Below, one piece after another: positions 1-64,000 of a stretch of 64,000 nucleotides of DNA (positions are counted from its first letter, which is position 1; each line of letters starts with the position of its first letter). The stretch is taken from positions 26,653,294 to 26,717,293 of the forward strand of contig NC_063155.1 of assembly GCF_020921035.1 (NCBI RefSeq), written 5' to 3'. This stretch comes from Rhodamnia argentea. Taxonomy: Eukaryota > Streptophyta > Magnoliopsida > Myrtales > Myrtaceae. Both the position numbers and the translations under genes were made by a program. A model generated the notes under the pieces. That model saw nothing but the letters and a program-made list of their open reading frames with translations. It was not told where the DNA came from and did no database searches.

Positions 1-869
1 GAATCCTCTCATGCAATAAGCCTAGCACTAGCGAAAGTAGTGCCTGCAAACTTCAGCATTCTTAATCTTTGCTGGTTGAGATGGAGATGTTAGTTACAGA
101 AGAATTAAAACCAGCGTCGGATGGACTTGTCGACCTAACAAGGTTAGTTTAGATTATTTTAAGCGATGACCATAATGTACATGAATACGGGCATCTGATT
201 TTGAACAGCAAGAAGAAGAAGAAAAAAAAAAACATGCATTCATGCAGATGCTCTGGGGCTTGTTCGCATGGAAACCTGTAACAATGAAGAAATAAAAATT
301 ACCGTGACTTGACTTTTTCCTCTCTGATCTCTCACGCTTCTTCCATTGCATGTGTGCCTTTAAGATGTGAGAGTGCAGCCGCTAGTGATCTGGAAGCGCC
401 GAGGAAGAAGACCTGCCTTTTCCTCCACAATTGCTTCTTCTCATCCTCTTTCTCTTTTCTCTTTCCGCCGTGAATTCTCTCTTGTGGCCGCGTGTATCAA
501 TTGTGTGGACGCCTCTTCTGTGGAGACCTAAGAGTCCTTATATAGTGGTAATTAGGTTTAACAAAAGGCTTAACCCTACGGGCTAATTTCAATTAAACTC
601 AAGACCTTATATAGTGGTAATTAGGTTTAACAAAAGGCTTAACCCTACGGGCTAATTTCAATTAAACTCAAGACCTTCTATTTTAATGGACCGTACCCAA
701 CCTATTAAGCTCAGAGCCACCGTTTGGACGTGTGACATGCAACAACAGGCTCGACCGAATTTGCTTCTTTCACGGGCTGAGTCCGACTAATTCAATTTAA
801 GTCCACAATATCTGCCACCGGTCCAATCGAATGTGAATGCAGTGTAATGAATGCAGGAAATTAAAGTAA
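1..869. other. Non-coding stretch, no gene seen
   Basis: I see no supportable gene here; the short open frames lack family signatures and have no plausible splice context. The right part probably belongs to a long LTR whose terminus lies near 1015. The stretch holds an exact tandem duplication, listed separately, and pyrimidine-rich sequence around 400-480. Confidence 0.5.
536..673. repeat. Exact 69-bp tandem duplication (2 copies)
   Basis: Two directly adjacent identical 69-bp units, at 536-604 and 605-673, both starting CCTTATATAGTGG. No base differs between them, so the duplication is very recent, or it is a local assembly or slippage product. Confidence 0.9.
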
Positions 870-1015
870 CCTATGTGAAAACTATGCTAAAAATGATCAA
901 ATATTTTTGGTAGGGACTAAGTTAGTCCATGATTTTAAAATGCAATTAAAAGTTAGTCCATAATTTTAAAATGCAATTAATAACTAAAGGTGTAGTCAAA
1001 ATTTAGGTATCAACA
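870..1015 (-). mobile_element. Terminal part of a Tat/Ogre-like LTR
   Basis: The sequence ending AATTTAGGTATCAACA at 1015 matches the ends of the LTRs at 5792, 15047 and 37046, and the preceding GGACTAAGTTAGTCC block resembles the solo LTR ending at 37046. This is therefore the 5' tip (in element orientation) of a related LTR on the minus strand. Its other end was not found and probably lies left of the window. Directly after it, a 23-bp unit containing ATCAACAGGATAGTAACATG occurs twice. Confidence 0.5.
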
Positions 1016-1193
1016 GGATAGTAACATGACAATCAACAGGATAGTAACATGACAACAGAAAATTAAGGGACATTTCTGGATAAGACAATGGGCCTCTAAA
1101 TGGTCATCGTATAAGCAGAAATCCAAAAATATTGCATAAGCATAAAAAAATAATAAACTGTCAAGGGAAAATCTGCGCCTTCATCAAGGGGCA

Positions 1194-1300
1194 TGTTAAC
1201 ACCTAAATTTTGATTTCTCTTAAATTATTCATTTTGCGCAAAAATGAGAATTAGCATTAATTCTCACCAAAAAGAGGGGAAGTTGATCCTTCATTATCAT
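1194..1300 (+). mobile_element. Start of a plus-oriented Tat-type 3' LTR with polypurine tract
   Basis: TGTTAACACCTAAATTTTG at 1194 matches the start of the solo LTR at 30505. It is preceded by AAGGGGCA, a polypurine-tract-like sequence as seen before Tat-lineage 3' LTRs. Only about the first 100 bp can be followed before the organelle-like sequence begins, so this is a truncated remnant in the orientation opposite to the LTR ending at 1015. Confidence 0.5.
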
Positions 1301-1413
1301 CACATTTCTGCTTTGCCTATTCTTTCTTTGTACTATTTCTTTTTCCAGGTTTCATTGGTGGTTTTCACTTGTAGAAACCATAGCGTGAAAAAAAAATCGG
1401 AATAAAAAAAAAA

Positions 1414-1485
1414 GAGTCCATTGTCTAATGGATATGACAGAGGTCTTCTAAACCTTTGGTATAGGTTCAAATCCTATTGGATGTA
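1414..1485 (+). pseudogene. trnR-UCU: Decayed plastid-type tRNA-Arg(UCU) (trnR-UCU relic)
   Basis: The 72-nt stretch matches the chloroplast trnR-UCU gene as I know it: D arm TTGTCTAATGGATA, anticodon loop CTTCTAA and T arm AGGTTCAAATCC are all recognisable. The acceptor stem has a mismatch and two G-T pairs (GAGTCCA against TGGATGT), and one D-arm base differs from the plastid form. It is best read as an organelle-to-nucleus transfer no longer expected to make a functional tRNA. Flanks up to about 1560 also look plastid-intergenic in character. Confidence 0.8.
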
Positions 1486-2012
1486 ATTTTTCCATCTATT
1501 TCTTGAGATATAAATCTCAAGAAGGACATTCATTTAGCTTAGTGTAGCTATACTAAAGTAAGTAAGTAGTTGGCCTAACCTTCGGTTCCCCGAACCAAGT
1601 TTTTTTTATCACTCCTTATGTACTCTTTCTTTCTTAATCCATTGTTATGGCCTAAATGCTGAACTATTGACCCTACTTCTTTGGATGGGTGTTCACCCCA
1701 AAGTGTCCTCGGACTGCATGCAAACATCCGTAAGTAACTTAGTGCAATCCCGTTCTCTCCCCATGCTTTCGCACACCAACGTCGGTAGGGACCCAGAGAG
1801 CTGCCTTCACTTTTGGCCTTCCTCACAACAATGCCACTAGCCAAAATAGAATCCGTCAAGTAAGAGATAAGCCGGAGATCCAGATCATTTTAATACGTCA
1901 CCAGTCCGAGATGGGCCTCATTGTGAAAATGGTCCCTCCCTTTGCCGGAAGTCCTCTATGTACACCCTTGTTCGTTGCCGCAATTGGCCTGCTCGGCGAA
2001 GCCACAATAGTT
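1486..2012. other. Organelle-like non-coding patch
   Basis: No gene is supported. The segment continues from the plastid tRNA relic. Its minus strand around 1745-1815 contains GTGCGAAAGCATGGGGAG followed closely by GAACGGGATT, resembling the conserved 16S/mitochondrial 18S rRNA core but with mismatches and non-rRNA flanks. I treat it as a transferred, rearranged organelle fragment of uncertain source. Confidence 0.35.
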
Positions 2013-2021
2013 GCTAATCTG

Positions 2022-2840
2022 GGAAAAATTGTCAAAAAAGTCCTAAACCTATTGTACTTTTGCCAATTCAGTCCTAAACATTTTCATATTTTTGCCGATT
2101 CAATCCTAAACCTTTTAATTTTACCGATTCAATCCTAAACCTTTTCATTTTTTGCAAATTCAGTCTTCCGGCCAATTTAGCTCCCAGAAAATGCTTACGT
2201 GGACTCCTAGTCGACACCGGCCATCCTATGTGGCCGGTCCGGTGCTGACGTGGACGCCGGTAAACAAAAACGATGACATTTTCTTTTTTAGTCTTGCATT
2301 TCATTTTTGGGCAAATTGCCCTAAAACTAGAACACACTCCCAAAATCGGAACGGAACCCTAATTTGCTAACCACCGAAGATCGCCACTCCTTGACTACGG
2401 ACGACGCCCGTCGACGGCCATCGGATGCTCGATGACCCTTGCTCCTCCCCTTCGTGGCGACTCTCGTCAGCTGTCGGATGCTCACACCAAAGCCCTTGAC
2501 TCCTGGATGATGGACGATGGCCAACAACTCTGACGATGTACCTGGGGATTTTCGCACTCGTCCATGATGGACGACGGCCGACGACGTAGCTGGGGATTTT
2601 CGCACCACGACGATTCAATGAGTCCCTTGGGTGACTCGAGCTGGTGTTGCCCTTTCTATTTCAGCTTCCAAAGTGTCAATTTTTTCCTCAATAGCTCTCA
2701 ATGCCAAGGTGAGCTTGCATTATCTTGAATCTCCTTCCTGATTATGCGGATTGTGTCTGGTGGATATGCATGTCCCGCTATCGAGTGCCCTTACTTACGA
2801 TCGCTGTGTCAATCGATTTCACAATTTCTTGAGGTGTGAA
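2022..2840 (+). repeat. Left terminal inverted repeat of the MULE-like element
   Basis: This arm can be followed base by base against the reverse complement of 16931-17864. Shared landmarks are the TCCTAAACCTATT motif near the tip, AAAATGCTTACGTGGACTCC near 2190, CCCTAATTTGCTAA near 2355 and GAGTGCCCTTACTTACGAT near 2785. Similarity fades after about 2840. Confidence 0.75.
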
Positions 2841-3495
2841 GATAGAAAATAAGTGGTCAACCATTTGATTGTGGCTTGGTAGTAATATTGGTAGGAATAT
2901 CAAAATTTTCTCCTGGCTATTGTCAGAATGTTAGAGAAGGCTAATAGCAAAAATGATCTAACATGAATTAAAAACAAAGTCACCGAAAGAACACCTTAAG
3001 ATATGTGCTTGTGTTTGCAACTTAAAATCTGCTAAAATAGTAGTTAAAGCTCTGGAATCAAGAACATAACAATAGCAACGAGTATGATGATGTTTCAAAT
3101 ACATGGCTATATTTTCCCCACAATAGAATTTGGTACTGCTGCTAGTCAGATTTTTCTACATTTGACACAAAAGTCACCAGTTAGGTCAACATTGTTCTCT
3201 TTTATGAACTTCACCTGAAGCTTTCAAATTGAGGAAAAAACAAACACTCAGGTTGTACAAGATGAAAGTCCAGTGCACATTTTAAATCCTATAGTCAAAT
3301 CCGAGAGTTACTGGAATTTATAGTCCAAAAAAGTTTCGAGACTAAAGCAGCCACTCTATGCACGTGTGCCCTAAAGAATACGTCCTCCAGAATAGCCCCC
3401 CTTTTTTTCTTAAGGAATTTCATGCTATCGTCACTTTTCCCTTGCAGAAGGCACATTCGAAGATGTCGGTTCCTCCAATGGACAACAATACATCT

Positions 3496-3863
3496 GTGTT
3501 TTGCTATTGTGGCCTAAAAGCTCCTCTATGAACAGCAAGGACTAAGGACAACCGGAGAAGATGATACCATGCTGCCCAAGATACAATCACACTAATAAAG
3601 GGGAAAGTTGTCGTTTTTTCATTTGGGTTGATGGGGAAATCAATCAATCGTTAAGTAGTGTGTCCAGAAGTTTTCAGCGGAGCAATGCCAAACAAGAACC
3701 AATATCAACCCATGATGAGGATGATGGTTGTTCAATAATCGCTAAGGTCAAAGCTCTCAAGGCACAACTGAAACAAATGAAAAAAGTGAAACAAGAATCG
3801 GCATACTTGAAGAAAGAAAATTGTAGATTGAAGATAATGTGGTTGTATTGTTGTTGTTTATAG
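3496..3863 (+). pseudogene. GRF zinc-finger gene fragment (captured, broken)
   Basis: Translations in two frames give the plant zf-GRF signature: CYCGLKAPL, then TARTKDN, then (after a frameshift) MIPCCPRY and CRFFIWVDGE, followed by a lysine-rich heptad segment (KVKALKAQLKQMKK) and a short hydrophobic tail. Zinc finger, coiled coil and C-terminal membrane tail is a common layout of small plant GRF proteins. An in-frame TGA after CYCGLKAPL and a lost frame between the two zinc-finger halves break it. The open part starts at 3561 and stops at 3863. Its position inside the MULE-like element suggests capture. Confidence 0.6.
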
Positions 3864-4389
3864 TAATAACACAATTTATGATTTTTCCATAGAGTAAACG
3901 ATCATGAACGTATTTTGTATGTATGTGCTCTCCGTTAGTGGACTGAATGAAGTGAATGTTGTTTTATCTTGGTATTTGTCAGAAGTTTCCCTCTCATGAT
4001 GTCCTTTTAGATGCATAATTTTGAGTAGTCGTCAATTAGTGGGAAGAAGAAGTAGAGCTTTGTGGCTATATGGAACCGAGCATTTAATCGGGCTATCTTC
4101 CGCGGAGCTTTTGTACTTCGCGTTCAATTGTTCGGTTTCGCCAAGCCGAGACCCTTGTTTTCCTCAGTATGACAAATTTTGACCCAAAGCTGATACTATA
4201 GTTCATGCAAGGCGGAATCAGTTCATGCTATGTTATGTCTATGTATTGCATCATTTTCTCTTGGTAATGTTCTGTTTTTGGTTGTTGCACGTGGTTTTGT
4301 TGTTGCAAGTATGCAGATCAGAAGTTTTGGTACCGGTCGGTAGGGGGTTTTCGTGTAGCCTGCTTTGCCTTGCTTTACCTACGTGTGTG

Positions 4390-5792
4390 TGTCGCGACCT
4401 TCAAAAAAATAAACGGGTTAAGTTTCGGGCTAATGGATTATCGGGTTAATTAATTAACTAACCTAACTCGGACTCTCCCAAGTCCATACCAAATCGCAAC
4501 TTAAGGTTCAAATAATTAACGTGCAATATGATTTGAATTTGGAGTCGCCACTAATCATTTTCGGTAGGTTGATTAGAAACCTAAATAAAATAGCGGGAGA
4601 AAACTATCTTATTTCCGCGAACCGGAGATTTTGAATTCGGGGATTTGATTACGTCAGATTTCTCTAACGCCCTTTCGGTACCTTTTTCATGAAAAATATT
4701 TGATTTGGCAATTTTGATGGATTTTACTTGAAATTCAAAGATGCAATTTTTTTGGTTTTTTCTTCTTCTTTTTTTATGAGAATGCAAAACATTGAACTTT
4801 GTGCGATATACACAATGGATGATTTAGAAAGAAAGAAAGCGCAGCCAATCACGAGTATTTATAAAAATAAATTAACATGTAATAATGCTAAAATTTGGAA
4901 CACGTGGCATGTCTAAAATAAACAAATAAATGTTCAAACCAAACGATTACATTTTTGTAGATCGAGATGGAAAGGATTACCTTCTATTACACAAAATCTT
5001 ACTCACATACACGTTATAGTTCCCTTCAAGATCTCGGAGCTGGAAGAACGCGGCTGTCGTCGAAAATGGCAAGCAGTGGCGTTGTTGGGCGGCGAGAGAT
5101 GGAATATGTGTCGGGACTCGTCGAAGATGATGCTCGACTAAAGCTCTTTTCTTCACTCTCAAATTTTCTCTTCCGATTTTTCTCAAGAACTCTCTTTTTC
5201 CTCTCTAAAGAATTTCTCTCACAAACTCTCTCAATTCTCTTCCACTTCCCCCTCTCAAATTTTCTCTCTAAAACTCCTCTCAAGAGCTCTCTAACTTATA
5301 GGCAAAGTTCTTCATCCTTCATTCTTCACCTTCATTTCTTCACCTTCCATCTTCATCTTCTCTTCTTCATCTTCATTTCTTCACCTTCCATTTTCATCTT
5401 CCCTTCTTCATCTTCATTTCTTCACCTTCCATTTTCATCTTCCCTTCATTATCTTCCCTTCATCATCTTCCCTTCTTCATCTTCTTTTCATTATCTTCCC
5501 TTCATCATCTTCCCTTCTTCATCTTCTTTTGGTATTTGCAATACGAGTCCCCGAAGTTCCAAGTATTTGCAATACGGTCCCCGAAATTTTAAGTATTTGC
5601 AATACAGTCCTTGAAGTTTCAAATCTTCTCGGTGTATTTTTTCATCCCGTGCCTAGTCTAGACGCATGCTAAATTAAGTGTTCTGCTTGCCCGATTATAT
5701 GCCAATGCAATGTACGCTAAAAATAAATATGTGAGATGATTTTTTATAATTTTTATGCAAAAAATAGATTAATCAAAATTTAGGCGTCAACA
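4390..5792 (-). repeat. 3' LTR (element orientation) of the Tat-type element
   Basis: 1403 bp from TGTCGCGACC to GTCAACA on the + strand. The open frames inside (for example the CTT-rich stretch 5290-5530) are low-complexity pyrimidine tract translations and not genes. The tract is a run of CTTCATCTTCCCTT-like units. Confidence 0.92.
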
Positions 5793-5805
5793 GCTGCCCC
5801 TCTTT
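5793..5805 (-). other. Polypurine tract of the Tat-type element
   Basis: On the minus strand AAAGAGGGGCAGC directly precedes the TGTTGACG start of the 3' LTR, the expected plus-strand priming site. Confidence 0.75.
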
Positions 5806-6149
5806 GAGTGGAGGCTCGTAGAGGTTCCGCTCAAAGACAAAATTGAATCCTAAATTTTGACGGTGCAAATTATGGATGAAATTTTTGGCGGGAGTTTTAA
5901 TCCCATTTTTTATGTAATGAAGTGATGCATGATATGCAAGACTGTAAATAACACGTGTCATAATTTCCCTTTTTCATGTTAGAGAAACCTGCACATGGAT
6001 CGCATACAAGAATACCTGTTTTACCAAATTTCTCGTAAGCTAATGGTTCTCTTAATTTCCAAGCTTCTTTTTGCAGATGCAAGGATTTTAAGGTATTTGG
6101 CCTATCTTTTATCGGAGACTTCTCCCTAATGCAAGACAGCGCAAGATAT

Positions 6150-6760
6150 GTGTGTCGTTTGAGATCACAAGAGCTACGTCGTTGTGAGTCGAAAGAAGTG
6201 AGATCAAGTTCACAAGAGCTACGTCGTTGTGAGTTGATTAAATGTCGAAATCGCCAGTGCATATGTCTTCACGATTCGATAAAGGGGAACCAAAATCATA
6301 AGAGCTACGTCGTTATGATTTGGTTTGGATAAAAAATATGGGTGCTTATGTCTTCATGATTTGATAAAGGAGCCGAAAATCATAAGAGCTATGTCATTAT
6401 GAGCCGACTAAAGGTCAAGATCACCAGTGCATACGTCTTCGTGATTCGATACTGAAATCATAAAAGCTACGTCGTTATGATTTGAAGAGATGTCAAGATC
6501 GCCGGTGCATATGTCTTCACGTCCCGAGATTGAAACCATAAGAGCTACGTCGTTATGATTTGATAAGATGTCAAGATCGCCGGTGCATATGTCTTCACGT
6601 CCCGAGATTGAAACCATAAGAGTTACGTCGTTATGATTTGATAAGATGTCAAGATCGCCGGTGCATATGTCTTCACGTCCCGAGATTGAAACCATAAGAG
6701 CTACGTCGTTATGATTTGATAAGATGTCAAGATCGCCAGTGCATATGTCTTCACGACCCG
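6150..6760. repeat. 78-bp tandem repeat array in the 3' region of the Tat-type element
   Basis: Near-identical units begin with GATGTCAAGATCGCC at 6489, 6567, 6645 and 6723, exactly 78 bp apart, with one or two substitutions each. More diverged units, still holding AGAGCTACGTCGTTATGA, extend left to about 6150. Because 78 is divisible by 3, the minus strand reads as an open frame of 26-residue repeats (6408-7067), but nothing else supports a protein. Hypervariable tandem repeats before the 3' LTR are a known trait of Tat/Ogre elements. Confidence 0.85.
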
Positions 6761-9743
6761 ACGGAAGAGGCATATTGCCCGAATTGAACAATATTTGATT
6801 GGAGCACCATCGAATGGAATCGATAAGTACAAAAGGGGCATATTGCACGAATTGAATCATAACAACTATCATGAGAAGAGTTGTTAATTTGAAAAGGGGT
6901 TCAGAAAACTTACCCGGGTTCTCCAAACGATTAATCAAGGAACGAAGCGGATTGATGTATCGTACCTGGTAGGCATTTGCCAGCAAAACTTGCTCATTCA
7001 ATAATCCTTGGATGAATTTCGAGACCTTGGGAGGGAACTCGAACATTGGGAATGTATTACCTATCATAGAATGTCATAGGTAACACACACAAACATATTC
7101 AACAATGAGTATAATGCAATCACTCATACTATGGTTCATGCATAACCATTCTGTCAAGTTTGCATTACCAATTTTGTCCAGGGAGGTTCTCACATGACGA
7201 ATACCTCGAATGTGAGCTGAATGGGGGGACTTCGATCTGAAAGGGCTTTCACTCACTCTCGAGAAAAGCTATTTATCCTGTTTGCGGGATTCAAAAGAAA
7301 TCACTCAATCTTTCCATCATCGCATTCGATAAGGATCCAAGTAATCTCCCAATTGATACGACCGAGTCGATCCGGAGGTCTTGATTAGGACCGTAATGAG
7401 AGCTAGGTCAAAGGTTTACAAAGGGGACTCCGGTTGAGTCAAGGCTGCTGAAATGAATTTCTTCATCATTTGCTCCGGATTTACAAGTCAAGAATCCCGC
7501 AAAAATGAGAGAGAAATAATCTTGCTCGAACTTCTTCGAGTGATGCTTAAAATCATTTAACTCTACGTTAACTCAAGTGCCCTAATCAGAAGAGACTTTA
7601 GAGGGTTATAACGTAGGCTAGGATTGGGGACCGAGGAACGAAAAGGCTCGTTTTGGCTCAGAAATTAAATGAGAAGGGGCTTGACGTTGGTGATCATCGT
7701 TGACTAGTCACCGATCTTGGTCTTCTGAAAATGTCTTCAGAAAGAATACCATCATTGAATGAGGGATGGTAGTTTTCTATTGAAAATTGCACTTTGCAAA
7801 CCGATTTCTTGGGGAGTCTTCTTCACAACAAGTGTCTGTCAAGGATTTGCAAGAGACACAATGCAAACATGTACATGGAATTTACAACTTAACATGCAAA
7901 AATGTACATTCAAAATTCAGAAGTACTTTACAAATGAATGTGCATTGGCCTTACTTTTGGTAGGCACTTTGCTTTTCCTATGCTTGAAATTTTCATATGA
8001 GATCGGCCTTTGCTTTTCTTACTCCCGACTCTCATTTTTCTTTTTTTCTTCTTTTTTTCGAGAAGAGATTTCTTTTCCTTTTTCTTTGAGAGCTCTTCGA
8101 CATCTCTTTATTTTGCTTTTTTTGTTTTTTTTTTTTTTTTTCGAGAGCGGGCCCTTCTCCTTTAAGCCGAGTTTGCCTCTCCTTTTTTTTTTTTACAATC
8201 CATGATTTTGAACCAGGAATTACAACAAACATAAACATTTACAAAGAAAAATTATGTAAACATAAAAAATCTAGCATACAAGAAATGAGTCCATTCGGGA
8301 ATGCTCTGTTGACCCGACCATCTCCAATTCTAATCCTTGGGAAAATGCTATCTTCGTCTTTGGGATGAGCAAATGATCACCAACAAGGGTTTAAGAAATG
8401 AATTTGCAGGCTCAAGTGGGCTATGCAAAGAATGAAGTGTATAGGATAGAGAAATGAATGCTCTTCATCATCCTAAGGCACTTGAATTAAAATTCGAGTA
8501 TAAATGCAAAGAAACACCCGAAGATTAATGTTAGTCCGAGAAAGAAAATTTCTAACCATTTACCTCGTGTTGCTGCTGGAATTAACTCGTCTGGACCCCG
8601 ATGTGGGGTGATTCTTGACAGGGGTAAAGAAATGAAACCACCGCTCAAAAGGGGTAAATCAATGGATCACCCGTAGTGTTTGGGATAGAGAACTGAATGC
8701 CTCTGTCATTTCGGCTATTGTACCTTTTGCGAGAAAACCTTTTACCTTGTGAAATGCGGAACTTAGCCATCGTTCAACTCTCCCGAAAAAATGGGACGTG
8801 TTTGGGAAAGGATTGCCTTTCATCATCCCGCCCTGCCCCATTCCGTACATTCGATGTATCTTATGTAGTTCATGTTCCTTATTCAGAGTTGGTAAATTAA
8901 ACATGAGGAACAATCATGCGCAAACTATGCAATGTATGAGTGTTTTTGAGCATATAAAATGCAGCAACTTTTTATCTTGGTGGACAGAATTCGCAAGCAC
9001 ATAAGAAACTTCTTAGGGGCATGGATTGGGAGTTGCCCTGCTCATGCAAATGAGTTGCAAAACTTCATTATCTCGGTTCGAGACATGAGATTGTCAAAGG
9101 CTCCAGGAATTTCTTATTTCATTAATTTTTCGGGGAGAATGGATACTTCCCTATCCGGAAAGGCGGTGATCCCTGTAAAAATCAAAAGGGAAAGCGTCAA
9201 TGTACGTTCTCATGTCCTAAACGAGTTGAAACGATACCGCTTTACCCTTGTACGAATTTCTTGTGAACTTTGAATTGAAAAGATCAATTCATCCGGATTA
9301 TACTTGTATGTCCGGGATGTTATCTCTTCGGGTTCTCGTAACCATCTTGGCTGAGTTTCAATCGGACCGAATCGCGAAGCAAAAAGTTTTTATTAATCTT
9401 TGTACATTGATGCCAAATCCCGGGATCGAACCCGGGACGCCTCGGACCATTGTCATTCCCCCAACCACCAGGTGTGGTGATGTTGGCGTCCACGGTTGGT
9501 TCGCTTTTTGCTATATTGTTCTCAAAACAGGTTGGCAATCCCCTCTTTTGCTGGCCATTCCAATGATCGATCGATTTTGTCTTGGATCATACACCAACGA
9601 TCGTTGTTTGAGGATCCATAATCACTTGCTTCGGATCACAACTGCGGAGGTCTTTCGGCTCCGAACCGGCCGATCAAGGTGGTGGGCTCATCATCAAAGT
9701 AATCTTCGATTTTTCGAGCAATTGATACTCGAAGTGGGCGGTG
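6761..9743. other. Non-coding 3' interior of the Tat-type element
   Basis: I could not recognise RT, RNase H, integrase or another conserved domain in any frame over these 3 kb. There are T/TC-rich tracts near 8030-8200 and a tRNA-B-box-like palindrome near 9418-9440. This is where the missing pol of an autonomous relative would be expected. Confidence 0.6.
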
Positions 9744-9961
9744 TTACTTGCTAACACCGGCGACGGATTTCCCACTTTGTTTTCGCCGTGAGCGGTCGAC
9801 TCCTTGAGCTTGAGCTTCCGCCGTTGCTCGGAAACTTGTAGGGATGATCAAGCTGTGCGTTGCTAGAACCACCAGCGGAAGGTTGGTATGGCCTGTATTC
9901 TTGATTGGGAAGTGGTCGGGTACCTTTTGCTCGATAGGTTTTCCCGGTATTGATCTTCCAA

Positions 9962-10303
9962 TCAACTTTGGTCCGGTCGCCTTGATTTTTGCACTACTGG
10001 CTTAGCCGAAGGATCGATTGGCAAACAATGTTCGACAATGGAACGGTCAAGACCGGGCATATCTGCATAGGACCAAGCGAAAATGTCCTGGTAATCCTTC
10101 GGGAGCTTAATCAAGCGCTCGGTTATCTCTTTGGAAAGGTTTGCCCCGATCTTAACTTCTTTAGGGTTTTCCGCATCGCCTAGGTTGACCGAGATAGTTT
10201 GTTCACCTGTCAATGGCTTGATCTCCTTATGTCGTTCGAAATCCCGACGAATTTCCTCATAATCAGTACTGGACTCATCTAGGTCGTATACTTCTAAATC
10301 CAC
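9962..10303 (-). pseudogene. Truncated Tat-type pol: segment just before the reverse transcriptase core
   Basis: The 113-residue open frame contains LPKDYQDIFAWSYADMPGLD and IVEHCLPIDPSAKPVVQKSRR. This is the conserved linker that leads into the reverse transcriptase of Tat/Athila-type polyproteins. The frame ends four residues later, and none of the RT motifs (such as YVDD) follow. It lies about 400 bp downstream of gag in element orientation, and no protease is seen between. I read it as the joint of a large internal deletion that removed the enzymatic part of pol. Cell role: none expected from this stub. Confidence 0.75.
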
Positions 10304-10706
10304 TAGGTTTCCCTCCTCATGTATCCCCCCGAAACATAAAGTAACAAAATCAAAAAAACAAACGGGGTTTAATTGCGGTGTGATTTTTTTTTTTGAAAAA
10401 CTTTATTTATTTTTGTTATTTTTTTTTATTTTTATTTTTCAAAACCGTGGGACATGAATTCTTGAAGAAGCCCAACCCTCGGTTCTTACCATGATGACAA
10501 ACTTGTTGGTCGTTGGTTATCGTCATCGGGTTGGTTTGGGATACTTCAACAAGATTCGAAAAATGGTGCAATTTTATTGATATGAAATTACATCTTCTAG
10601 GAAAGAAAATCCAAGAGTGCAAGACAGAATAGAAATCCAAATGCGATCCAAAACCTAAAGGAAACAGAAAATGTCCCACGTAGGGGATTGCATAAACATA
10701 AAGATG

Positions 10707-12302
10707 TTACTCTGAATCTAAACCCTCCAGTGGATCATCACATATGGCATTAATGAATGATTTGGAAGGTTTAGGCGCCCGGTAAGGTTCCTCCTTATGC
10801 GCTCCGTCTTCGGATATAGCAGCAATGGTTACATCATCAAAACAACCGGCGATATCGAAGACTCCTTCATCCTTACTAGCACCAACCTGTCTGATTCCCA
10901 GCTCGAATACAGCATTAACTTTACCGGAATGATCCGGCAAAGGATTATTCCGGACATTTGGCTGTTTGTTGCCTTGGAATGAGAATGCTTTAGAATCCAG
11001 GAGATCTTGAATCCGATGCTTCAAGACAAAACAGCCATCGGTGTCATGTCCAAGCTCCCCGCGGTGGTAATCACATTTCTTCGATGGATCATATCTCGGC
11101 AAGCTCGTATTCTTGGGTCGTAGAGGTTCGGAAGTCGGTAAACCTCCCTTACGCAGAACCGCAAGTACCTGCGACGGGGTTCCTGGTAGAGGGGTAAACC
11201 GCCGAGGAGACCGTTGATTCCCTCTTTGTCGTTGCATGTCGAAATTAGCCTGCTGCTGATTAGGAATCTGTACGACCGGCGTCCGGGTCGTGGGTTTTTG
11301 GCTGTAGGTCATGTTGACTTGTGGGGCCGACTCCTTGTCTTTCCTTACCACAAACCTCTTAGTCGTCATGGCGACATCACCGTACCAACCTTTCTTCATG
11401 CCGTTCTCGATTTCTTCAGCCATTGCGATGAGATGGCTGAATGACGTGGCAGCAGATCCCAAAATTCGAGTTCTCATAATCAGCGGCGGGGTGGAAACAA
11501 ACAATTTCATGAGTTCCCTTTCGGGAGGGACTGGTTTCAGCCGAGATGCCACGTTCCTCCACCTAGTGGCATATTGCTTGATTGTTTCTTCCTTTTTCAT
11601 CTCAAGCTGCTCAAGGTCCTCTCTGGTGGTGAGCACGTCCAAGTTAAAGCTGAAATATTTGATGAAAGCATTAGCTGCCTTCTCCCAATCATCCATCCGG
11701 TAGATCTCGTAGTCCGTATACCATCTCATGGCAGCTTCTTTTAAACTAGCTTGGAAGGTCTGAACCATTAAGGGACCGTTGGTCGCATGCTTATTCATTC
11801 TTGCCTGGTACATCCGGACGTGCTGAACTGGGTTGGAAGTTCCATCATACTTCTCAAAGTCGGGCATCTTGAACTTCTCCGGCACCGTGACCTTTGAAAA
11901 GACAGACAGTGTCAATCGGGGTATGTTGTGAGTCCCCTCAACCTCTCGGATCCTCTGTTCCATTTGGGCCAACAGTTTGACCGTATCACCATTCAACCCG
12001 GGGGCCACGGGGTTGGCTTGAGGGATTGGGACTACGGGCGGCGTGCTCGAGTTCACGCCCGTGACGATCACATCCTCTAGCGGCATTGTCGGATAGGGAG
12101 TAGCTTCCGGGGCTTTACCGAAGTTGTCCGTAGGAGGAACTAGAGCGGGAAGCGGCGAGCCGGCAGCGGCTGATTGAAGTTTGGCGGTGAAGGCGGTCAT
12201 CATTTCTTCCATCTTTCGGGACATCATCCCTTCAAAGCGCTCGATCAAGGAGCCAAGTTTCTCGTCTAGGGCAAAGACGACGATAGCGTTGATGTCGGAC
12301 AT
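10707..12302 (-). CDS. gag: Retrotransposon gag polyprotein (531 aa)
   Basis: Structural capsid-type protein that would package element RNA into cytoplasmic particles. The N-terminal 60 residues are methionine- and glutamate-rich (KMEEMMTAF), followed by a proline-rich linker. Residues around 145-290 form the plant retrotransposon gag domain, with VRMYQARMNKHA, AAMRWYTDYE, WEKAANAFIKYF and EETIKQYATRWR. Near residues 415-440 lies CDYHRGELGHDTDGC followed by LKHRIQDLLD, the modified zinc-knuckle motif typical of Tat-lineage gag. The frame is open and long for a repeat in a gene-poor region, consistent with recent activity or selection in trans. It is followed not by full pol but by a stub. Confidence 0.88.
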   Translation of the reverse strand: MSDINAIVVFALDEKLGSLIERFEGMMSRKMEEMMTAFTAKLQSAAAGSPLPALVPPTDNFGKAPEATPYPTMPLEDVIVTGVNSSTPPVVPIPQANPVAPGLNGDTVKLLAQMEQRIREVEGTHNIPRLTLSVFSKVTVPEKFKMPDFEKYDGTSNPVQHVRMYQARMNKHATNGPLMVQTFQASLKEAAMRWYTDYEIYRMDDWEKAANAFIKYFSFNLDVLTTREDLEQLEMKKEETIKQYATRWRNVASRLKPVPPERELMKLFVSTPPLIMRTRILGSAATSFSHLIAMAEEIENGMKKGWYGDVAMTTKRFVVRKDKESAPQVNMTYSQKPTTRTPVVQIPNQQQANFDMQRQRGNQRSPRRFTPLPGTPSQVLAVLRKGGLPTSEPLRPKNTSLPRYDPSKKCDYHRGELGHDTDGCFVLKHRIQDLLDSKAFSFQGNKQPNVRNNPLPDHSGKVNAVFELGIRQVGASKDEGVFDIAGCFDDVTIAAISEDGAHKEEPYRAPKPSKSFINAICDDPLEGLDSE

Positions 12303-13623
12303 CCTCTTTGCGCCCGATCGAGTAATGTGTAGAGGATCCGTGACAAATTACCTGTACGCAGTAACAAACCCAAAATTAGTACGGGGAGCAAGAATAGCGA
12401 GCCGGCCCATGGCATCCCTCTAGACTCAAACGAACAAAGTGATTATGACCAAAGGATTGAAACATGTAATTTTCAGTTTGTCCGCTTTTACGAAAAAATT
12501 TGTATTAATTCGTACGTTGATCAAAACATGTCCAAATTTTACGAGCTTGTAGTTGAGAAGATGATGAACAACTTTTATGTTGGCCAATCGGACTAGAAAT
12601 GCGCGGATCAAATCAGTTTAATGTGTCTTTCCAAAAAAATCATGTTCAGAAAACTGTTATAACCGCATGTTGTTGAAAAAACGAAGGGTCATCTTAAATT
12701 ATGAATTTAATTCTGAAATTTTGTAAGATATTAGTTGAAACATAGGTCTACAACTTTCGTGTTTGGCACTTACTCAAAGCTCGATCGTAGAATTTAGTAA
12801 AAATCGCACAACAGGAATAAGCCAAATCAGAATTGAGGACAACCGATGAAATTGTAAAAGCTACGGAAGCGAAGTGCGAAATTGGAAATAAGACAATGAA
12901 ACTTCTAAACAATCAACCTAAACCATGGACCGGCCCAAAATAAAAATGAGATAACAGGGTACAAGAGACAAGAAATTACCTCTCATACGAAGAAAATGTC
13001 AATCGCAAAGACATGCGCATGAATCGTGAGTTTAAATCTTATTCTATCTATCCAAAAGGCTTTTGCAAAGTGAAATGATGAACGAAACGACATGTCGCAG
13101 CCTCGCGCACAGTCATCATGACTAGTCGCAACCTCGCGTACAATAGTCATGACTAGTCGGGTCCAATCACTTCGGCTTGGTTCGGTCGACAAGGGCAATT
13201 CTCATGCATCGTAGCCTCACGTGTATGAGAACGACCCTTGAGCCATTTTTTGGAAAAAATTTTCGGGATCCGGATGGGATAACCTTTAGTGAAACCTTAC
13301 CGCCAAGGTTAAAGAACCATCTAAATACCATCTTAAAACTATTAGTGTGACCCGGGTTCGGTCGGGGGTTGTGTGCGGTGTAGTGCAAATACGATAAATC
13401 ATGCACAACAATTAAAGGCAAACACCGCTTCAATGATTCAAAAGTTAAATCACAATTCCAATTCACCAAGCCTGCAAAACAAATGGTTAGCCGATCACTC
13501 CTCCCCTTATAACTCCCCATCCGCAAAATCATTTAACACCTAAGAATAAGAATTCAACCAAATTTTGCCAAATCAAGTGATTTCTTTTTCATGAAATTAT
13601 CTGGCCTAAGTCCTCTTTAAAAA
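12303..13623 (-). other. Leader (5' untranslated region) of the Tat-type element
   Basis: About 1.3 kb between primer-binding site and gag on the minus strand. No conserved coding sequence was recognised. It would contain packaging signals, which cannot be identified by eye. Confidence 0.5.
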
Positions 13624-13641
13624 TCCCCAGCGGAGTCGCCA
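13624..13641 (-). other. Primer-binding site of the Tat-type element
   Basis: On the minus strand TGGCGACTCCGCTGGGGA begins three bases after the 5' LTR. It is complementary to the 3' end of plant tRNA-Arg as I recall it (…CCCCAG.GGAGTCGCCA), the primer used by Ogre/Tat elements. Confidence 0.75.
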
Positions 13642-13644
13642 AGC

Positions 13645-15047
13645 TGTCGCGACCTTCAAAAAAATAAACGGGTTAAGTTTCGGGCTAATGGATTATCGGG
13701 TTAATTAATTAACTAACCTAACTCGGACTCTCCCAAGTCCATACCAAATCGCAACTTAAGGTTCAAATAATTAACGTGCAATATGATTTGAATTTGGAGT
13801 CGCCACTAATCATTTTCGGTAGGTTGATTAGAAACCTAAATAAAATAGCGGGAGAAAACTATCTTATTTCCGCGAACCGGAGATTTTGAATTCGGGGATT
13901 TGATTACGTCAGATTTCTCTAACGCCCTTTCGGTACCTTTTTCATGAAAAATATTTGATTTGGCAATTTTGATGGATTTTACTTGAAATTCAAAGATGCA
14001 ATTTTTTTGGTTTTTTCTTCTTCTTTTTTATGAGAATGCAAAACATTGAACTTTGTGCGATATACACAATGGATGATTTAGAAAGAAAGAAAGCGCAGAC
14101 CAATCACGAGTATTTATAAAAATAAATTAACATGTAATAATGCTAAAATTTGGAACACGTGGCATGTCTAAAATAAACAAATAAATGTTCAAACCAAACG
14201 ATTACATTTTTGTAGATCGAGATGGAAAGGATTACCTTCTATTACACAAAATCTTACTCACATACACGTTATAGTTCCCTTCAAGATCTCGGAGTTTGGA
14301 AGAACGCGGCTGTCGTCGAAAATGGCAAGCGGTGGCGTTGTTGGGCGGCGAGAGATGGAATATGTGTCGGGACTCGTCGAAGATGATGCTCGACTAAAGC
14401 TCTTTTCTTCACTCTCAAATTTTCTCTTCCGATTTTTCTCAAGAACTCTCTTTTTCCTCTCTAAAGAATTTCTCTCACAAACTCTCTCAATTCTCTTCCA
14501 CTTCCCCCTCTCAAATTTTCTCTCTAAAACTCCTCTCAAGAGCTCTCTAACTTATAGGCAAAGTTCTTCATCCTTCATTCTTCACCTTCATTTCTTCACC
14601 TTCCATCTTCATCTTCTCTTCTTCATCTTCATTTCTTCACCTTCCATTTTCATCTTCCCTTCTTCATCTTCATTTCTTCACCTTCCATTTTCATCTTCCC
14701 TTCATTATCTTCCCTTCATCATCTTCCCTTCTTCATCTTCTTTTCATTATCTTCCCTTCATCATCTTCCCTTCTTCATCTTCTTTTGGTATTTGCAATAC
14801 AGTCCCCGAAGTTCCAAGTATTTGCAATACGGTCCCTGAAATTTTAAGTATTTGCAATACAGTCCTTGAAGTTTCAAATCTTCTCGGTGTATTTTTCCAT
14901 CCCGTGCCTAGTCTAGACGCATGCTAAATTAAGTGTTCTGCTTGCCCGATTATATGCCAATGCAATGTACGCTAAAAATAAATATGTGAGATGATTTTTT
15001 ATAATTTTTATGCAAAAAATAGATTAATCAAAATTTAGGCGTCAACA
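13645..15047 (-). repeat. 5' LTR (element orientation) of the Tat-type element
   Basis: 1403 bp, the same length as its partner at 4390-5792. Differences seen by eye include GAGTTTGG versus GAGCTGG, AGCGG versus AGCAG, and single-base length changes in T and A runs. Confidence 0.92.
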
Positions 15048-16291
15048 GTGTGCATAATCATCCCCTGAACCGATCGATGCAGTAGAAACTATATGCTATC
15101 TAGTTTCGCTTGGATCAAGCACTTTTCCTTCGTACGGATATGTGAAAGATTTTTCTGGCTTATGCTATTGCACCTGTGCACAAAAAGGGTACACAAAAGC
15201 AGAAGAACCCATTTTTGTATAATCTAACGTTGCTTTATAACGATTCACACCCGACCTCGGTTTGGACATTCCTTTATCGCACTCGTCTAATAAGAAGCTT
15301 TATTTTTTTAGCGTAGAATTAGAGACATGTTTCTTTTATATAAAAATAAAAGTAAAGAAATTTTTTTGAAAGGAACATAAAGAAGAAAGGCGAAAAAAAA
15401 ATTGGAAAAACCAAATAATCATTTCATTTGCATTTTCGCCGAATTAGTTTTTTTTAGTCATTATTTTGCAATGGGGGGTGACCGATGTCCATTCTGGTTT
15501 AAATCATTATGTATCTAACCACGTTTCATGTTCAATTATTCGACTTTGTAATCTATTTTAATTGGTCCGCGTATTTACTTTTTCGTCAATAGATAGTCAT
15601 TTCAAACATTTGACTGCTTGTTTGTCGTTCTATGTCTCATTAAAATTGCTTGATATTTCTTTTTCGTTAATTTTTCCTGAAAATTAGACTAAGAGCTAAA
15701 TAGATAATTGCATGAATATAAATATATCACGCCTGGTCATCTAGCGTTGGTTAGATATCTTTGTTTTAAATAATGAGCTGATTACATGCATCAGAAGCCA
15801 TGTTGCTTGTGTTACTGAAATAAAAAAAAAGATAATCTTGCCCCTTTAAAATCAATGCAGAATTCGTTCACTGAGAAGATGGACATACAGACCATAATGC
15901 AAACGGATGCAAAGAAAGATCCGGCTGTGTTTCGAGATGCGTTGAATGCAAGAATCGAATACAACCACAAACAATATGGAAAAAACTGTACCATAAAAGG
16001 GAAAAAGGTTGTATACAGAGAATAGTTACCTAACATCGTTTTTGTCGATGGATGCGAATCTTCCTTTAAACATTTGCGTCCATGTTGCGTCATTACATAT
16101 ATATTAATATGAACAACAAGACGAACCCAGAAAAATAGTGAGGCCAAACCCAAAAAAACATAGAGGTTCTCTCAAGATTCAATTCCGGGAAACTTCGAAT
16201 GAACGCAAAAGAAATTGAGTAGTGGTGGTAGTATCAACTGCAGTATCAAACCAAACTAAGAATCACATTGCACCATCAATGCTCTTTTTTC
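15048..16291. other. Right interior of the MULE-like element, no gene recognised
   Basis: AT-rich sequence. No frame shows a known domain; the minus-strand open frame at 15812-16153 has no family resemblance I can name. Confidence 0.4.
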
Positions 16292-16344
16292 TCATTTAGT
16301 GAAGCTTCGGATTGAGTCTTTCACTGTGCCAAAAACCCTTGTAG

Positions 16345-16444
16345 CCCTTGTGTAGATCTCTTGACTGCCATGAACAAAAACCATCCTGATCAGGCCTCTC
16401 GCTATCAGTTCCCTTATAACCTTCTTTCCTAGATCACCATTAAC
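16345..16444 (-). pseudogene. RPS25: Captured exon fragment of 40S ribosomal protein S25 (RPS25)
   Basis: The minus-strand translation VNGDLGKKVIRELIARGL then IRMVFVHGSQEIYTRAT matches the C-terminal winged-helix half of eukaryotic ribosomal protein S25 (family form: INGSLARRAIREL, ARGLIRMV, HASQQIYTRAT). A CAG acceptor immediately precedes the exon, as at an authentic intron border, so the capture was of genomic DNA and not of cDNA. The frame continues past the normal C-terminus into unrelated residues to about 16292, and no N-terminal exons were found. It lies inside the MULE-like element and is therefore best read as a transduplicated, non-functional piece. Confidence 0.75.
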
Positions 16445-16930
16445 CTGGTGAGGCAAATCCAATAGCAGTATAATGACCAAGCACAGATATTCCCCTCTCT
16501 CTCCGCCCTCACCCCATATGGGCTGGAAAAGCACGAATTCTGTTACTAAATACTCTCTGTGAACTGCGAGCATATCTGATATTGCATCAAACTTAAACCT
16601 TACCTATATGAACAAATGGGTCTCTAAATGCTACAGATTCCAGAATGGTCTGAACTCTGGAAAAAAGAAAAAATTGCACCTTCAGTAACAATAAAACTCA
16701 TCAAATTCTCAAGCGATGCCTTTGGTAAAAGAAAAACTAGGAGATGGAACACTGCAGACTTAAGATAATTGAAGAAGCACCTGCTTCCTGCACAGAGTGC
16801 AACGACCCTCGTTTCACGTTCGCTGCTCCAAATCTTTGTGAAACTGTTGCTATGTTTAACAAATTTCCTATCATCTGACACGGAGTTGGAAGAGGAGAAC
16901 TCTCTCCAAATTTTTATACAAGCATGACGC

Positions 16931-17864
16931 CCTGAGAAACTATGAAATCGATCGACACAGCAATCGTAAGTAAGGGCACTCAACAGCGAGACATGCATCC
17001 ACTGGACACAATCCACGTAATCAAGAAGGAGATTCAAGATCATGCAAACTCACCTCGGCACCGAGAGCTGTTGAGGAAAAAATTGACACTTTGGAAGCTG
17101 AAACAGAACCAGCAACACCAGCTCAAGTCAACCAGGGGACTCACTGAATCATCGTGGTGCGAAAATCCCCAGCTACATCATCAGAGTCGTCGGCCATCGT
17201 CCATCATCGATGAGTGCGAAAATCCCCAGGTCCATTGTCAGAGTAGTCGGCCATCATCCATCATCGAGGAGTCAAGGGCTTTGGTGTTGAGCATCCGACG
17301 TCTGACGAGATTCGCCACAAAGGGGAGGAGCATGGGTCGTCGAGCATCCGATGGTCATCGACGGCCGTCCTCCATCATCAAGGACTGACGATCTTCGGTG
17401 ATTAGCAAATTAGGGTTCTCTTCTAATTTGGGAGCGTGTTCTGGTTTTAGGGCAATTTGCCAAGAAATGAATCGCAAAACCCAAAAAAAAAAGTCTGTCT
17501 TTTTTATCTGCCGGCGTCCACATCAGCGTCAAACGAGCCCCGTGGGACGGCCGGCGCTGACTAGGAGTCCACGTAAGCATTTTCCAGGAGCTAAATTGGT
17601 CGGAAGATAAATGCTATTCAACAGCTCATGAATAAGATCCTAATAGTCAAGTAATATCCAGTGTTTTGGACTTTTCTTGTTTTACACGCGTGATAGATTT
17701 TATTGTTTCATTATCCGAAATGGATGATCGATATATAGTTGCTATAGTTGTCTAAGCTGGGACCACTGAAGATACGAATAGCACTGAATCGGCAAAATAT
17801 GAAAACGTTTAAGACTAAATTGAAAAAAGTGTAATAGGTTTAAGACTTTTTTGACAATTTTTCC
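16931..17864 (-). repeat. Right terminal inverted repeat of the MULE-like element
   Basis: Inverted counterpart of 2022-2840, lengthened by an internal 172-bp insertion at 17612-17783. The + strand open frame at 16942-17388 is a by-product of the repeat and is not supported as a gene. Confidence 0.75.
17612..17783. mobile_element. 172-bp insertion with 8-bp inverted ends inside the MULE TIR
   Basis: The segment begins TGCTATTC and ends GAATAGCA, perfect inverted repeats, and it is missing from the partner TIR at the left end of the MULE-like element. A clear target duplication was not seen, so family assignment is open (small MITE or filler DNA). Confidence 0.4.
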
Positions 17865-17873
17865 TCTAATCTG

Positions 17874-19259
17874 TGTCTACCAGCAGCCCCCTCTCTTGAG
17901 TTTACTGCTCCTACACCTGCGAGAAACGATGTCGGCAAGCTCTTTCCGTAGTTTCGTCGTCTTGCATCACTTATCAGTCCCCGAGCCAGGCTCGGAAGGA
18001 TTTCCATAAAGATCGATTCTTTTCGCATTAATCGCGGCTGAACATAACACCAGCAAAAGAAAACCAAAAAAGAATCCAAGCGGCGCAATTCAGAAGGCAA
18101 AGTTTTGGTCAACAAAGAGGGTGACACACGTCCAGGAAAAAAGAGAAACATTTTTTCTAGAGATAGGCCAGCATTAACACCCATAACCGAATTCCTTGAT
18201 GCAGCTGCCACTGTCCACGCATGTGCTTCTTTACTAAAGGGGTTTTTAGTCCAATTCTCATCGCACGTCACATGCCCAGTTGCCCTTCCCTTGTGTCGGA
18301 CTACGCCATTTTCTTCGAGTGCTCCGTGAAGGTTTTGCTAACATCTTTCCTTGTGAATCCAGTTTTTTAGCGCTCCTGTAGGTCTCCCGAAGTACATGCA
18401 GTATCAGTGTCTTTAGTTCTAGTTTTAAGAGTCTTAAATATGTCTTAGGTTTCAAGAGTCAAAGTGCAAGTCTCTAGGTATTTTAATGTATTAGAAAATA
18501 CCTTTTATAGTTCTTATGTCATTAATGTTGGGTAGTTTCCATGTCTTTAATGTTTTTCTTTCTCTTTTGTAATAATCCCTCTATATAGGGAGACGAAATC
18601 TCAAACGTAGGACAACCATATGAATGTTGAGAATATATGAGATTTGTCTTTGCTATCACTGGCATTTGTATCCTTGAAAGTTGGATTTCTTCCTTAGTGG
18701 TGAGCCAAAGAAGCTTTGTATCCTTGGCTGGTGATATTCTAATATTCTCCAAGTCCTCGGCTGGTGATATTCTGATATTCTCTAAGTCTTAATGGTGAGC
18801 TTCTCCTATCCGAAATACTGTCTCCTTAGCTAGTGATATTTAATATGCTTTGGTGGCAAACTTCGTCAATCTCGATCGTGATTCTTGGTTGGTAATAGAT
18901 CATAATCTATCTTACATTTTCATTTACCCATCGATATCCATTTCACACATACCAATATAACCTCATTGATTCATCGACATCACTCCATGTGCTTCTGACC
19001 AAAACAAAAAAACATTCATTGCTCAATTTCTTGTATTTCCATAAAATAGAAAAAATATTTACACGGTGCACAACTGAAATTGATGTTAAATATATCACTT
19101 TTTCATAGTCAGAATCAAAAAATTGAGCAATGAATGTTCTTTTTTTTTTTTTTGTCAGAAGCACATGGTTCATTTCGCGGGCCAATATATTTGCAAGTAG
19201 GAAATAATTCTTCACTCCAACTCTCCATCACTTCCTCCTCCTCCTCCTCCATCTCCACC
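17874..19259. other. Upstream region of the first sulfotransferase, LTR-like patch
   Basis: No gene is seen. 18330-18940 looks like an old LTR: a TATA-like CTCTATATAGGG at about 18580, then repeated TTGGCTGGTGATATTCT units. I found no clean TG...CA borders or target duplication. The proximal promoter ends in a CTC-rich leader just before the start codon at 19260. Confidence 0.3.
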
Positions 19260-20273
19260 ATGCAAGCCTCCCAACCTCCTCCTCCTCCTTACGCAAAGTT
19301 CTTGCGAGACGACAACGTGTCGCAAGCATGCAAAGACTTGCTCTCTTCTCTGCCTTCGGATGCAGGCTGGAACGGCGCCTCTCTCCACTTGTACCAGGGC
19401 TTCTGGTTCTTCCCGTGGACGTTAAAGGGTGTCCTTGCTTGTCAAAGCCACTTCCAAGCTCACCCCTCCGACATCCTCCTCATCACCAGCCCAAAGTCCG
19501 GCAGCACCTGGCTCATGGCCATCCTCTTTGCTCTCTTGAACCGTGCCAAGTACGCCGACTCCGACTCGCAGCGACACCACCCTCTCCTAACCCAACACCC
19601 CCACAACCTCGTGCCCTTTTTGGAGGTCAAGCTGTATTTGGAGCAAGAAAAACCCGATCTCACTTCTTTCGCACCCCCGAGACTCTTTGCCACTCACTTG
19701 CCTTATTCCTTGCTTCCGCAGTCGGTGAGAAACTCCAAGTGCAAGCTGGTTTACCTGTGTAGGAACCCTAAGGACAGCTTCATCTCGCTATGGCACTTTG
19801 TCAACAAGCTGATGCCCGAAGAGAAGGGCCGGACTCCGCTCCCGGATTGCCTCGACAAGTTCTGTCGAGGGCTGAGCACCTTCGGGCCTTTCTGGGAACA
19901 TGTGCTGGGTTACCACAAGGTGAGGTCGGAGATGCCCGAGGAGGTGCTGTTCCTCACGTACGAGGAGATGAAAGAGGAGCCGCGTGTTCACGTGAGGAGG
20001 TTGGCCGATTTCGTGGGATGTCCATTCAGCGATGAAGAACTGAGAGACGGGACTGTGGAGAGGATACTGACAATGTGTAGCTTCGACAATTTGAGTGCAT
20101 TGGAGGTGAATAAGAGCGGGAAGTTGTCGACTGGACCAGAGAAGAAGTCGTTCTTCAGGAGAGGTCAGGTTGGAGATTGGGTGAATTATCTGAGTGCTGA
20201 GATGGCCGACAGGTTTGACCAAGCAATGGAAGAGAAGCTGCATGGTTCTGGGTTGAAGTTCAAGGACAAATAA
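19260..20273 (+). CDS. Cytosolic sulfotransferase 1 (337 aa, intronless)
   Basis: Transfers sulfate from PAPS to a hydroxyl group of a small molecule (in plants flavonoids, brassinosteroids, jasmonates or glucosinolate precursors); cytosolic. The 5'-phosphosulfate loop is TSPKSGSTWL (residues 76-85), the catalytic histidine is H146 in ATHLPY, the 3'-phosphate site is CRNPKDSFIS (R168, S176), and the C-terminal RRGQVGDWVNY motif closes the PAPS pocket. Length is normal and no intron is needed, as usual for plant SOTs. I chose the ATG at 19260 because the paralogue at 24703 starts with the same MQASQPPP; an upstream in-frame ATG at 19134 would add a poly-Phe and Ser-rich leader. First of a plus-strand tandem family; the substrate cannot be told. 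Confidence 0.93.
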   Translation: MQASQPPPPPYAKFLRDDNVSQACKDLLSSLPSDAGWNGASLHLYQGFWFFPWTLKGVLACQSHFQAHPSDILLITSPKSGSTWLMAILFALLNRAKYADSDSQRHHPLLTQHPHNLVPFLEVKLYLEQEKPDLTSFAPPRLFATHLPYSLLPQSVRNSKCKLVYLCRNPKDSFISLWHFVNKLMPEEKGRTPLPDCLDKFCRGLSTFGPFWEHVLGYHKVRSEMPEEVLFLTYEEMKEEPRVHVRRLADFVGCPFSDEELRDGTVERILTMCSFDNLSALEVNKSGKLSTGPEKKSFFRRGQVGDWVNYLSAEMADRFDQAMEEKLHGSGLKFKDK

Positions 20274-20716
20274 CACACTCATCCAACAATTTGCATGTGT
20301 TATGTGTAAGCTTCGAATATGTTTGGTTTGATGGGGGACAAGGAAAACGCAAATAAATCTTTAAAAAAAAAAAATTGAAAAACCAAGAAACGTTCGGATT
20401 GTTCGCACTCTAGAGAGGTCAATAAAGTAAGTGTGTTTCTCATGCTATAGAATAAAAGATTTTCAGTGGCATTGTCAACCGTGGCTTCGTCTCCATGGTT
20501 AGATGCTTCAAGGTCGTGATTCTAGTCTTCCTTTTCGTGTTGTACTATTGGTATTTGCAGATGTTATTTGACCAACACGTAGTTGGCTAATAAAAAAGCT
20601 GGCTTCCTTCTTGCGGGGAGCTTATGGGTTTTATCTTCTGCCATTCTGTTCAATTCCTTCTTTTCCTTTTGCTCCGTGGCGCTTCGTGGCTTTTGGTCTC
20701 CCATTTGTGTTGCAAA
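20274..20716 (+). other. 3' flank conserved between sulfotransferase copies
   Basis: The stretch from about 20455 (GGCTTCGTCTCCA, CAACACGTAGTTGGCTAA, TATGGGTTTTATCTTCTG) is repeated after the second copy at 25755-25950 and in part after the third at 38240-38330. It marks the right side of the duplicated block and may be 3' UTR. Confidence 0.6.
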
Positions 20717-21220
20717 TGTAAGGATAATTATGACCCGCATGATATAATTGATGGTTTACTAATTATGCTGATAACCGATGGAAGGCTAAGAGCCGGAAGT
20801 CTAAGAGATGGAAGACGAAAAGATGAATGTCATAAAGATGGATGTATAATATTTAATGAATGCCTTTAATGAAGGCATCTATTGATAGCCTATGCAAAAA
20901 GCCCAGTCCTCTCTCCATCTATATACAATGAAAGTTGTATTCTACCCTCTAGATAAAATAAGTTAAGAGAAAGAGAAATCGAATTTCTTCATTTCTCCTA
21001 CTTAGGAGCGATCATTTTCTCAAAGTTATTGTTTTCTCGAGGTTATTACTTTCTCAAGTTCATTATTTCATCAAGGTTATCGCCATGGATAAAGTTATGC
21101 CTTAATCTCTCCTGTTGTGATAACCATGAAGATCTAAGATCATTGTTTGATTATGAATTTTCACAGAACAGAATCGCTTTAATTCTTACAGTAGGTTAAA
21201 GATTATTCTAGTTCTTAACA
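20717..21220 (+). mobile_element. Probable solo LTR in the 3' flank of sulfotransferase 1
   Basis: The 504-bp segment TGTAAGGATAA...TTCTTAACA interrupts flanking sequence that is continuous after the third gene (AGATTCAGTTGCTAG at about 38370 equals AGATTGAGTTGCTAG at about 21234). It contains a TATA-like CTATATACAATG near 20925. The target duplication is unclear, so the borders are approximate. Confidence 0.45.
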
Positions 21221-21511
21221 CACAACCATAATAGATTGAGTTGCTAGACAACGGATGTACGAGTCCCCAGGTACAAGAAGATAAGTAAATTTTGATTTTG
21301 TTCCCAAGCTCTGAAAAAAAGATGGCCATAAAGAAGAAAGTACCCATAAAATAACTGACACACACAGGCTTATCTCATCTCATCTCTGGCTTGCTCATGC
21401 AGCGGTCCAGAGCAATAATTCGCTGGTAAGACTCAATCCTCGAGAAAATTTTGTTTTTTTTACTATAATAATATCTTTGAGGGATGACTCAAAATATATA
21501 CGAGATGCATC

Positions 21512-21850
21512 GGAAAAATTCCTAAAAAAAAGTCCTAAATATATTGTAATGGTACCAATTTAATTGTAAACATTTTCACATTGATAACAATTCAGTCCAT
21601 GTTGCAAATTTAGGCCGAGAATCAACTATGACAGGTGGCCAACTCGCCACTGGTTAAAAGAAAAGGGGAAAGACAAAAGATAGGAAAAAATTAAAAAAAA
21701 AATTAAACAAAGTTGTACAAAAATTGTTCACGTAAGCATCAGTCGTGCTACGTAGAATAATTGGCGTCCACGTCAACGATTCTCGTTCAAAATTAGCATG
21801 TTAGATTGAACTGGTACCAAAACAATAGGTTTAGAACTTTCTTTTACTTT
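21512..21850. mobile_element. MULE-related MITE
   Basis: The ends carry AAAGTCCTAAATATATTG and, inverted, CAATAGGTTTAGAACTTTC, the same terminal motif (GTCCTAAACCTATTG) as the large MULE-like element. The centre holds the GTCCACGTCAACGAT-type core seen in its relatives. Borders are approximate. Confidence 0.5.
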
Positions 21851-22096
21851 TTTTCTTGATTTCGAAGATTCTTAGGATTGCTTTTGGATTGTTTTATAGA
21901 ATGTATGAAACTCTCTCATGAGCAACTTTATGTGCAAAAATTGCGACCTAAGGTCAATGCAAATAAGGGTCTTGGTCCAAAATCACGTACTTACAGAAGT
22001 TAAGGGATTGAAACCTCGAATCTAAAGGTCAAGGGCTAGAGGGCATCAGCCGCTGAAAATCAGAATATTGTGATAGTAAATTCTCGCATTGAAAAG

Positions 22097-22615
22097 TAGG
22101 GTGAGCACGGGTCGGGTGGGTAGATTCCGAATCTAGACCGTGAAACCGACCATGTTATAGACGGTTCCAAATTTTTGGAACCTAGAACCTATCATGTTTG
22201 TCCTAGAACATGTTTTGAAACCTATCCTCTTTTTTTTTTTTTTATCCAGTTCCAGGATCTATTAGAGAACCTATTTTTTTTATTTCATTTTTTTCAACAA
22301 AATAATATAAGTAGCAATGAAACGATTCAAAGTAAAAGATGAATAATAAAACTCACTATCCACCAAAAGCAACAATCCTTAATATGAGCAATAAAAATTA
22401 CAATTCATTAAAAATAGAGGAGATGAGACGAATGGGACTAGGTTTTTTTTACCAGTTATTAAAAATCGATTTCAAAATCGGTCTGGTTCCTAGGTACTTG
22501 GAATTGAGAACCGGCTCGGTTCCAACCTGTTTCCAAAATTTAGAATCGGTTCGCGGACCTATTTTTCAGGTGGTCCGATCTGGGTTCTAGGTAAAGATCC
22601 GGTTGCACACTCCTA
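22097..22615. mobile_element. hAT-like non-autonomous element rich in GGTTCCGG-type motifs
   Basis: It begins TAGGGTGAGCACGGGTCGG and ends CCGGTTGCACACTCCTA, so the tips are imperfect inverted repeats (TAGGRGTGNGCA). The body contains repeated GGTTCC and GAACCGG words. No convincing 8-bp duplication was seen, so the exact ends may be off. Confidence 0.5.
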
Positions 22616-22629
22616 TTTTTTTTGTTTTT

Positions 22630-23012
22630 TTCACACCCCTATTAAAAAGTCACTTTTAGGTTTTAGCACATCCACAGGCACGAAGTTCAAGCTCCGTGGA
22701 CAGCCAAAATACCAAGCAATTTCCAACCGGAATTGCTGGCCCAACGCTGATCTCCAAGAACAGCCAGATGACATGCAAGTTGAGATTAGAATAGTTGGCC
22801 CTACATCAAATACTTTCTTCGAGGGTAATGGGAGGAGTCCCGCTGACGGCCAATCTAGGCCTAGTTCTATCTTCAATGACTGTATGCCTGACATCGGTTT
22901 TTTTTTTTTTTTTTTTTTTTGTGTGTGTCAAAGACATCGGCTATCTTGACAGCTCATAATTTATACCGACTTTCATCTAGATATGGCATTGATGAGTCAA
23001 TCAATACCTCCA
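22630..23012. other. Non-coding, dispersed duplicate block
   Basis: Sequence around 22670-22830 (ATGCAAGTTGAGATTAGAAT, GTTGGCCCTACATCAAAT) recurs at about 29940-30025 ahead of the third gene, probably the left side of the duplicated sulfotransferase block. A poly-T/GT tract lies at about 22898-22928. Confidence 0.4.
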
Positions 23013-23017
23013 TCTAC

Positions 23018-23230
23018 ACATGGCCGGTTCGTCGGAACCGCCGGTTCCAATTCCTAAAACAAGTGGAACCGGAACCGGCCCTTGAAGGGGCCGGTTCCGA
23101 TTCCCGGGCCCAACAGCTCTTTCCCTCCGGGCCTCCTCCCCTTTTTTTTAAAAAAAAAAAAAAAAAACAGGTCGGAATCGTGGGCTCGATCAACGGGCTA
23201 GTTCCGGGCTTCCGGTTCCATTTCGCCATG
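23018..23230. mobile_element. Small GGTTCCGG-rich element
   Basis: ACATGGCCGGTTC at the left and TTTCGCCATG at the right form a short inverted repeat, flanked by TCTAC at 23013-23017 and 23231-23235. The interior shares the GGAACCGG vocabulary with the elements at 22097 and 35550. It sits just beyond the recognisable copia relic. Confidence 0.45.
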
Positions 23231-23249
23231 TCTACCTCCATCCCTTGTC

Positions 23250-23790
23250 ACGCGATTACTACACCCAATCTCAATATATCATGCATCATTCTATTTGCCA
23301 TTTGCCGCTTAGCCTTGGCATTGTGGTTTACATCAAAATCCAACAATATTTTCCAAGTGACTTGTTTGTTTGCTAATACTACGGTGAGGATATTTTTTCC
23401 TTTAAAGAGGTTTCTCCTCCTTTATTTTTGCCACAAACTCCTTCACCATTTTCAGATATATGAGGCCGTTATTTTAGATGGAAAGGCGCTTTCAACTAAG
23501 TCTTCATCTTGTGAAATCGGTCTTTTTATTTTGCGCTTTGGTAGAGCCAATTAATTCACTCATTGAAAGAGTTTTGAAATCCTTAGATTCTTCTGCAGAG
23601 GCGATAATAGGATTGTATTTTCTGGTAAGAGTTACCAATATTTTGCAACTACACTTTGGTCAATGATATCATCTCCATAAGCTCTCATTTCGATTTATTA
23701 GTTCTTTCGATCTCCTACAATATTATTAAACGGTCTCATAATACAGCATTTTCAAATTTCTTCCGAAGAGTTCAAACTGTAATGGTGGGT
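23250..23790 (-). pseudogene. Ty1/copia gag relic
   Basis: The minus strand reads MRAYGDDIIDQSVVAK, then after a one-base frameshift ILVTLTRKYNPIIASAEESK and DFKTLSMSELIGSTKAQN. This is the conserved UBN2-type gag region of plant copia elements (forms such as AIEESKDLSTLTLDELMGSL). Further stops occur on both sides, with LKMLYYETV ahead and KMVKEFVAKIKEEKPL behind. No pol or LTR pair was identified; it is an old fragment between the first and second sulfotransferase genes. Confidence 0.7.
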
Positions 23791-23799
23791 ACCTTTATT

Positions 23800-24702
23800 G
23801 TGCCTTGATATTCTTTCTTGTAGTGTATCTCATGCCGAGGGTGTTTGTTGGATGATACTATTAAAATATGTCTCGAGTTTAACCCCAGTACGAAATTTGA
23901 TATTTATTGGAGTCTTGATGTTGCTTTATTTTTTTATCTTTTGGTACTGGTGGCAATTTCGTGAATGTTCCAAGTTTGATCAAGATGAAGCTTTGGACTT
24001 ATCTAATTGCTGCAAAAAGAAAACGTGAAGGTTTTGTGGCCGTACCAAGAGAAAGGAAGCAAGTGGGGCCCATGGGTGAATTAGTCCTCGTCAGATAATG
24101 AACAAAAGGAAAAGTAGCAGCACACAGTGGACCCCATAAATAGCCGAGACGAAAAAAAGAGTACTAGCCGCACAGGGAAAAAACGGTACCGGGTCGCGAA
24201 GGAAAGAAAAAGGACGAACTGCAACGTTCTTTTTCGGCCGTGCAAGATAAGTCCGAATGCACGATTTGCGCTCTGTGAGATTAGTGTTTTTTATTATACC
24301 TAATTGAGAGTTATTTTATCTGTAAACATTTTGAATTTGAATATAATCTAAGTACGGAAAACACGAGTGTATTGATTTATTGTAAATCCGATTCTCCAAT
24401 TATAATAGATTATTTTTACTGGCTCTTATAGGTACCGATATTCGGGATTAACCACATAATCTATGGTGTCTTTATCGTTTCGCGCTATTTTTCTATACTT
24501 CAGCATTGACTTATTTGTAAAATCCTAATTAATTTTCGCGTGTTATATTTCAACAGATACATATAGTACCATTTCATCCTTTTGGAGACACATATAGAAG
24601 TTCGTAACAGATGGACTTTTCTAGGATAAATTGATCAGAATTTCAATACCTTCACTCAAACTCTCCACCTCCTCCTCCTCCTCCGCCACAATCACCACCA
24701 GC
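23800..24702. other. Upstream region of the second sulfotransferase
   Basis: Nothing coding was recognised. AT-rich sequence with a CT-rich leader just before the ATG (CTCCACCTCCTCCTCC), similar to the leader before the gene at 19260. Confidence 0.4.
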
Positions 24703-25707
24703 ATGCAAGCCTCTCAACCTCCTCCCACTTCCCGTGCAAGGTACTTCGGAAACGACGACGTGTCGCAAGAATGCAAAGACTTGCTCTCCTCTCTCCCTTC
24801 GGAAGAAGATTGGACCTTCGGCTCTCTCTGCTTGTATCAGGGCTTCTGGTTCCCCTCTCGGTTCTTGAACGGCATCCTCGCTTGCCAAAACCACTTCCAA
24901 GCTCACTCCTCTGACATCCTTCTCGCCACCAACCCGAAATCCGGCACCACTTGGCTAAAGGCCATCCTGTTTGCCCTGTTGTACCGTGCCAAGTATGCCA
25001 ACTCCGACTCACAGCAACGCCACCCTCTCCTAATCCAAAATCCGCATGACCTCGTCCCCTGCTTGGAGCTCAGGCTCTTTCTCAAGCAAGAAAATCCCGA
25101 TCTCGCTGCTTTCGCGTCCCCAAGGCTCTTGGCCACCCACTTGCCTTATACCTTGCTTCCACGGTCGGTGAGGGACTCCAAGTGCAAGCTGGTTTACCTG
25201 TGTAGGAACCCTAAGGACACCTTCATCTCATCGTGGCACTTCGCCAACAAGCTGAAGCCCGAAGAGAAGGGCCAGATTCCGCTCCCGGAGAGTCTTGACA
25301 AGTTCTGTCGAGGGCTGAACGCGTTCGGGCCTCACTGGGACCATGTGCTGGGTTACCACAAGGCGAGTTCAGAGACGCCCGAGAAGGTGTTGTTCGTGAT
25401 GTACGAGGAGATGAAAGAGGACCCACGTGCTCACCTGAGGAGGTTGGCCAATTTCTTGGGGTGTCCATTCAGCGAAGAAGAACTGAGAGACGGGACTGTG
25501 GAGGGAATACTGAGGATGTGTAGCTTCGACAATTTGAGTGCTTTGGAGGTGAACAAGAGCGGGAATTTGTCGACCGGACTAGAGAAGAAGTGGTTCTTCA
25601 GGAGAGGCGAGGTCGGAGATTGGGTGAATTACATGAGTGCCGAGATGGGGGAGAGGATAGACGGTGCCATGGAAGAGAAGTTTTATGGTTCTGGATTGAA
25701 GTTTTAG
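24703..25707 (+). CDS. Cytosolic sulfotransferase 2 (334 aa, intronless)
   Basis: Same family and reaction as the gene at 19260 and clearly its closest paralogue; the start (MQASQPPP) and most of the core agree residue for residue. Motifs: TNPKSGTTWLKA for the 5'-phosphosulfate loop (canonical TT, whereas the other two genes have ST), LATHLPY with the catalytic histidine, CRNPKDTFISSWHF for the 3'-phosphate, and RRGEVGDWVNYM near the C-terminus. An in-frame ATG at 24631 upstream would add a serine-rich leader; I prefer 24703 by comparison with the paralogue. Both flanks share blocks with the other copies, which points to block duplication. Substrate unknown. Confidence 0.93.
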   Translation: MQASQPPPTSRARYFGNDDVSQECKDLLSSLPSEEDWTFGSLCLYQGFWFPSRFLNGILACQNHFQAHSSDILLATNPKSGTTWLKAILFALLYRAKYANSDSQQRHPLLIQNPHDLVPCLELRLFLKQENPDLAAFASPRLLATHLPYTLLPRSVRDSKCKLVYLCRNPKDTFISSWHFANKLKPEEKGQIPLPESLDKFCRGLNAFGPHWDHVLGYHKASSETPEKVLFVMYEEMKEDPRAHLRRLANFLGCPFSEEELRDGTVEGILRMCSFDNLSALEVNKSGNLSTGLEKKWFFRRGEVGDWVNYMSAEMGERIDGAMEEKFYGSGLKF

Positions 25708-26847
25708 TACGTACAATACTCATCCAATAATTTCCCTGCATTATGTGTTAGTTTCGAAGATTTTCAGAGGCATCGCGAATCGTGGCTTCGTCTCCACAGT
25801 GGGACGATTCAAGGTTGTGATTGTAGTCTTCATTTATGTTGCACTATTGGCGTTTGCAGATGTAATTTGGCCAACACGTAGTTGGCTAAGAACAAAGCTG
25901 CCTTGCTTCACGCTGGGAGCTTATGGTTTTATCTTCTGTAATGACTTTTCAATTCCCTCTTCTCTTTTTGCTGTGGGAAGCTTCGAGGCATATGGTCTTT
26001 TATCTGTGTTGTAGTTCGATGAGTATTCTGGTTTCATTTTGTTTTGTTTCCAAGCTCTGAAAAGAAAAAAAAGTTCATGATGAAGAAGAGGGAACGAAAG
26101 AGAGACCAAACCGAGTGGTGTGCAGCTGGAACTTTCTCTCTCTCGGTTGAGTGCTGCCAGCTTTTGCAGGTCCACTGTTTCAAAAATTTGTACAACATAT
26201 TATTACTCTCACAGTCACCTAAAAATTATTATGCTAACGAAGCTCAATGAACAAATACACGAAACGAAAAATCGAAAGATACTGGAACGTGGAAACGGTG
26301 GGAGGATCTCAAAGCCACACCCCCACAGTTCTGTTTTCCGTAGTTCATTCTCCCCTAGAGGCAGACAAAAACTACATAAGTACAGTTGCAGAGCTTAAAG
26401 CTCCGGGTGGAACCCTAAAAATCGCAGTTTAATTTAGTTTTTGTTGTGGTGCATGGGGGCGCCTAGTGACAATGAGGCCACCGAGTTCGATTTACATCAT
26501 AGGCGAGCCCTACTGCGACATACGTTTTGTGGGGAGACTTCCGAGCTGGCATTTTCACGAAGCTGCCATGACGAATTCGCCAGCCTTGAACATTCGGATC
26601 TTGAGAGCGGGATGGTGACGCCTGTGATGACGTCCAAGGATCATTGGCACCGGTCGTCATGTCTCCCTTCGTAATTCTAGTGTGAAAAGATAAAAGACAA
26701 CAGTGTTAATATGATGCCCACCTTAGATTTTTTTAGCCAATAACGCCGCTATATTTATGCAAACCATCGCGACAAAAGCATCAAACCCTGCCATTCTCCT
26801 TTAGCAGCCAAGCCATAGCTAGAAAAAACTCAATGCACCACAAAACC
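25708..26847. other. 3' flank of sulfotransferase 2 and non-coding stretch
   Basis: 25755-25990 is the conserved 3' flank shared with the other copies. From about 26020 to 26847 no gene or recognisable transposon was found; short open frames at 26247-26674 have no family signature. Confidence 0.45.
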
Positions 26848-27486
26848 TGATGAGAGTGCGTAACGGAAGTCTAATTCTTTTACATGAGAAGATCGTCAAG
26901 AGAGAGCCCAAGCCCGAGCTCGTCAACATATCTAGTTAGAACTACATTCACTCAAAAGCTTAAGCTAATGAGTTATGAGCCAACTAGGATATATTAACTG
27001 CTCTCAATTCTCCGATGTGGGATTTCTTTAACACAACTCACTTACATGTGCATCATAACAATCTCTCTCTCACATGTGAGCTCGGTGTTAGGTCCACTCC
27101 CTTTCAATTCGGGTATCATTCTATATCAACTTATCCCAAGTTGAGTCTCCATCAAGGCCCAACTTCATAACCATGAAGTCTACCATTGGGCTCACTTAGT
27201 AAACGTATGGGATTGGGCCCACACAAGAACCGCATAGGACACCAACATCGGCTCCGATACCATTTGATGGGAGCGCGCAGCAGAAATCTGATACTTTTAC
27301 ATGAGAAAATAGCCAAGAGGGACCACAAGTCCAAGCCCGTTAACATATACGGTTGGAAGAACATTCACTCAAAAGCTTAAAATAATGAGTTATGTGGTAA
27401 TTAAGATATATTAACTACTTTACACCACATCAATTCTCCGATATGAGATTTCTTTTAGGCAAATTACTCACGCGTGCATCCGAACA
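26848..27486 (-). mobile_element. TRIM (terminal-repeat retrotransposon in miniature)
   Basis: Two direct repeats, 26848-27060 (213 bp) and 27265-27486 (222 bp), both start TGATG and end in CA and share GAGTTATG, TTAACT and CTCAATTCTCCGAT words. They flank only 204 bp. Read on the minus strand, the interior begins with AATGGTATCGGAGCC, one base off the initiator-tRNA-Met binding site TGGTATCAGAGC, and ends with GAGAGAGAGAT, a polypurine tract. Flanks AAACC and AAACT are a near-perfect 5-bp duplication. No coding capacity, as expected. Confidence 0.8.
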
Positions 27487-28364
27487 AAACTATGCCTCAA
27501 AACAAACAAAATGAGAGCTAAAAACTTGATTTAAAGTTTATTTTGTCACTTGTCGGCTGTCATTTCCGGGGACTGAGACGAGTCGAAATCATTTCGACCT
27601 AGTAATGCAAAGTCATTTGGATTGTGCCGTCATGCCTGACGCCTGTCTTCTTTTGGCATAGTTGTCAGTCAGATGAAGATGCCCCTTTCAATTTCGACCA
27701 CCCATTTGCACATACAGATTATCAGTTTTTACTAGGGATTTTGCAAGATATGTCATCAAACCTAATGAGTACAAAATAAACTTAAAAGAGTGCAAAAATC
27801 ATGAAATGTAAAATTTACATTATGAAAAAGCATCATAATGAAAAAGTACACAGTACAAATTTGCATCATATACTTCGTGTAGTATGAAATGTGAACTAGA
27901 ACTCATTACCTAACAGTTTGACGCAACTATACTTTGTAAATGATAAAATTGATTATAATAGCCCTTTACGAGTCTAGACAATAAAGTTTAACATCTAAAA
28001 TAATTAAGACTAGATTTTTCTTGTCTATACACTCTTCCTTGTTCATGCTAAATTATGTCATGCGTAACTCGAATCAAATCGAGTGATGTGGATTGGAATA
28101 ATTGATTGGAACCTTAAGTAGCTAAAAGTCCTTGTTGTTGCGAGAGATACCTATCCAAGATTTTACCATGATCGAGTTTGAATTCCTTTGATTGCCTGTT
28201 TTGATTTCATCTAATATATGAAGATGATGTAAGTGAAGATCTCTCTAAAAGCCACACAAGGAAAAAGTGAAACTAAATATTCGATGGGTTCCAATCCAAA
28301 AGTAAGTCTTTGTCACATAAAGGAAAAATAAAGATTTGCTTTTATTCTCCTCTTTTCAGTACTT
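27487..28364. other. AT-rich non-coding stretch
   Basis: Nothing recognised on either strand. Confidence 0.4.
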
Positions 28365-29065
28365 ACAGTATTGTCAAACCGTCAAGCTAGCAACTTCCTT
28401 ACCTAAAGGGAAATGCTTTCCTGACAGTACAATCTCAACCATAGATTCATACACCATCATCGCGTGTTTTGCATAAATCACTAATTGATGGAGAGTTCGT
28501 TCGGTCAGAAATAATTGACAATGTTGTTAGATCGTCAGGCTAGCAACTCCCTTTCTTAAAGGGAAATGCTTTCCCGACGATATTGTTAGTGACAATACAA
28601 TCTCAACCGTAGATTCACACACCATCATCACGTGTTTTGTATAAATCACTAATTGATTAAGAGATCGTACGGTCAGAAATAATCGACACTACTGTCAAAC
28701 CGTCAGGCTAACAACTCCATTTCTGAAAGAAAAATGCTTTCCCGATTGTATTGTCGGTGATCGTATAATCTCAACCGTAGATTCACATACCATCATTGCG
28801 TGTTTTGCATAAAAAATTCATTGATTTGGAGATCGAGCGGTAAAAAATAACCGACGGTCTTGTTAGACTCTCGGGCTAGCAACTCCCTTTCTAAAAGGAA
28901 ATGCTTTTCTAACAAGATCGCTAGTGACAGTGCAATCTCAATTGTAGATTCACACACCATCATCGTATGCTTTGCATAAAACACTCATTAATTGGAAGAT
29001 CGTGCGACTAGAAATAACCGACGATACTATCAGACTGTCAAGCTAGCAAATTTCTTTCCGAAAAA
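28365..29065. repeat. Satellite-like tandem array, monomer about 168 bp
   Basis: The landmark GTCAGGCTAGCAACTCC (and variants) recurs at about 28381, 28534, 28702, 28871 and 29037, spacings of 153-169 bp. Each unit also holds AAATGCTTTCC, CAATCTCAACCGTAGATTCA, CACCATCATCGCGTGTTTT and GAAATAACCGAC. Units differ by roughly 10-20 percent by eye. Pieces continue at 30225-30504 and 33545-33640. Confidence 0.8.
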
Positions 29066-30224
29066 GCCACAACCGCATAGTTTACATCCGAAAAGTTAAA
29101 CAGAGAGCACTTTAGGACGCACTTTAAAAGGAAATTCTTGGGCCCGATTTCTCGAAAAAGCATCAATTTTAATTCGAGTACCAATTCTAAAGCGCTAACT
29201 TTATCTTAGGCCTATCGTGTATCTATTATGGCCTGAACTTTCTTTTTCTCATGAAAATAGACCAATTTTCAGTTGGTGCTTAAATTCAAACACTATCGAG
29301 TTTCCTTTGAGAAATTGTTGAGTAGTCGTGGAATGACACAACTAATATTTATCATGGCAACATTGGACGAAAACTTGATGGGGGTCATATTGACAAAATG
29401 TTGGCCCTTTTTTGTGAAACAATATAAAATTTGGGCCATAATTGAGATAAAAAATAAAGATGATGTTTTTTTATGGGACAAAAAAGAGTTTGAGCCAAAA
29501 TTGAGGCATGACATAAAGTTTGTGCTTTTTTATGAGACAAAAAAAAAAAAAAAAGTTTTGGCCGGACCGAGACCCGACCTAAGGTTGGTGCGTCTTATTT
29601 GAATATAAGGTGATTTGTGAGTTTAGACATCTATTTGAGTGACTTATTTGCAAACATTTTGGGTTCGAGCTTATCAAGGTGTAGGAAACACTCAAACTTG
29701 TGAGCAATTATAATTCTAATTCTCCAAGCATAGTGCATTATTTGTTGACGGTTGTCATTGTAGATATAGATACCGACACTATGACCGAACCACGTAAATC
29801 TGTAAGGGCCTTTGTCATTCCTAGTTTGTTTCTCTTGTGATTTCACATTCATTTAATTGCAAGATCCTGTTAATTTCTCCATTGACATTACAAAAATTTG
29901 CATATCCACCGTCACAAACTTCAAGCTCTTTAATTGTATATTAAATGCCGAACACCAGTCTCCGACAACCACCAAAGAAAATGCAAGTTGAAATCAGAAT
30001 GGCTGGCCCTACATGAAATGATTTATTCTTGGTTGGTGGAAGAATCGACTTCGTATACTACGGGAGAATATATAACATGAATAATTGATACCAAATTCAT
30101 ACGCAGATGTAACATTGAACATTTCAATATTTCTATTAAAATATATCTTAGCTTAATGAAGTGTATGATAATAGAAGAAGAATCTCATTGGGAGTTGTAT
30201 GGGTTTATTATTCCTGCCTTTCCA
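29066..30224. other. Non-coding stretch between satellite blocks
   Basis: Low-complexity AT-rich sequence, no gene. 29940-30025 repeats the block seen at about 22720-22830. Confidence 0.4.
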
Positions 30225-30504
30225 ATTATGAAAAATGCTTCCGTGACAGCATTGTCAATGACGGTACAATCTCAATCAAAGATCCATACACCATCATTTC
30301 GTGTTTCGTATAAAGCACTTATTGATTAGGAGATCGTGTGGTAAAAAATAACTAAAAGTACTATCAAACTGTCAAGCTAACAACTTTCTTCAAGGGAATG
30401 TTTCCTTGACTGTCTTGTCGGAGACGGTTCAATCTCAACTGTAGACCTACATACCATCACCACATGTTTTGCATAAAGCACTTATTGATTGGGAGATCGT
30501 GTAG
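30225..30504. repeat. Further satellite monomers, cut by a solo LTR
   Basis: Almost two units of the 168-bp repeat. The last monomer ends at GAGATCGTGTAG and resumes at 33545 with TGTGGTTAGAAATAACCGAC, so the LTR between them inserted into the array. Confidence 0.75.
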
Positions 30505-33500
30505 TGTTGACACATAAATTTTGATTTTCCCTTAATCATTTATTTTGCATAAAAATCAGGAATTAGTTTAGTTCCTTCCAAAAATAATTAATTCGATTTT
30601 CATGCATTGTGTAATTAATTTAGTTTCGCATACATTGCATCCTTTGCATTGAACCGACGGTTGAAAATCGAAGCAAAATTTGATGAGCAGTGAACTTGAG
30701 CCCACATAAAATTTTCGGCAATGAAAGAGAGGATGTACTGAAAATCCTTAGACCATTAGGTCTATTCTTGTGCTTAATTCAGCTCATTTAATTCACAATT
30801 TGGGAAAAAGCCTTTGTTGAAATACTTTCTAATTCAAAGATAAGTTTAACTGAACCCGATGAGACACAATCCATGTCCAAATTGGTTTGAGAATTTCGGC
30901 TAGCCTATGTACATGGCTGAACCGAAAATTTCAACTAGTTTGTGGCTTGGATTAGTGCAATTTAGACCTTTTATGACTCAATCAAATCAAGTTTTTATTC
31001 AAATGGGCTATTTTGCGAAAATTAGAAACCCTGAGCCCCCGACTTCTTAATCTTTTGTCTATATAAGCATCATTAAGTCTAGGGTTTACGGGTTAGCTAT
31101 TTTTGCTTAGAAATTATAGATTACACTTAGTTGCCACGCCGGTGCCTGCTCGAGATCGTCTATTGCCGCCTCTGTCCCGCTGAATCCAGACGTGCTCTGT
31201 TCAGCCACACCCCAGTTGATATGGCGGTTTCTGCTCAATCTTGCTCCATAGCCGTTGTTCCCGTGAACCCGCCGTGCTGCCGCCACGTGAAGCTCGCTGT
31301 TGTCGCACCGCTGAAGCCTGACGCAACTGCCGACACCGGCTACTCAGTGGCCAAATCTGCTGCTGTTTTGTCCCTAACTGCTGTTCGAGGACTAATTTAA
31401 TCACTATTCGGCATCGGAATTTGTAATTGACAGAGGCTCGTTTTTATTGTTGTTTGGAGTGTAAGACAACACTATTTTCCAGTGTTTTATTAACTATGTC
31501 AGTGCAAATTTCTTGCTCACAGTTCGGGGCTGATTACTACACTATTTTGGCGCAAATTCCTTGTCGCTTGGTGCCAATTAAAGCTCAAGTTTGATGCTGG
31601 GATTCTACCCCGTTGAGCACCATCGCGAGCCTCCATCCACAAGATTCCTTGGTTGGCAAGCAACTCGGCAATCTAAGATTGCATCTTCAAAATTTCGATA
31701 ATATCCTAACGAGGTAACATCTTTATCTCGAGATATTCTGAAAATTATTTGCATGATTTGAATATTGAGTGAATATTTGATGAATATGGATATAAGTTTT
31801 GTATAGATTATATTTGCCTAACCGGAAATTCTGAATCGTGAATAAATCTTGTGGATATTGTGCATACCTTTGAATATTTTTCATATTTTTCAGAATATTT
31901 GGCATATTTAATTTGAAATCTTCTGAAATCCTGAACATATCTTTTGAATATATCATATCTTCGAAGATTATTTTTGCAAGTATTTTAAAGATGTGATCCT
32001 TTGCGGATGGGGCAATCTTGCCCTTTATAATTCAATTTTTTTTTATCTCCCCTAGGTAGTCGGAAATTTCAATTTTTTTTACTATAGTTTCATTTTTTTA
32101 TTCAAATAATTTTATAATCTACAAATTATCTGTCAAATCCCGTACCCTTGGGATCGGACCGACAATTTCATGAAATTGGATTTTACTATCCGACCTGTAA
32201 TATTTGGGTATGACTCTAATCCAATACCTAAATTCACCATCCGACCCTATCCCGGTTATGACGTGACTAAAATTTCCATTCCGACCCTAACCTTTGGGTA
32301 TGAGGTGAAGTTATCGGAAAATGCGGATTATAAGGTGTATTATGCTCAAGATTCATTCGATTCATTTTTCTAAAAATCACAAAAACATCATGTCTTGGTC
32401 TCGAATGAATTTTTCGGAATTAAACATCAAGATTGCTTTTAATATAACATTAAACTTTGAGAAATCAATTTTTAATTTATGTTAATTGTCATTAACATTT
32501 TGAATCTGGTTCTTTAGACATCTAATAAAACTGAAAATTCCAAAGGGGAAGTCATTCATTTGCATCTCACATAGTTTAGATATTGGCCATTCTTTCACAT
32601 CATATCATGTCATGTTATGTTCATGTATATCATACCATTTAGGGCATAGATTTATTTTAGCCTAGTTTGCACGTTAGGAACTTTAATTTAAAGTTTAGCC
32701 CTCATCTTTAGTGAATGAACTCTAGGCATAGCTATTTGCATCTCATATGATTAGAATGCCTAAATAATTGTTTCGCATTCCATCCGTGTAGCTTTGCATA
32801 GGTAATTCACATGTCCATGTCATTTAGATAGGATCGTAGGTTATTCTAATTGTTTCATATGTTCACATGTCATTTAGAATAGAATTCATATCCTTGCACG
32901 TCATCTTCATTCATATCTTATATCATGTCATATAGTTTAACTAAATCATATCTCATGTCACTCTACGTTAGATTTCATATTACACGTCATCTAGGGTAGA
33001 ATTCATATTTATTAGCATCAAAATTTGATTTTTTCAAAGTGATCATGGATGATCATCTTCCTGTCATGTAATTTAGAATACTTTGTCATAACATCATATA
33101 GTAGTTTCATCCATGTCATAGTTGCATTGCATTCATGCATATTGCATTCATTTCATCAAGAAAACCCTAAAAATAATTGCACCTTGATCTTCAAGCTAAA
33201 TCAATTGAATTTGCCAATTCAAGTCTTTCACCATAAAAAAAAAAAAAAAAGGGTATCGAAAGGGAGTCAATTGAAAAGTTAATGTTATTAAGTCCCCGAA
33301 CCTAAATTTCTGGTTTGTAAAAAATAAGTATTCTCCCAATACTTTATTCAGGTATCTAATCTACCTACCAAAAAAGATTAGTGGCAGCTCCAAATTAAAA
33401 AATCTTTTGAAAGATAATCACATGAACCATAATTCATGATTTGATAGGACTGAGGGAGAGTACGAGCTAAGTTAATTAGTCTAATTAATTAATTTGGCAA

Positions 33501-33544
33501 TCCATTAATCTAAAATTGAAATTTTCTTAATTTTAGGTTGTGAC
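30505..33544 (+). mobile_element. 3.0-kb solo LTR, Tat/Ogre-like
   Basis: It starts TGTTGACACATAAATTTTG and ends TTTTAGGTTGTGAC, the same terminal patterns as the LTRs at 4390-15047 in reverse orientation. The final A of the expected CA end is lost. Flanking 5-mers TGTAG (30500-30504) and TGTGG (33545-33549) fit a target duplication with one change, inside a satellite monomer. No interior or second LTR is present, so it is a recombination product. An internal open frame at 31131-31400 has no family match. Confidence 0.75.
31059..31067 (+). promoter_or_regulatory. TATA box of the solo LTR promoter
   Basis: CTATATAAG lies about 550 bp into the LTR, with transcription expected to start roughly 30 bp downstream. 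Confidence 0.4.
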
Positions 33545-33740
33545 TGTGGTTAGAAATAACCGACAGATCCGTCAGATTGTCATGTTATCAGCTTTCTTCC
33601 TTCAATTATACCTCCGTATTATATCTTTGTACTCCGACCAAAAATAAAATTAGATCTCTGTATAACTTTCTTGAAGAAACAAGAGAATCTAATCCATATT
33701 GATCCCAAAACGCAGGAATTCGCATGAAACTCGTGTAGAC
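33545..33740. repeat. Satellite remnant and spacer between two solo LTRs
   Basis: 33545-33600 is the continuation of the interrupted 168-bp monomer. The remainder up to the TAGAC duplication (33736-33740) is unique AT-rich sequence. Confidence 0.55.
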
Positions 33741-35549
33741 TATTGCGACCTAAAAATCGGGTTTTTAGGCTAATGGATTATCAAGTTAGTTAAATTAACC
33801 AATCTAATTCAAGCTCTCCCAAGCTCTACCAAAATGCAACTTAAGGTTCAATTGTCATACAAAGATTTTATATTTGGAGTCGCCACTAATCAATTTACGA
33901 TAGGCTGATTAGACACCTAAATAAAGTATTGAGAGAAATACTTTACTCCTACGAACCGGAGATTAATAAGTTCGGGGATTTGGTTATGCTAATATTTCTA
34001 TGAACACCCTTTCGGTACCTTTCATTCCAATGAAAATGTTTAAGTTGGCAGCTTGGATTGATTTTAATCTAAAGTCCTAACATGTGGGGTGATCATGCTG
34101 GTGCACAAACATTATTTAACATCAAATAATCAAAGCATCAAATAAATTGCAAGATAGGGAAAGAGGGAACGTACTTGGACGCTGCAGCCTAGACCCTAAC
34201 GCTTATCTCCCAAGCGTAAGACTTAGTCTAATGCAATATTATTATTTTTTTGGATTTTCACTTGTTTAATGAAGACTGCAAATGAATGAAATGCATATGC
34301 AGTCTTAAACTAAATGGCATGCAAGGCATTTATTTGGCCCAACTCTAATGACATGCAAAAATGAGGCTAACTAGAATGACAATGCGATTCTAATTAAATG
34401 ACGTACGAATTGACTAAATTAACCTAGTCTAGATGGCATGTGAAAATGTCATGAATTTAACCTGAGTGACATTCAACATTAGGCTAAATGATTTAAACAT
34501 GTAAACTAAATTAATGAACCTAGACATGCGAATAATGACATGGCCATACGATGACATGGCAATCTAAATGATGTAGCAAACGACATGGCATACATGCGGA
34601 TGACATGGCAATTATGTGACATGTGAATGATGTGGCATGCAATTGGTGGCATGGCAAATGACATATAAAACTATATGACATGACGATTATGGTTCTAACC
34701 TATATGACGTGCATGTAAAATAAAATGCATTATCTAGATGCATGACATGAAATGTTCTAAATTATATGAATGCATATGCACAAGACATCTTTTGTATTTT
34801 TGACTGAATTTCGGGATAATTATTAATGAAATTAAAACTATCCTAAATGAAGATCATCCTAAATATCTAAGAAATAATTTGAATTAAACCCTAAAATTAT
34901 CTAGGAAATCTTTAATCCTAAGTCTAAATGTTTTAATTTATAATATCCCATCTAAATGAAGATGCAATCTATATCTAATATGCAAATTAGATTTAATGCA
35001 CCCAATCTATTAGATACGATTTCTAATAAATCATATCTTCCTAAATGAATGCCTATCCTATGAGACAAGATTTTTAGGAAATCTTATATAAGGCAATTGA
35101 ACTTTTGAGATAAGATTTCTAATAAACCTTATCTTTTTAAATCTTTTTTCTGAATTTTCAAATAAAGAAACAACAAATCAAGTATGCAAATAAAGATATG
35201 CATGATTTTGAAAATATTTTCCAATTCAAATTTGATAACAAATTGAATCGAGGAATCAAATCTAGTGGTTGAGATTTGATATCTCGATTCCCGCGCCATC
35301 GAGACAAAATCTCAGAATTGAGATTAGTCCGAATTCGCACTTTGTTAGTAGGGAAATAAATCCCTAATTTGAACCGGTTTTCTAATCTAACAAAAAATAT
35401 GCTGGAAGATATTTTTCGGGTAGGCTCACGGTGGCTGGACAGCCGTCGCGGATCAATGGCCTTAGAGGATAGAAACCTGCACAAAAGGAAAAAAAAAATT
35501 ACTAGATATTACCAAGGAGCTTGCAAGTGTGGCACGTCTTCATTGAAGG

Positions 35550-36349
35550 TAGGGATGAGCAAATCGGACCGCCCGAACCGGGAACCACCTGGAATGGACC
35601 GGACCGGTGATCCGGTTTCCTGTTCTATATGGGTTTAGTCCGGTTCCCGATTCTTAATGGTAGAACTAGCGGCCGGGTGGTTCAGTTCCTGGGACATAGG
35701 ACCGGACCGGACTGAACCGATCGAATTTTAAATAAAAAATTCCAGGGGCGATCAGTCAGGGACCTCTCGTCTCGTTTGATTCCTCCGTGTCTTCTATACG
35801 AGTACAACTTAAAACCGGGCCCTTCTGATTTGGGTCGCCGTTCTTGGGTAGTCGAGAATTTTACTGTATTTTCAGGGACTTGACTTTGTGGTTTGAGGTT
35901 CTCTGCTAGTTTTCTGTCCAGCTAATTTGGCGTTTGTGTCCTCTTTTATAGTCGATTCGTGTGGTGATGCTTTGATGGACGCACTGGGGACAAATCTGGT
36001 CTTTGGTTGCTTTACTTCTTGCAGAATCAGATCCGTTTGTGGTTTTGTTGAGATTGGAATTGAACAGCTTCTCAATAAATTAACTACTGTGAAATATTTG
36101 TTGATCCTTAAAAAGATTCTTATTTTATATCGTTCTCGATTCTCAAATAAATTTGTCGTGTTATTGGTTCCTTAGAACCAATCGGGAATAGGGCCGGACC
36201 GACGGTCCGGTCCGGTTCCCAGTTCCTAGGGTGGCCGGTCCGGTCCCCGGTTCCGGAAAATGGGAACCAGGATCACCGGTCCAGTTCCCGTGGCCCCGGT
36301 TCCCGGTTTTTTAGGGGAACCGGACCGGACCGGGAACCGATCACTCCTA
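35550..36349. mobile_element. hAT-like non-autonomous element nested in the solo LTR
   Basis: It starts TAGGGATGAGCAAATCGG and ends CCGATCACTCCTA (inverted: TAGGAGTGATCGG). Flanking octamers ATTGAAGG (35542-35549) and ATTAAAGG (36350-36357) match at 7 of 8, the duplication length of hAT elements. Both ends are packed with GGACCGG and GGTTCCCGG words in inverted orientation. No transposase. Confidence 0.7.
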
Positions 36350-36644
36350 ATTAAAGGTATTCCTGGGATGCCGACATGGAATGGACAGGAGATGCTAAGA
36401 GCTCTGGGACCTCAATCTCCAATCTTTAGCTTGGGTTGTAGACAGGGAGATGAAACTATCGTCGCTTCTCTTCGCACGTCTTCTTCTTCCCTGACGAAGC
36501 TTTTTTTTTTCTTTTTCTTTGTGTCGTGTTTGAATTGGCCTTCAAGACAAAACCCACCGCTCCAAGGTCTCCTCCCTTCCTTGTGCTTTTGGCTGCATTC
36601 ACTTCTTTTCAGAACGAGACCTCTACTGGTGAAGCCCCCTCACG

Positions 36645-36680
36645 ATCTCTATCTCTATCTCTATCTCTATCTCTACCTCT
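36645..36680. repeat. TCTCTA hexanucleotide microsatellite
   Basis: Six near-perfect units inside the solo LTR. Confidence 0.8.
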
Positions 36681-37077
36681 CTAGTTTTTCTAAATCGTGA
36701 TCTCTCTCTGGCCGAATGGTCAATGAAATGGCCTCCCCATTTCGAAAGCAGGATCTTTCTTATAGGCTTGAGAATCTAAGCTGTTGAGCAAAAGAAATCG
36801 TCTGCAAAATATCTCGCGTGATAATCTCCAATCATTTGGCTAGATTGATATCTATATGGATTTAGCCCAACTAATTAGGTAGGAATTATACACTCGAGCT
36901 CGTTTGCCACCGATCTAGTTTGAATGCAAGTGCAATGCGAATATCATATACAAAACAAAAAATGATTTAATTATGTTTTATAGGGACTAAAGTTAGTCCC
37001 TAATTTTTTTATACAATAAGAAAAAATCTAAAATTAGGTATCAACATAGACGTACATGGATCGGTCCCCAGCTTTCC

Positions 37078-37086
37078 TTTATATAG
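37078..37086 (+). promoter_or_regulatory. TATA box of sulfotransferase 3
   Basis: TTTATATAG about 55 bp before the ATG at 37139 and about 32 bp after the end of the solo LTR. The remaining native promoter upstream of this point is therefore only the duplicated target site plus some 25 bp. Confidence 0.6.
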
Positions 37087-37138
37087 TAAGACTACAGAAG
37101 CCTCAAATCAACCTTTAGCTCTAGTAGCTAGAAAAACC

Positions 37139-38137
37139 ATGGCTCAAACTCCATCCATCCCAAAGTACTTGCAAGAAGATGACATCCCTCAAGAATGCAG
37201 AGACCTCATTCCCTCTCTCCCTCGCGAAGATGGCTGGGTGGGTAGCTCCCTCCACTTGTACCAAGGCTTCTGGATCTCCACAAGCCACCTGAAGGGCGTC
37301 CTCGCTTGCCAGAGACACTTCCGAGCCCGAGACACTGACATCCTCCTCATCACCACCCCGAAGTCCGGCTCCACCTGGCTCAAGGCCCTCCTCTTCGCGC
37401 TCCTCAACCGGGCCAAGTTCTCGGGCTCCTCAAAACTGCAGCACCCTCTGCTGCGCCAAAACCCTCACGACCTCCTGCCCTTCCTGGAATTCCAACTCTA
37501 CTTCCTGGAAGATGCTCCCGATCTCGCCTCTCTCCCGTCCCCAAGGCTCTTCGCCACCCACTTGCCTTATCAATCCCTCCCGCAGTCGGTGAGGGACTCC
37601 AAGTGCAAGCTGGTGTACCTGTGCAGGAACCCTAAGGACACGTTCATCTCGCTCTGGCACTTCACCAACAAGGCGAGGCCCAAGGACAAGGGCGACAACT
37701 GCCTCCAGGAATCGCTCGACAAGTTCTGCCGGGGCGTGAGCTTGTGCGGGCCATACTGGGACCACGTGCTGGGATACCACAGGGTGAGCTCGGAGATCCC
37801 CGAGAGGGCTTTGTTCTTGAAGTTCGAGGACATGAAGGAAGATCCGCACCCTCAGTTGAAGAGGCTGGCTGAGTTCATGGGGTGTCCGTTCAGTGAAGAA
37901 GAGACGAGACATGGAGCCGTGGAGGAGATACTGAGGCTGTGTAGCTTCGACAATTTGAGCGCCCTGGAGGTGAACAAGAGTGGCAAGTTGGCTTCAGGGG
38001 AAGAGACGGAATCCTTCTTCAGGAGAGGCGACGTTGGAGACTGGGTGAATTTCCTGAACGTTGAGATGGCCGACAGGATTGACCAAGTAACGGAAGAGAA
38101 GCTGCATGGTTCTGGGTTGAAGTTTTCGTGCGTATAG
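37139..38137 (+). CDS. Cytosolic sulfotransferase 3 (332 aa, intronless)
   Basis: PAPS-dependent sulfotransferase of the same cytosolic family. It begins with a good context (CCATGGCT). Motifs: TTPKSGSTWLKA (5'-phosphosulfate loop, about residues 71-82), FATHLPYQ with the catalytic histidine, CRNPKDTFISLWHF (3'-phosphate site) and RRGDVGDWVNFL near residue 295. It is more diverged from the two upstream genes than they are from each other, with a different N-terminus (MAQTPSIPKYL). The codons are G/C-rich at third positions, as in its paralogues. The promoter is reduced to under 100 bp by a solo LTR. Its 3' flank shares the block seen after the other copies. Substrate unknown. Confidence 0.93.
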   Translation: MAQTPSIPKYLQEDDIPQECRDLIPSLPREDGWVGSSLHLYQGFWISTSHLKGVLACQRHFRARDTDILLITTPKSGSTWLKALLFALLNRAKFSGSSKLQHPLLRQNPHDLLPFLEFQLYFLEDAPDLASLPSPRLFATHLPYQSLPQSVRDSKCKLVYLCRNPKDTFISLWHFTNKARPKDKGDNCLQESLDKFCRGVSLCGPYWDHVLGYHRVSSEIPERALFLKFEDMKEDPHPQLKRLAEFMGCPFSEEETRHGAVEEILRLCSFDNLSALEVNKSGKLASGEETESFFRRGDVGDWVNFLNVEMADRIDQVTEEKLHGSGLKFSCV

Positions 38138-38689
38138 TGCGCACACTCGTTCAATAATTTCCGTGGGTTATGAGTCAGCCCCTTCGAAATGTTAGGGAAA
38201 AAACAGAAAAACAAACGATTCGTTTGTTGGCAGAAGATAAACATTATGGGCTTTTTCTTCTGCCATTCTGTTCAATCCCTTTTTCTCTTCTTGCTGTGTG
38301 AAGCTTCTTGGCATGTTGTCTTCTACATGTATTTAATGGGTATTCTACTTCTTATTTTATGTCGTCAGATAGATTCAGTTGCTAGGACAACGGATATGTG
38401 CGTCTCGGGTCCAAAAGAAGACATCTCAATTTGGTTTTGTTTCCCAGCTCTAAAAAGAAAATAGCTAATGATCAAGATTCAAGAAGATCAGACAATTGAC
38501 ACACACAGACTGAAGGTCTGGCTATTTTCTCGGTCAAGCAATCGTCCAATTGATGACACCCCGGCTGTGTCTACGGTTCCATGTTCACGTGAATCTATTT
38601 TGTCTCAATCATCAAATCATAGGAAATTTTGAAAGAATTTTGACAAGTTTTTAAATTGTTTTTGACAAGTGAAATAAAGCCTTTTTTTT
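38138..38689. other. 3' flank of sulfotransferase 3
   Basis: 38240-38420 repeats the downstream sequence of the first copy (TTTTTCTTCTGCCATTCTG, GTTGCTAGGACAACGGAT). It lacks the LTR that interrupts the first copy at 20717. No other gene. Confidence 0.55.
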
Positions 38690-39460
38690 TTTTTTTGTCA
38701 AAGAAATAAAGACTTGAAGTGCCCTGAAATAGACATTGTTTCAAATAAGGGCCGAGAGTAACTTCATTTTTTCAAATAGAGACACGAAGTGAATATTATT
38801 TTAAATAAGGACCTAAAGTTATCATATAATCTAAAAAAAAAGGTTTGACCACACGGGCTGATCAAGGGTATTTTCGTACTTTTTTTCTTTTTCTTTTTCT
38901 AATTAAAAAATCAAAGTTAAAAAAAAAACAACAATAACAACAACAAGCAGCGTGAGGGCAGCCCTCCCACCTATGGCCACCGGCGACTCCACCGACCGCA
39001 GCCAAAGGCCTGCTAGCCCTTTCCAGAAACAAGAGAGGGTTGCAACCCTCTCCCAAGTTTGGGCGAGGGTGCTGGCCTCGCCTAGGTCCGGGCGTGGATT
39101 GTCGGCCCTCTCCCGTTCCTAGCGAGGGCCCGCCGGCCCTCACTCCGATTGGCAAGGTTGCCGGCCCTCGCCGAGGCATCGATGGGGTGTCGACCACGGG
39201 CGAGAGGGCTGTATTTCTTTTTCTTTTTTTACTTGTAACTTTTAATTTAATTTAACTAAAAAATAAGTTAAAACTATCTTTTGAGGGATAATGCCCTTGA
39301 ACGACCAAAATATTTAGTCGGCCGGCAGGCCGCCGAGATGAGGCCCTTACTTGAAACTGTCATGGTCACCTCATGTCCTTATTTGAAATAAAATCCACTT
39401 CGAACCCTTATTTAAGAAAATAAAGATACTTCATACTCTTATTTGAAAATTTTTCCACCA
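38690..39460. mobile_element. TIR-type non-autonomous element
   Basis: Both ends are built from inverted TTTCAAATAAGG(G)-type words spaced about 40 bp apart, around a GC-rich core with repeated GCCGGCCCTC. No coding sequence, and the borders are approximate. The GC-rich core word recurs in other elements of the window (about 45000 and 60500). Confidence 0.4.
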
Positions 39461-39789
39461 AATCATGTAATTTTTTAGTATTTTAAATATTTTTCTAAAA
39501 TAAAAGGGATTGAAAAATCACGTGTCAATAGAGTAGAATCGGAAAATATGATTCTAATCAGAATTACTTTTTTGAATCAGAATCATTGTCGGACAGGCCC
39601 CAAGTGTCCGTGATGATACCTTCAAATAGACAAGAAGATCCCGTGAATTTTTTGTTAAAATGGATTTCTTGCATTTTTTTGTGGTTTTCAGATGATGCAA
39701 AAACCTAGAAATAATGACTAGTGACCAAACGCCAATATTCTTGAAAATTTGAAGTACGAAGAAGTCTTCGCTGTTCATAAATCTCGAGA

Positions 39790-41406
39790 TGTGAACCTCT
39801 TCGCCCTCCCAACCGGGCCATGTACTCAGGCTCCGGTTTGCAACTGCAGCACCCTCTGCTGAGCCAAAACACTCACGACCTCGTGCCTTATCTGGAATCA
39901 CAGCTCTACCTCGAGCAGGACCTTCCCGACCTTGCCTCCCTCCCGCCCCCAAGGCTCTTCGCCACCCACTTGCCTTATCAGTTGCTCCCGCAGTCGGTGA
40001 GGGACTCCAAGTGCAAGCTAGTGTACTTGTACAAGAACCCCAAGGACACCTTCGTCTCGTTCTGGCACTCCGCCAACAAGCTGAGGCCTAGGGACAAGGG
40101 CGAGATCTCGCTGCAGGAGTCGTTCGACAAGCTCTGCCGCAATGTGAGCTTATACGGGCCTTACTGGGATCACATACTGGCGTACCATAGAGAAAAGGAT
40201 ACTTTTGATGTCAAAAGTTGTATACAGAGATCACTTTAGTACAAAAAGTTTCAATCGAATCACCGTAGTGCTAATCAAAGACAAAAGGATCACTTTGATG
40301 CCTTCGGCGATAATTTCCAACGAAAATAAATACGTCACTTTTTCAATCAAAATTTTAATGTAAAATGAAATTTAAAAAAAAAAAAAAGGAAGTCCACGTG
40401 GACTTCTACACTTTAAAATAAATTAAAATAAATCAAATTTAAAATTCAAAAATCAGCTAAAACCTAAATTTCTTTAAAGCACAAAATTTATTCAAAATAA
40501 ATTAAAAATAACCTTTCAAAAGCTCAAAATTAAAAAAATATAACAAATTGGTGGAGGCGGTGGACCGGGCGGCAAGGGCTATCACAAGCCGTCGCCACCG
40601 CCGCCTCACCATTGCCGGCCTTTGCCGGCGATCGTGTGCGACAATGACGAGGGTTTGCACAGCCCTCTCCTCCCGGTTCTGCAAACTTTTTTTTTTTTAG
40701 CTTTTTTTGTAAATTTTAAGCCAATTTTTCAATTTTATTTTAAATAGATTTGTATTTTAATTTTTTTTTTGAATTATTTTATTTTTTGTAAACTAATTAA
40801 TTTTGTATTTTTATTTTTAATATTTTTTTCAATTTTTACCATTTTTTATTGCTGAACGGACCTCGTCGCAGCCACGCCAGCTTCGCTTATTAATAAAATA
40901 AGGCCACGTTAGAATCCGGCGAACCAAATCGGACTTGGCACTAAAATGATCGTTTTTTTAAAAACTCGCCATTAAAGTGAATCGATTGAAACTTTTGGCA
41001 TCAAAGCGATATCCGTACACAACTTTTGGCACTAAAAGTGTCCTTTCGCCGGGTACCAGAAGGCCATCTCGGAGACACCCGAGAAGGTGTTGTTCCTGAA
41101 GTATGAGGACATGAAGGAGGACCCGAGCGCAAACCTGAGAAGGATGGCCGGTTCTTGGAGTGTCCGTTCGGGGAAGAAGAGCTGAGAGACGGGACGGCGG
41201 ACGGAATACTGAGGCTCTGTAGTCTTGACCATATGAGCGGGTTGGAGGTGAACAAGAGCGGCAAGTTGGCTACGGGGCACGAGAACAAGGCGTTCTTCAG
41301 GAAAGGCGAGGTTGGAGATTGGGTAAATTACTTGAGTTTTGACATGGCCGAGAGGATTGACCGGGTCGTGGTGGAGAAGCTGCAGGGTTCTGGGTTGACG
41401 CTTTAG
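39790..41406 (+). pseudogene. Sulfotransferase pseudogene 4 (5'-truncated, split, frameshifted)
   Basis: Homology begins at LFALPNRAMYS, so the N-terminal third with the 5'-phosphosulfate loop is missing. The first part (39790-40189) retains FATHLPYQLLP with the catalytic histidine, but the 3'-phosphate motif reads YLYKNPKDTF (conserved Arg changed to Lys). It stops at DHILAYHR, where an 861-bp element is inserted. The second part (41051-41406) resumes with GYQKAISETPEKVLFLKYED, loses one base after RRMAG, and ends with GEVGDWVNYLSFDMAERID to a normal C-terminus. Three independent lesions make function implausible. It still shares the family's high GC content, so decay is not ancient. Confidence 0.88.
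40190..41050. mobile_element. MULE-like MITE inserted in the sulfotransferase pseudogene
   Basis: Ends GAGAAAAGGATACTTTTGAT and, inverted, GGCGAAAGGACACTTTTAGT continue into about 45 bp of imperfect inverted repeat (CAAAAGTTGTRTAC). The host gene is duplicated at the junctions, GCGTACCATA (40180-40189) and GGGTACCAGA (41051-41060), 8 of 10 alike, a Mutator-type duplication length. A related fragment lies near 44270-44460. Confidence 0.6.
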
Positions 41407-43384
41407 GTGTCCATGCGTGTAACTTTGTGTGCTCGATAGTAAAAAATAAATAAATAAAAAAATTGATGAATATATGCATGGTTAGGGAGGTCAATGCCCA
41501 GTTGGCTCCTGAAAGAGTCGCTCTCATGGTATTAGGCGAAAGATTTTGGTGTCATTTGCCAATTATGGTTCTTATCCTGTTATCTCGTGTCGTGTTGTAC
41601 TTTCCTGATCGCGACTCTTATCAACTTCGTTTGGATTTCAATTATAAGGTGATCGTCACATCCTCCCAAACGACATATAAATTTCTACAGCATATCAAGG
41701 AAACCCATCAAACAAGTCGGTCGAATCAGATTTGTGTCGAGTCATGCCCCATTTAACCCATTGACTACAATACAAATTCAGTGACTCATGCCCGATCCAA
41801 CACATGCACAATCATACTCGACCCAATCTATATTTCTAAAACACTTTCATATTTAATCAAATCTAGGAAAACCTATGTTCCAAGTGAATGACAATAAAAT
41901 TCAATGTTTAGCTGAAATATGAAAATGACATACAAAATATTTTCATCATTTCGTATGAAAAATCTCATTTGATTCTTTTGAAGGAAATTATCAAAAAAAA
42001 TTTGAATTTTTTATTTTTTTTTTCCTTTTTCTTTTTCTTTTACCTTCTTCCTTTGTCGATAGCCAGCCATGGCGACAGTCGCCGACCAACCATCGGCGAG
42101 AGATGAGGACTCCCAAGGCCGGCAAGCCTCGAGCTTGCTAAAGGTCGATGGCTCGGTGAGGTCAAGCTCTCCGCAACTCGAGAGGCCTCGAGTTCGCCAA
42201 ATATGAGAACTCACTTTTCGCCGATTCATGAAACCTCAAGCTCACCGCGACCCACGAAGCCTTGAGTTTATCACCTCCTCCTCGAGTTCGCCACGATCGG
42301 ACTACCTTTGGCAAGGCTCGAGCTCGCTGGTCTTGGGCGAGCTCGTCCCTTGCCTATGGCGGGTCGTTGGCGACCTGCCAAAGAAGAAGGAAATAGAAAA
42401 AGAAAGAAAAGAAAAATCTAAAAAATAAAAATAAAAAAGAAATGTGAAGGAGTGCAAGGAGGAAAGATGAGAGGAAATGATTTTCTCTACTTTCAAAATT
42501 GTTTTTTCTATTGGTGAAATATGTTATCCTTAACTAATTTATTTTTTGTGAACCAAACGCCGAAAATTTTGAAGTTTTTTTTTTTTTTCTTGAAAGTTTG
42601 TTTTCCGTAAAAACAAAGGTAACCCTTGTTAGCCAGAAAGCTTAAAATAATCCAATTGATCCAACTATTTGGCCGACAGTCACCAGCCAACTAACATAAT
42701 TATGCATATATTCTCATGTCGTGTTGTACTTACAAGATGGCGACTCTTATCAACTTCGTTTGGGTTTAAATTCATTAGCCAATTGTCCCCTCCTCCCAAA
42801 TAAAATATGAATCTCTACTGCACAACAAGTTATCGCATCTTTAGTTGTGAATTCAAACTCTTTTCCCAATAAATTCCATGGAAAGCGGGGCCGTGTCACT
42901 TTATTTAACATGAATTGCAATTACATTTGCGTATTTAATGGACGAAAATGTAATTACAAAAGATGAAAATGGAATCCTCAAATCTAAACGATGATTTCAT
43001 CATCCATAAATTGTAAGAATTGAAACCTTTAAATCTTCTTCCTCTGTATATGCTGAGGTTTTGTTTAATAGCACAGATAGAATGAGTGCTGGTTCTTCTA
43101 GTTTAGAATGAACGATTGTTTTTGTATCAAGCTACGTGTTATTTTATACGAAAGATGCACATCAATACAATGCACGCAAATTGCGTATGTCATGTGTTTT
43201 AGCAGAACAATCATTTGATGTCATATTCTCTTAGATGTTAGGTTATGTTATTCTATTTATCTCTTCCTTCGCATTATATGTTGCTTGGGAATTTTCCATT
43301 CATTGAAACTGTTATTGAAGTTTTAATGAAACCCACGTTATTTAGGTGGAAAGGTAAGCCAACTCTTCACCAACATGATGCTTG
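41407..43384. other. Non-coding stretch
   Basis: No gene. GC-rich words at 42050-42360 (GCCGGCAAGCCTCGAGC) belong to the same repeat vocabulary as other elements here, but I could not define ends. Confidence 0.35.
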
Positions 43385-43917
43385 TTAAGGGTGTATTTGT
43401 TTGAGCGAAAGTGTTTTTTCGGAAATTGGTTTTGTGAACTTCTGCCCGTTTGGTTCGTCGAACATGACTTAATCAATAGAAAACACTTCAACAAAAAAAA
43501 TTCATGCATAAAATTAGAAAAGTGGATTCCTAACATTATTTGGAATTTCTTATCTCAAATTTTTCAATATTTTGTTTGATATTTTGTATTTTATTTCTTT
43601 ATTTCTTTTTTGTTCTTCTTGTTCTTTTTTTCTTTTTCTTCTTCCTTCTCTGGTCGTCGGCCGTTGCCGAGGCTCAGCAACCGGTGGAGGAAGAAAAAAA
43701 AGAATAAATATATAATAAATATTATAAACAAAATATAAAAAAATTCTAGCCTAGGATAAATCGGTGAGATGGAAATGATTTTTTAAATGAGATCCAAACA
43801 CCAAAAAACGTTTTCGATCAATATCACCAAATAACCGAAAACAAACATTCACTGAAAAATGATGGATAAATCATTTTTCTTCCTTATGGAGCTTTTCCCC
43901 AAACAAACGTGCCCTAA
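43385..43917. mobile_element. hAT-like MITE candidate
   Basis: Left TTAAGGGTGTATTTGTTTGA and right CAAACAAACGTGCCCTAA are imperfect inverted ends; the CAAACAAACG-type tip is common among hAT MITEs. No clear target duplication. Confidence 0.4.
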
Positions 43918-45055
43918 AGATCGATGTACAAATTCTATTTTTGTTACTGCTAGCAATCACCATCGAGATCCCACCTATCTAGATCTCGTCGTCGACAACA
44001 AGCCTCGTCAAGAGCGAGGAGGCGAGGCTTGTGCGTGGGGGGAGGGATGTAGGCCGGGGCCAGGGACATTTAATTGTAAGGTCTGGCTCGTCTCGGTTGG
44101 GCCCTGACCAAGGCACGCACAACTCAAGAAAAGGTGTACATACTATTCTTTTATTTTCTGAGATAATAATATAAATAGTTCCTAAATTTCATCCAAACGT
44201 TAACTCAAACTTGTACATATGCAACACTCACTTCAGTGCCAACTCCAATTTGAGCTGACGTGACTCACCGGAGTTGGCACTGAAAATGAGCGTTTTTCAA
44301 AAATTTTGACATTGAAGCAATCGTTTTGAAAGTTTTGACACTGAAATGATCGTTTTTTTAAAAAAAAAATTGATATTTAAGTTATCATTTTGAAATTTTT
44401 TTATAAAAATGAGTACCGTACACAAGTTTTGACACTTATAGTATACTTACGACAAAAAATATGACATTTGCATTGTGAAAAACAATGTTAAAAGATGTCG
44501 ACACCAAAGATAGTTTGCATGAGAATAGACACGTGAATGGCACATGCTCTTCAAAATTTTCGACCAAAGAAAAGGCTCTTAGAAAAGAAGAGGAAATAAA
44601 AAAGGAGGCGCTTCTTATGTATATATACAAGAATTTCATCAAAAATAAGAAAACCTCTTTTCAGGAACCAATCTAAAAAACCACCAAAACTAGGAAACAT
44701 CTTTGAAATAGGAAAGTGTCATACGGACTTAAATTCGAGACTTATTTGCATCAATCTCCACGTTGGCTCGATGTCTAGTCAAGTTAGAATTACTTCTTTG
44801 AAAATCCGAATTTCACTGTTACTCTCGCACAGAGATCTTCCAAATCCAATTCGCGAACTTCGCCATTACTGTGGACTTCACCGATACACTAACCCTATCT
44901 ATGGCCACAAGCGACCGTGCGAGATCGCCAGCCAATCATCGTCGACCATATGCGAGGGCCAACGATCCTCACCTGGTTTGGGGAAAGGCATCGCGGCCCT
45001 CGCCTAGATCCAAGCAAGGGCCAACACCCTCGCCCCCGCCGACCACAGTTGTCAA

Positions 45056-45086
<31 letters not shown>

Positions 45087-45624
45087 TATATAGCAAAGTA
45101 GAATAAATTTGAAAATATACTAAAATATTAGTAAATTTATTCACGTCAGATATGGTCATACCACGTAGGTTGGCTGGCATCTACATCGGCGATTTCCAGC
45201 CAAAAGTGACTAGATGGACTCAATTGGCAAAATGTGCAAAGCTTTAGAAGTCAATTAGCACAATTAAAAGATGTAGAATTGAATTGGCGAAAAGTGCATT
45301 ATATTAAAATTTTTTGGACAATTTTTCTGTCTTAAAAATCTGAGTAAAGAAGTTGTGCGTATGGATTAAGCGCACAAAATGGATTTGAAATTTTACCCAT
45401 CTGAAATAGTCTCTCTCTCTCTCCCCTAAGAAATAATTTGCAAGTATCCATCCTGTGGTGCAATTAAGGGAATGGTAGTGAGATAAGCGCTTCCAATATG
45501 CTTTTTGCCTAGTCATTTAAATCATTTCTGAAGCTGAGAAATTTACTTTTCTTCCGAGGCTGGCTCATCCCGATGTCCATAGTCTATGTTTTATACTTCA
45601 TTCACTCCAAATTTTGCGGACAAA
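43918..45624. other. Non-coding stretch with element fragments
   Basis: 44270-44460 resembles one arm of the element at 40190 (GACACTGAAATGATCG, CAAGTTTTGACACT). 44780-45330 has MULE-like words (ACGTCAGATATGG, GGACAATTTTTCTGTC at the right end). A (TAA)n run lies at about 45056-45084. No gene. Confidence 0.4.
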
Positions 45625-46070
45625 AGATGGATACGTTCATCTCGATGCGGCAGTTTGCCAATAAGATGAGCGTGGAGAAGGAGGAGAGCGCTCCCCATGC
45701 ATGGATAAAACTTCCAAGAAGTTCTGCGACGGCGTTACGTTACGCGGGCACTACTGAGACCACATCGTCGGAGAACTACAAGGCGAGCCGGGAGGTGCCC
45801 GAGAAGGTGTTGTTCTTGAGGGGTGAGGACATGTAGTAGAGGGTTTTGTGAGGCAGGGAAGAGATGGGGGTCAGTTTTTGGGTAGCGCATCACCCGATGA
45901 CGGCGGCGGCGGGATGGCGGACGAGGCTGCTGAGACGACGCAGTCTCGGGAGTTGGAGGAAGTTAAAAGGCGAATCGGAACCTGGTGAAGAACGAGGCCC
46001 TGTTCCGAAGAGGCGAGGCCGGAGACTGGGACGAACTGTGTGAGCAACGAGATGGCCCGGAGGCTTTGAT
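45625..46070 (+). pseudogene. Sulfotransferase pseudogene 5 (remnant)
   Basis: Patches of the family are readable in shifting frames: MDTFISMRQFANKM (from the 3'-phosphate motif), KFCDGVTLRGHY, REVPEKVLFLRGEDM followed by two stops, and RRGEAGDWDE near the end. The whole N-terminal half is absent. It is the most decayed and last copy of the tandem family, on the same strand as the others. Confidence 0.8.
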
Positions 46071-48486
46071 CAGAGATTCGGATGTGCTTTCCTTTTTGTC
46101 TCTTTTCTTTTCTTTCTCGTCTTTCCTTTTTCCGTTTTTCGACATTTTCACCTAAATGTTCTTATTTGCTAGATCACCCAACTACACAGCACGAGGTGGT
46201 GGAGTTGGGTTTTTCTACATTAGCGACGACAGAGTAGTGGAAATGAAATCTCGATACTAAAGTTCTGTACGTAATTGAATTTCACGTTCCTTTAAGGAAT
46301 CTAATTTCACAAGTGATACATTTAGGCCATGTTTGATGGATTTTTAATTAGGATATGATGAGATATGATGGGATATGAAATCTATGAATTTTGTCCATTG
46401 TTTGGTATGAAAAGCATACCAGTGTAAATTAGGACTGTCAATATGGGTCAAAGACCCATATTTTAACCTACATTTATGAAAGTGAGTCAAATACGAGTCA
46501 CATTAGAACTAAGATATAGGTTATGTTTGAGTTTAAAAGAAAAAAGAAGCCCAAACAATATGGGTTTAAAATGAACTTGAAAATGCACAAATAAAAATGG
46601 TAAGAATCTTTTACGATTCACTGTTAAATAAATCACAAATGCACAAATGGAGATAACTTCAGTCTAATCAATCCATGATTATTGCACAACCTAAATCTTA
46701 AATAGCAAAGGAGCTCGTCACAGCATTCTAGAGCCATAAGCTCGATTGTGACAAGAAATGTACAAGCTAGATCAGCCAACAAATGTCGAATATAACAAGA
46801 AAGAAAACATGATCATTCACATTCTCAATTTCCAAAAATACATAGCGTTTATTATTATTTTCCTCTCTTTTCTTATTTCTTTTCTCTTATTATTTCTTTT
46901 ATTCCCTTTCACCGTCCAATAAATATTCATGCTAAATATATATTATAGAATAGAAGGAATTCAATTGTATAAATAGAAGGGCAAAATCCACTAAAAGCCC
47001 AAACTATCTCCTACAACACCAAAAATCTCAAATTTTTACCTACGTTACATATTTACCCTTTATCAAAATTTCATCAATGGGAACCATTAAAAATCTGTGC
47101 ATATAGATGCCGAAAAGCAAAATAAAAATGACGTTGTTTTTGCTGAAAAATCATCCGACAAAACCTTGACAGATGAGAGTAAATGCATTGCATATGTACA
47201 AGTTTGAGATTTTTTATGTCACAACAAAATAACTTAGGGTAACCGTGTGTAAAAGTAGACATAGTTTGGATTTTTTCATGTCACAAAAAAAAATTAGGAT
47301 AAATGTGTCTCAATGGACATAATTTGGATTTTTTTATGTCATAAAAAAGTTTAAAAAAATGTGTCACAATATGCATAGTTTGAAGTTTTTGTGGCTTTTT
47401 CCATAAATTAAAAATATAAACAAAATTTGTTTCTACATTTTGTTAGTTTTAAATTTTTAATATTGTTATTCAAGTGTTATATTTATTGAATTACCTTTTT
47501 GATTTTAAATTTAATAAGTTTGTTATTCGAGAAAAATAGTTTTTATAGTATGGATATTTTATCCATCTTTATCCCACTTTCCTCATAAGATACTTTTATC
47601 CGGGCTATACCCCTCTTACGTCCAACTTTAACCTGCGTTGAGTAGGAACCAAATACATGATAGGATAAACTCCATCATATCTTATTTTTCATCCTAATTA
47701 TCGATCGTAGTCCTACATTTAGATTTTTTTTGGCCAAAGCAAAACTTTTCTTTCCCCTATGATAGTTCTTATCCTACTTTATAGTAACCCGATTCCACGT
47801 GGAACCAAACGAGACGTTTCACTTTAGTTAATTAGTATATGAGTTAAATTGTTTACTGGAAATAGTTGTCCAGGGAAAATCATAATTTAGGTGTTATTAT
47901 AAGATCCATTAATCGATTCTTTGAGGTTAAAACTAATTTGGTAATTCATTTTGCTTTGGATAATCATCGATGTACATATCCATTTCTATCTATACAAGAT
48001 TAAACAAACCAAAAACAATCTTCAAACTCATACTCCTGTAAAAAAAAAATTATTTTTTTTGATACAGCCTAGATCCGCATGAACGAATCCTAGCGATCAA
48101 TTACAAAATAATCGAAAAATGGTAATTAACAAATGAAATATTAAGCAATATTTCATTTTTCAATTTCTTCGCCGTTTTACAACAATTTAAACTTTTATTC
48201 AAAGCTAAATGTTAATCATACTTTTGTTTCCTTCATAGTTTTTCTTGTTCCCTCCTCTCTCTTTTTTTTTTTTTAATTTCTTCCAAAGCGTATGTATATT
48301 TGTGTAATTCTGTTTATGAAAAGGAGAATAGATCAACATCTGTAGGCAAAACGAGGGACACATAGTAAAACTATTTTAATAAAAGTCGATACATTAATCA
48401 ATAAATTACAGAAAATCAATTTTTGATACGTCTAATGTTTCCCAAAATTGTGTAATCAAAGTGAAAGTAGAGACGGTGGGCAATGG
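46071..48486. other. AT-rich non-coding stretch, possible old element
   Basis: 46326-47810 starts AGGCCATGTTTGATGG and ends near GGAACCAAACGAGACG, with ATATGATGGGATATG mirrored by CATCATATCTTA; this suggests a degenerate TIR element, but nothing can be defined. No gene. Confidence 0.3.
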
Positions 48487-48825
48487 TAGGGGTGTCAAAA
48501 AAGCCCGTGCTAGATGGTCCGGCCCAATTCGACCCGATCCAACCCGAAAATTCACTTAATTTTCAAGCCGGGTTTAGTACCCGGGCCAGCCCGCCGCCTG
48601 ACTTTTTTTAACACCAATGTTTTCTTTTTAATTTCATTTATTTTTATTTTTGTATATTCTTTCGTTTGATGGGTTTGTTAATTAATTTTGATTTTAAAAA
48701 AAGAAGGAAAAAAAAAGAATCAGACCAAAGTCCGGCCCGACCCGATCCGGTCCGGGTTGGGCCGGGTCGAGTTCGGTACTGTTCTGTTTCGGGCCGGTTC
48801 GGGCCGGGCCGAGACCCAGCCCGTC
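48487..48825. mobile_element. hAT-like element upstream of GEK1
   Basis: It starts TAGGGGTGTCAAAAAAGCCC and is rich in inverted GGTCCGGCCC and GGGCCGGTTCGGGCC words. The flanks GCAATGG (48480-48486 and 48826-48832) are a perfect 7-bp repeat, with an eighth base mismatched, fitting a hAT duplication. The right tip is incomplete. Confidence 0.6.
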
Positions 48826-48828
48826 GCA

Positions 48829-49044
48829 ATGGCTAATAGAGTAGCTTTAACATCGGCGATAGACGAGTTCGAACCTTCCTTTGCCACCACCTCCCAAGTG
48901 GCGGCTCAAGAAAGGAAGGAGAAGCCAAAGCTGCGGCCGCCAACTGGAAATGAAGCTGCCCACAACGTTTGGCGGATCACTTGCTTGACGAAATTTCCAT
49001 GCTTTACCGATTTTGAGTTGCGCTTGTGGAGATCGATTTCGTAG
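48829..49044 (+). other. Upstream open frame in the GEK1 5' region
   Basis: A 71-codon frame begins at an ATG contained in the right target-site duplication of the element at 48487 and ends 54 bp before the GEK1 start codon. It has no family match. If transcription of GEK1 starts upstream of 48829, this would be an upstream ORF; if it starts later, it is meaningless. Confidence 0.3.
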
Positions 49045-49098
49045 AGCACAGCGCAGGCGATAAAGGAGGAAGAAGAAAGAAGAAGGGAAGAGCGACAA

Positions 49099-52000
49099 AT
49101 GGTGATTCTGTTGGTGGCCACAACCACCGACCCTGCGTCCATCAATCCCGCCAATGCCCTCTTGGCCATGCCCGGTTGGACCCCTGGTCCCTCCCTTCAG
49201 GTCATCCACGCCTCAATCGAGTCATCAAAATCAGTTTTTTTTTAAGCTTCTCTTCTACGACTTGGATTGTCTTGAACAGTGTTTGATTTGAGTGGGCTTT
49301 TTTTTTTTTGGCGATGTTCTGGTTTTCTGTAATTTGGGGTTTGAAGGGTATGAAAAGTTTCGCCAATCAACAAGTGAGGCTGCTGCAACAGGACAAAGGC
49401 ATCGTGAAAGAAGATCATCTCGACGTGCGTTGGGAAGAAGCCACCGGCGAGGTGGTGGACGAGCTAATCTTCTTCAGTAAGCACACTGCCGTCTCCAATC
49501 GCCCGGCTCTGACTGTCCACCCAATTGGTAATTTTGTACTTCTTTTCGTTATCGAGTATCGCAGTTGGGGGACGTTAAATTTTGAGGAGAGAGTGGTTTG
49601 TGATTTTCACTTCTCTTGGCGAGCGTGCGTGTGTTGTTGTCGTTGTAGGTGTACCTCATCTGCGTGAAGGCGAAGTTCCGCCGCAAGGAGGGAAGCCGGG
49701 GTGGGCTGCGCCGCCGAATCCGAGAATAGGGCCGTGGCTGAGATTGTTGAAGAAGATTGCTCAGTCCTATAATTTGGTTCCAGAGTTTGAGGTACATTCT
49801 TGTTTCTGGTGGTCCTTTTATGATGTCTTGTTCATCCATATGTTGGGTCTATTTTGCGGCATGTGGTTGCATTGTAAGAGATGATTCTGGATATGGCTAT
49901 TGATGATTTTTTGTTTCATGGATTATGAGTAGATTACCTTGGAGGGCACTCATCATGGACCGGAGACCAACAAGCCGGCAATGTTTGTGGAGATTGGTAT
50001 GTATAACTCTCTTTTCATTTCATTCTCCAATTGTATTGTTCAAACTAGATCAGTGTTGTCCCTGTTGCTGATTTTCTTTAGTGTTATTTCAATCCATATT
50101 GGACTCCTATGGGAATGATTTGATTGAGTTCCTCGAATGTCGAAAGACCAGCATTTTACTCATGTTCCAATTTCCACATGATGGACACTGGTTACATCCT
50201 GTTAACTAAAGATGGTTGCGCTTTCACTGTCTACACTTTTCGTCTATTTTCCTTGGTCATCCATCAATTAATGACTTGCCATCATGTGTAAAACCTTCTC
50301 TTTCAAAGTGATGGACATTTAAGTAGAATGAAGTCTTTTGGACCATCCCATTCCATAATATCTTTGGTTCAATAGTAGGAAAGTATATACCGTGCAAAAG
50401 CATGCCGTTCATATGGCTGCTATATCATTGCAAAGTTGCCCCTCCCCTAATAGATGATCTGATTGTGTTTCCTGTAGTCTACCTTCTGCAAACTGTCCTA
50501 TTCCATGTGACAACACTATCAAATTGATTTCCACTTCATATCAAGCAACCAAGCTTTCAGCGAGTAGTTCCTTCCTTTATGGGGTACAAATAGTTGTAAT
50601 TAGTTGACAGTATGTGTATTCTTTCTGCTTTCCTTTGACTAATTCTTCATGTAGATTGCTGTGCAAATGCTCATTTTATGGTTAACTTTAACTTGGAATG
50701 TGGACTTTGTAGTCTGTGTGCTGCACTCTTTTTGTTGCCTATCAATGATGCCCTTAGCTGTGAGAAATAGATATGATCCGCAGTGTTGTTTTTGTGCTTG
50801 ATTTAGGGAGTACCGAAGAATACTGGATGAGGCTGGATGCTGCTAAAGTCATTGCTCAAGTTGAGTTCACAGCTTTTTTATATAGAGTACTATTGAGTGG
50901 CATGTCCCTTCTTTTAATTTGACTCTTGTAGGGATTGGTTTGCACATTCCGGTATGTCATTTGCAGTTGTCATGGTGGATATGGGGCAATAGTGGTTTGA
51001 CTGTATGCAAGATGGATTTTTTTTCTTTTCTAGTGTAAATCACCACGACAAGTGCCTTCATCATACTAACGTTATACTAACTGATATGTTGTTTGTGGAT
51101 CTTTGTGAACAAATCCTACGACAACCCCTCCTTTCATAACTCTCGCACAAAATTAGTTCTTCTTCATGTGGTGAAATTCTGTATTGGTCCAATAACACTG
51201 GAAGAACAATCAGTACATAATTTCAAACTCTAGGAAGAATAAGTGTACACTGGGGTATCAGGGTGTGTTATTATTAATTCCTTTTGTAGTTGTGTAAAAG
51301 GACCAAGCTTCTTGCTTCTGAATATCAGAGAAAAAAATTATCTCTGGCTCCTGAGTACATGGAACTTTAATTTACTGAAAAGAAAATTCTTTTCACAGGA
51401 TAATTTTCCTGTTAAACTTCAAGGTCACCTTTTTCAAATGTTTGAAAAGGACATGTAATTTGATACCATGTGACGAGACGGCAGTCCAGAATCTGATCGT
51501 CTTTTAAGATTTTTTTAATTCCTTAGTCTGACATATCACTTGTTCAAATGAAGTTAGCTTGGGAAGGTCTTGGGCTTGGAGGAGAACCTGCAGTTGGGAA
51601 CTGGAGCAGGTATACACTCATACTTTAACTGATGTTACAAGAAATTAGCCTTTCTTTACCAATAGTATTTCAAAGCTGTTTCTGTGGTTTTGTGACTGAA
51701 TTCAGTACTTTGTAGATGTGTTTTTTTTCCATCGAAAGGCTATTTGGGAAGCAGTATAACTTCTGTGTTTCACTTCTGTCGTCGATGTGAAATGCTGAGT
51801 TCAAGAAACTGAGAGAGCACAAGTGCTCGTGACTATAAATCATTGCTTGCTCAGGACCATGGAATAATACATTTGCCTCTGATACTGTCTCAGGGATGTT
51901 GCCAAGAAAAAAGTCTTGCTTGGGATAGGTGGTGGACATTACGCGCCTCGGCACCTGGACATTGTCCAGTAAGACGTCTTTTAATTTTTTCTGTCCTCCT

Positions 52001-52639
52001 TAATGCTACTATCTAACATCTTTTCGTGGGTTTGATATCTATAAATTTGCTACCTGTTCGGATTAGATTTGTAGACAGAAAAAAGATAACAATATTTTCA
52101 AGTTACAACATCCCAAGTTTATTAGGTGCTCTCGAGGTGTTTGAAGTTTACATAGCATTTTCACGATAATTTCAGGAAAGATGATGTGTGGGTAGGGCAT
52201 CTGCTTTCTGGATATTGCTTACCCATGGAAGATCCTAGCCAGTCAAAAGCAGAAGCTAATACGGCAGTTATCGGGGGGACCTGGAGGCAAGCGATTGAAG
52301 TGGCATTCAAGACTACGAAGTCGGCTTTCCCCGGTGGCGACATTATGGCGCATCTTGATCATAAGTAAGTCATCCAAACAGACAGCGTATTTTTCAGCTT
52401 CCTGATGGGCGCAGATTAAGCAATATAACTTGGGGGGCACAGAGCATCAGGCAATTTTTTAAAAGCATTTGGACCTAATAGGCTTAGTTCTAGCAAAGTG
52501 CTGGTAACATTCAAGCTATGAATTGACCATTGCTTATAATGTCGTCTACAGGAGTTTCAAGAGCTGGCAGAAGAATGCGATCACGGCATTCTTAGCTGAC
52601 CAGAACATCAAAATTGGCAAGCCAAATGACTTCTTGTAA
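49099..52639 (+). CDS. GEK1: D-aminoacyl-tRNA deacylase, GEK1/DTD2 type (9 exons, 316 aa)
   Basis: Hydrolyses D-amino acids, and aldehyde-modified D-aminoacyl groups, from tRNA; in Arabidopsis loss of GEKO1 causes ethanol/acetaldehyde sensitivity. Exons by GT-AG borders and family match: 49099-49200, 49347-49527, 49649-49791, 49933-49996, 50807-50859, 51554-51609, 51894-51968, 52176-52364, 52552-52639. They sum to 951 nt, in frame. Landmarks: MVILLVATTTDPASINPA start, RWEEATGEVVDE, ALTVHPIGVPHL, the histidine-rich GTHHGPETNKP, FVEIGSTEEYW, LLGIGGGHYAPRH, VWVGHLLSGY and LAHLDHK-like MAHLDHKSFKSW near the C-terminus. Length matches the plant protein (about 317 aa). Confidence 0.93.
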
Positions 52640-54306
52640 GTTGAAATTTTGAATTTCTATCTTGTTGTCTTGGTGGACGTCCATGCCTTATTAAGCCTCT
52701 TGACTCTTGAGGACTCGGTATAATGCTCCGAGTTCTAGAAGATAGAATTCAAGGGATGAAAAAAAGGACTCGCTCACGATTTTCATGGGCCATCGAAATG
52801 GATCAACTGTGTCGATAGCATATGAATAACCGGTATGTGGAAGTAACGAAGGCATCGCGCTGTTGCCGCCAATTTTGCGCGATTTTTGCTCGTTTTCCAT
52901 AAGAAAGAATTCTGGAAGCTCTGATGTTACTTTAGTTTTATGAATTTGTGTTCTGTTCTGTTCTGTTCTGTCTTGCCCTGTCCTAACTAAACTATGAACT
53001 CTTAGCTAAGCAAATTCTCATGAACGACGAGACGGACTGATGAGGCGAAACAGATGTCCGAAGACCGGAATGAGAAGCCAAAGTTGACCACGGCAAACGT
53101 GCTAAGTGTCGGCCCGAATCATGCCAGCCCAAAATTCCGTATTGGCAGCTTTTAATCATTATAAAAATAAAATGTGCAAAAAATAAAATAAAATAAAGAT
53201 ATTGCAGGTCGTGTGAGATGATGCATAATTCATGGAGTATTCGTCACATCACAATTTGTCCACGGTCAAACATACCCGAATTAGATGCTGGCTGGACACC
53301 ACGTCTGCTTTTTGCATCGTTGTTTGTCCGATCAATCTTAAATTTATTGGATGCTCATTCAGTTTTCATATAATTCTTTGAGTGTACAGAAATTTCAAAT
53401 GCAAGTAAGTTAGCGAAGGGAGTCGACTAAACTATTCGTGAGTAAGCACGATGACATGGACCTAAAATAAAATTACTTATACAAATCATCGTTTTGGACA
53501 CAAATTTCGCCTCCAACTCCATTGAACAAAGATACGGGCTATTACATTTTGGGTGGAAGAACAATTCGATTCATCTTCAGTTCATCTATTATTAGAAAAT
53601 GATAGAGCAATTGATTGTCTATTCACATGTCGGATTCGACTCATCGAAAGTTATTATGTTTGTCAAATGTGCTAATGAAGTGATTCAGTTCAAACCTGTA
53701 TCGATTTATATTCGGGTTAATGTCCATCGAATATTGGCTTTTAAATCCGTATCATACCTTTGTGGAAAGGAGAGATTTTTGGGGAACAAAAAGGATTAAT
53801 TGTGAGAGAAACCGAAAATTTTCTCAAGGATGATAATTTTTTTGCCGAGACCCGACAGTAGCAGGCAAAGTTTATTTTTGATCGCTGGTTTCGTGGGACC
53901 CCCGTGGGAAAATTAAGGTGAGATCCACAGAATCAACGGCAGTGATTCATTTGGTCAAGTGGGAACCAGGTCAAACTAATCCGCAGAGTGTCATTGTCTT
54001 GCCCGGTTCAAGCCTTCGCAGGGGAAACAGTTACTGCTCTCCTTCCTCGTTTGCTGTGGCTTTTTCCGGCCGAAAATAAAGCTGCTCTCCCGTCGCAGCA
54101 CACCAAATACAATTACTCTTCGCCCTCTCGTCTTACCTCATTCACATGGCTCTGTTTCTGCGATGTTACTGTCTCTCAATTAACATCAAGAAAGACAGAG
54201 AGAGAGTAAGAGAGAGAGAGAATCACATGCCTGTAAATAACCATTAATGTCCACTGAAACAGGGGAAAAAAAGAAGAAGAAATGGCCGCCATGAAGTATG
54301 AACATG
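52640..54306. other. Intergenic region between GEK1 and the gar2-related gene
   Basis: The GEK1 3' UTR presumably extends to about 52950. A TTCTG microsatellite is near 52950-52970. No gene was recognised; a minus-strand 199-codon frame at 54176-54775 is driven by GA repeats and is not supported. Confidence 0.45.

Positions 54307-54334
<28 letters not shown>
54307..54334. repeat. (CT)14 microsatellite
   Basis: Uninterrupted CT dinucleotides in the upstream region of the gar2-related gene, with GA-rich runs at about 54193-54220 and 54752-54768. Confidence 0.9.
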
Positions 54335-54337
<3 letters not shown>

Positions 54338-56636
54338 GTTTCTGCTGTGGAAGTAATGGATTGGAGGGTCAGTCAACGTCCTTCGCGGCTCTGTTGCAGG
54401 GAAATGATTCTCTGGAAAGAGGAAGTAATCGATATCAGCAGAACCCCACAAAAAAAGGGCACTTCCACCGGCTGATGAATGATGATTGGCGCTTAATCTC
54501 GGGTGCTGTGTTCGAGAACCCAGCTGGGAAAATACGATGTGAGGGGAACCCCGAAACGGGGTTGGCGCGGAAAGTGACGGAAATTGGACGGTGAAGTTTT
54601 GACGATAAAAAGAAGGAAGGTGGAACGAAAAAGTAATGGGAGGATATGGTTGGGGGAGGGGACAAATTACATAAAGCTGTAAACTTTCCATGTAACAATA
54701 AACAAATAGCTGAAAATTTGGCAACTTTCTTTTGTGGGTTTGTTGGGGGGGGAGAGAGAGAGAGAGAGGGGACATAGCCGTATAATCTGTAGTTTTGTTG
54801 GGTTCACTGTAATTTCAATTCCTTTAGAGAAGAATAAGAAGCAGCGGCATCCCAGTTGACTTTCAGGATATTGTTAGCGTCTCCATGCACTTGTCAAAAA
54901 ATCTTTCTCGTCAACTTTTTGAATTTCTCCATGGATATGCGCCTGTTCAGAAGAGCTATTGCTTGTTCATGAGAGTCTTTTTTGTTCGGGAAAAGATTGT
55001 TTGACAACTAGCCATCTGTCTTTTGGGCATTTATTACTTCGTCTCTAAACCACTTCCACCCCCCCTTTTTTTTTTTTCTGTAGTGCCACCCTCTGCTTTG
55101 TCTCTCATTGCCGCCATTCTCTCTCTCCTCCATGCTACAGGAACAGCCTAGACTCACGTAGAAATTGGATCAGAGAACATCAAACGAAGAGCCATCTCTC
55201 GGTCAAATCAAATCCTCCCTCGGTGGGATCATCAAGCAGCATTTCTCCTCTTCCTTCTAAGGTCTCTCTCGCTCTCGCTCTCTGCATCCACGTTTTGGCT
55301 TCTTTTTTGGTTTCTGGGTAGACATGTTCTGGTTTATTTGTTGGTAAGTTGCGTATTTTGAGTATTAAGAAGATATACAACCCAGGAAAGAACTGAAAAA
55401 ATGGAAGAGGAAAAGTTGAAGGGGAAGATATGATTTGCATTGATATTGGATCTCATCATTCAGATATCTGAATCATCAGATTCTGCTAGTCCTGGAGCTT
55501 TCTTTGCACTCATTCTTCTTCATATTTTCGATGAACATATCGTACTTGTTGATTAAAATCGAAACATGGGTGGTGGGTATTTTTTTTTCCCTTTCGGAAA
55601 ATCAGTGCAAAGTCCTTGATTACGATCTTTGGAAGTTTGTTTGTGGATAGCTTTCGAACTCTGTTTTCCTTTTCGTTCTTTTTAGACCCGCTTAGGTTGC
55701 TTTCCGGAAAGCTACCAAAGTCATTATTCCTTTGTCCTGTTTAAGTCTAAAATACCAGTTTAGTCTACAAACTTGGATTCAGGTATTCATTTGTAATGTT
55801 GATGATCGGTTTAAGCCCTGATAATCCACTAACCACCACTAAATTTTCAGGGTAATGGATCTTTGTTTAGTTTATTTTCTTCCTGACATTTTTGCTGGAA
55901 ATTGGTTGGACCCCCACTTTTTGTTCTTTTTTTGCTTTTTGAAAGTCTTCCTGGGATCTTCCTTTTTCTAATATACCAATTCTTTAATGTCAACCTTCAC
56001 AATCCAAGGTCAGAAGACTGTGAGGTATTACATGATGTGCTCTCTCTCTCTTCCCTTGAAGTTGATGTTCCCTCTTGTATTAGAATTGAGTTTGAAGTTC
56101 TAGAGCAGTCTCTGGTCTTCGTTGGAGTGCATGTCTGCAAGGTGATGGCTTCAGGATTTGGCATTATCTACTCATTTGCAATTGAAAAAAAGAACTCCTG
56201 CACGTTGTGTGTTCTTTTTTAAACATAGATAGTATTAAAACATAATTTAACGGTGCCTTTTGTTTGTTTCGAAAGTTCACCTAATTTTACGGCCCCTATT
56301 GCTCTCTAGCCTGCCTTCACTGTTGATGAACGGAGTCGCAGTGTCTTTTGACGGTCTGCACAATTCTTACTGTATTGTCTATGTGAAGCATGAATTTTGG
56401 TGTTTCACTTTGTTAATTCTTGCTCTGGTTTTGTTGTTTCTGCACTGTCCATTGTCCTAAAGTCGATACCCTCTTACTAAATGACTTCCTGATATTGGTA
56501 TCTCAATTCGTTCTGAAAATTATGTGTTTTGCTGCATCCAGTTAGCCCTCTCTTGAGAGCCTGATTTTTTGGTTAATTTCCCATCAGTTTTAATTCTAAT
56601 TCTGGGGCATTTGGCATATTGAACCGTGTTTTGAAG
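54335..56636. other. Probable 5' exon(s) and introns of the gar2-related gene
   Basis: The 5' part of the next gene must lie here, because its first recognised exon begins at an acceptor with no ATG. CT-rich leader-like sequence occurs near 55090-55270. I could not decide which donor joins to 56637. Confidence 0.35.
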
Positions 56637-58532
56637 GTTGATTTCATTCACGGATGGTGATGTTGATTGGGCGTTTCACGTTTCACCGTACTTAAATAGT
56701 CTGGACCACCCTTCAACTCCACAGAATGAAGTCTTCAACAGCAATGCTGAAAAGAGGATGAAACAGGACAAGAAAATCACAACGGCAAGCGCTCGAGAAG
56801 TCCCACGTGATGTCGAGGGCAGTGAAAGAGGTTCCGTTTTGTCGAGTATTGACAGCAACGACTATGGCTTCTGGTCGGTGTTGAAATCTAGTGACTTGGA
56901 GCAACTTGACATCCTAGGGAGGAGTGGGCTGAGTGGCCCTTCCTTTGCAGAAACGAGGTTTTGCCCGGCGAAGAAGGACATGGGTTATCTCGTGGATAGA
57001 AATGATGACGATTTACGAGTTCCCGAGTTGATGATCTGCTACCGAGAGAGCTCTTTCCTCGAAGTCAAGGACATCTGCATTGATGAAGGCGTGAATTCTC
57101 ATGAAAATGTCTTGTTTGAAACCGACAGGGACAAAGGCCCGGGTACCAATTTTCTCGGCAGCGAGGATAAAGGGAGAAATCTATCTTGCAGAAGGATGGA
57201 CGATCATTTCTCCGCTGCAAACTGTTTGAACTGTTCAGAATATCATTACTTTGAGGATGCTGTTAAGCTGCATGTTCGTGCAAATTTAGTACCGACCGAA
57301 ATCGAGGCAGATGACAATGCGGATGCCATGTCCAAAGTGAGAGATGTTGCCTTGGATATTCTACCCTGCGATTCATCTGATAATGTCTGCTATGGAATCA
57401 CGCAACCTTCTTCTAAGGTATGTAGTCCTGTGCTCCTCGGAGAAAAACTTCTGCAGCATCTTCACTGATGTGATAGTGCTCGGATGTGAAGACTATTTGC
57501 AAGGCAAGATCAAGACATTCGCAAGATTATCACTTGCTATTCTTATTCTTCTGGTCCAATGATGCGATGTAATCGCCGCTTTTCTCCTAAAATATTTATG
57601 TTTTCTCATGCGGAAGCCCGTTCAACACCGATGAGACTTATTCATATGTTATGGAGTAGTGATAATCTAGTAGTAGGTTTATTTGGAATTGCATGATCTC
57701 TAAATCCTGATACCGAGAATCAGCACCTTACCTTTTAGCTATAGTTGTCCTATGCCAAGTGACCTAATCATAACAGTTAGGCCGGCACTTCTGCAGGAGT
57801 CAAACTTAGAACAGATCATCCGCGCCACCGCTCTGGCATCGGCAAGCGAAGGAATTTGTGGTAGCTTGGAAGATGCAAGTGCAACCTCTGGAGACCCCTC
57901 TTCAGCTTCTAATTCAGAAGATTCTCCGAACCACAGCCACATCGAGAAACTGCCTGATGATTGCGAGGCTGACAAAGTGGCATGCCCGCCTGCTTCCAGA
58001 GGAACTGACAAGGATGCTCCCGACGCTAGCAAGGCAGAATGCAGGAGCACTGCCCCCAACTCAAATGCTTCGGCCCCTGCATCCACGAGTGGAGAGGAAA
58101 TACACACCACCGAGACTCGAAATAAGATGAAACATGACGGGGTTTCCGATAGTCCAACAGAGCGTCAAGCTGAAATATTTAGCGGGGAATCGAGTTTCTC
58201 AATGGCAGGCCCCATCTCCAGCCTCATAACTTACTCGGGGCCCATTGCATATTCGGGCAACCTTTCACTAAGATCGGATGGCAGCACAACCAGCAACAGA
58301 TCTTTCGCCTTCCCCGTGTAAACACAGTCTGCAAGTTACACAATCTGTTTTGTTCTCCTTTCGGCTCATTACTTGAGCCATGACTAACTAATCTTTTTAA
58401 CGCGCTACAATTGTTGGGTGCAGATTGCAGGACGACTGGAACAGCAGTCCGGTGCGAATGGCGAAAGCCGACCGGAGGATTTTCCGGAGGCAAAGGGGCT
58501 GGAGGCATGGACTTCTCTGCTGTAGATTCTGA
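56637..58532 (+). CDS. gar2-related (18S pre-ribosomal assembly protein gar2-like) plant protein, 5' end unresolved
   Basis: Three coding exons are supported: 56637-57417, 57797-58317 and 58424-58532, joined in frame. The protein is largely acidic and disordered, with serine-rich stretches. The family match is the C-terminus: LRSDGSTTSNRSFAFPVLQD continuing into DWNSSPVRMAKADRR and the basic, Cys-rich end GWRHGLLCCRF. The gar2 name comes from weak similarity; a ribosomal role is not shown. FAFP fits the FxFP docking motif of MAP-kinase substrates. The first in-frame ATG in the large exon is at 56758, but the conserved-looking FTDGDVDWAFHVSPYLN lies before it, so the true start is probably in an upstream exon. 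Function unknown. Confidence 0.8.
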
Positions 58533-60227
58533 AAAGCTTATTACATTCTTTGAGGCTTACTTGTAGATGTCCACATACTCCCCGTCTTTCGTTTGTCCCT
58601 TTTCTTGTCCACCTGGGATGTCAACAGTGGCTGCTGCTGGAATGAGATGTAGAAGATCATGTCTAGGCTGAATTCCTTTTGGTCCTTCAGGCGTCCTCTA
58701 TTCATCAATCTAGAGAGCAAAGTTCTCCTTCTCTAACTGCATATGTGGTGAACATCCCAAACATCTTTTCGGCTATTTGTTGCTCTGAAAATTTTCACCC
58801 GGGACTCGCGTGAGTTCAAATGGACCTCAGCCGGTGAATCATGCGGGCCCCAGATAGGACTCAAGTGATCCGACCGTCGACATAAAATGGAAGCGCTCGA
58901 GTGCCTTATGGGGTAAACCGAGCTAAAGAGAGAATGTGCCTAATCTGTGCCATTCTCTTTTGAAGAGAGGAGAAGGAAGTGTCAAAGTGAATTGTCTGCT
59001 GTTGTCTTGATCTGTTTTGGGAAACTTGCATTTGTTTTTGCTCCTCTTTTGAAAGTCTTCATTTGACGCAACTTTGACTTTTGATGAAAACTTTGCCAGG
59101 GAAGTAAACAAGCACCCTTTTTTCCTCTTCTGAAATCAGGCCCACGTCCGCCCGGGTTGCTCCAAATTGGGCTCGAATCGATCACCAAGCAAGGACGGCC
59201 AGTAACCTAAATTTGATCCCTGTTAACTTACGGTCTATAGTCGCGGTCAGAGATCCAACATGGCAATTCCGTGTCAAATAAATCCACATCGCTTACCGAG
59301 TGGTGGATTTCGGGCTCTGTTCATCGTCACCGTTCGTCGTCTCCGACCTCACCCAACAGCGTCTCCTCCGGATCTTTCGAATCTCGAGAGAAAAAGCAAA
59401 ACGGAAGATAGGACAAAAGGCATTGATCATGTAAAACCTCTTAATTTATATTCGTGGTCTAAACGGAGATAGAGAAGCAAAACACCTAAAGCGGACAACG
59501 TCAGACAGGCTGATAGACCGAATTGGCACAATTACAAAAGGTTTAGAATTACTTTTTTTTTTCTGGTAATTTCCCTCCTAACGCGGATAGTGCTTAAACT
59601 TCCAATTGGCAAAAAGCTCTTGATCCATCGATAGTCTAGTTCATGTGATCCTTCTTCAACGGACAACAAGCTGTTCTCTCTTTATTTTCCAAATGCAATT
59701 GGTAATTAAGCTAATCTTAATCCATCAGTAGTCATAGTTCATTATCCCTGTCATCTTATTTCTAATTTTTTTTTTTTTTGCCTTTTCCTAAGTTGAATTA
59801 TTCATGATAGCCAGCAGCCTAGTCGCGAGTAATGATTTTCCATTTTAATTTAGCATGCAGCATTCCTTGCTATTCTCTTCTTGTGATTGCTCTTGTTCTT
59901 CTTGGGTCCAGCGCATTCCACAGGGTAGGGATCACTTTGCTTCTAGGGTTGATCGAGTGCGCAATTGAAATTGCACGAAAATGGACACGGATCCGACCAA
60001 ACCCTTGTTGAAGTGTGTGGTCACGTCACGCTAGTTGGTAAGGGACTGACAAAGTCTCTCTAGACACAGCCTGGAATTAACCTTTGATGGACACAGCTCG
60101 GTCCCCGTCTATTGTGGTCATTTGGAAAGATTGCCATAACCATCCTCACTTTCTCTTTTAGCCATGTTGCATGCACCCTTTCCTCTTGAAATTCCAGGTT
60201 TGGCATTCTCATTTTCAAAATTTAGGA
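58533..60227. other. Intergenic region, no gene seen
   Basis: The 3' UTR of the preceding gene, then non-coding DNA. A MULE-type tip fragment (CACAATTACAAAAGGTTTAG) is near 59525. Arabidopsis has an NMD3-type gene in the corresponding interval as I recall; I see no trace of it here. Confidence 0.45.
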
Positions 60228-60805
60228 GCGGATTTGTCCAAAACGTCTTAAACATATCGCATTTTGATCGATTCAATCCCAAACCTTTCGATTTTGTCAA
60301 TTGAGTTCTAAACCTTTTGACACTTTACCAATTGAGTCCATCCGGCCAATGACTTAGACATTGATGGTATCATGTAGGATGGTCGGCGCCGACGTGAATA
60401 ATTTATATATATTTTTTTATTTTATATTTTTATATTCTTCTCAATTTCTTTCTTTTCCTTTTTTTTTTTTTGTCAAGTCCGATGAGGGCTCGCCGACCGA
60501 TCTCGACCACGGGCAAGGGTTGGCTAGCGGCCCTCGCCGGGTTTGCAAGAAAAAAAGGAAAAAAATGTAATAAAAGAAACTCGGAGATTTTTTAAAAAGT
60601 TATAAAAGTTGTCCACGTCGGTGTTGGCCATGTCACATAAGACGCTTGACATCCATTAGAGCGATTTTCCAGTCAAAATTGGCCGGATGGACTCAATCGA
60701 CAAAGTGTCAAAAGATTTATGACTCAATTGACAAGATTAAAATGTTGATGACTGCATTAACCAAAGTGCAATAGGTTTAGGACTTTTTAGACAATCTTTC
60801 TCGTA
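60228..60805. mobile_element. MULE-related MITE
   Basis: Arms of about 150 bp are inverted copies: GTCCAAAACGTCTTAAAC, CCAATTGAGTCCATCCGGCC at the left and GGCCGGATGGACTCAATCGA, AGGTTTAGGACTTTTTAGAC at the right. The core carries GC-rich CTCGCCGACC words. Flanks AAATTTAGG and TAATTTAGA suggest a degenerate 9-bp duplication. Tips resemble those of the large element at 2022-17864. Confidence 0.6.
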
Positions 60806-61736
60806 ATTTAGACTCCATATTTCATCGACTCAGGTAGCAAAATTATCGAATTGGCACTTTCCTTCCCCGAAAATGCCCCTTCCCCTGCCACATCCTCTGC
60901 CCGACCACCTAAACCCTCCGAACCCAAATGTCCAAACCCTCGCTCGGCCACCCCGGTCATTTCCCGTTGCCTCACCTCTGCAAGGGGCCTGCGTGTGTGG
61001 GTGCGCATGCGCGTGTCCAAGAATACAACACCACCGGCGACCTCGATAATCTAAGTTCGCCGAAACGTCCGTCACCTTGATTTGAGATCATTGAGAGCCC
61101 ATAACCTGAAATCTAGGTCACCGAAGCCATGAACAGCCTCTATCCAAGGACGTCGACGACCACGGCAAGATCTATGTCTAGAGAGAGAGAGAGAGAGGCG
61201 CCGTAGTACCAGTCACATTCACCAGAGCTATTGGCGACGCGAAGGGGGTTATTTAGGTCACGTTTTTCTGTCTATACACATACAAATAAATGAATCTAAG
61301 CAATTATAGATCTTTTGCCCCTAAAAATGAGAGGATGCTGATACATAGCAATATATCCGTGAACAACATCCTAGCGAAAAAACCTACAATCAAGAGAGAA
61401 TATGACTGACCCACGGAATGTGACGTAGCAGACGTTGGCATATCGCGTTGATAGGGAAGTGTGTAGGAAAAATATGTTGCGCGTACCTAAGGCCACCGAC
61501 CCCACAATGAGCTGGCGACAAAACACTACTCAAAACTGCGTGAAAACCTCCTAAAAAACCAAGCCAGGGCGTAGATTTTCTTCTTGTTCTTTTCGAACTC
61601 TGCGTTTTGTGTTCTGTGTTGTGTTCTGGTCTCTTCCTCTCTCTCTCTCTCTCTCCCTCTCGTACCAGTATATATTCAAGCCAGACGCCTGCTTAAGAAG
61701 CTCTCTCGTATATGCAAGTCTGCCGTTGAGACAGAG
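60806..61736. other. Promoter and leader region of the RGF-type gene
   Basis: No other gene. A CT-rich leader (61637-61660) precedes the start codon, typical of plant 5' UTRs. Confidence 0.4.
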
Positions 61737-61851
61737 ATGGGGTCGATGGTTGTTCCTGCGAGGCTTTGCATTCTCAGCCTGAGCATTCTTATTCTAACCA
61801 CCTCGTCCTACGCTTCTCACCATGTTCATGCACTGCCTTCTCTTGAACAAG

Positions 61852-61903
<52 letters not shown>

Positions 61904-63631
61904 ATGCGATGTGAACGTGGGTTTTGCTTGGTGATATTGTCCAGCACGAGAAGCTCCGGTGGTTTCCCCTCGCAACTCGCCAAGAAAGCTCAGACCCTTC
62001 GAGCAAGTCGCTGTAACTGTAAGAAGCAATCCTGCCAAACTGGCTGAGAAGCTCATTGTTCACGTAATTTCCTTTCTCCAACTTCATTAATGGTACTTTA
62101 CCATATGCAAGCTAAAACCTCTAACTTCCATCTTTTCGTCTCGCTTTTGAATGGGAATAGATAAAAGGGCGTGGCAAAGAAGTTCCCACGGCGGCGCCAA
62201 AGCGGAAAGAAGATAAATCGGGTAATTAGAATTTTCACGGATCGCATCTCAGCATATTGCTAAATTCCTTTTTGTGAAGCATCTCCACATTTTCTCCTCC
62301 CATTACTTTCACATTAGAATCACCAAAGAACCCTAGGGAGGGACACAAAAACACATCGACCGAGTAAGTCGATGTAGCAAGGCTTATTAGATTATCAAAC
62401 AAGAGTCACCTCTGAATAGTCTCCCTCGCAATGTAGCATACCTCTACAGAAAGCAATCTGTTTCACATGTTTAGCACTCAAGATTAGGCATCTGTATGTG
62501 TCGTTGAATGACTCTATGCTTTGCGCCTAGCCATCTCTACTAACTAGAACATTATTAGGATAAAGATGGATATATTGAAATACATTGAGTCGGTCACCCA
62601 CCGATAATTTCATTTAAGTTCATGTATGTAGAGAGAGAGAGAGAGAGAGAGAGAGATGTTTAGGCCTTCATCCACTTATGAAGAATCGTGTAAAGCTTGC
62701 TTCTATTTAGATGTCGAAGAGTACTATGACCGTGTTCGAGTGACAAACATGACATTGACTGTTTTCCTTCAAAGAGAAATCAACCATCTTATGGCATGTC
62801 ATCGAAAGTTCATGTCTAGCTTGTGAACATAATAAGTTTCCATCTAGGCCTAGTTCATTATTTTACCATCAATGCGAAGCACAAATGCTATTTTTCGCTG
62901 AGTTTTCGTCAAAGAAATAGTAACAAAGTTGTTATTCATGACATGTGTGGTTTATCAGAATAAGGAACAACGTGATATAAGCAAACGCAACAATTAAACC
63001 GCCTACACGAAAAAGGTTGTCGTGCTCTCATCGTTGGTCCTTATCACTACGCATCCATGATTGGGGCCCATCTTCCAGACAGATGTAGATTAGTTTAACC
63101 TACGAATAAGGCAATGACTTGGAAGATCTGCATGGGGATAGGTTGGATGGATTAAGAGCACACTTCTGGTACAACAAGTAATTAACTAAACCTAGAACCC
63201 GGAAAACCGTTGCTGCGATCGATGAGATCATACAGTTTTATCATTCTTTTTAGCCGGCGACGGTTCCTTCCAAGGACAAGCGAGCGAGAGCCATAGGCTA
63301 CGAGCATAACATGAGGAACGTGTTTGGAGCGGACCTCATCGTACCAACTCCCAACACCATCTCCATCGATATCATTAACTTAATGATCTGGTATAGATTA
63401 AACGACGAGCTAAACAAGTGTTTTTCGTGGGCTTTGATGTGATATGTCCCAGGTGGGGATGGCGTCGGCAGCAGAGAACCAGGCCCGGCGACGATGCATG
63501 GGAAGGACAAGAGAGGGACATGGAGAGAATGGGGGGAGGGGACCGACCCGACCCAATATTTTACCATGGATTATTCCCAAGTCCGAAGACGACGCCCGAT
63601 TCACAACAAGTCCTTGCCGGTTGGTCCATGA
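61737..63631 (+). CDS. RGF/GLV/CLEL root-growth-factor-type peptide precursor (4 exons, 157 aa)
   Basis: Secreted-peptide precursor. Exons 61737-61851, 61945-62063, 62161-62221 and 63453-63631 join in frame with GT-AG borders (474 nt). Residues 1-26 form a signal peptide (VVPARLCILSLSILILTTSS, then YASHHVHA). The middle is basic and proline-rich (SPRNSPRKLRPFEQ, KGRGKEVPTAAPKRKE). The last exon ends QYFTMDYSQVRRRRPIHNKS followed by LPVGP and a stop. DY-(x)6-RRPIHN is the conserved RGF/GLV mature peptide with the Asp-Tyr tyrosine-sulfation signal. Such peptides act through RGFR/RGI receptor kinases on root meristem maintenance and gravitropism. Low conservation outside signal and mature peptide is normal. 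Splicing is inferred; the last intron (1231 bp) contains an exon-like decoy. Confidence 0.85.
61855..61900. repeat. (CT)23 microsatellite at the donor site of RGF intron 1
   Basis: 46 bp of pure CT start three bases into intron 1, so repeat-length changes would occur in direct contact with the splice donor region and shorten or lengthen this 93-bp intron. Confidence 0.92.
62631..62655. repeat. (GA)12 microsatellite in RGF intron 3
   Basis: Uninterrupted GA run inside the last intron of the RGF-type gene. Confidence 0.9.
63254..63345 (+). pseudogene. Exon-like decoy in RGF intron 3
   Basis: After a TTCTTTTTAG acceptor, CCGGCGACG and, nine bases on, AAGGACAAG repeat the spacing found in the true last exon (63484-63510). 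It has no DY...HN motif. If spliced in, it would hit a stop after about 18 codons. It may be a degenerate duplicate of the 5' part of the last exon. Confidence 0.35.
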
Positions 63632-64000
63632 AAAAAAAAAAGAAGCCTTTTGTCCCCTTAAATTTTTGTCCTAGGAGAACGTATATGTTTATACATATAT
63701 AGAGTCTCCCTTTTTAAGGACACTCCAAACAAAACGACCCCTCGTTCGCTCTACAAAATTTTCTGAAAAGACAGGAAAGCCGTGTCTTTTCCTGCGAGTA
63801 GGGAAATGAGGGAAGTGTCTTAAAAACATCTCTCTCGTGGCCGACATCGTCGAGCAAAACCCTAATGCTTTGGACCCCGCACCCCGACCACGAGCATTCC
63901 CAGGGTGGGTGGCTCGTGCATGGAGAAGTTTCCATTGTTTAATTAATTTAAGGTACAGACTAGGGCACGGTCCCGAGCCCGGTCAAGCTCCGTCAAGCGT
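63632..64000. other. 3' flank of the RGF-type gene
   Basis: Probable 3' UTR up to about 63710, then sequence with no recognised gene to the window end. Confidence 0.4.

Follow-up and report, generated by a model that had tools for sequence, protein, structure and literature searches.

The present analysis asks whether the stretch from 61737 to 63631 of the window, by which we mean the whole 64,000 nucleotides of Rhodamnia argentea DNA analyzed, holds a gene for a small secreted signal of the RGF/GLV/CLEL family, and, if so, how the gene is put together and which member of the family it represents. Our answer, to which we give a probability of roughly 0.8, is that this is the gene of a secreted peptide-hormone precursor of RGF/GLV/CLEL group R, most likely an orthologue of RGF8/GLV6/CLEL2, that works as proposed below. 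The starting point was an earlier note in which a motif with a DY start and a KSLPVGP tail after HN had been recognized in a 179-nt exon, and both are there: the predicted mature peptide, DYSQVRRRRPIHN, occupies 63569..63607 of the forward strand (residues 138-150) and the seven tail residues follow at 63608..63628, where trimming would be expected. The peptide agrees with the published definition of the family as carrying a 13-16 residue C-terminal motif with Asp-Tyr first and Pro in the second half (PMC8708909), and it is of the group R type, which is defined, in a text on lycophytes and ferns, by central R/K residues, consecutive at mature positions 7-8 (PMC8329595); here RRRR stands at positions 6-9 of the mature peptide, with H at position 12 as in seed plants. 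The precursor also has the expected dimensions, its 157 residues and calculated pI of 10.35 falling within the range drawn from the literature for family precursors, about 79-182 residues and in most cases alkaline. Neither the exact peptide DYSQVRRRRPIHN nor RRRRPIHN was found in the main texts of the literature searched.

The coding sequence is divided among four segments of the forward strand. The coding part of exon 1 (61737..61851, 115 nt) supplies the start codon and a signal-peptide-like stretch, exon 2 (61945..62063, 119 nt) the variable region, exon 3 (62161..62221, 61 nt) a basic linker that is required for the frame of exon 4, which is out of frame if exon 3 is skipped, and exon 4 (63453..63631, 179 nt) the C-terminal region with peptide motif, seven-residue tail and stop. 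As the earlier note had it, the four segments join into one open frame, of 474 nt or 157 residues and a stop; every intron was observed to begin with GT and end with AG, and reading on into intron 1, 2 or 3 meets a stop in each case. Introns 1 and 2 measure 93 and 97 nt, ordinary lengths for plants, and intron 3 (62222..63452) measures 1231 nt and holds the junction of lowest certainty. Intron 1 has a CT repeat at 61854-61900 that is the reverse complement of a GA repeat at 62630-62656 in intron 3, and the two could pair in the pre-mRNA. Upstream, a pattern scan found a TATA-box-like TATATATT at 61669..61676 on the forward strand, 68 nt 5′ of the ATG, that may function as its likeness suggests; between it and the RGF start, at 61712-61729, a tiny upstream frame (ATG..TGA), five codons long before its stop, can be read by eye. 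The signal-peptide-like start, which has a further in-frame ATG at 61746, is the strongest on the forward strand of 60000-63600, with a hydrophobic core at residues 10-21 (mean Kyte-Doolittle 2.72) whose place in the precursor depends on the exon join.

That join was weighed with approximate plant splice-site matrices. Within 61745-63450 the donor at 62221 ranks first of 163 GT or GC candidates, the other two donors ranking 7 and 12, and the acceptor at 63453 ranks second of 122, with the other two at 7 and 15. The four-exon model came first among the 78 models that had at most three introns, began with a signal-peptide-like stretch, used 63453 as last acceptor and drew only on sites above a score threshold. 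When up to four introns were allowed from the same ATG, 60 of 24,997 open models outranked it, and a fifth exon was present in all 15 models listed among those 60. In a control, 120 unrelated stretches of the window were placed upstream of exon 4; some splice model was obtained for 40, and 15 of the 120 scored at least as high as the real join. The motif exon is thus firm and the join of exon 3 to exon 4 across 1.2 kb is only likely, because some controls match its score and some four-intron models outrank it. What chiefly supports the join is that the family requires a signal peptide, that the local sites are strong, and that no stronger signal-peptide-like start lies nearby. The alternative that we take most seriously, although we think it unlikely, overlaps with our preferred reading: an RGF gene in which exon 4 is right and the upstream exons differ, by an extra exon within the 1.2-kb intron or by another donor or start. 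The outranking models, the overlapping control scores and the want of a family match for exons 1-3 would all fit such a structure; the result among the 78 models, the ranks of the last donor and acceptor and the ordinary lengths of introns 1 and 2 speak for the four exons as described.

In Pfam, at E up to 10, the 157-residue protein matched a single family, GLV1-2 (PF21529), which, by its name, we take to be based on RGF6/GLV1 and RGF9/GLV2. The whole protein scored 22.3 bits (E 2.6e-4) and the frame of exon 4 alone 24.2 bits (E 6.6e-5), both below the curated cut-off of 28.1 bits, so that we count the precursor as related to Pfam GLV1-2 and not as a member. The match in the whole protein spans residues 123-150, including 15 residues before DY, and support consequently extends past the 13-residue peptide. 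Exons 1-3 by themselves matched no Pfam family, the 157-residue protein had no match at E up to 10 in NCBIfam or among PDB sequences, Rfam at gathering scores gave none over 58500-64000, and a scan of viral contigs with the exon 4 frame gave five pattern matches, none of them a relative. The earlier assignment to RGF/GLV/CLEL precursors is borne out as far as sequence can take it, by the motif, the GLV1-2 match under its cut-off, the signal-peptide-like start and neighbours like those of RGF8.

Those neighbours are the best evidence for RGF8 orthology, since they are independent of the motif. Pfam identified tandem cytosolic sulfotransferase ORFs on the forward strand, three with the whole domain and no intron at 19134-20273, 24625-25707 and 37004-38137 (each stop to stop; E 3e-73, 1.4e-70 and 9.6e-78) and a partial one at 39781-40239 (5.8e-29), mutually 61.5-74.6% identical over the aligned parts. 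The ORF at 37004-38137, the one compared with PDB, was closest to 1q44 (380.7 bits, the next 292.0), an entry that is described as a steroid sulfotransferase and that we take to be the structure of At2g03760. Among the references of PMC4199319 is one whose title announces the crystal structure of At2g03760, which fits this identity. Further along, also on the forward strand, D-aminoacyl-tRNA deacylase (PF04414) is matched at 49930-50058, the better of two matches in that frame, with 62.8 bits against a cut-off of 33.6, and at 49449-49535 with 25.2 bits, alone under the cut-off; 49449-50058 would thus appear to hold stretches of a GEK1/DTD2-type gene. Sulfotransferases, GEK1-type exons and the RGF gene follow one another here, all on the forward strand, and these neighbours are shared with Arabidopsis, in which gene numbers follow chromosome order. 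There SOT11, SOT12 and SOT13 are At2g03750, At2g03760 and At2g03770 (PMC4199319), DTD2/GEK1 is At2g03800 (PMC10942605) and RGF8 is At2g03830 (PMC11534595), so, the numbers following the chromosome, the order SOT-GEK1-RGF8 is the same. Taken with the peptide, this makes the gene a probable orthologue of Arabidopsis RGF8/GLV6/CLEL2. Two long ORFs at 56635-58318 of the forward strand, to which the Pfam scan assigned no family, are perhaps the gar2-related gene At2g03810, as we presume from their position in the Arabidopsis order. Likewise we take At2g03780 to be translin and At2g03820 to be NMD3, lying between SOT13 and RGF8 in Arabidopsis; Pfam showed neither in 46501-61499 (both strands) or 38200-47402 (forward strand). 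At2g03810 is called gar2-like or gar2-related (PMC7570245, PMC6831543), and the literature search found no paper naming at least two of At2g03780, At2g03800, At2g03810, At2g03820 and At2g03840. Against an RGF8-type identity, then, stand the GLV1-2 score below cut-off, exons 1-3 without a Pfam match, and translin and NMD3 unseen in the part scanned. Elsewhere in the window, a retrotransposon gag ORF (PF03732) lies on the reverse strand at 10707-12347.

Intron 3 contains 34 nt (63254-63287) that are 76% identical to 63485-63518 of exon 4, with agreeing reading frames (7 of 12 residues). Of 500 shuffles, one reached so high a local alignment score under one scoring scheme, and none of 500 did under a second. 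Directly before 63254 is the acceptor with the highest score in the region, and splicing from exon 2 to this position keeps the frame. The stretch looks like the remnant of a duplicated exon. A last exon beginning at this better acceptor was tried from exon 3 and met a stop, and a motif scan of intron 3 ruled out a second RGF motif there. A partial duplicate of exon 4 at this place, together with a run of A directly 3′ of the stop codon, might suggest a decayed or silent copy in which the motif was kept through recent duplication and the gene is not expressed; we consider this improbable, as the joined frame is free of stops, the splice dinucleotides are intact, a TATA-like box lies upstream and the neighbours keep the Arabidopsis order. 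A still more doubtful idea is that 63254 opens, or once opened, an alternative last exon, akin to the alternative last exons reported for conifer CLEL genes (PMC4016512); splicing of exon 2 to 63254 would in that event yield a secreted product that lacks the RGF peptide, a possible off-switch. The motif itself is not chance: across all six frames of the window the strict form DY-x(5-8)-R-[RKP]-P-x-HN has one match, and 200 dinucleotide shuffles gave none; the looser form [DE]Y-x(5-9)-P-x-[HN]N likewise has one match, where the dinucleotide shuffles average 0.085. That a random motif in non-coding DNA was joined to a forced chain of exons, of which liberal splice sites do permit many that are open, is accordingly very improbable, the shuffles, the reach of the Pfam match beyond 13 residues and the position beside the neighbours of Arabidopsis RGF8 all arguing against it.

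For an RGF8-type precursor, we infer expression, splicing, processing, modification and function largely from the better-known Arabidopsis precursors. CLEL6 and CLEL9 lose their signal peptide in the ER and are cleaved by SBT6.1 within the variable region in the cis-Golgi, the S1P sites of CLEL6 being RRLR and RRAL; TPST sulfates the tyrosine, and an Asp-dependent subtilase, e.g. SBT3.8, frees DY after the Golgi (PMC7162652). By analogy the signal peptide would here be taken off in the ER and the variable region cut by SBT6.1, for which RKLR in exon 2 (residues 52-55) is the candidate site. A pattern scan of the precursor for R-x-[LIVT]-x gave two further matches, at residues 119 and 146, which were set aside by position. 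TPST would sulfate Tyr139, adjacent to Asp138, Pro may be hydroxylated, an Asp-dependent subtilase would free the N-terminus before DY, and the KSLPVGP tail would be removed, after which the 13-residue peptide could bind RGI/RGFR receptors. The likeness to GLV6 suggests action in the early divisions of lateral roots, since GLV6 acts in the early pericycle divisions that form them, for which its signal peptide and motif are required and the variable region is dispensable (PMC4526922).

As a probable RGF8 orthologue the gene adds one member to a known family in which its split by introns is ordinary, and the annotation of its genome may already include it. The analysis would give the source plant one hormone gene of RGF8/GLV6 type, with exon boundaries precise enough to be tested, and small split genes of this kind are easily missed, so the gene model is useful for annotation. 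It should likewise aid work on lateral roots, and it raises no new question about the RGF family.

Comparison with known systems was made at the level of the mature peptide with 11 peptides from the literature that are equally long, i.e. nine Arabidopsis RGFs, CLE18 and Brassica RGF8 (PMC11534595 and PMC11939866), RGF4, GLV8 and GLV9 having been left out because their lengths differ. Identity to DYSQVRRRRPIHN was 10/13 for Brassica RGF8, 9/13 for Arabidopsis RGF8, 8/13 for RGF6, 7/13 for RGF9 and 4-6 of 13 for the other seven, and RGF8/GLV6 is therefore the closest Arabidopsis peptide among those of the same length. Arabidopsis RGF8/GLV6/CLEL2 (At2g03830), with the peptide DYRTFRRRRPVHN, shares the DY start, the RRRRP core and the HN end, whereas here S-Q-V stands for R-T-F and I for V; this is a likeness at the level of the peptide. 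Both precursors are small, but that described here has 157 residues against 123 for RGF8 (PMC11534595). The Brassica napus RGF8 peptide, DYSKFRRRRPVHN (PMC11939866), differs by Q-V here for K-F and I for V, again a comparison of peptides only. RGF6/GLV1/CLEL6 and RGF9/GLV2/CLEL9 have in common with the present precursor an M before DY, the P-I-HN end and residues after HN; the S1P site RRLR of CLEL6 corresponds to RKLR here, and the GLV1-2 score is here below cut-off. Two features stressed as notable in the earlier note, the separation of signal peptide and motif on different exons and the tail after HN, were overstated in the light of such relatives. Most RGF genes have introns, varied in number and length (PMC8708909). 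By title, none of the literature matches listed in a search on RGF exon and intron numbers concerned RGF gene structure. Two spruce genomes yielded no CLEL motif that shares an unbroken frame with its signal peptide, and conifer CLEL genes with alternative last exons carry signal peptide and motif on separate exons (PMC4016512), as here; intron 3 of the present gene is without a second peptide motif. Residues after HN are normal as well, and the idea that the tail is unusual was rejected, because the listed CLEL6 and CLEL9 peptides end in HNE and HNR (PMC7162652) and some CLEL precursors carry "NCS2" tails (PMC4016512).
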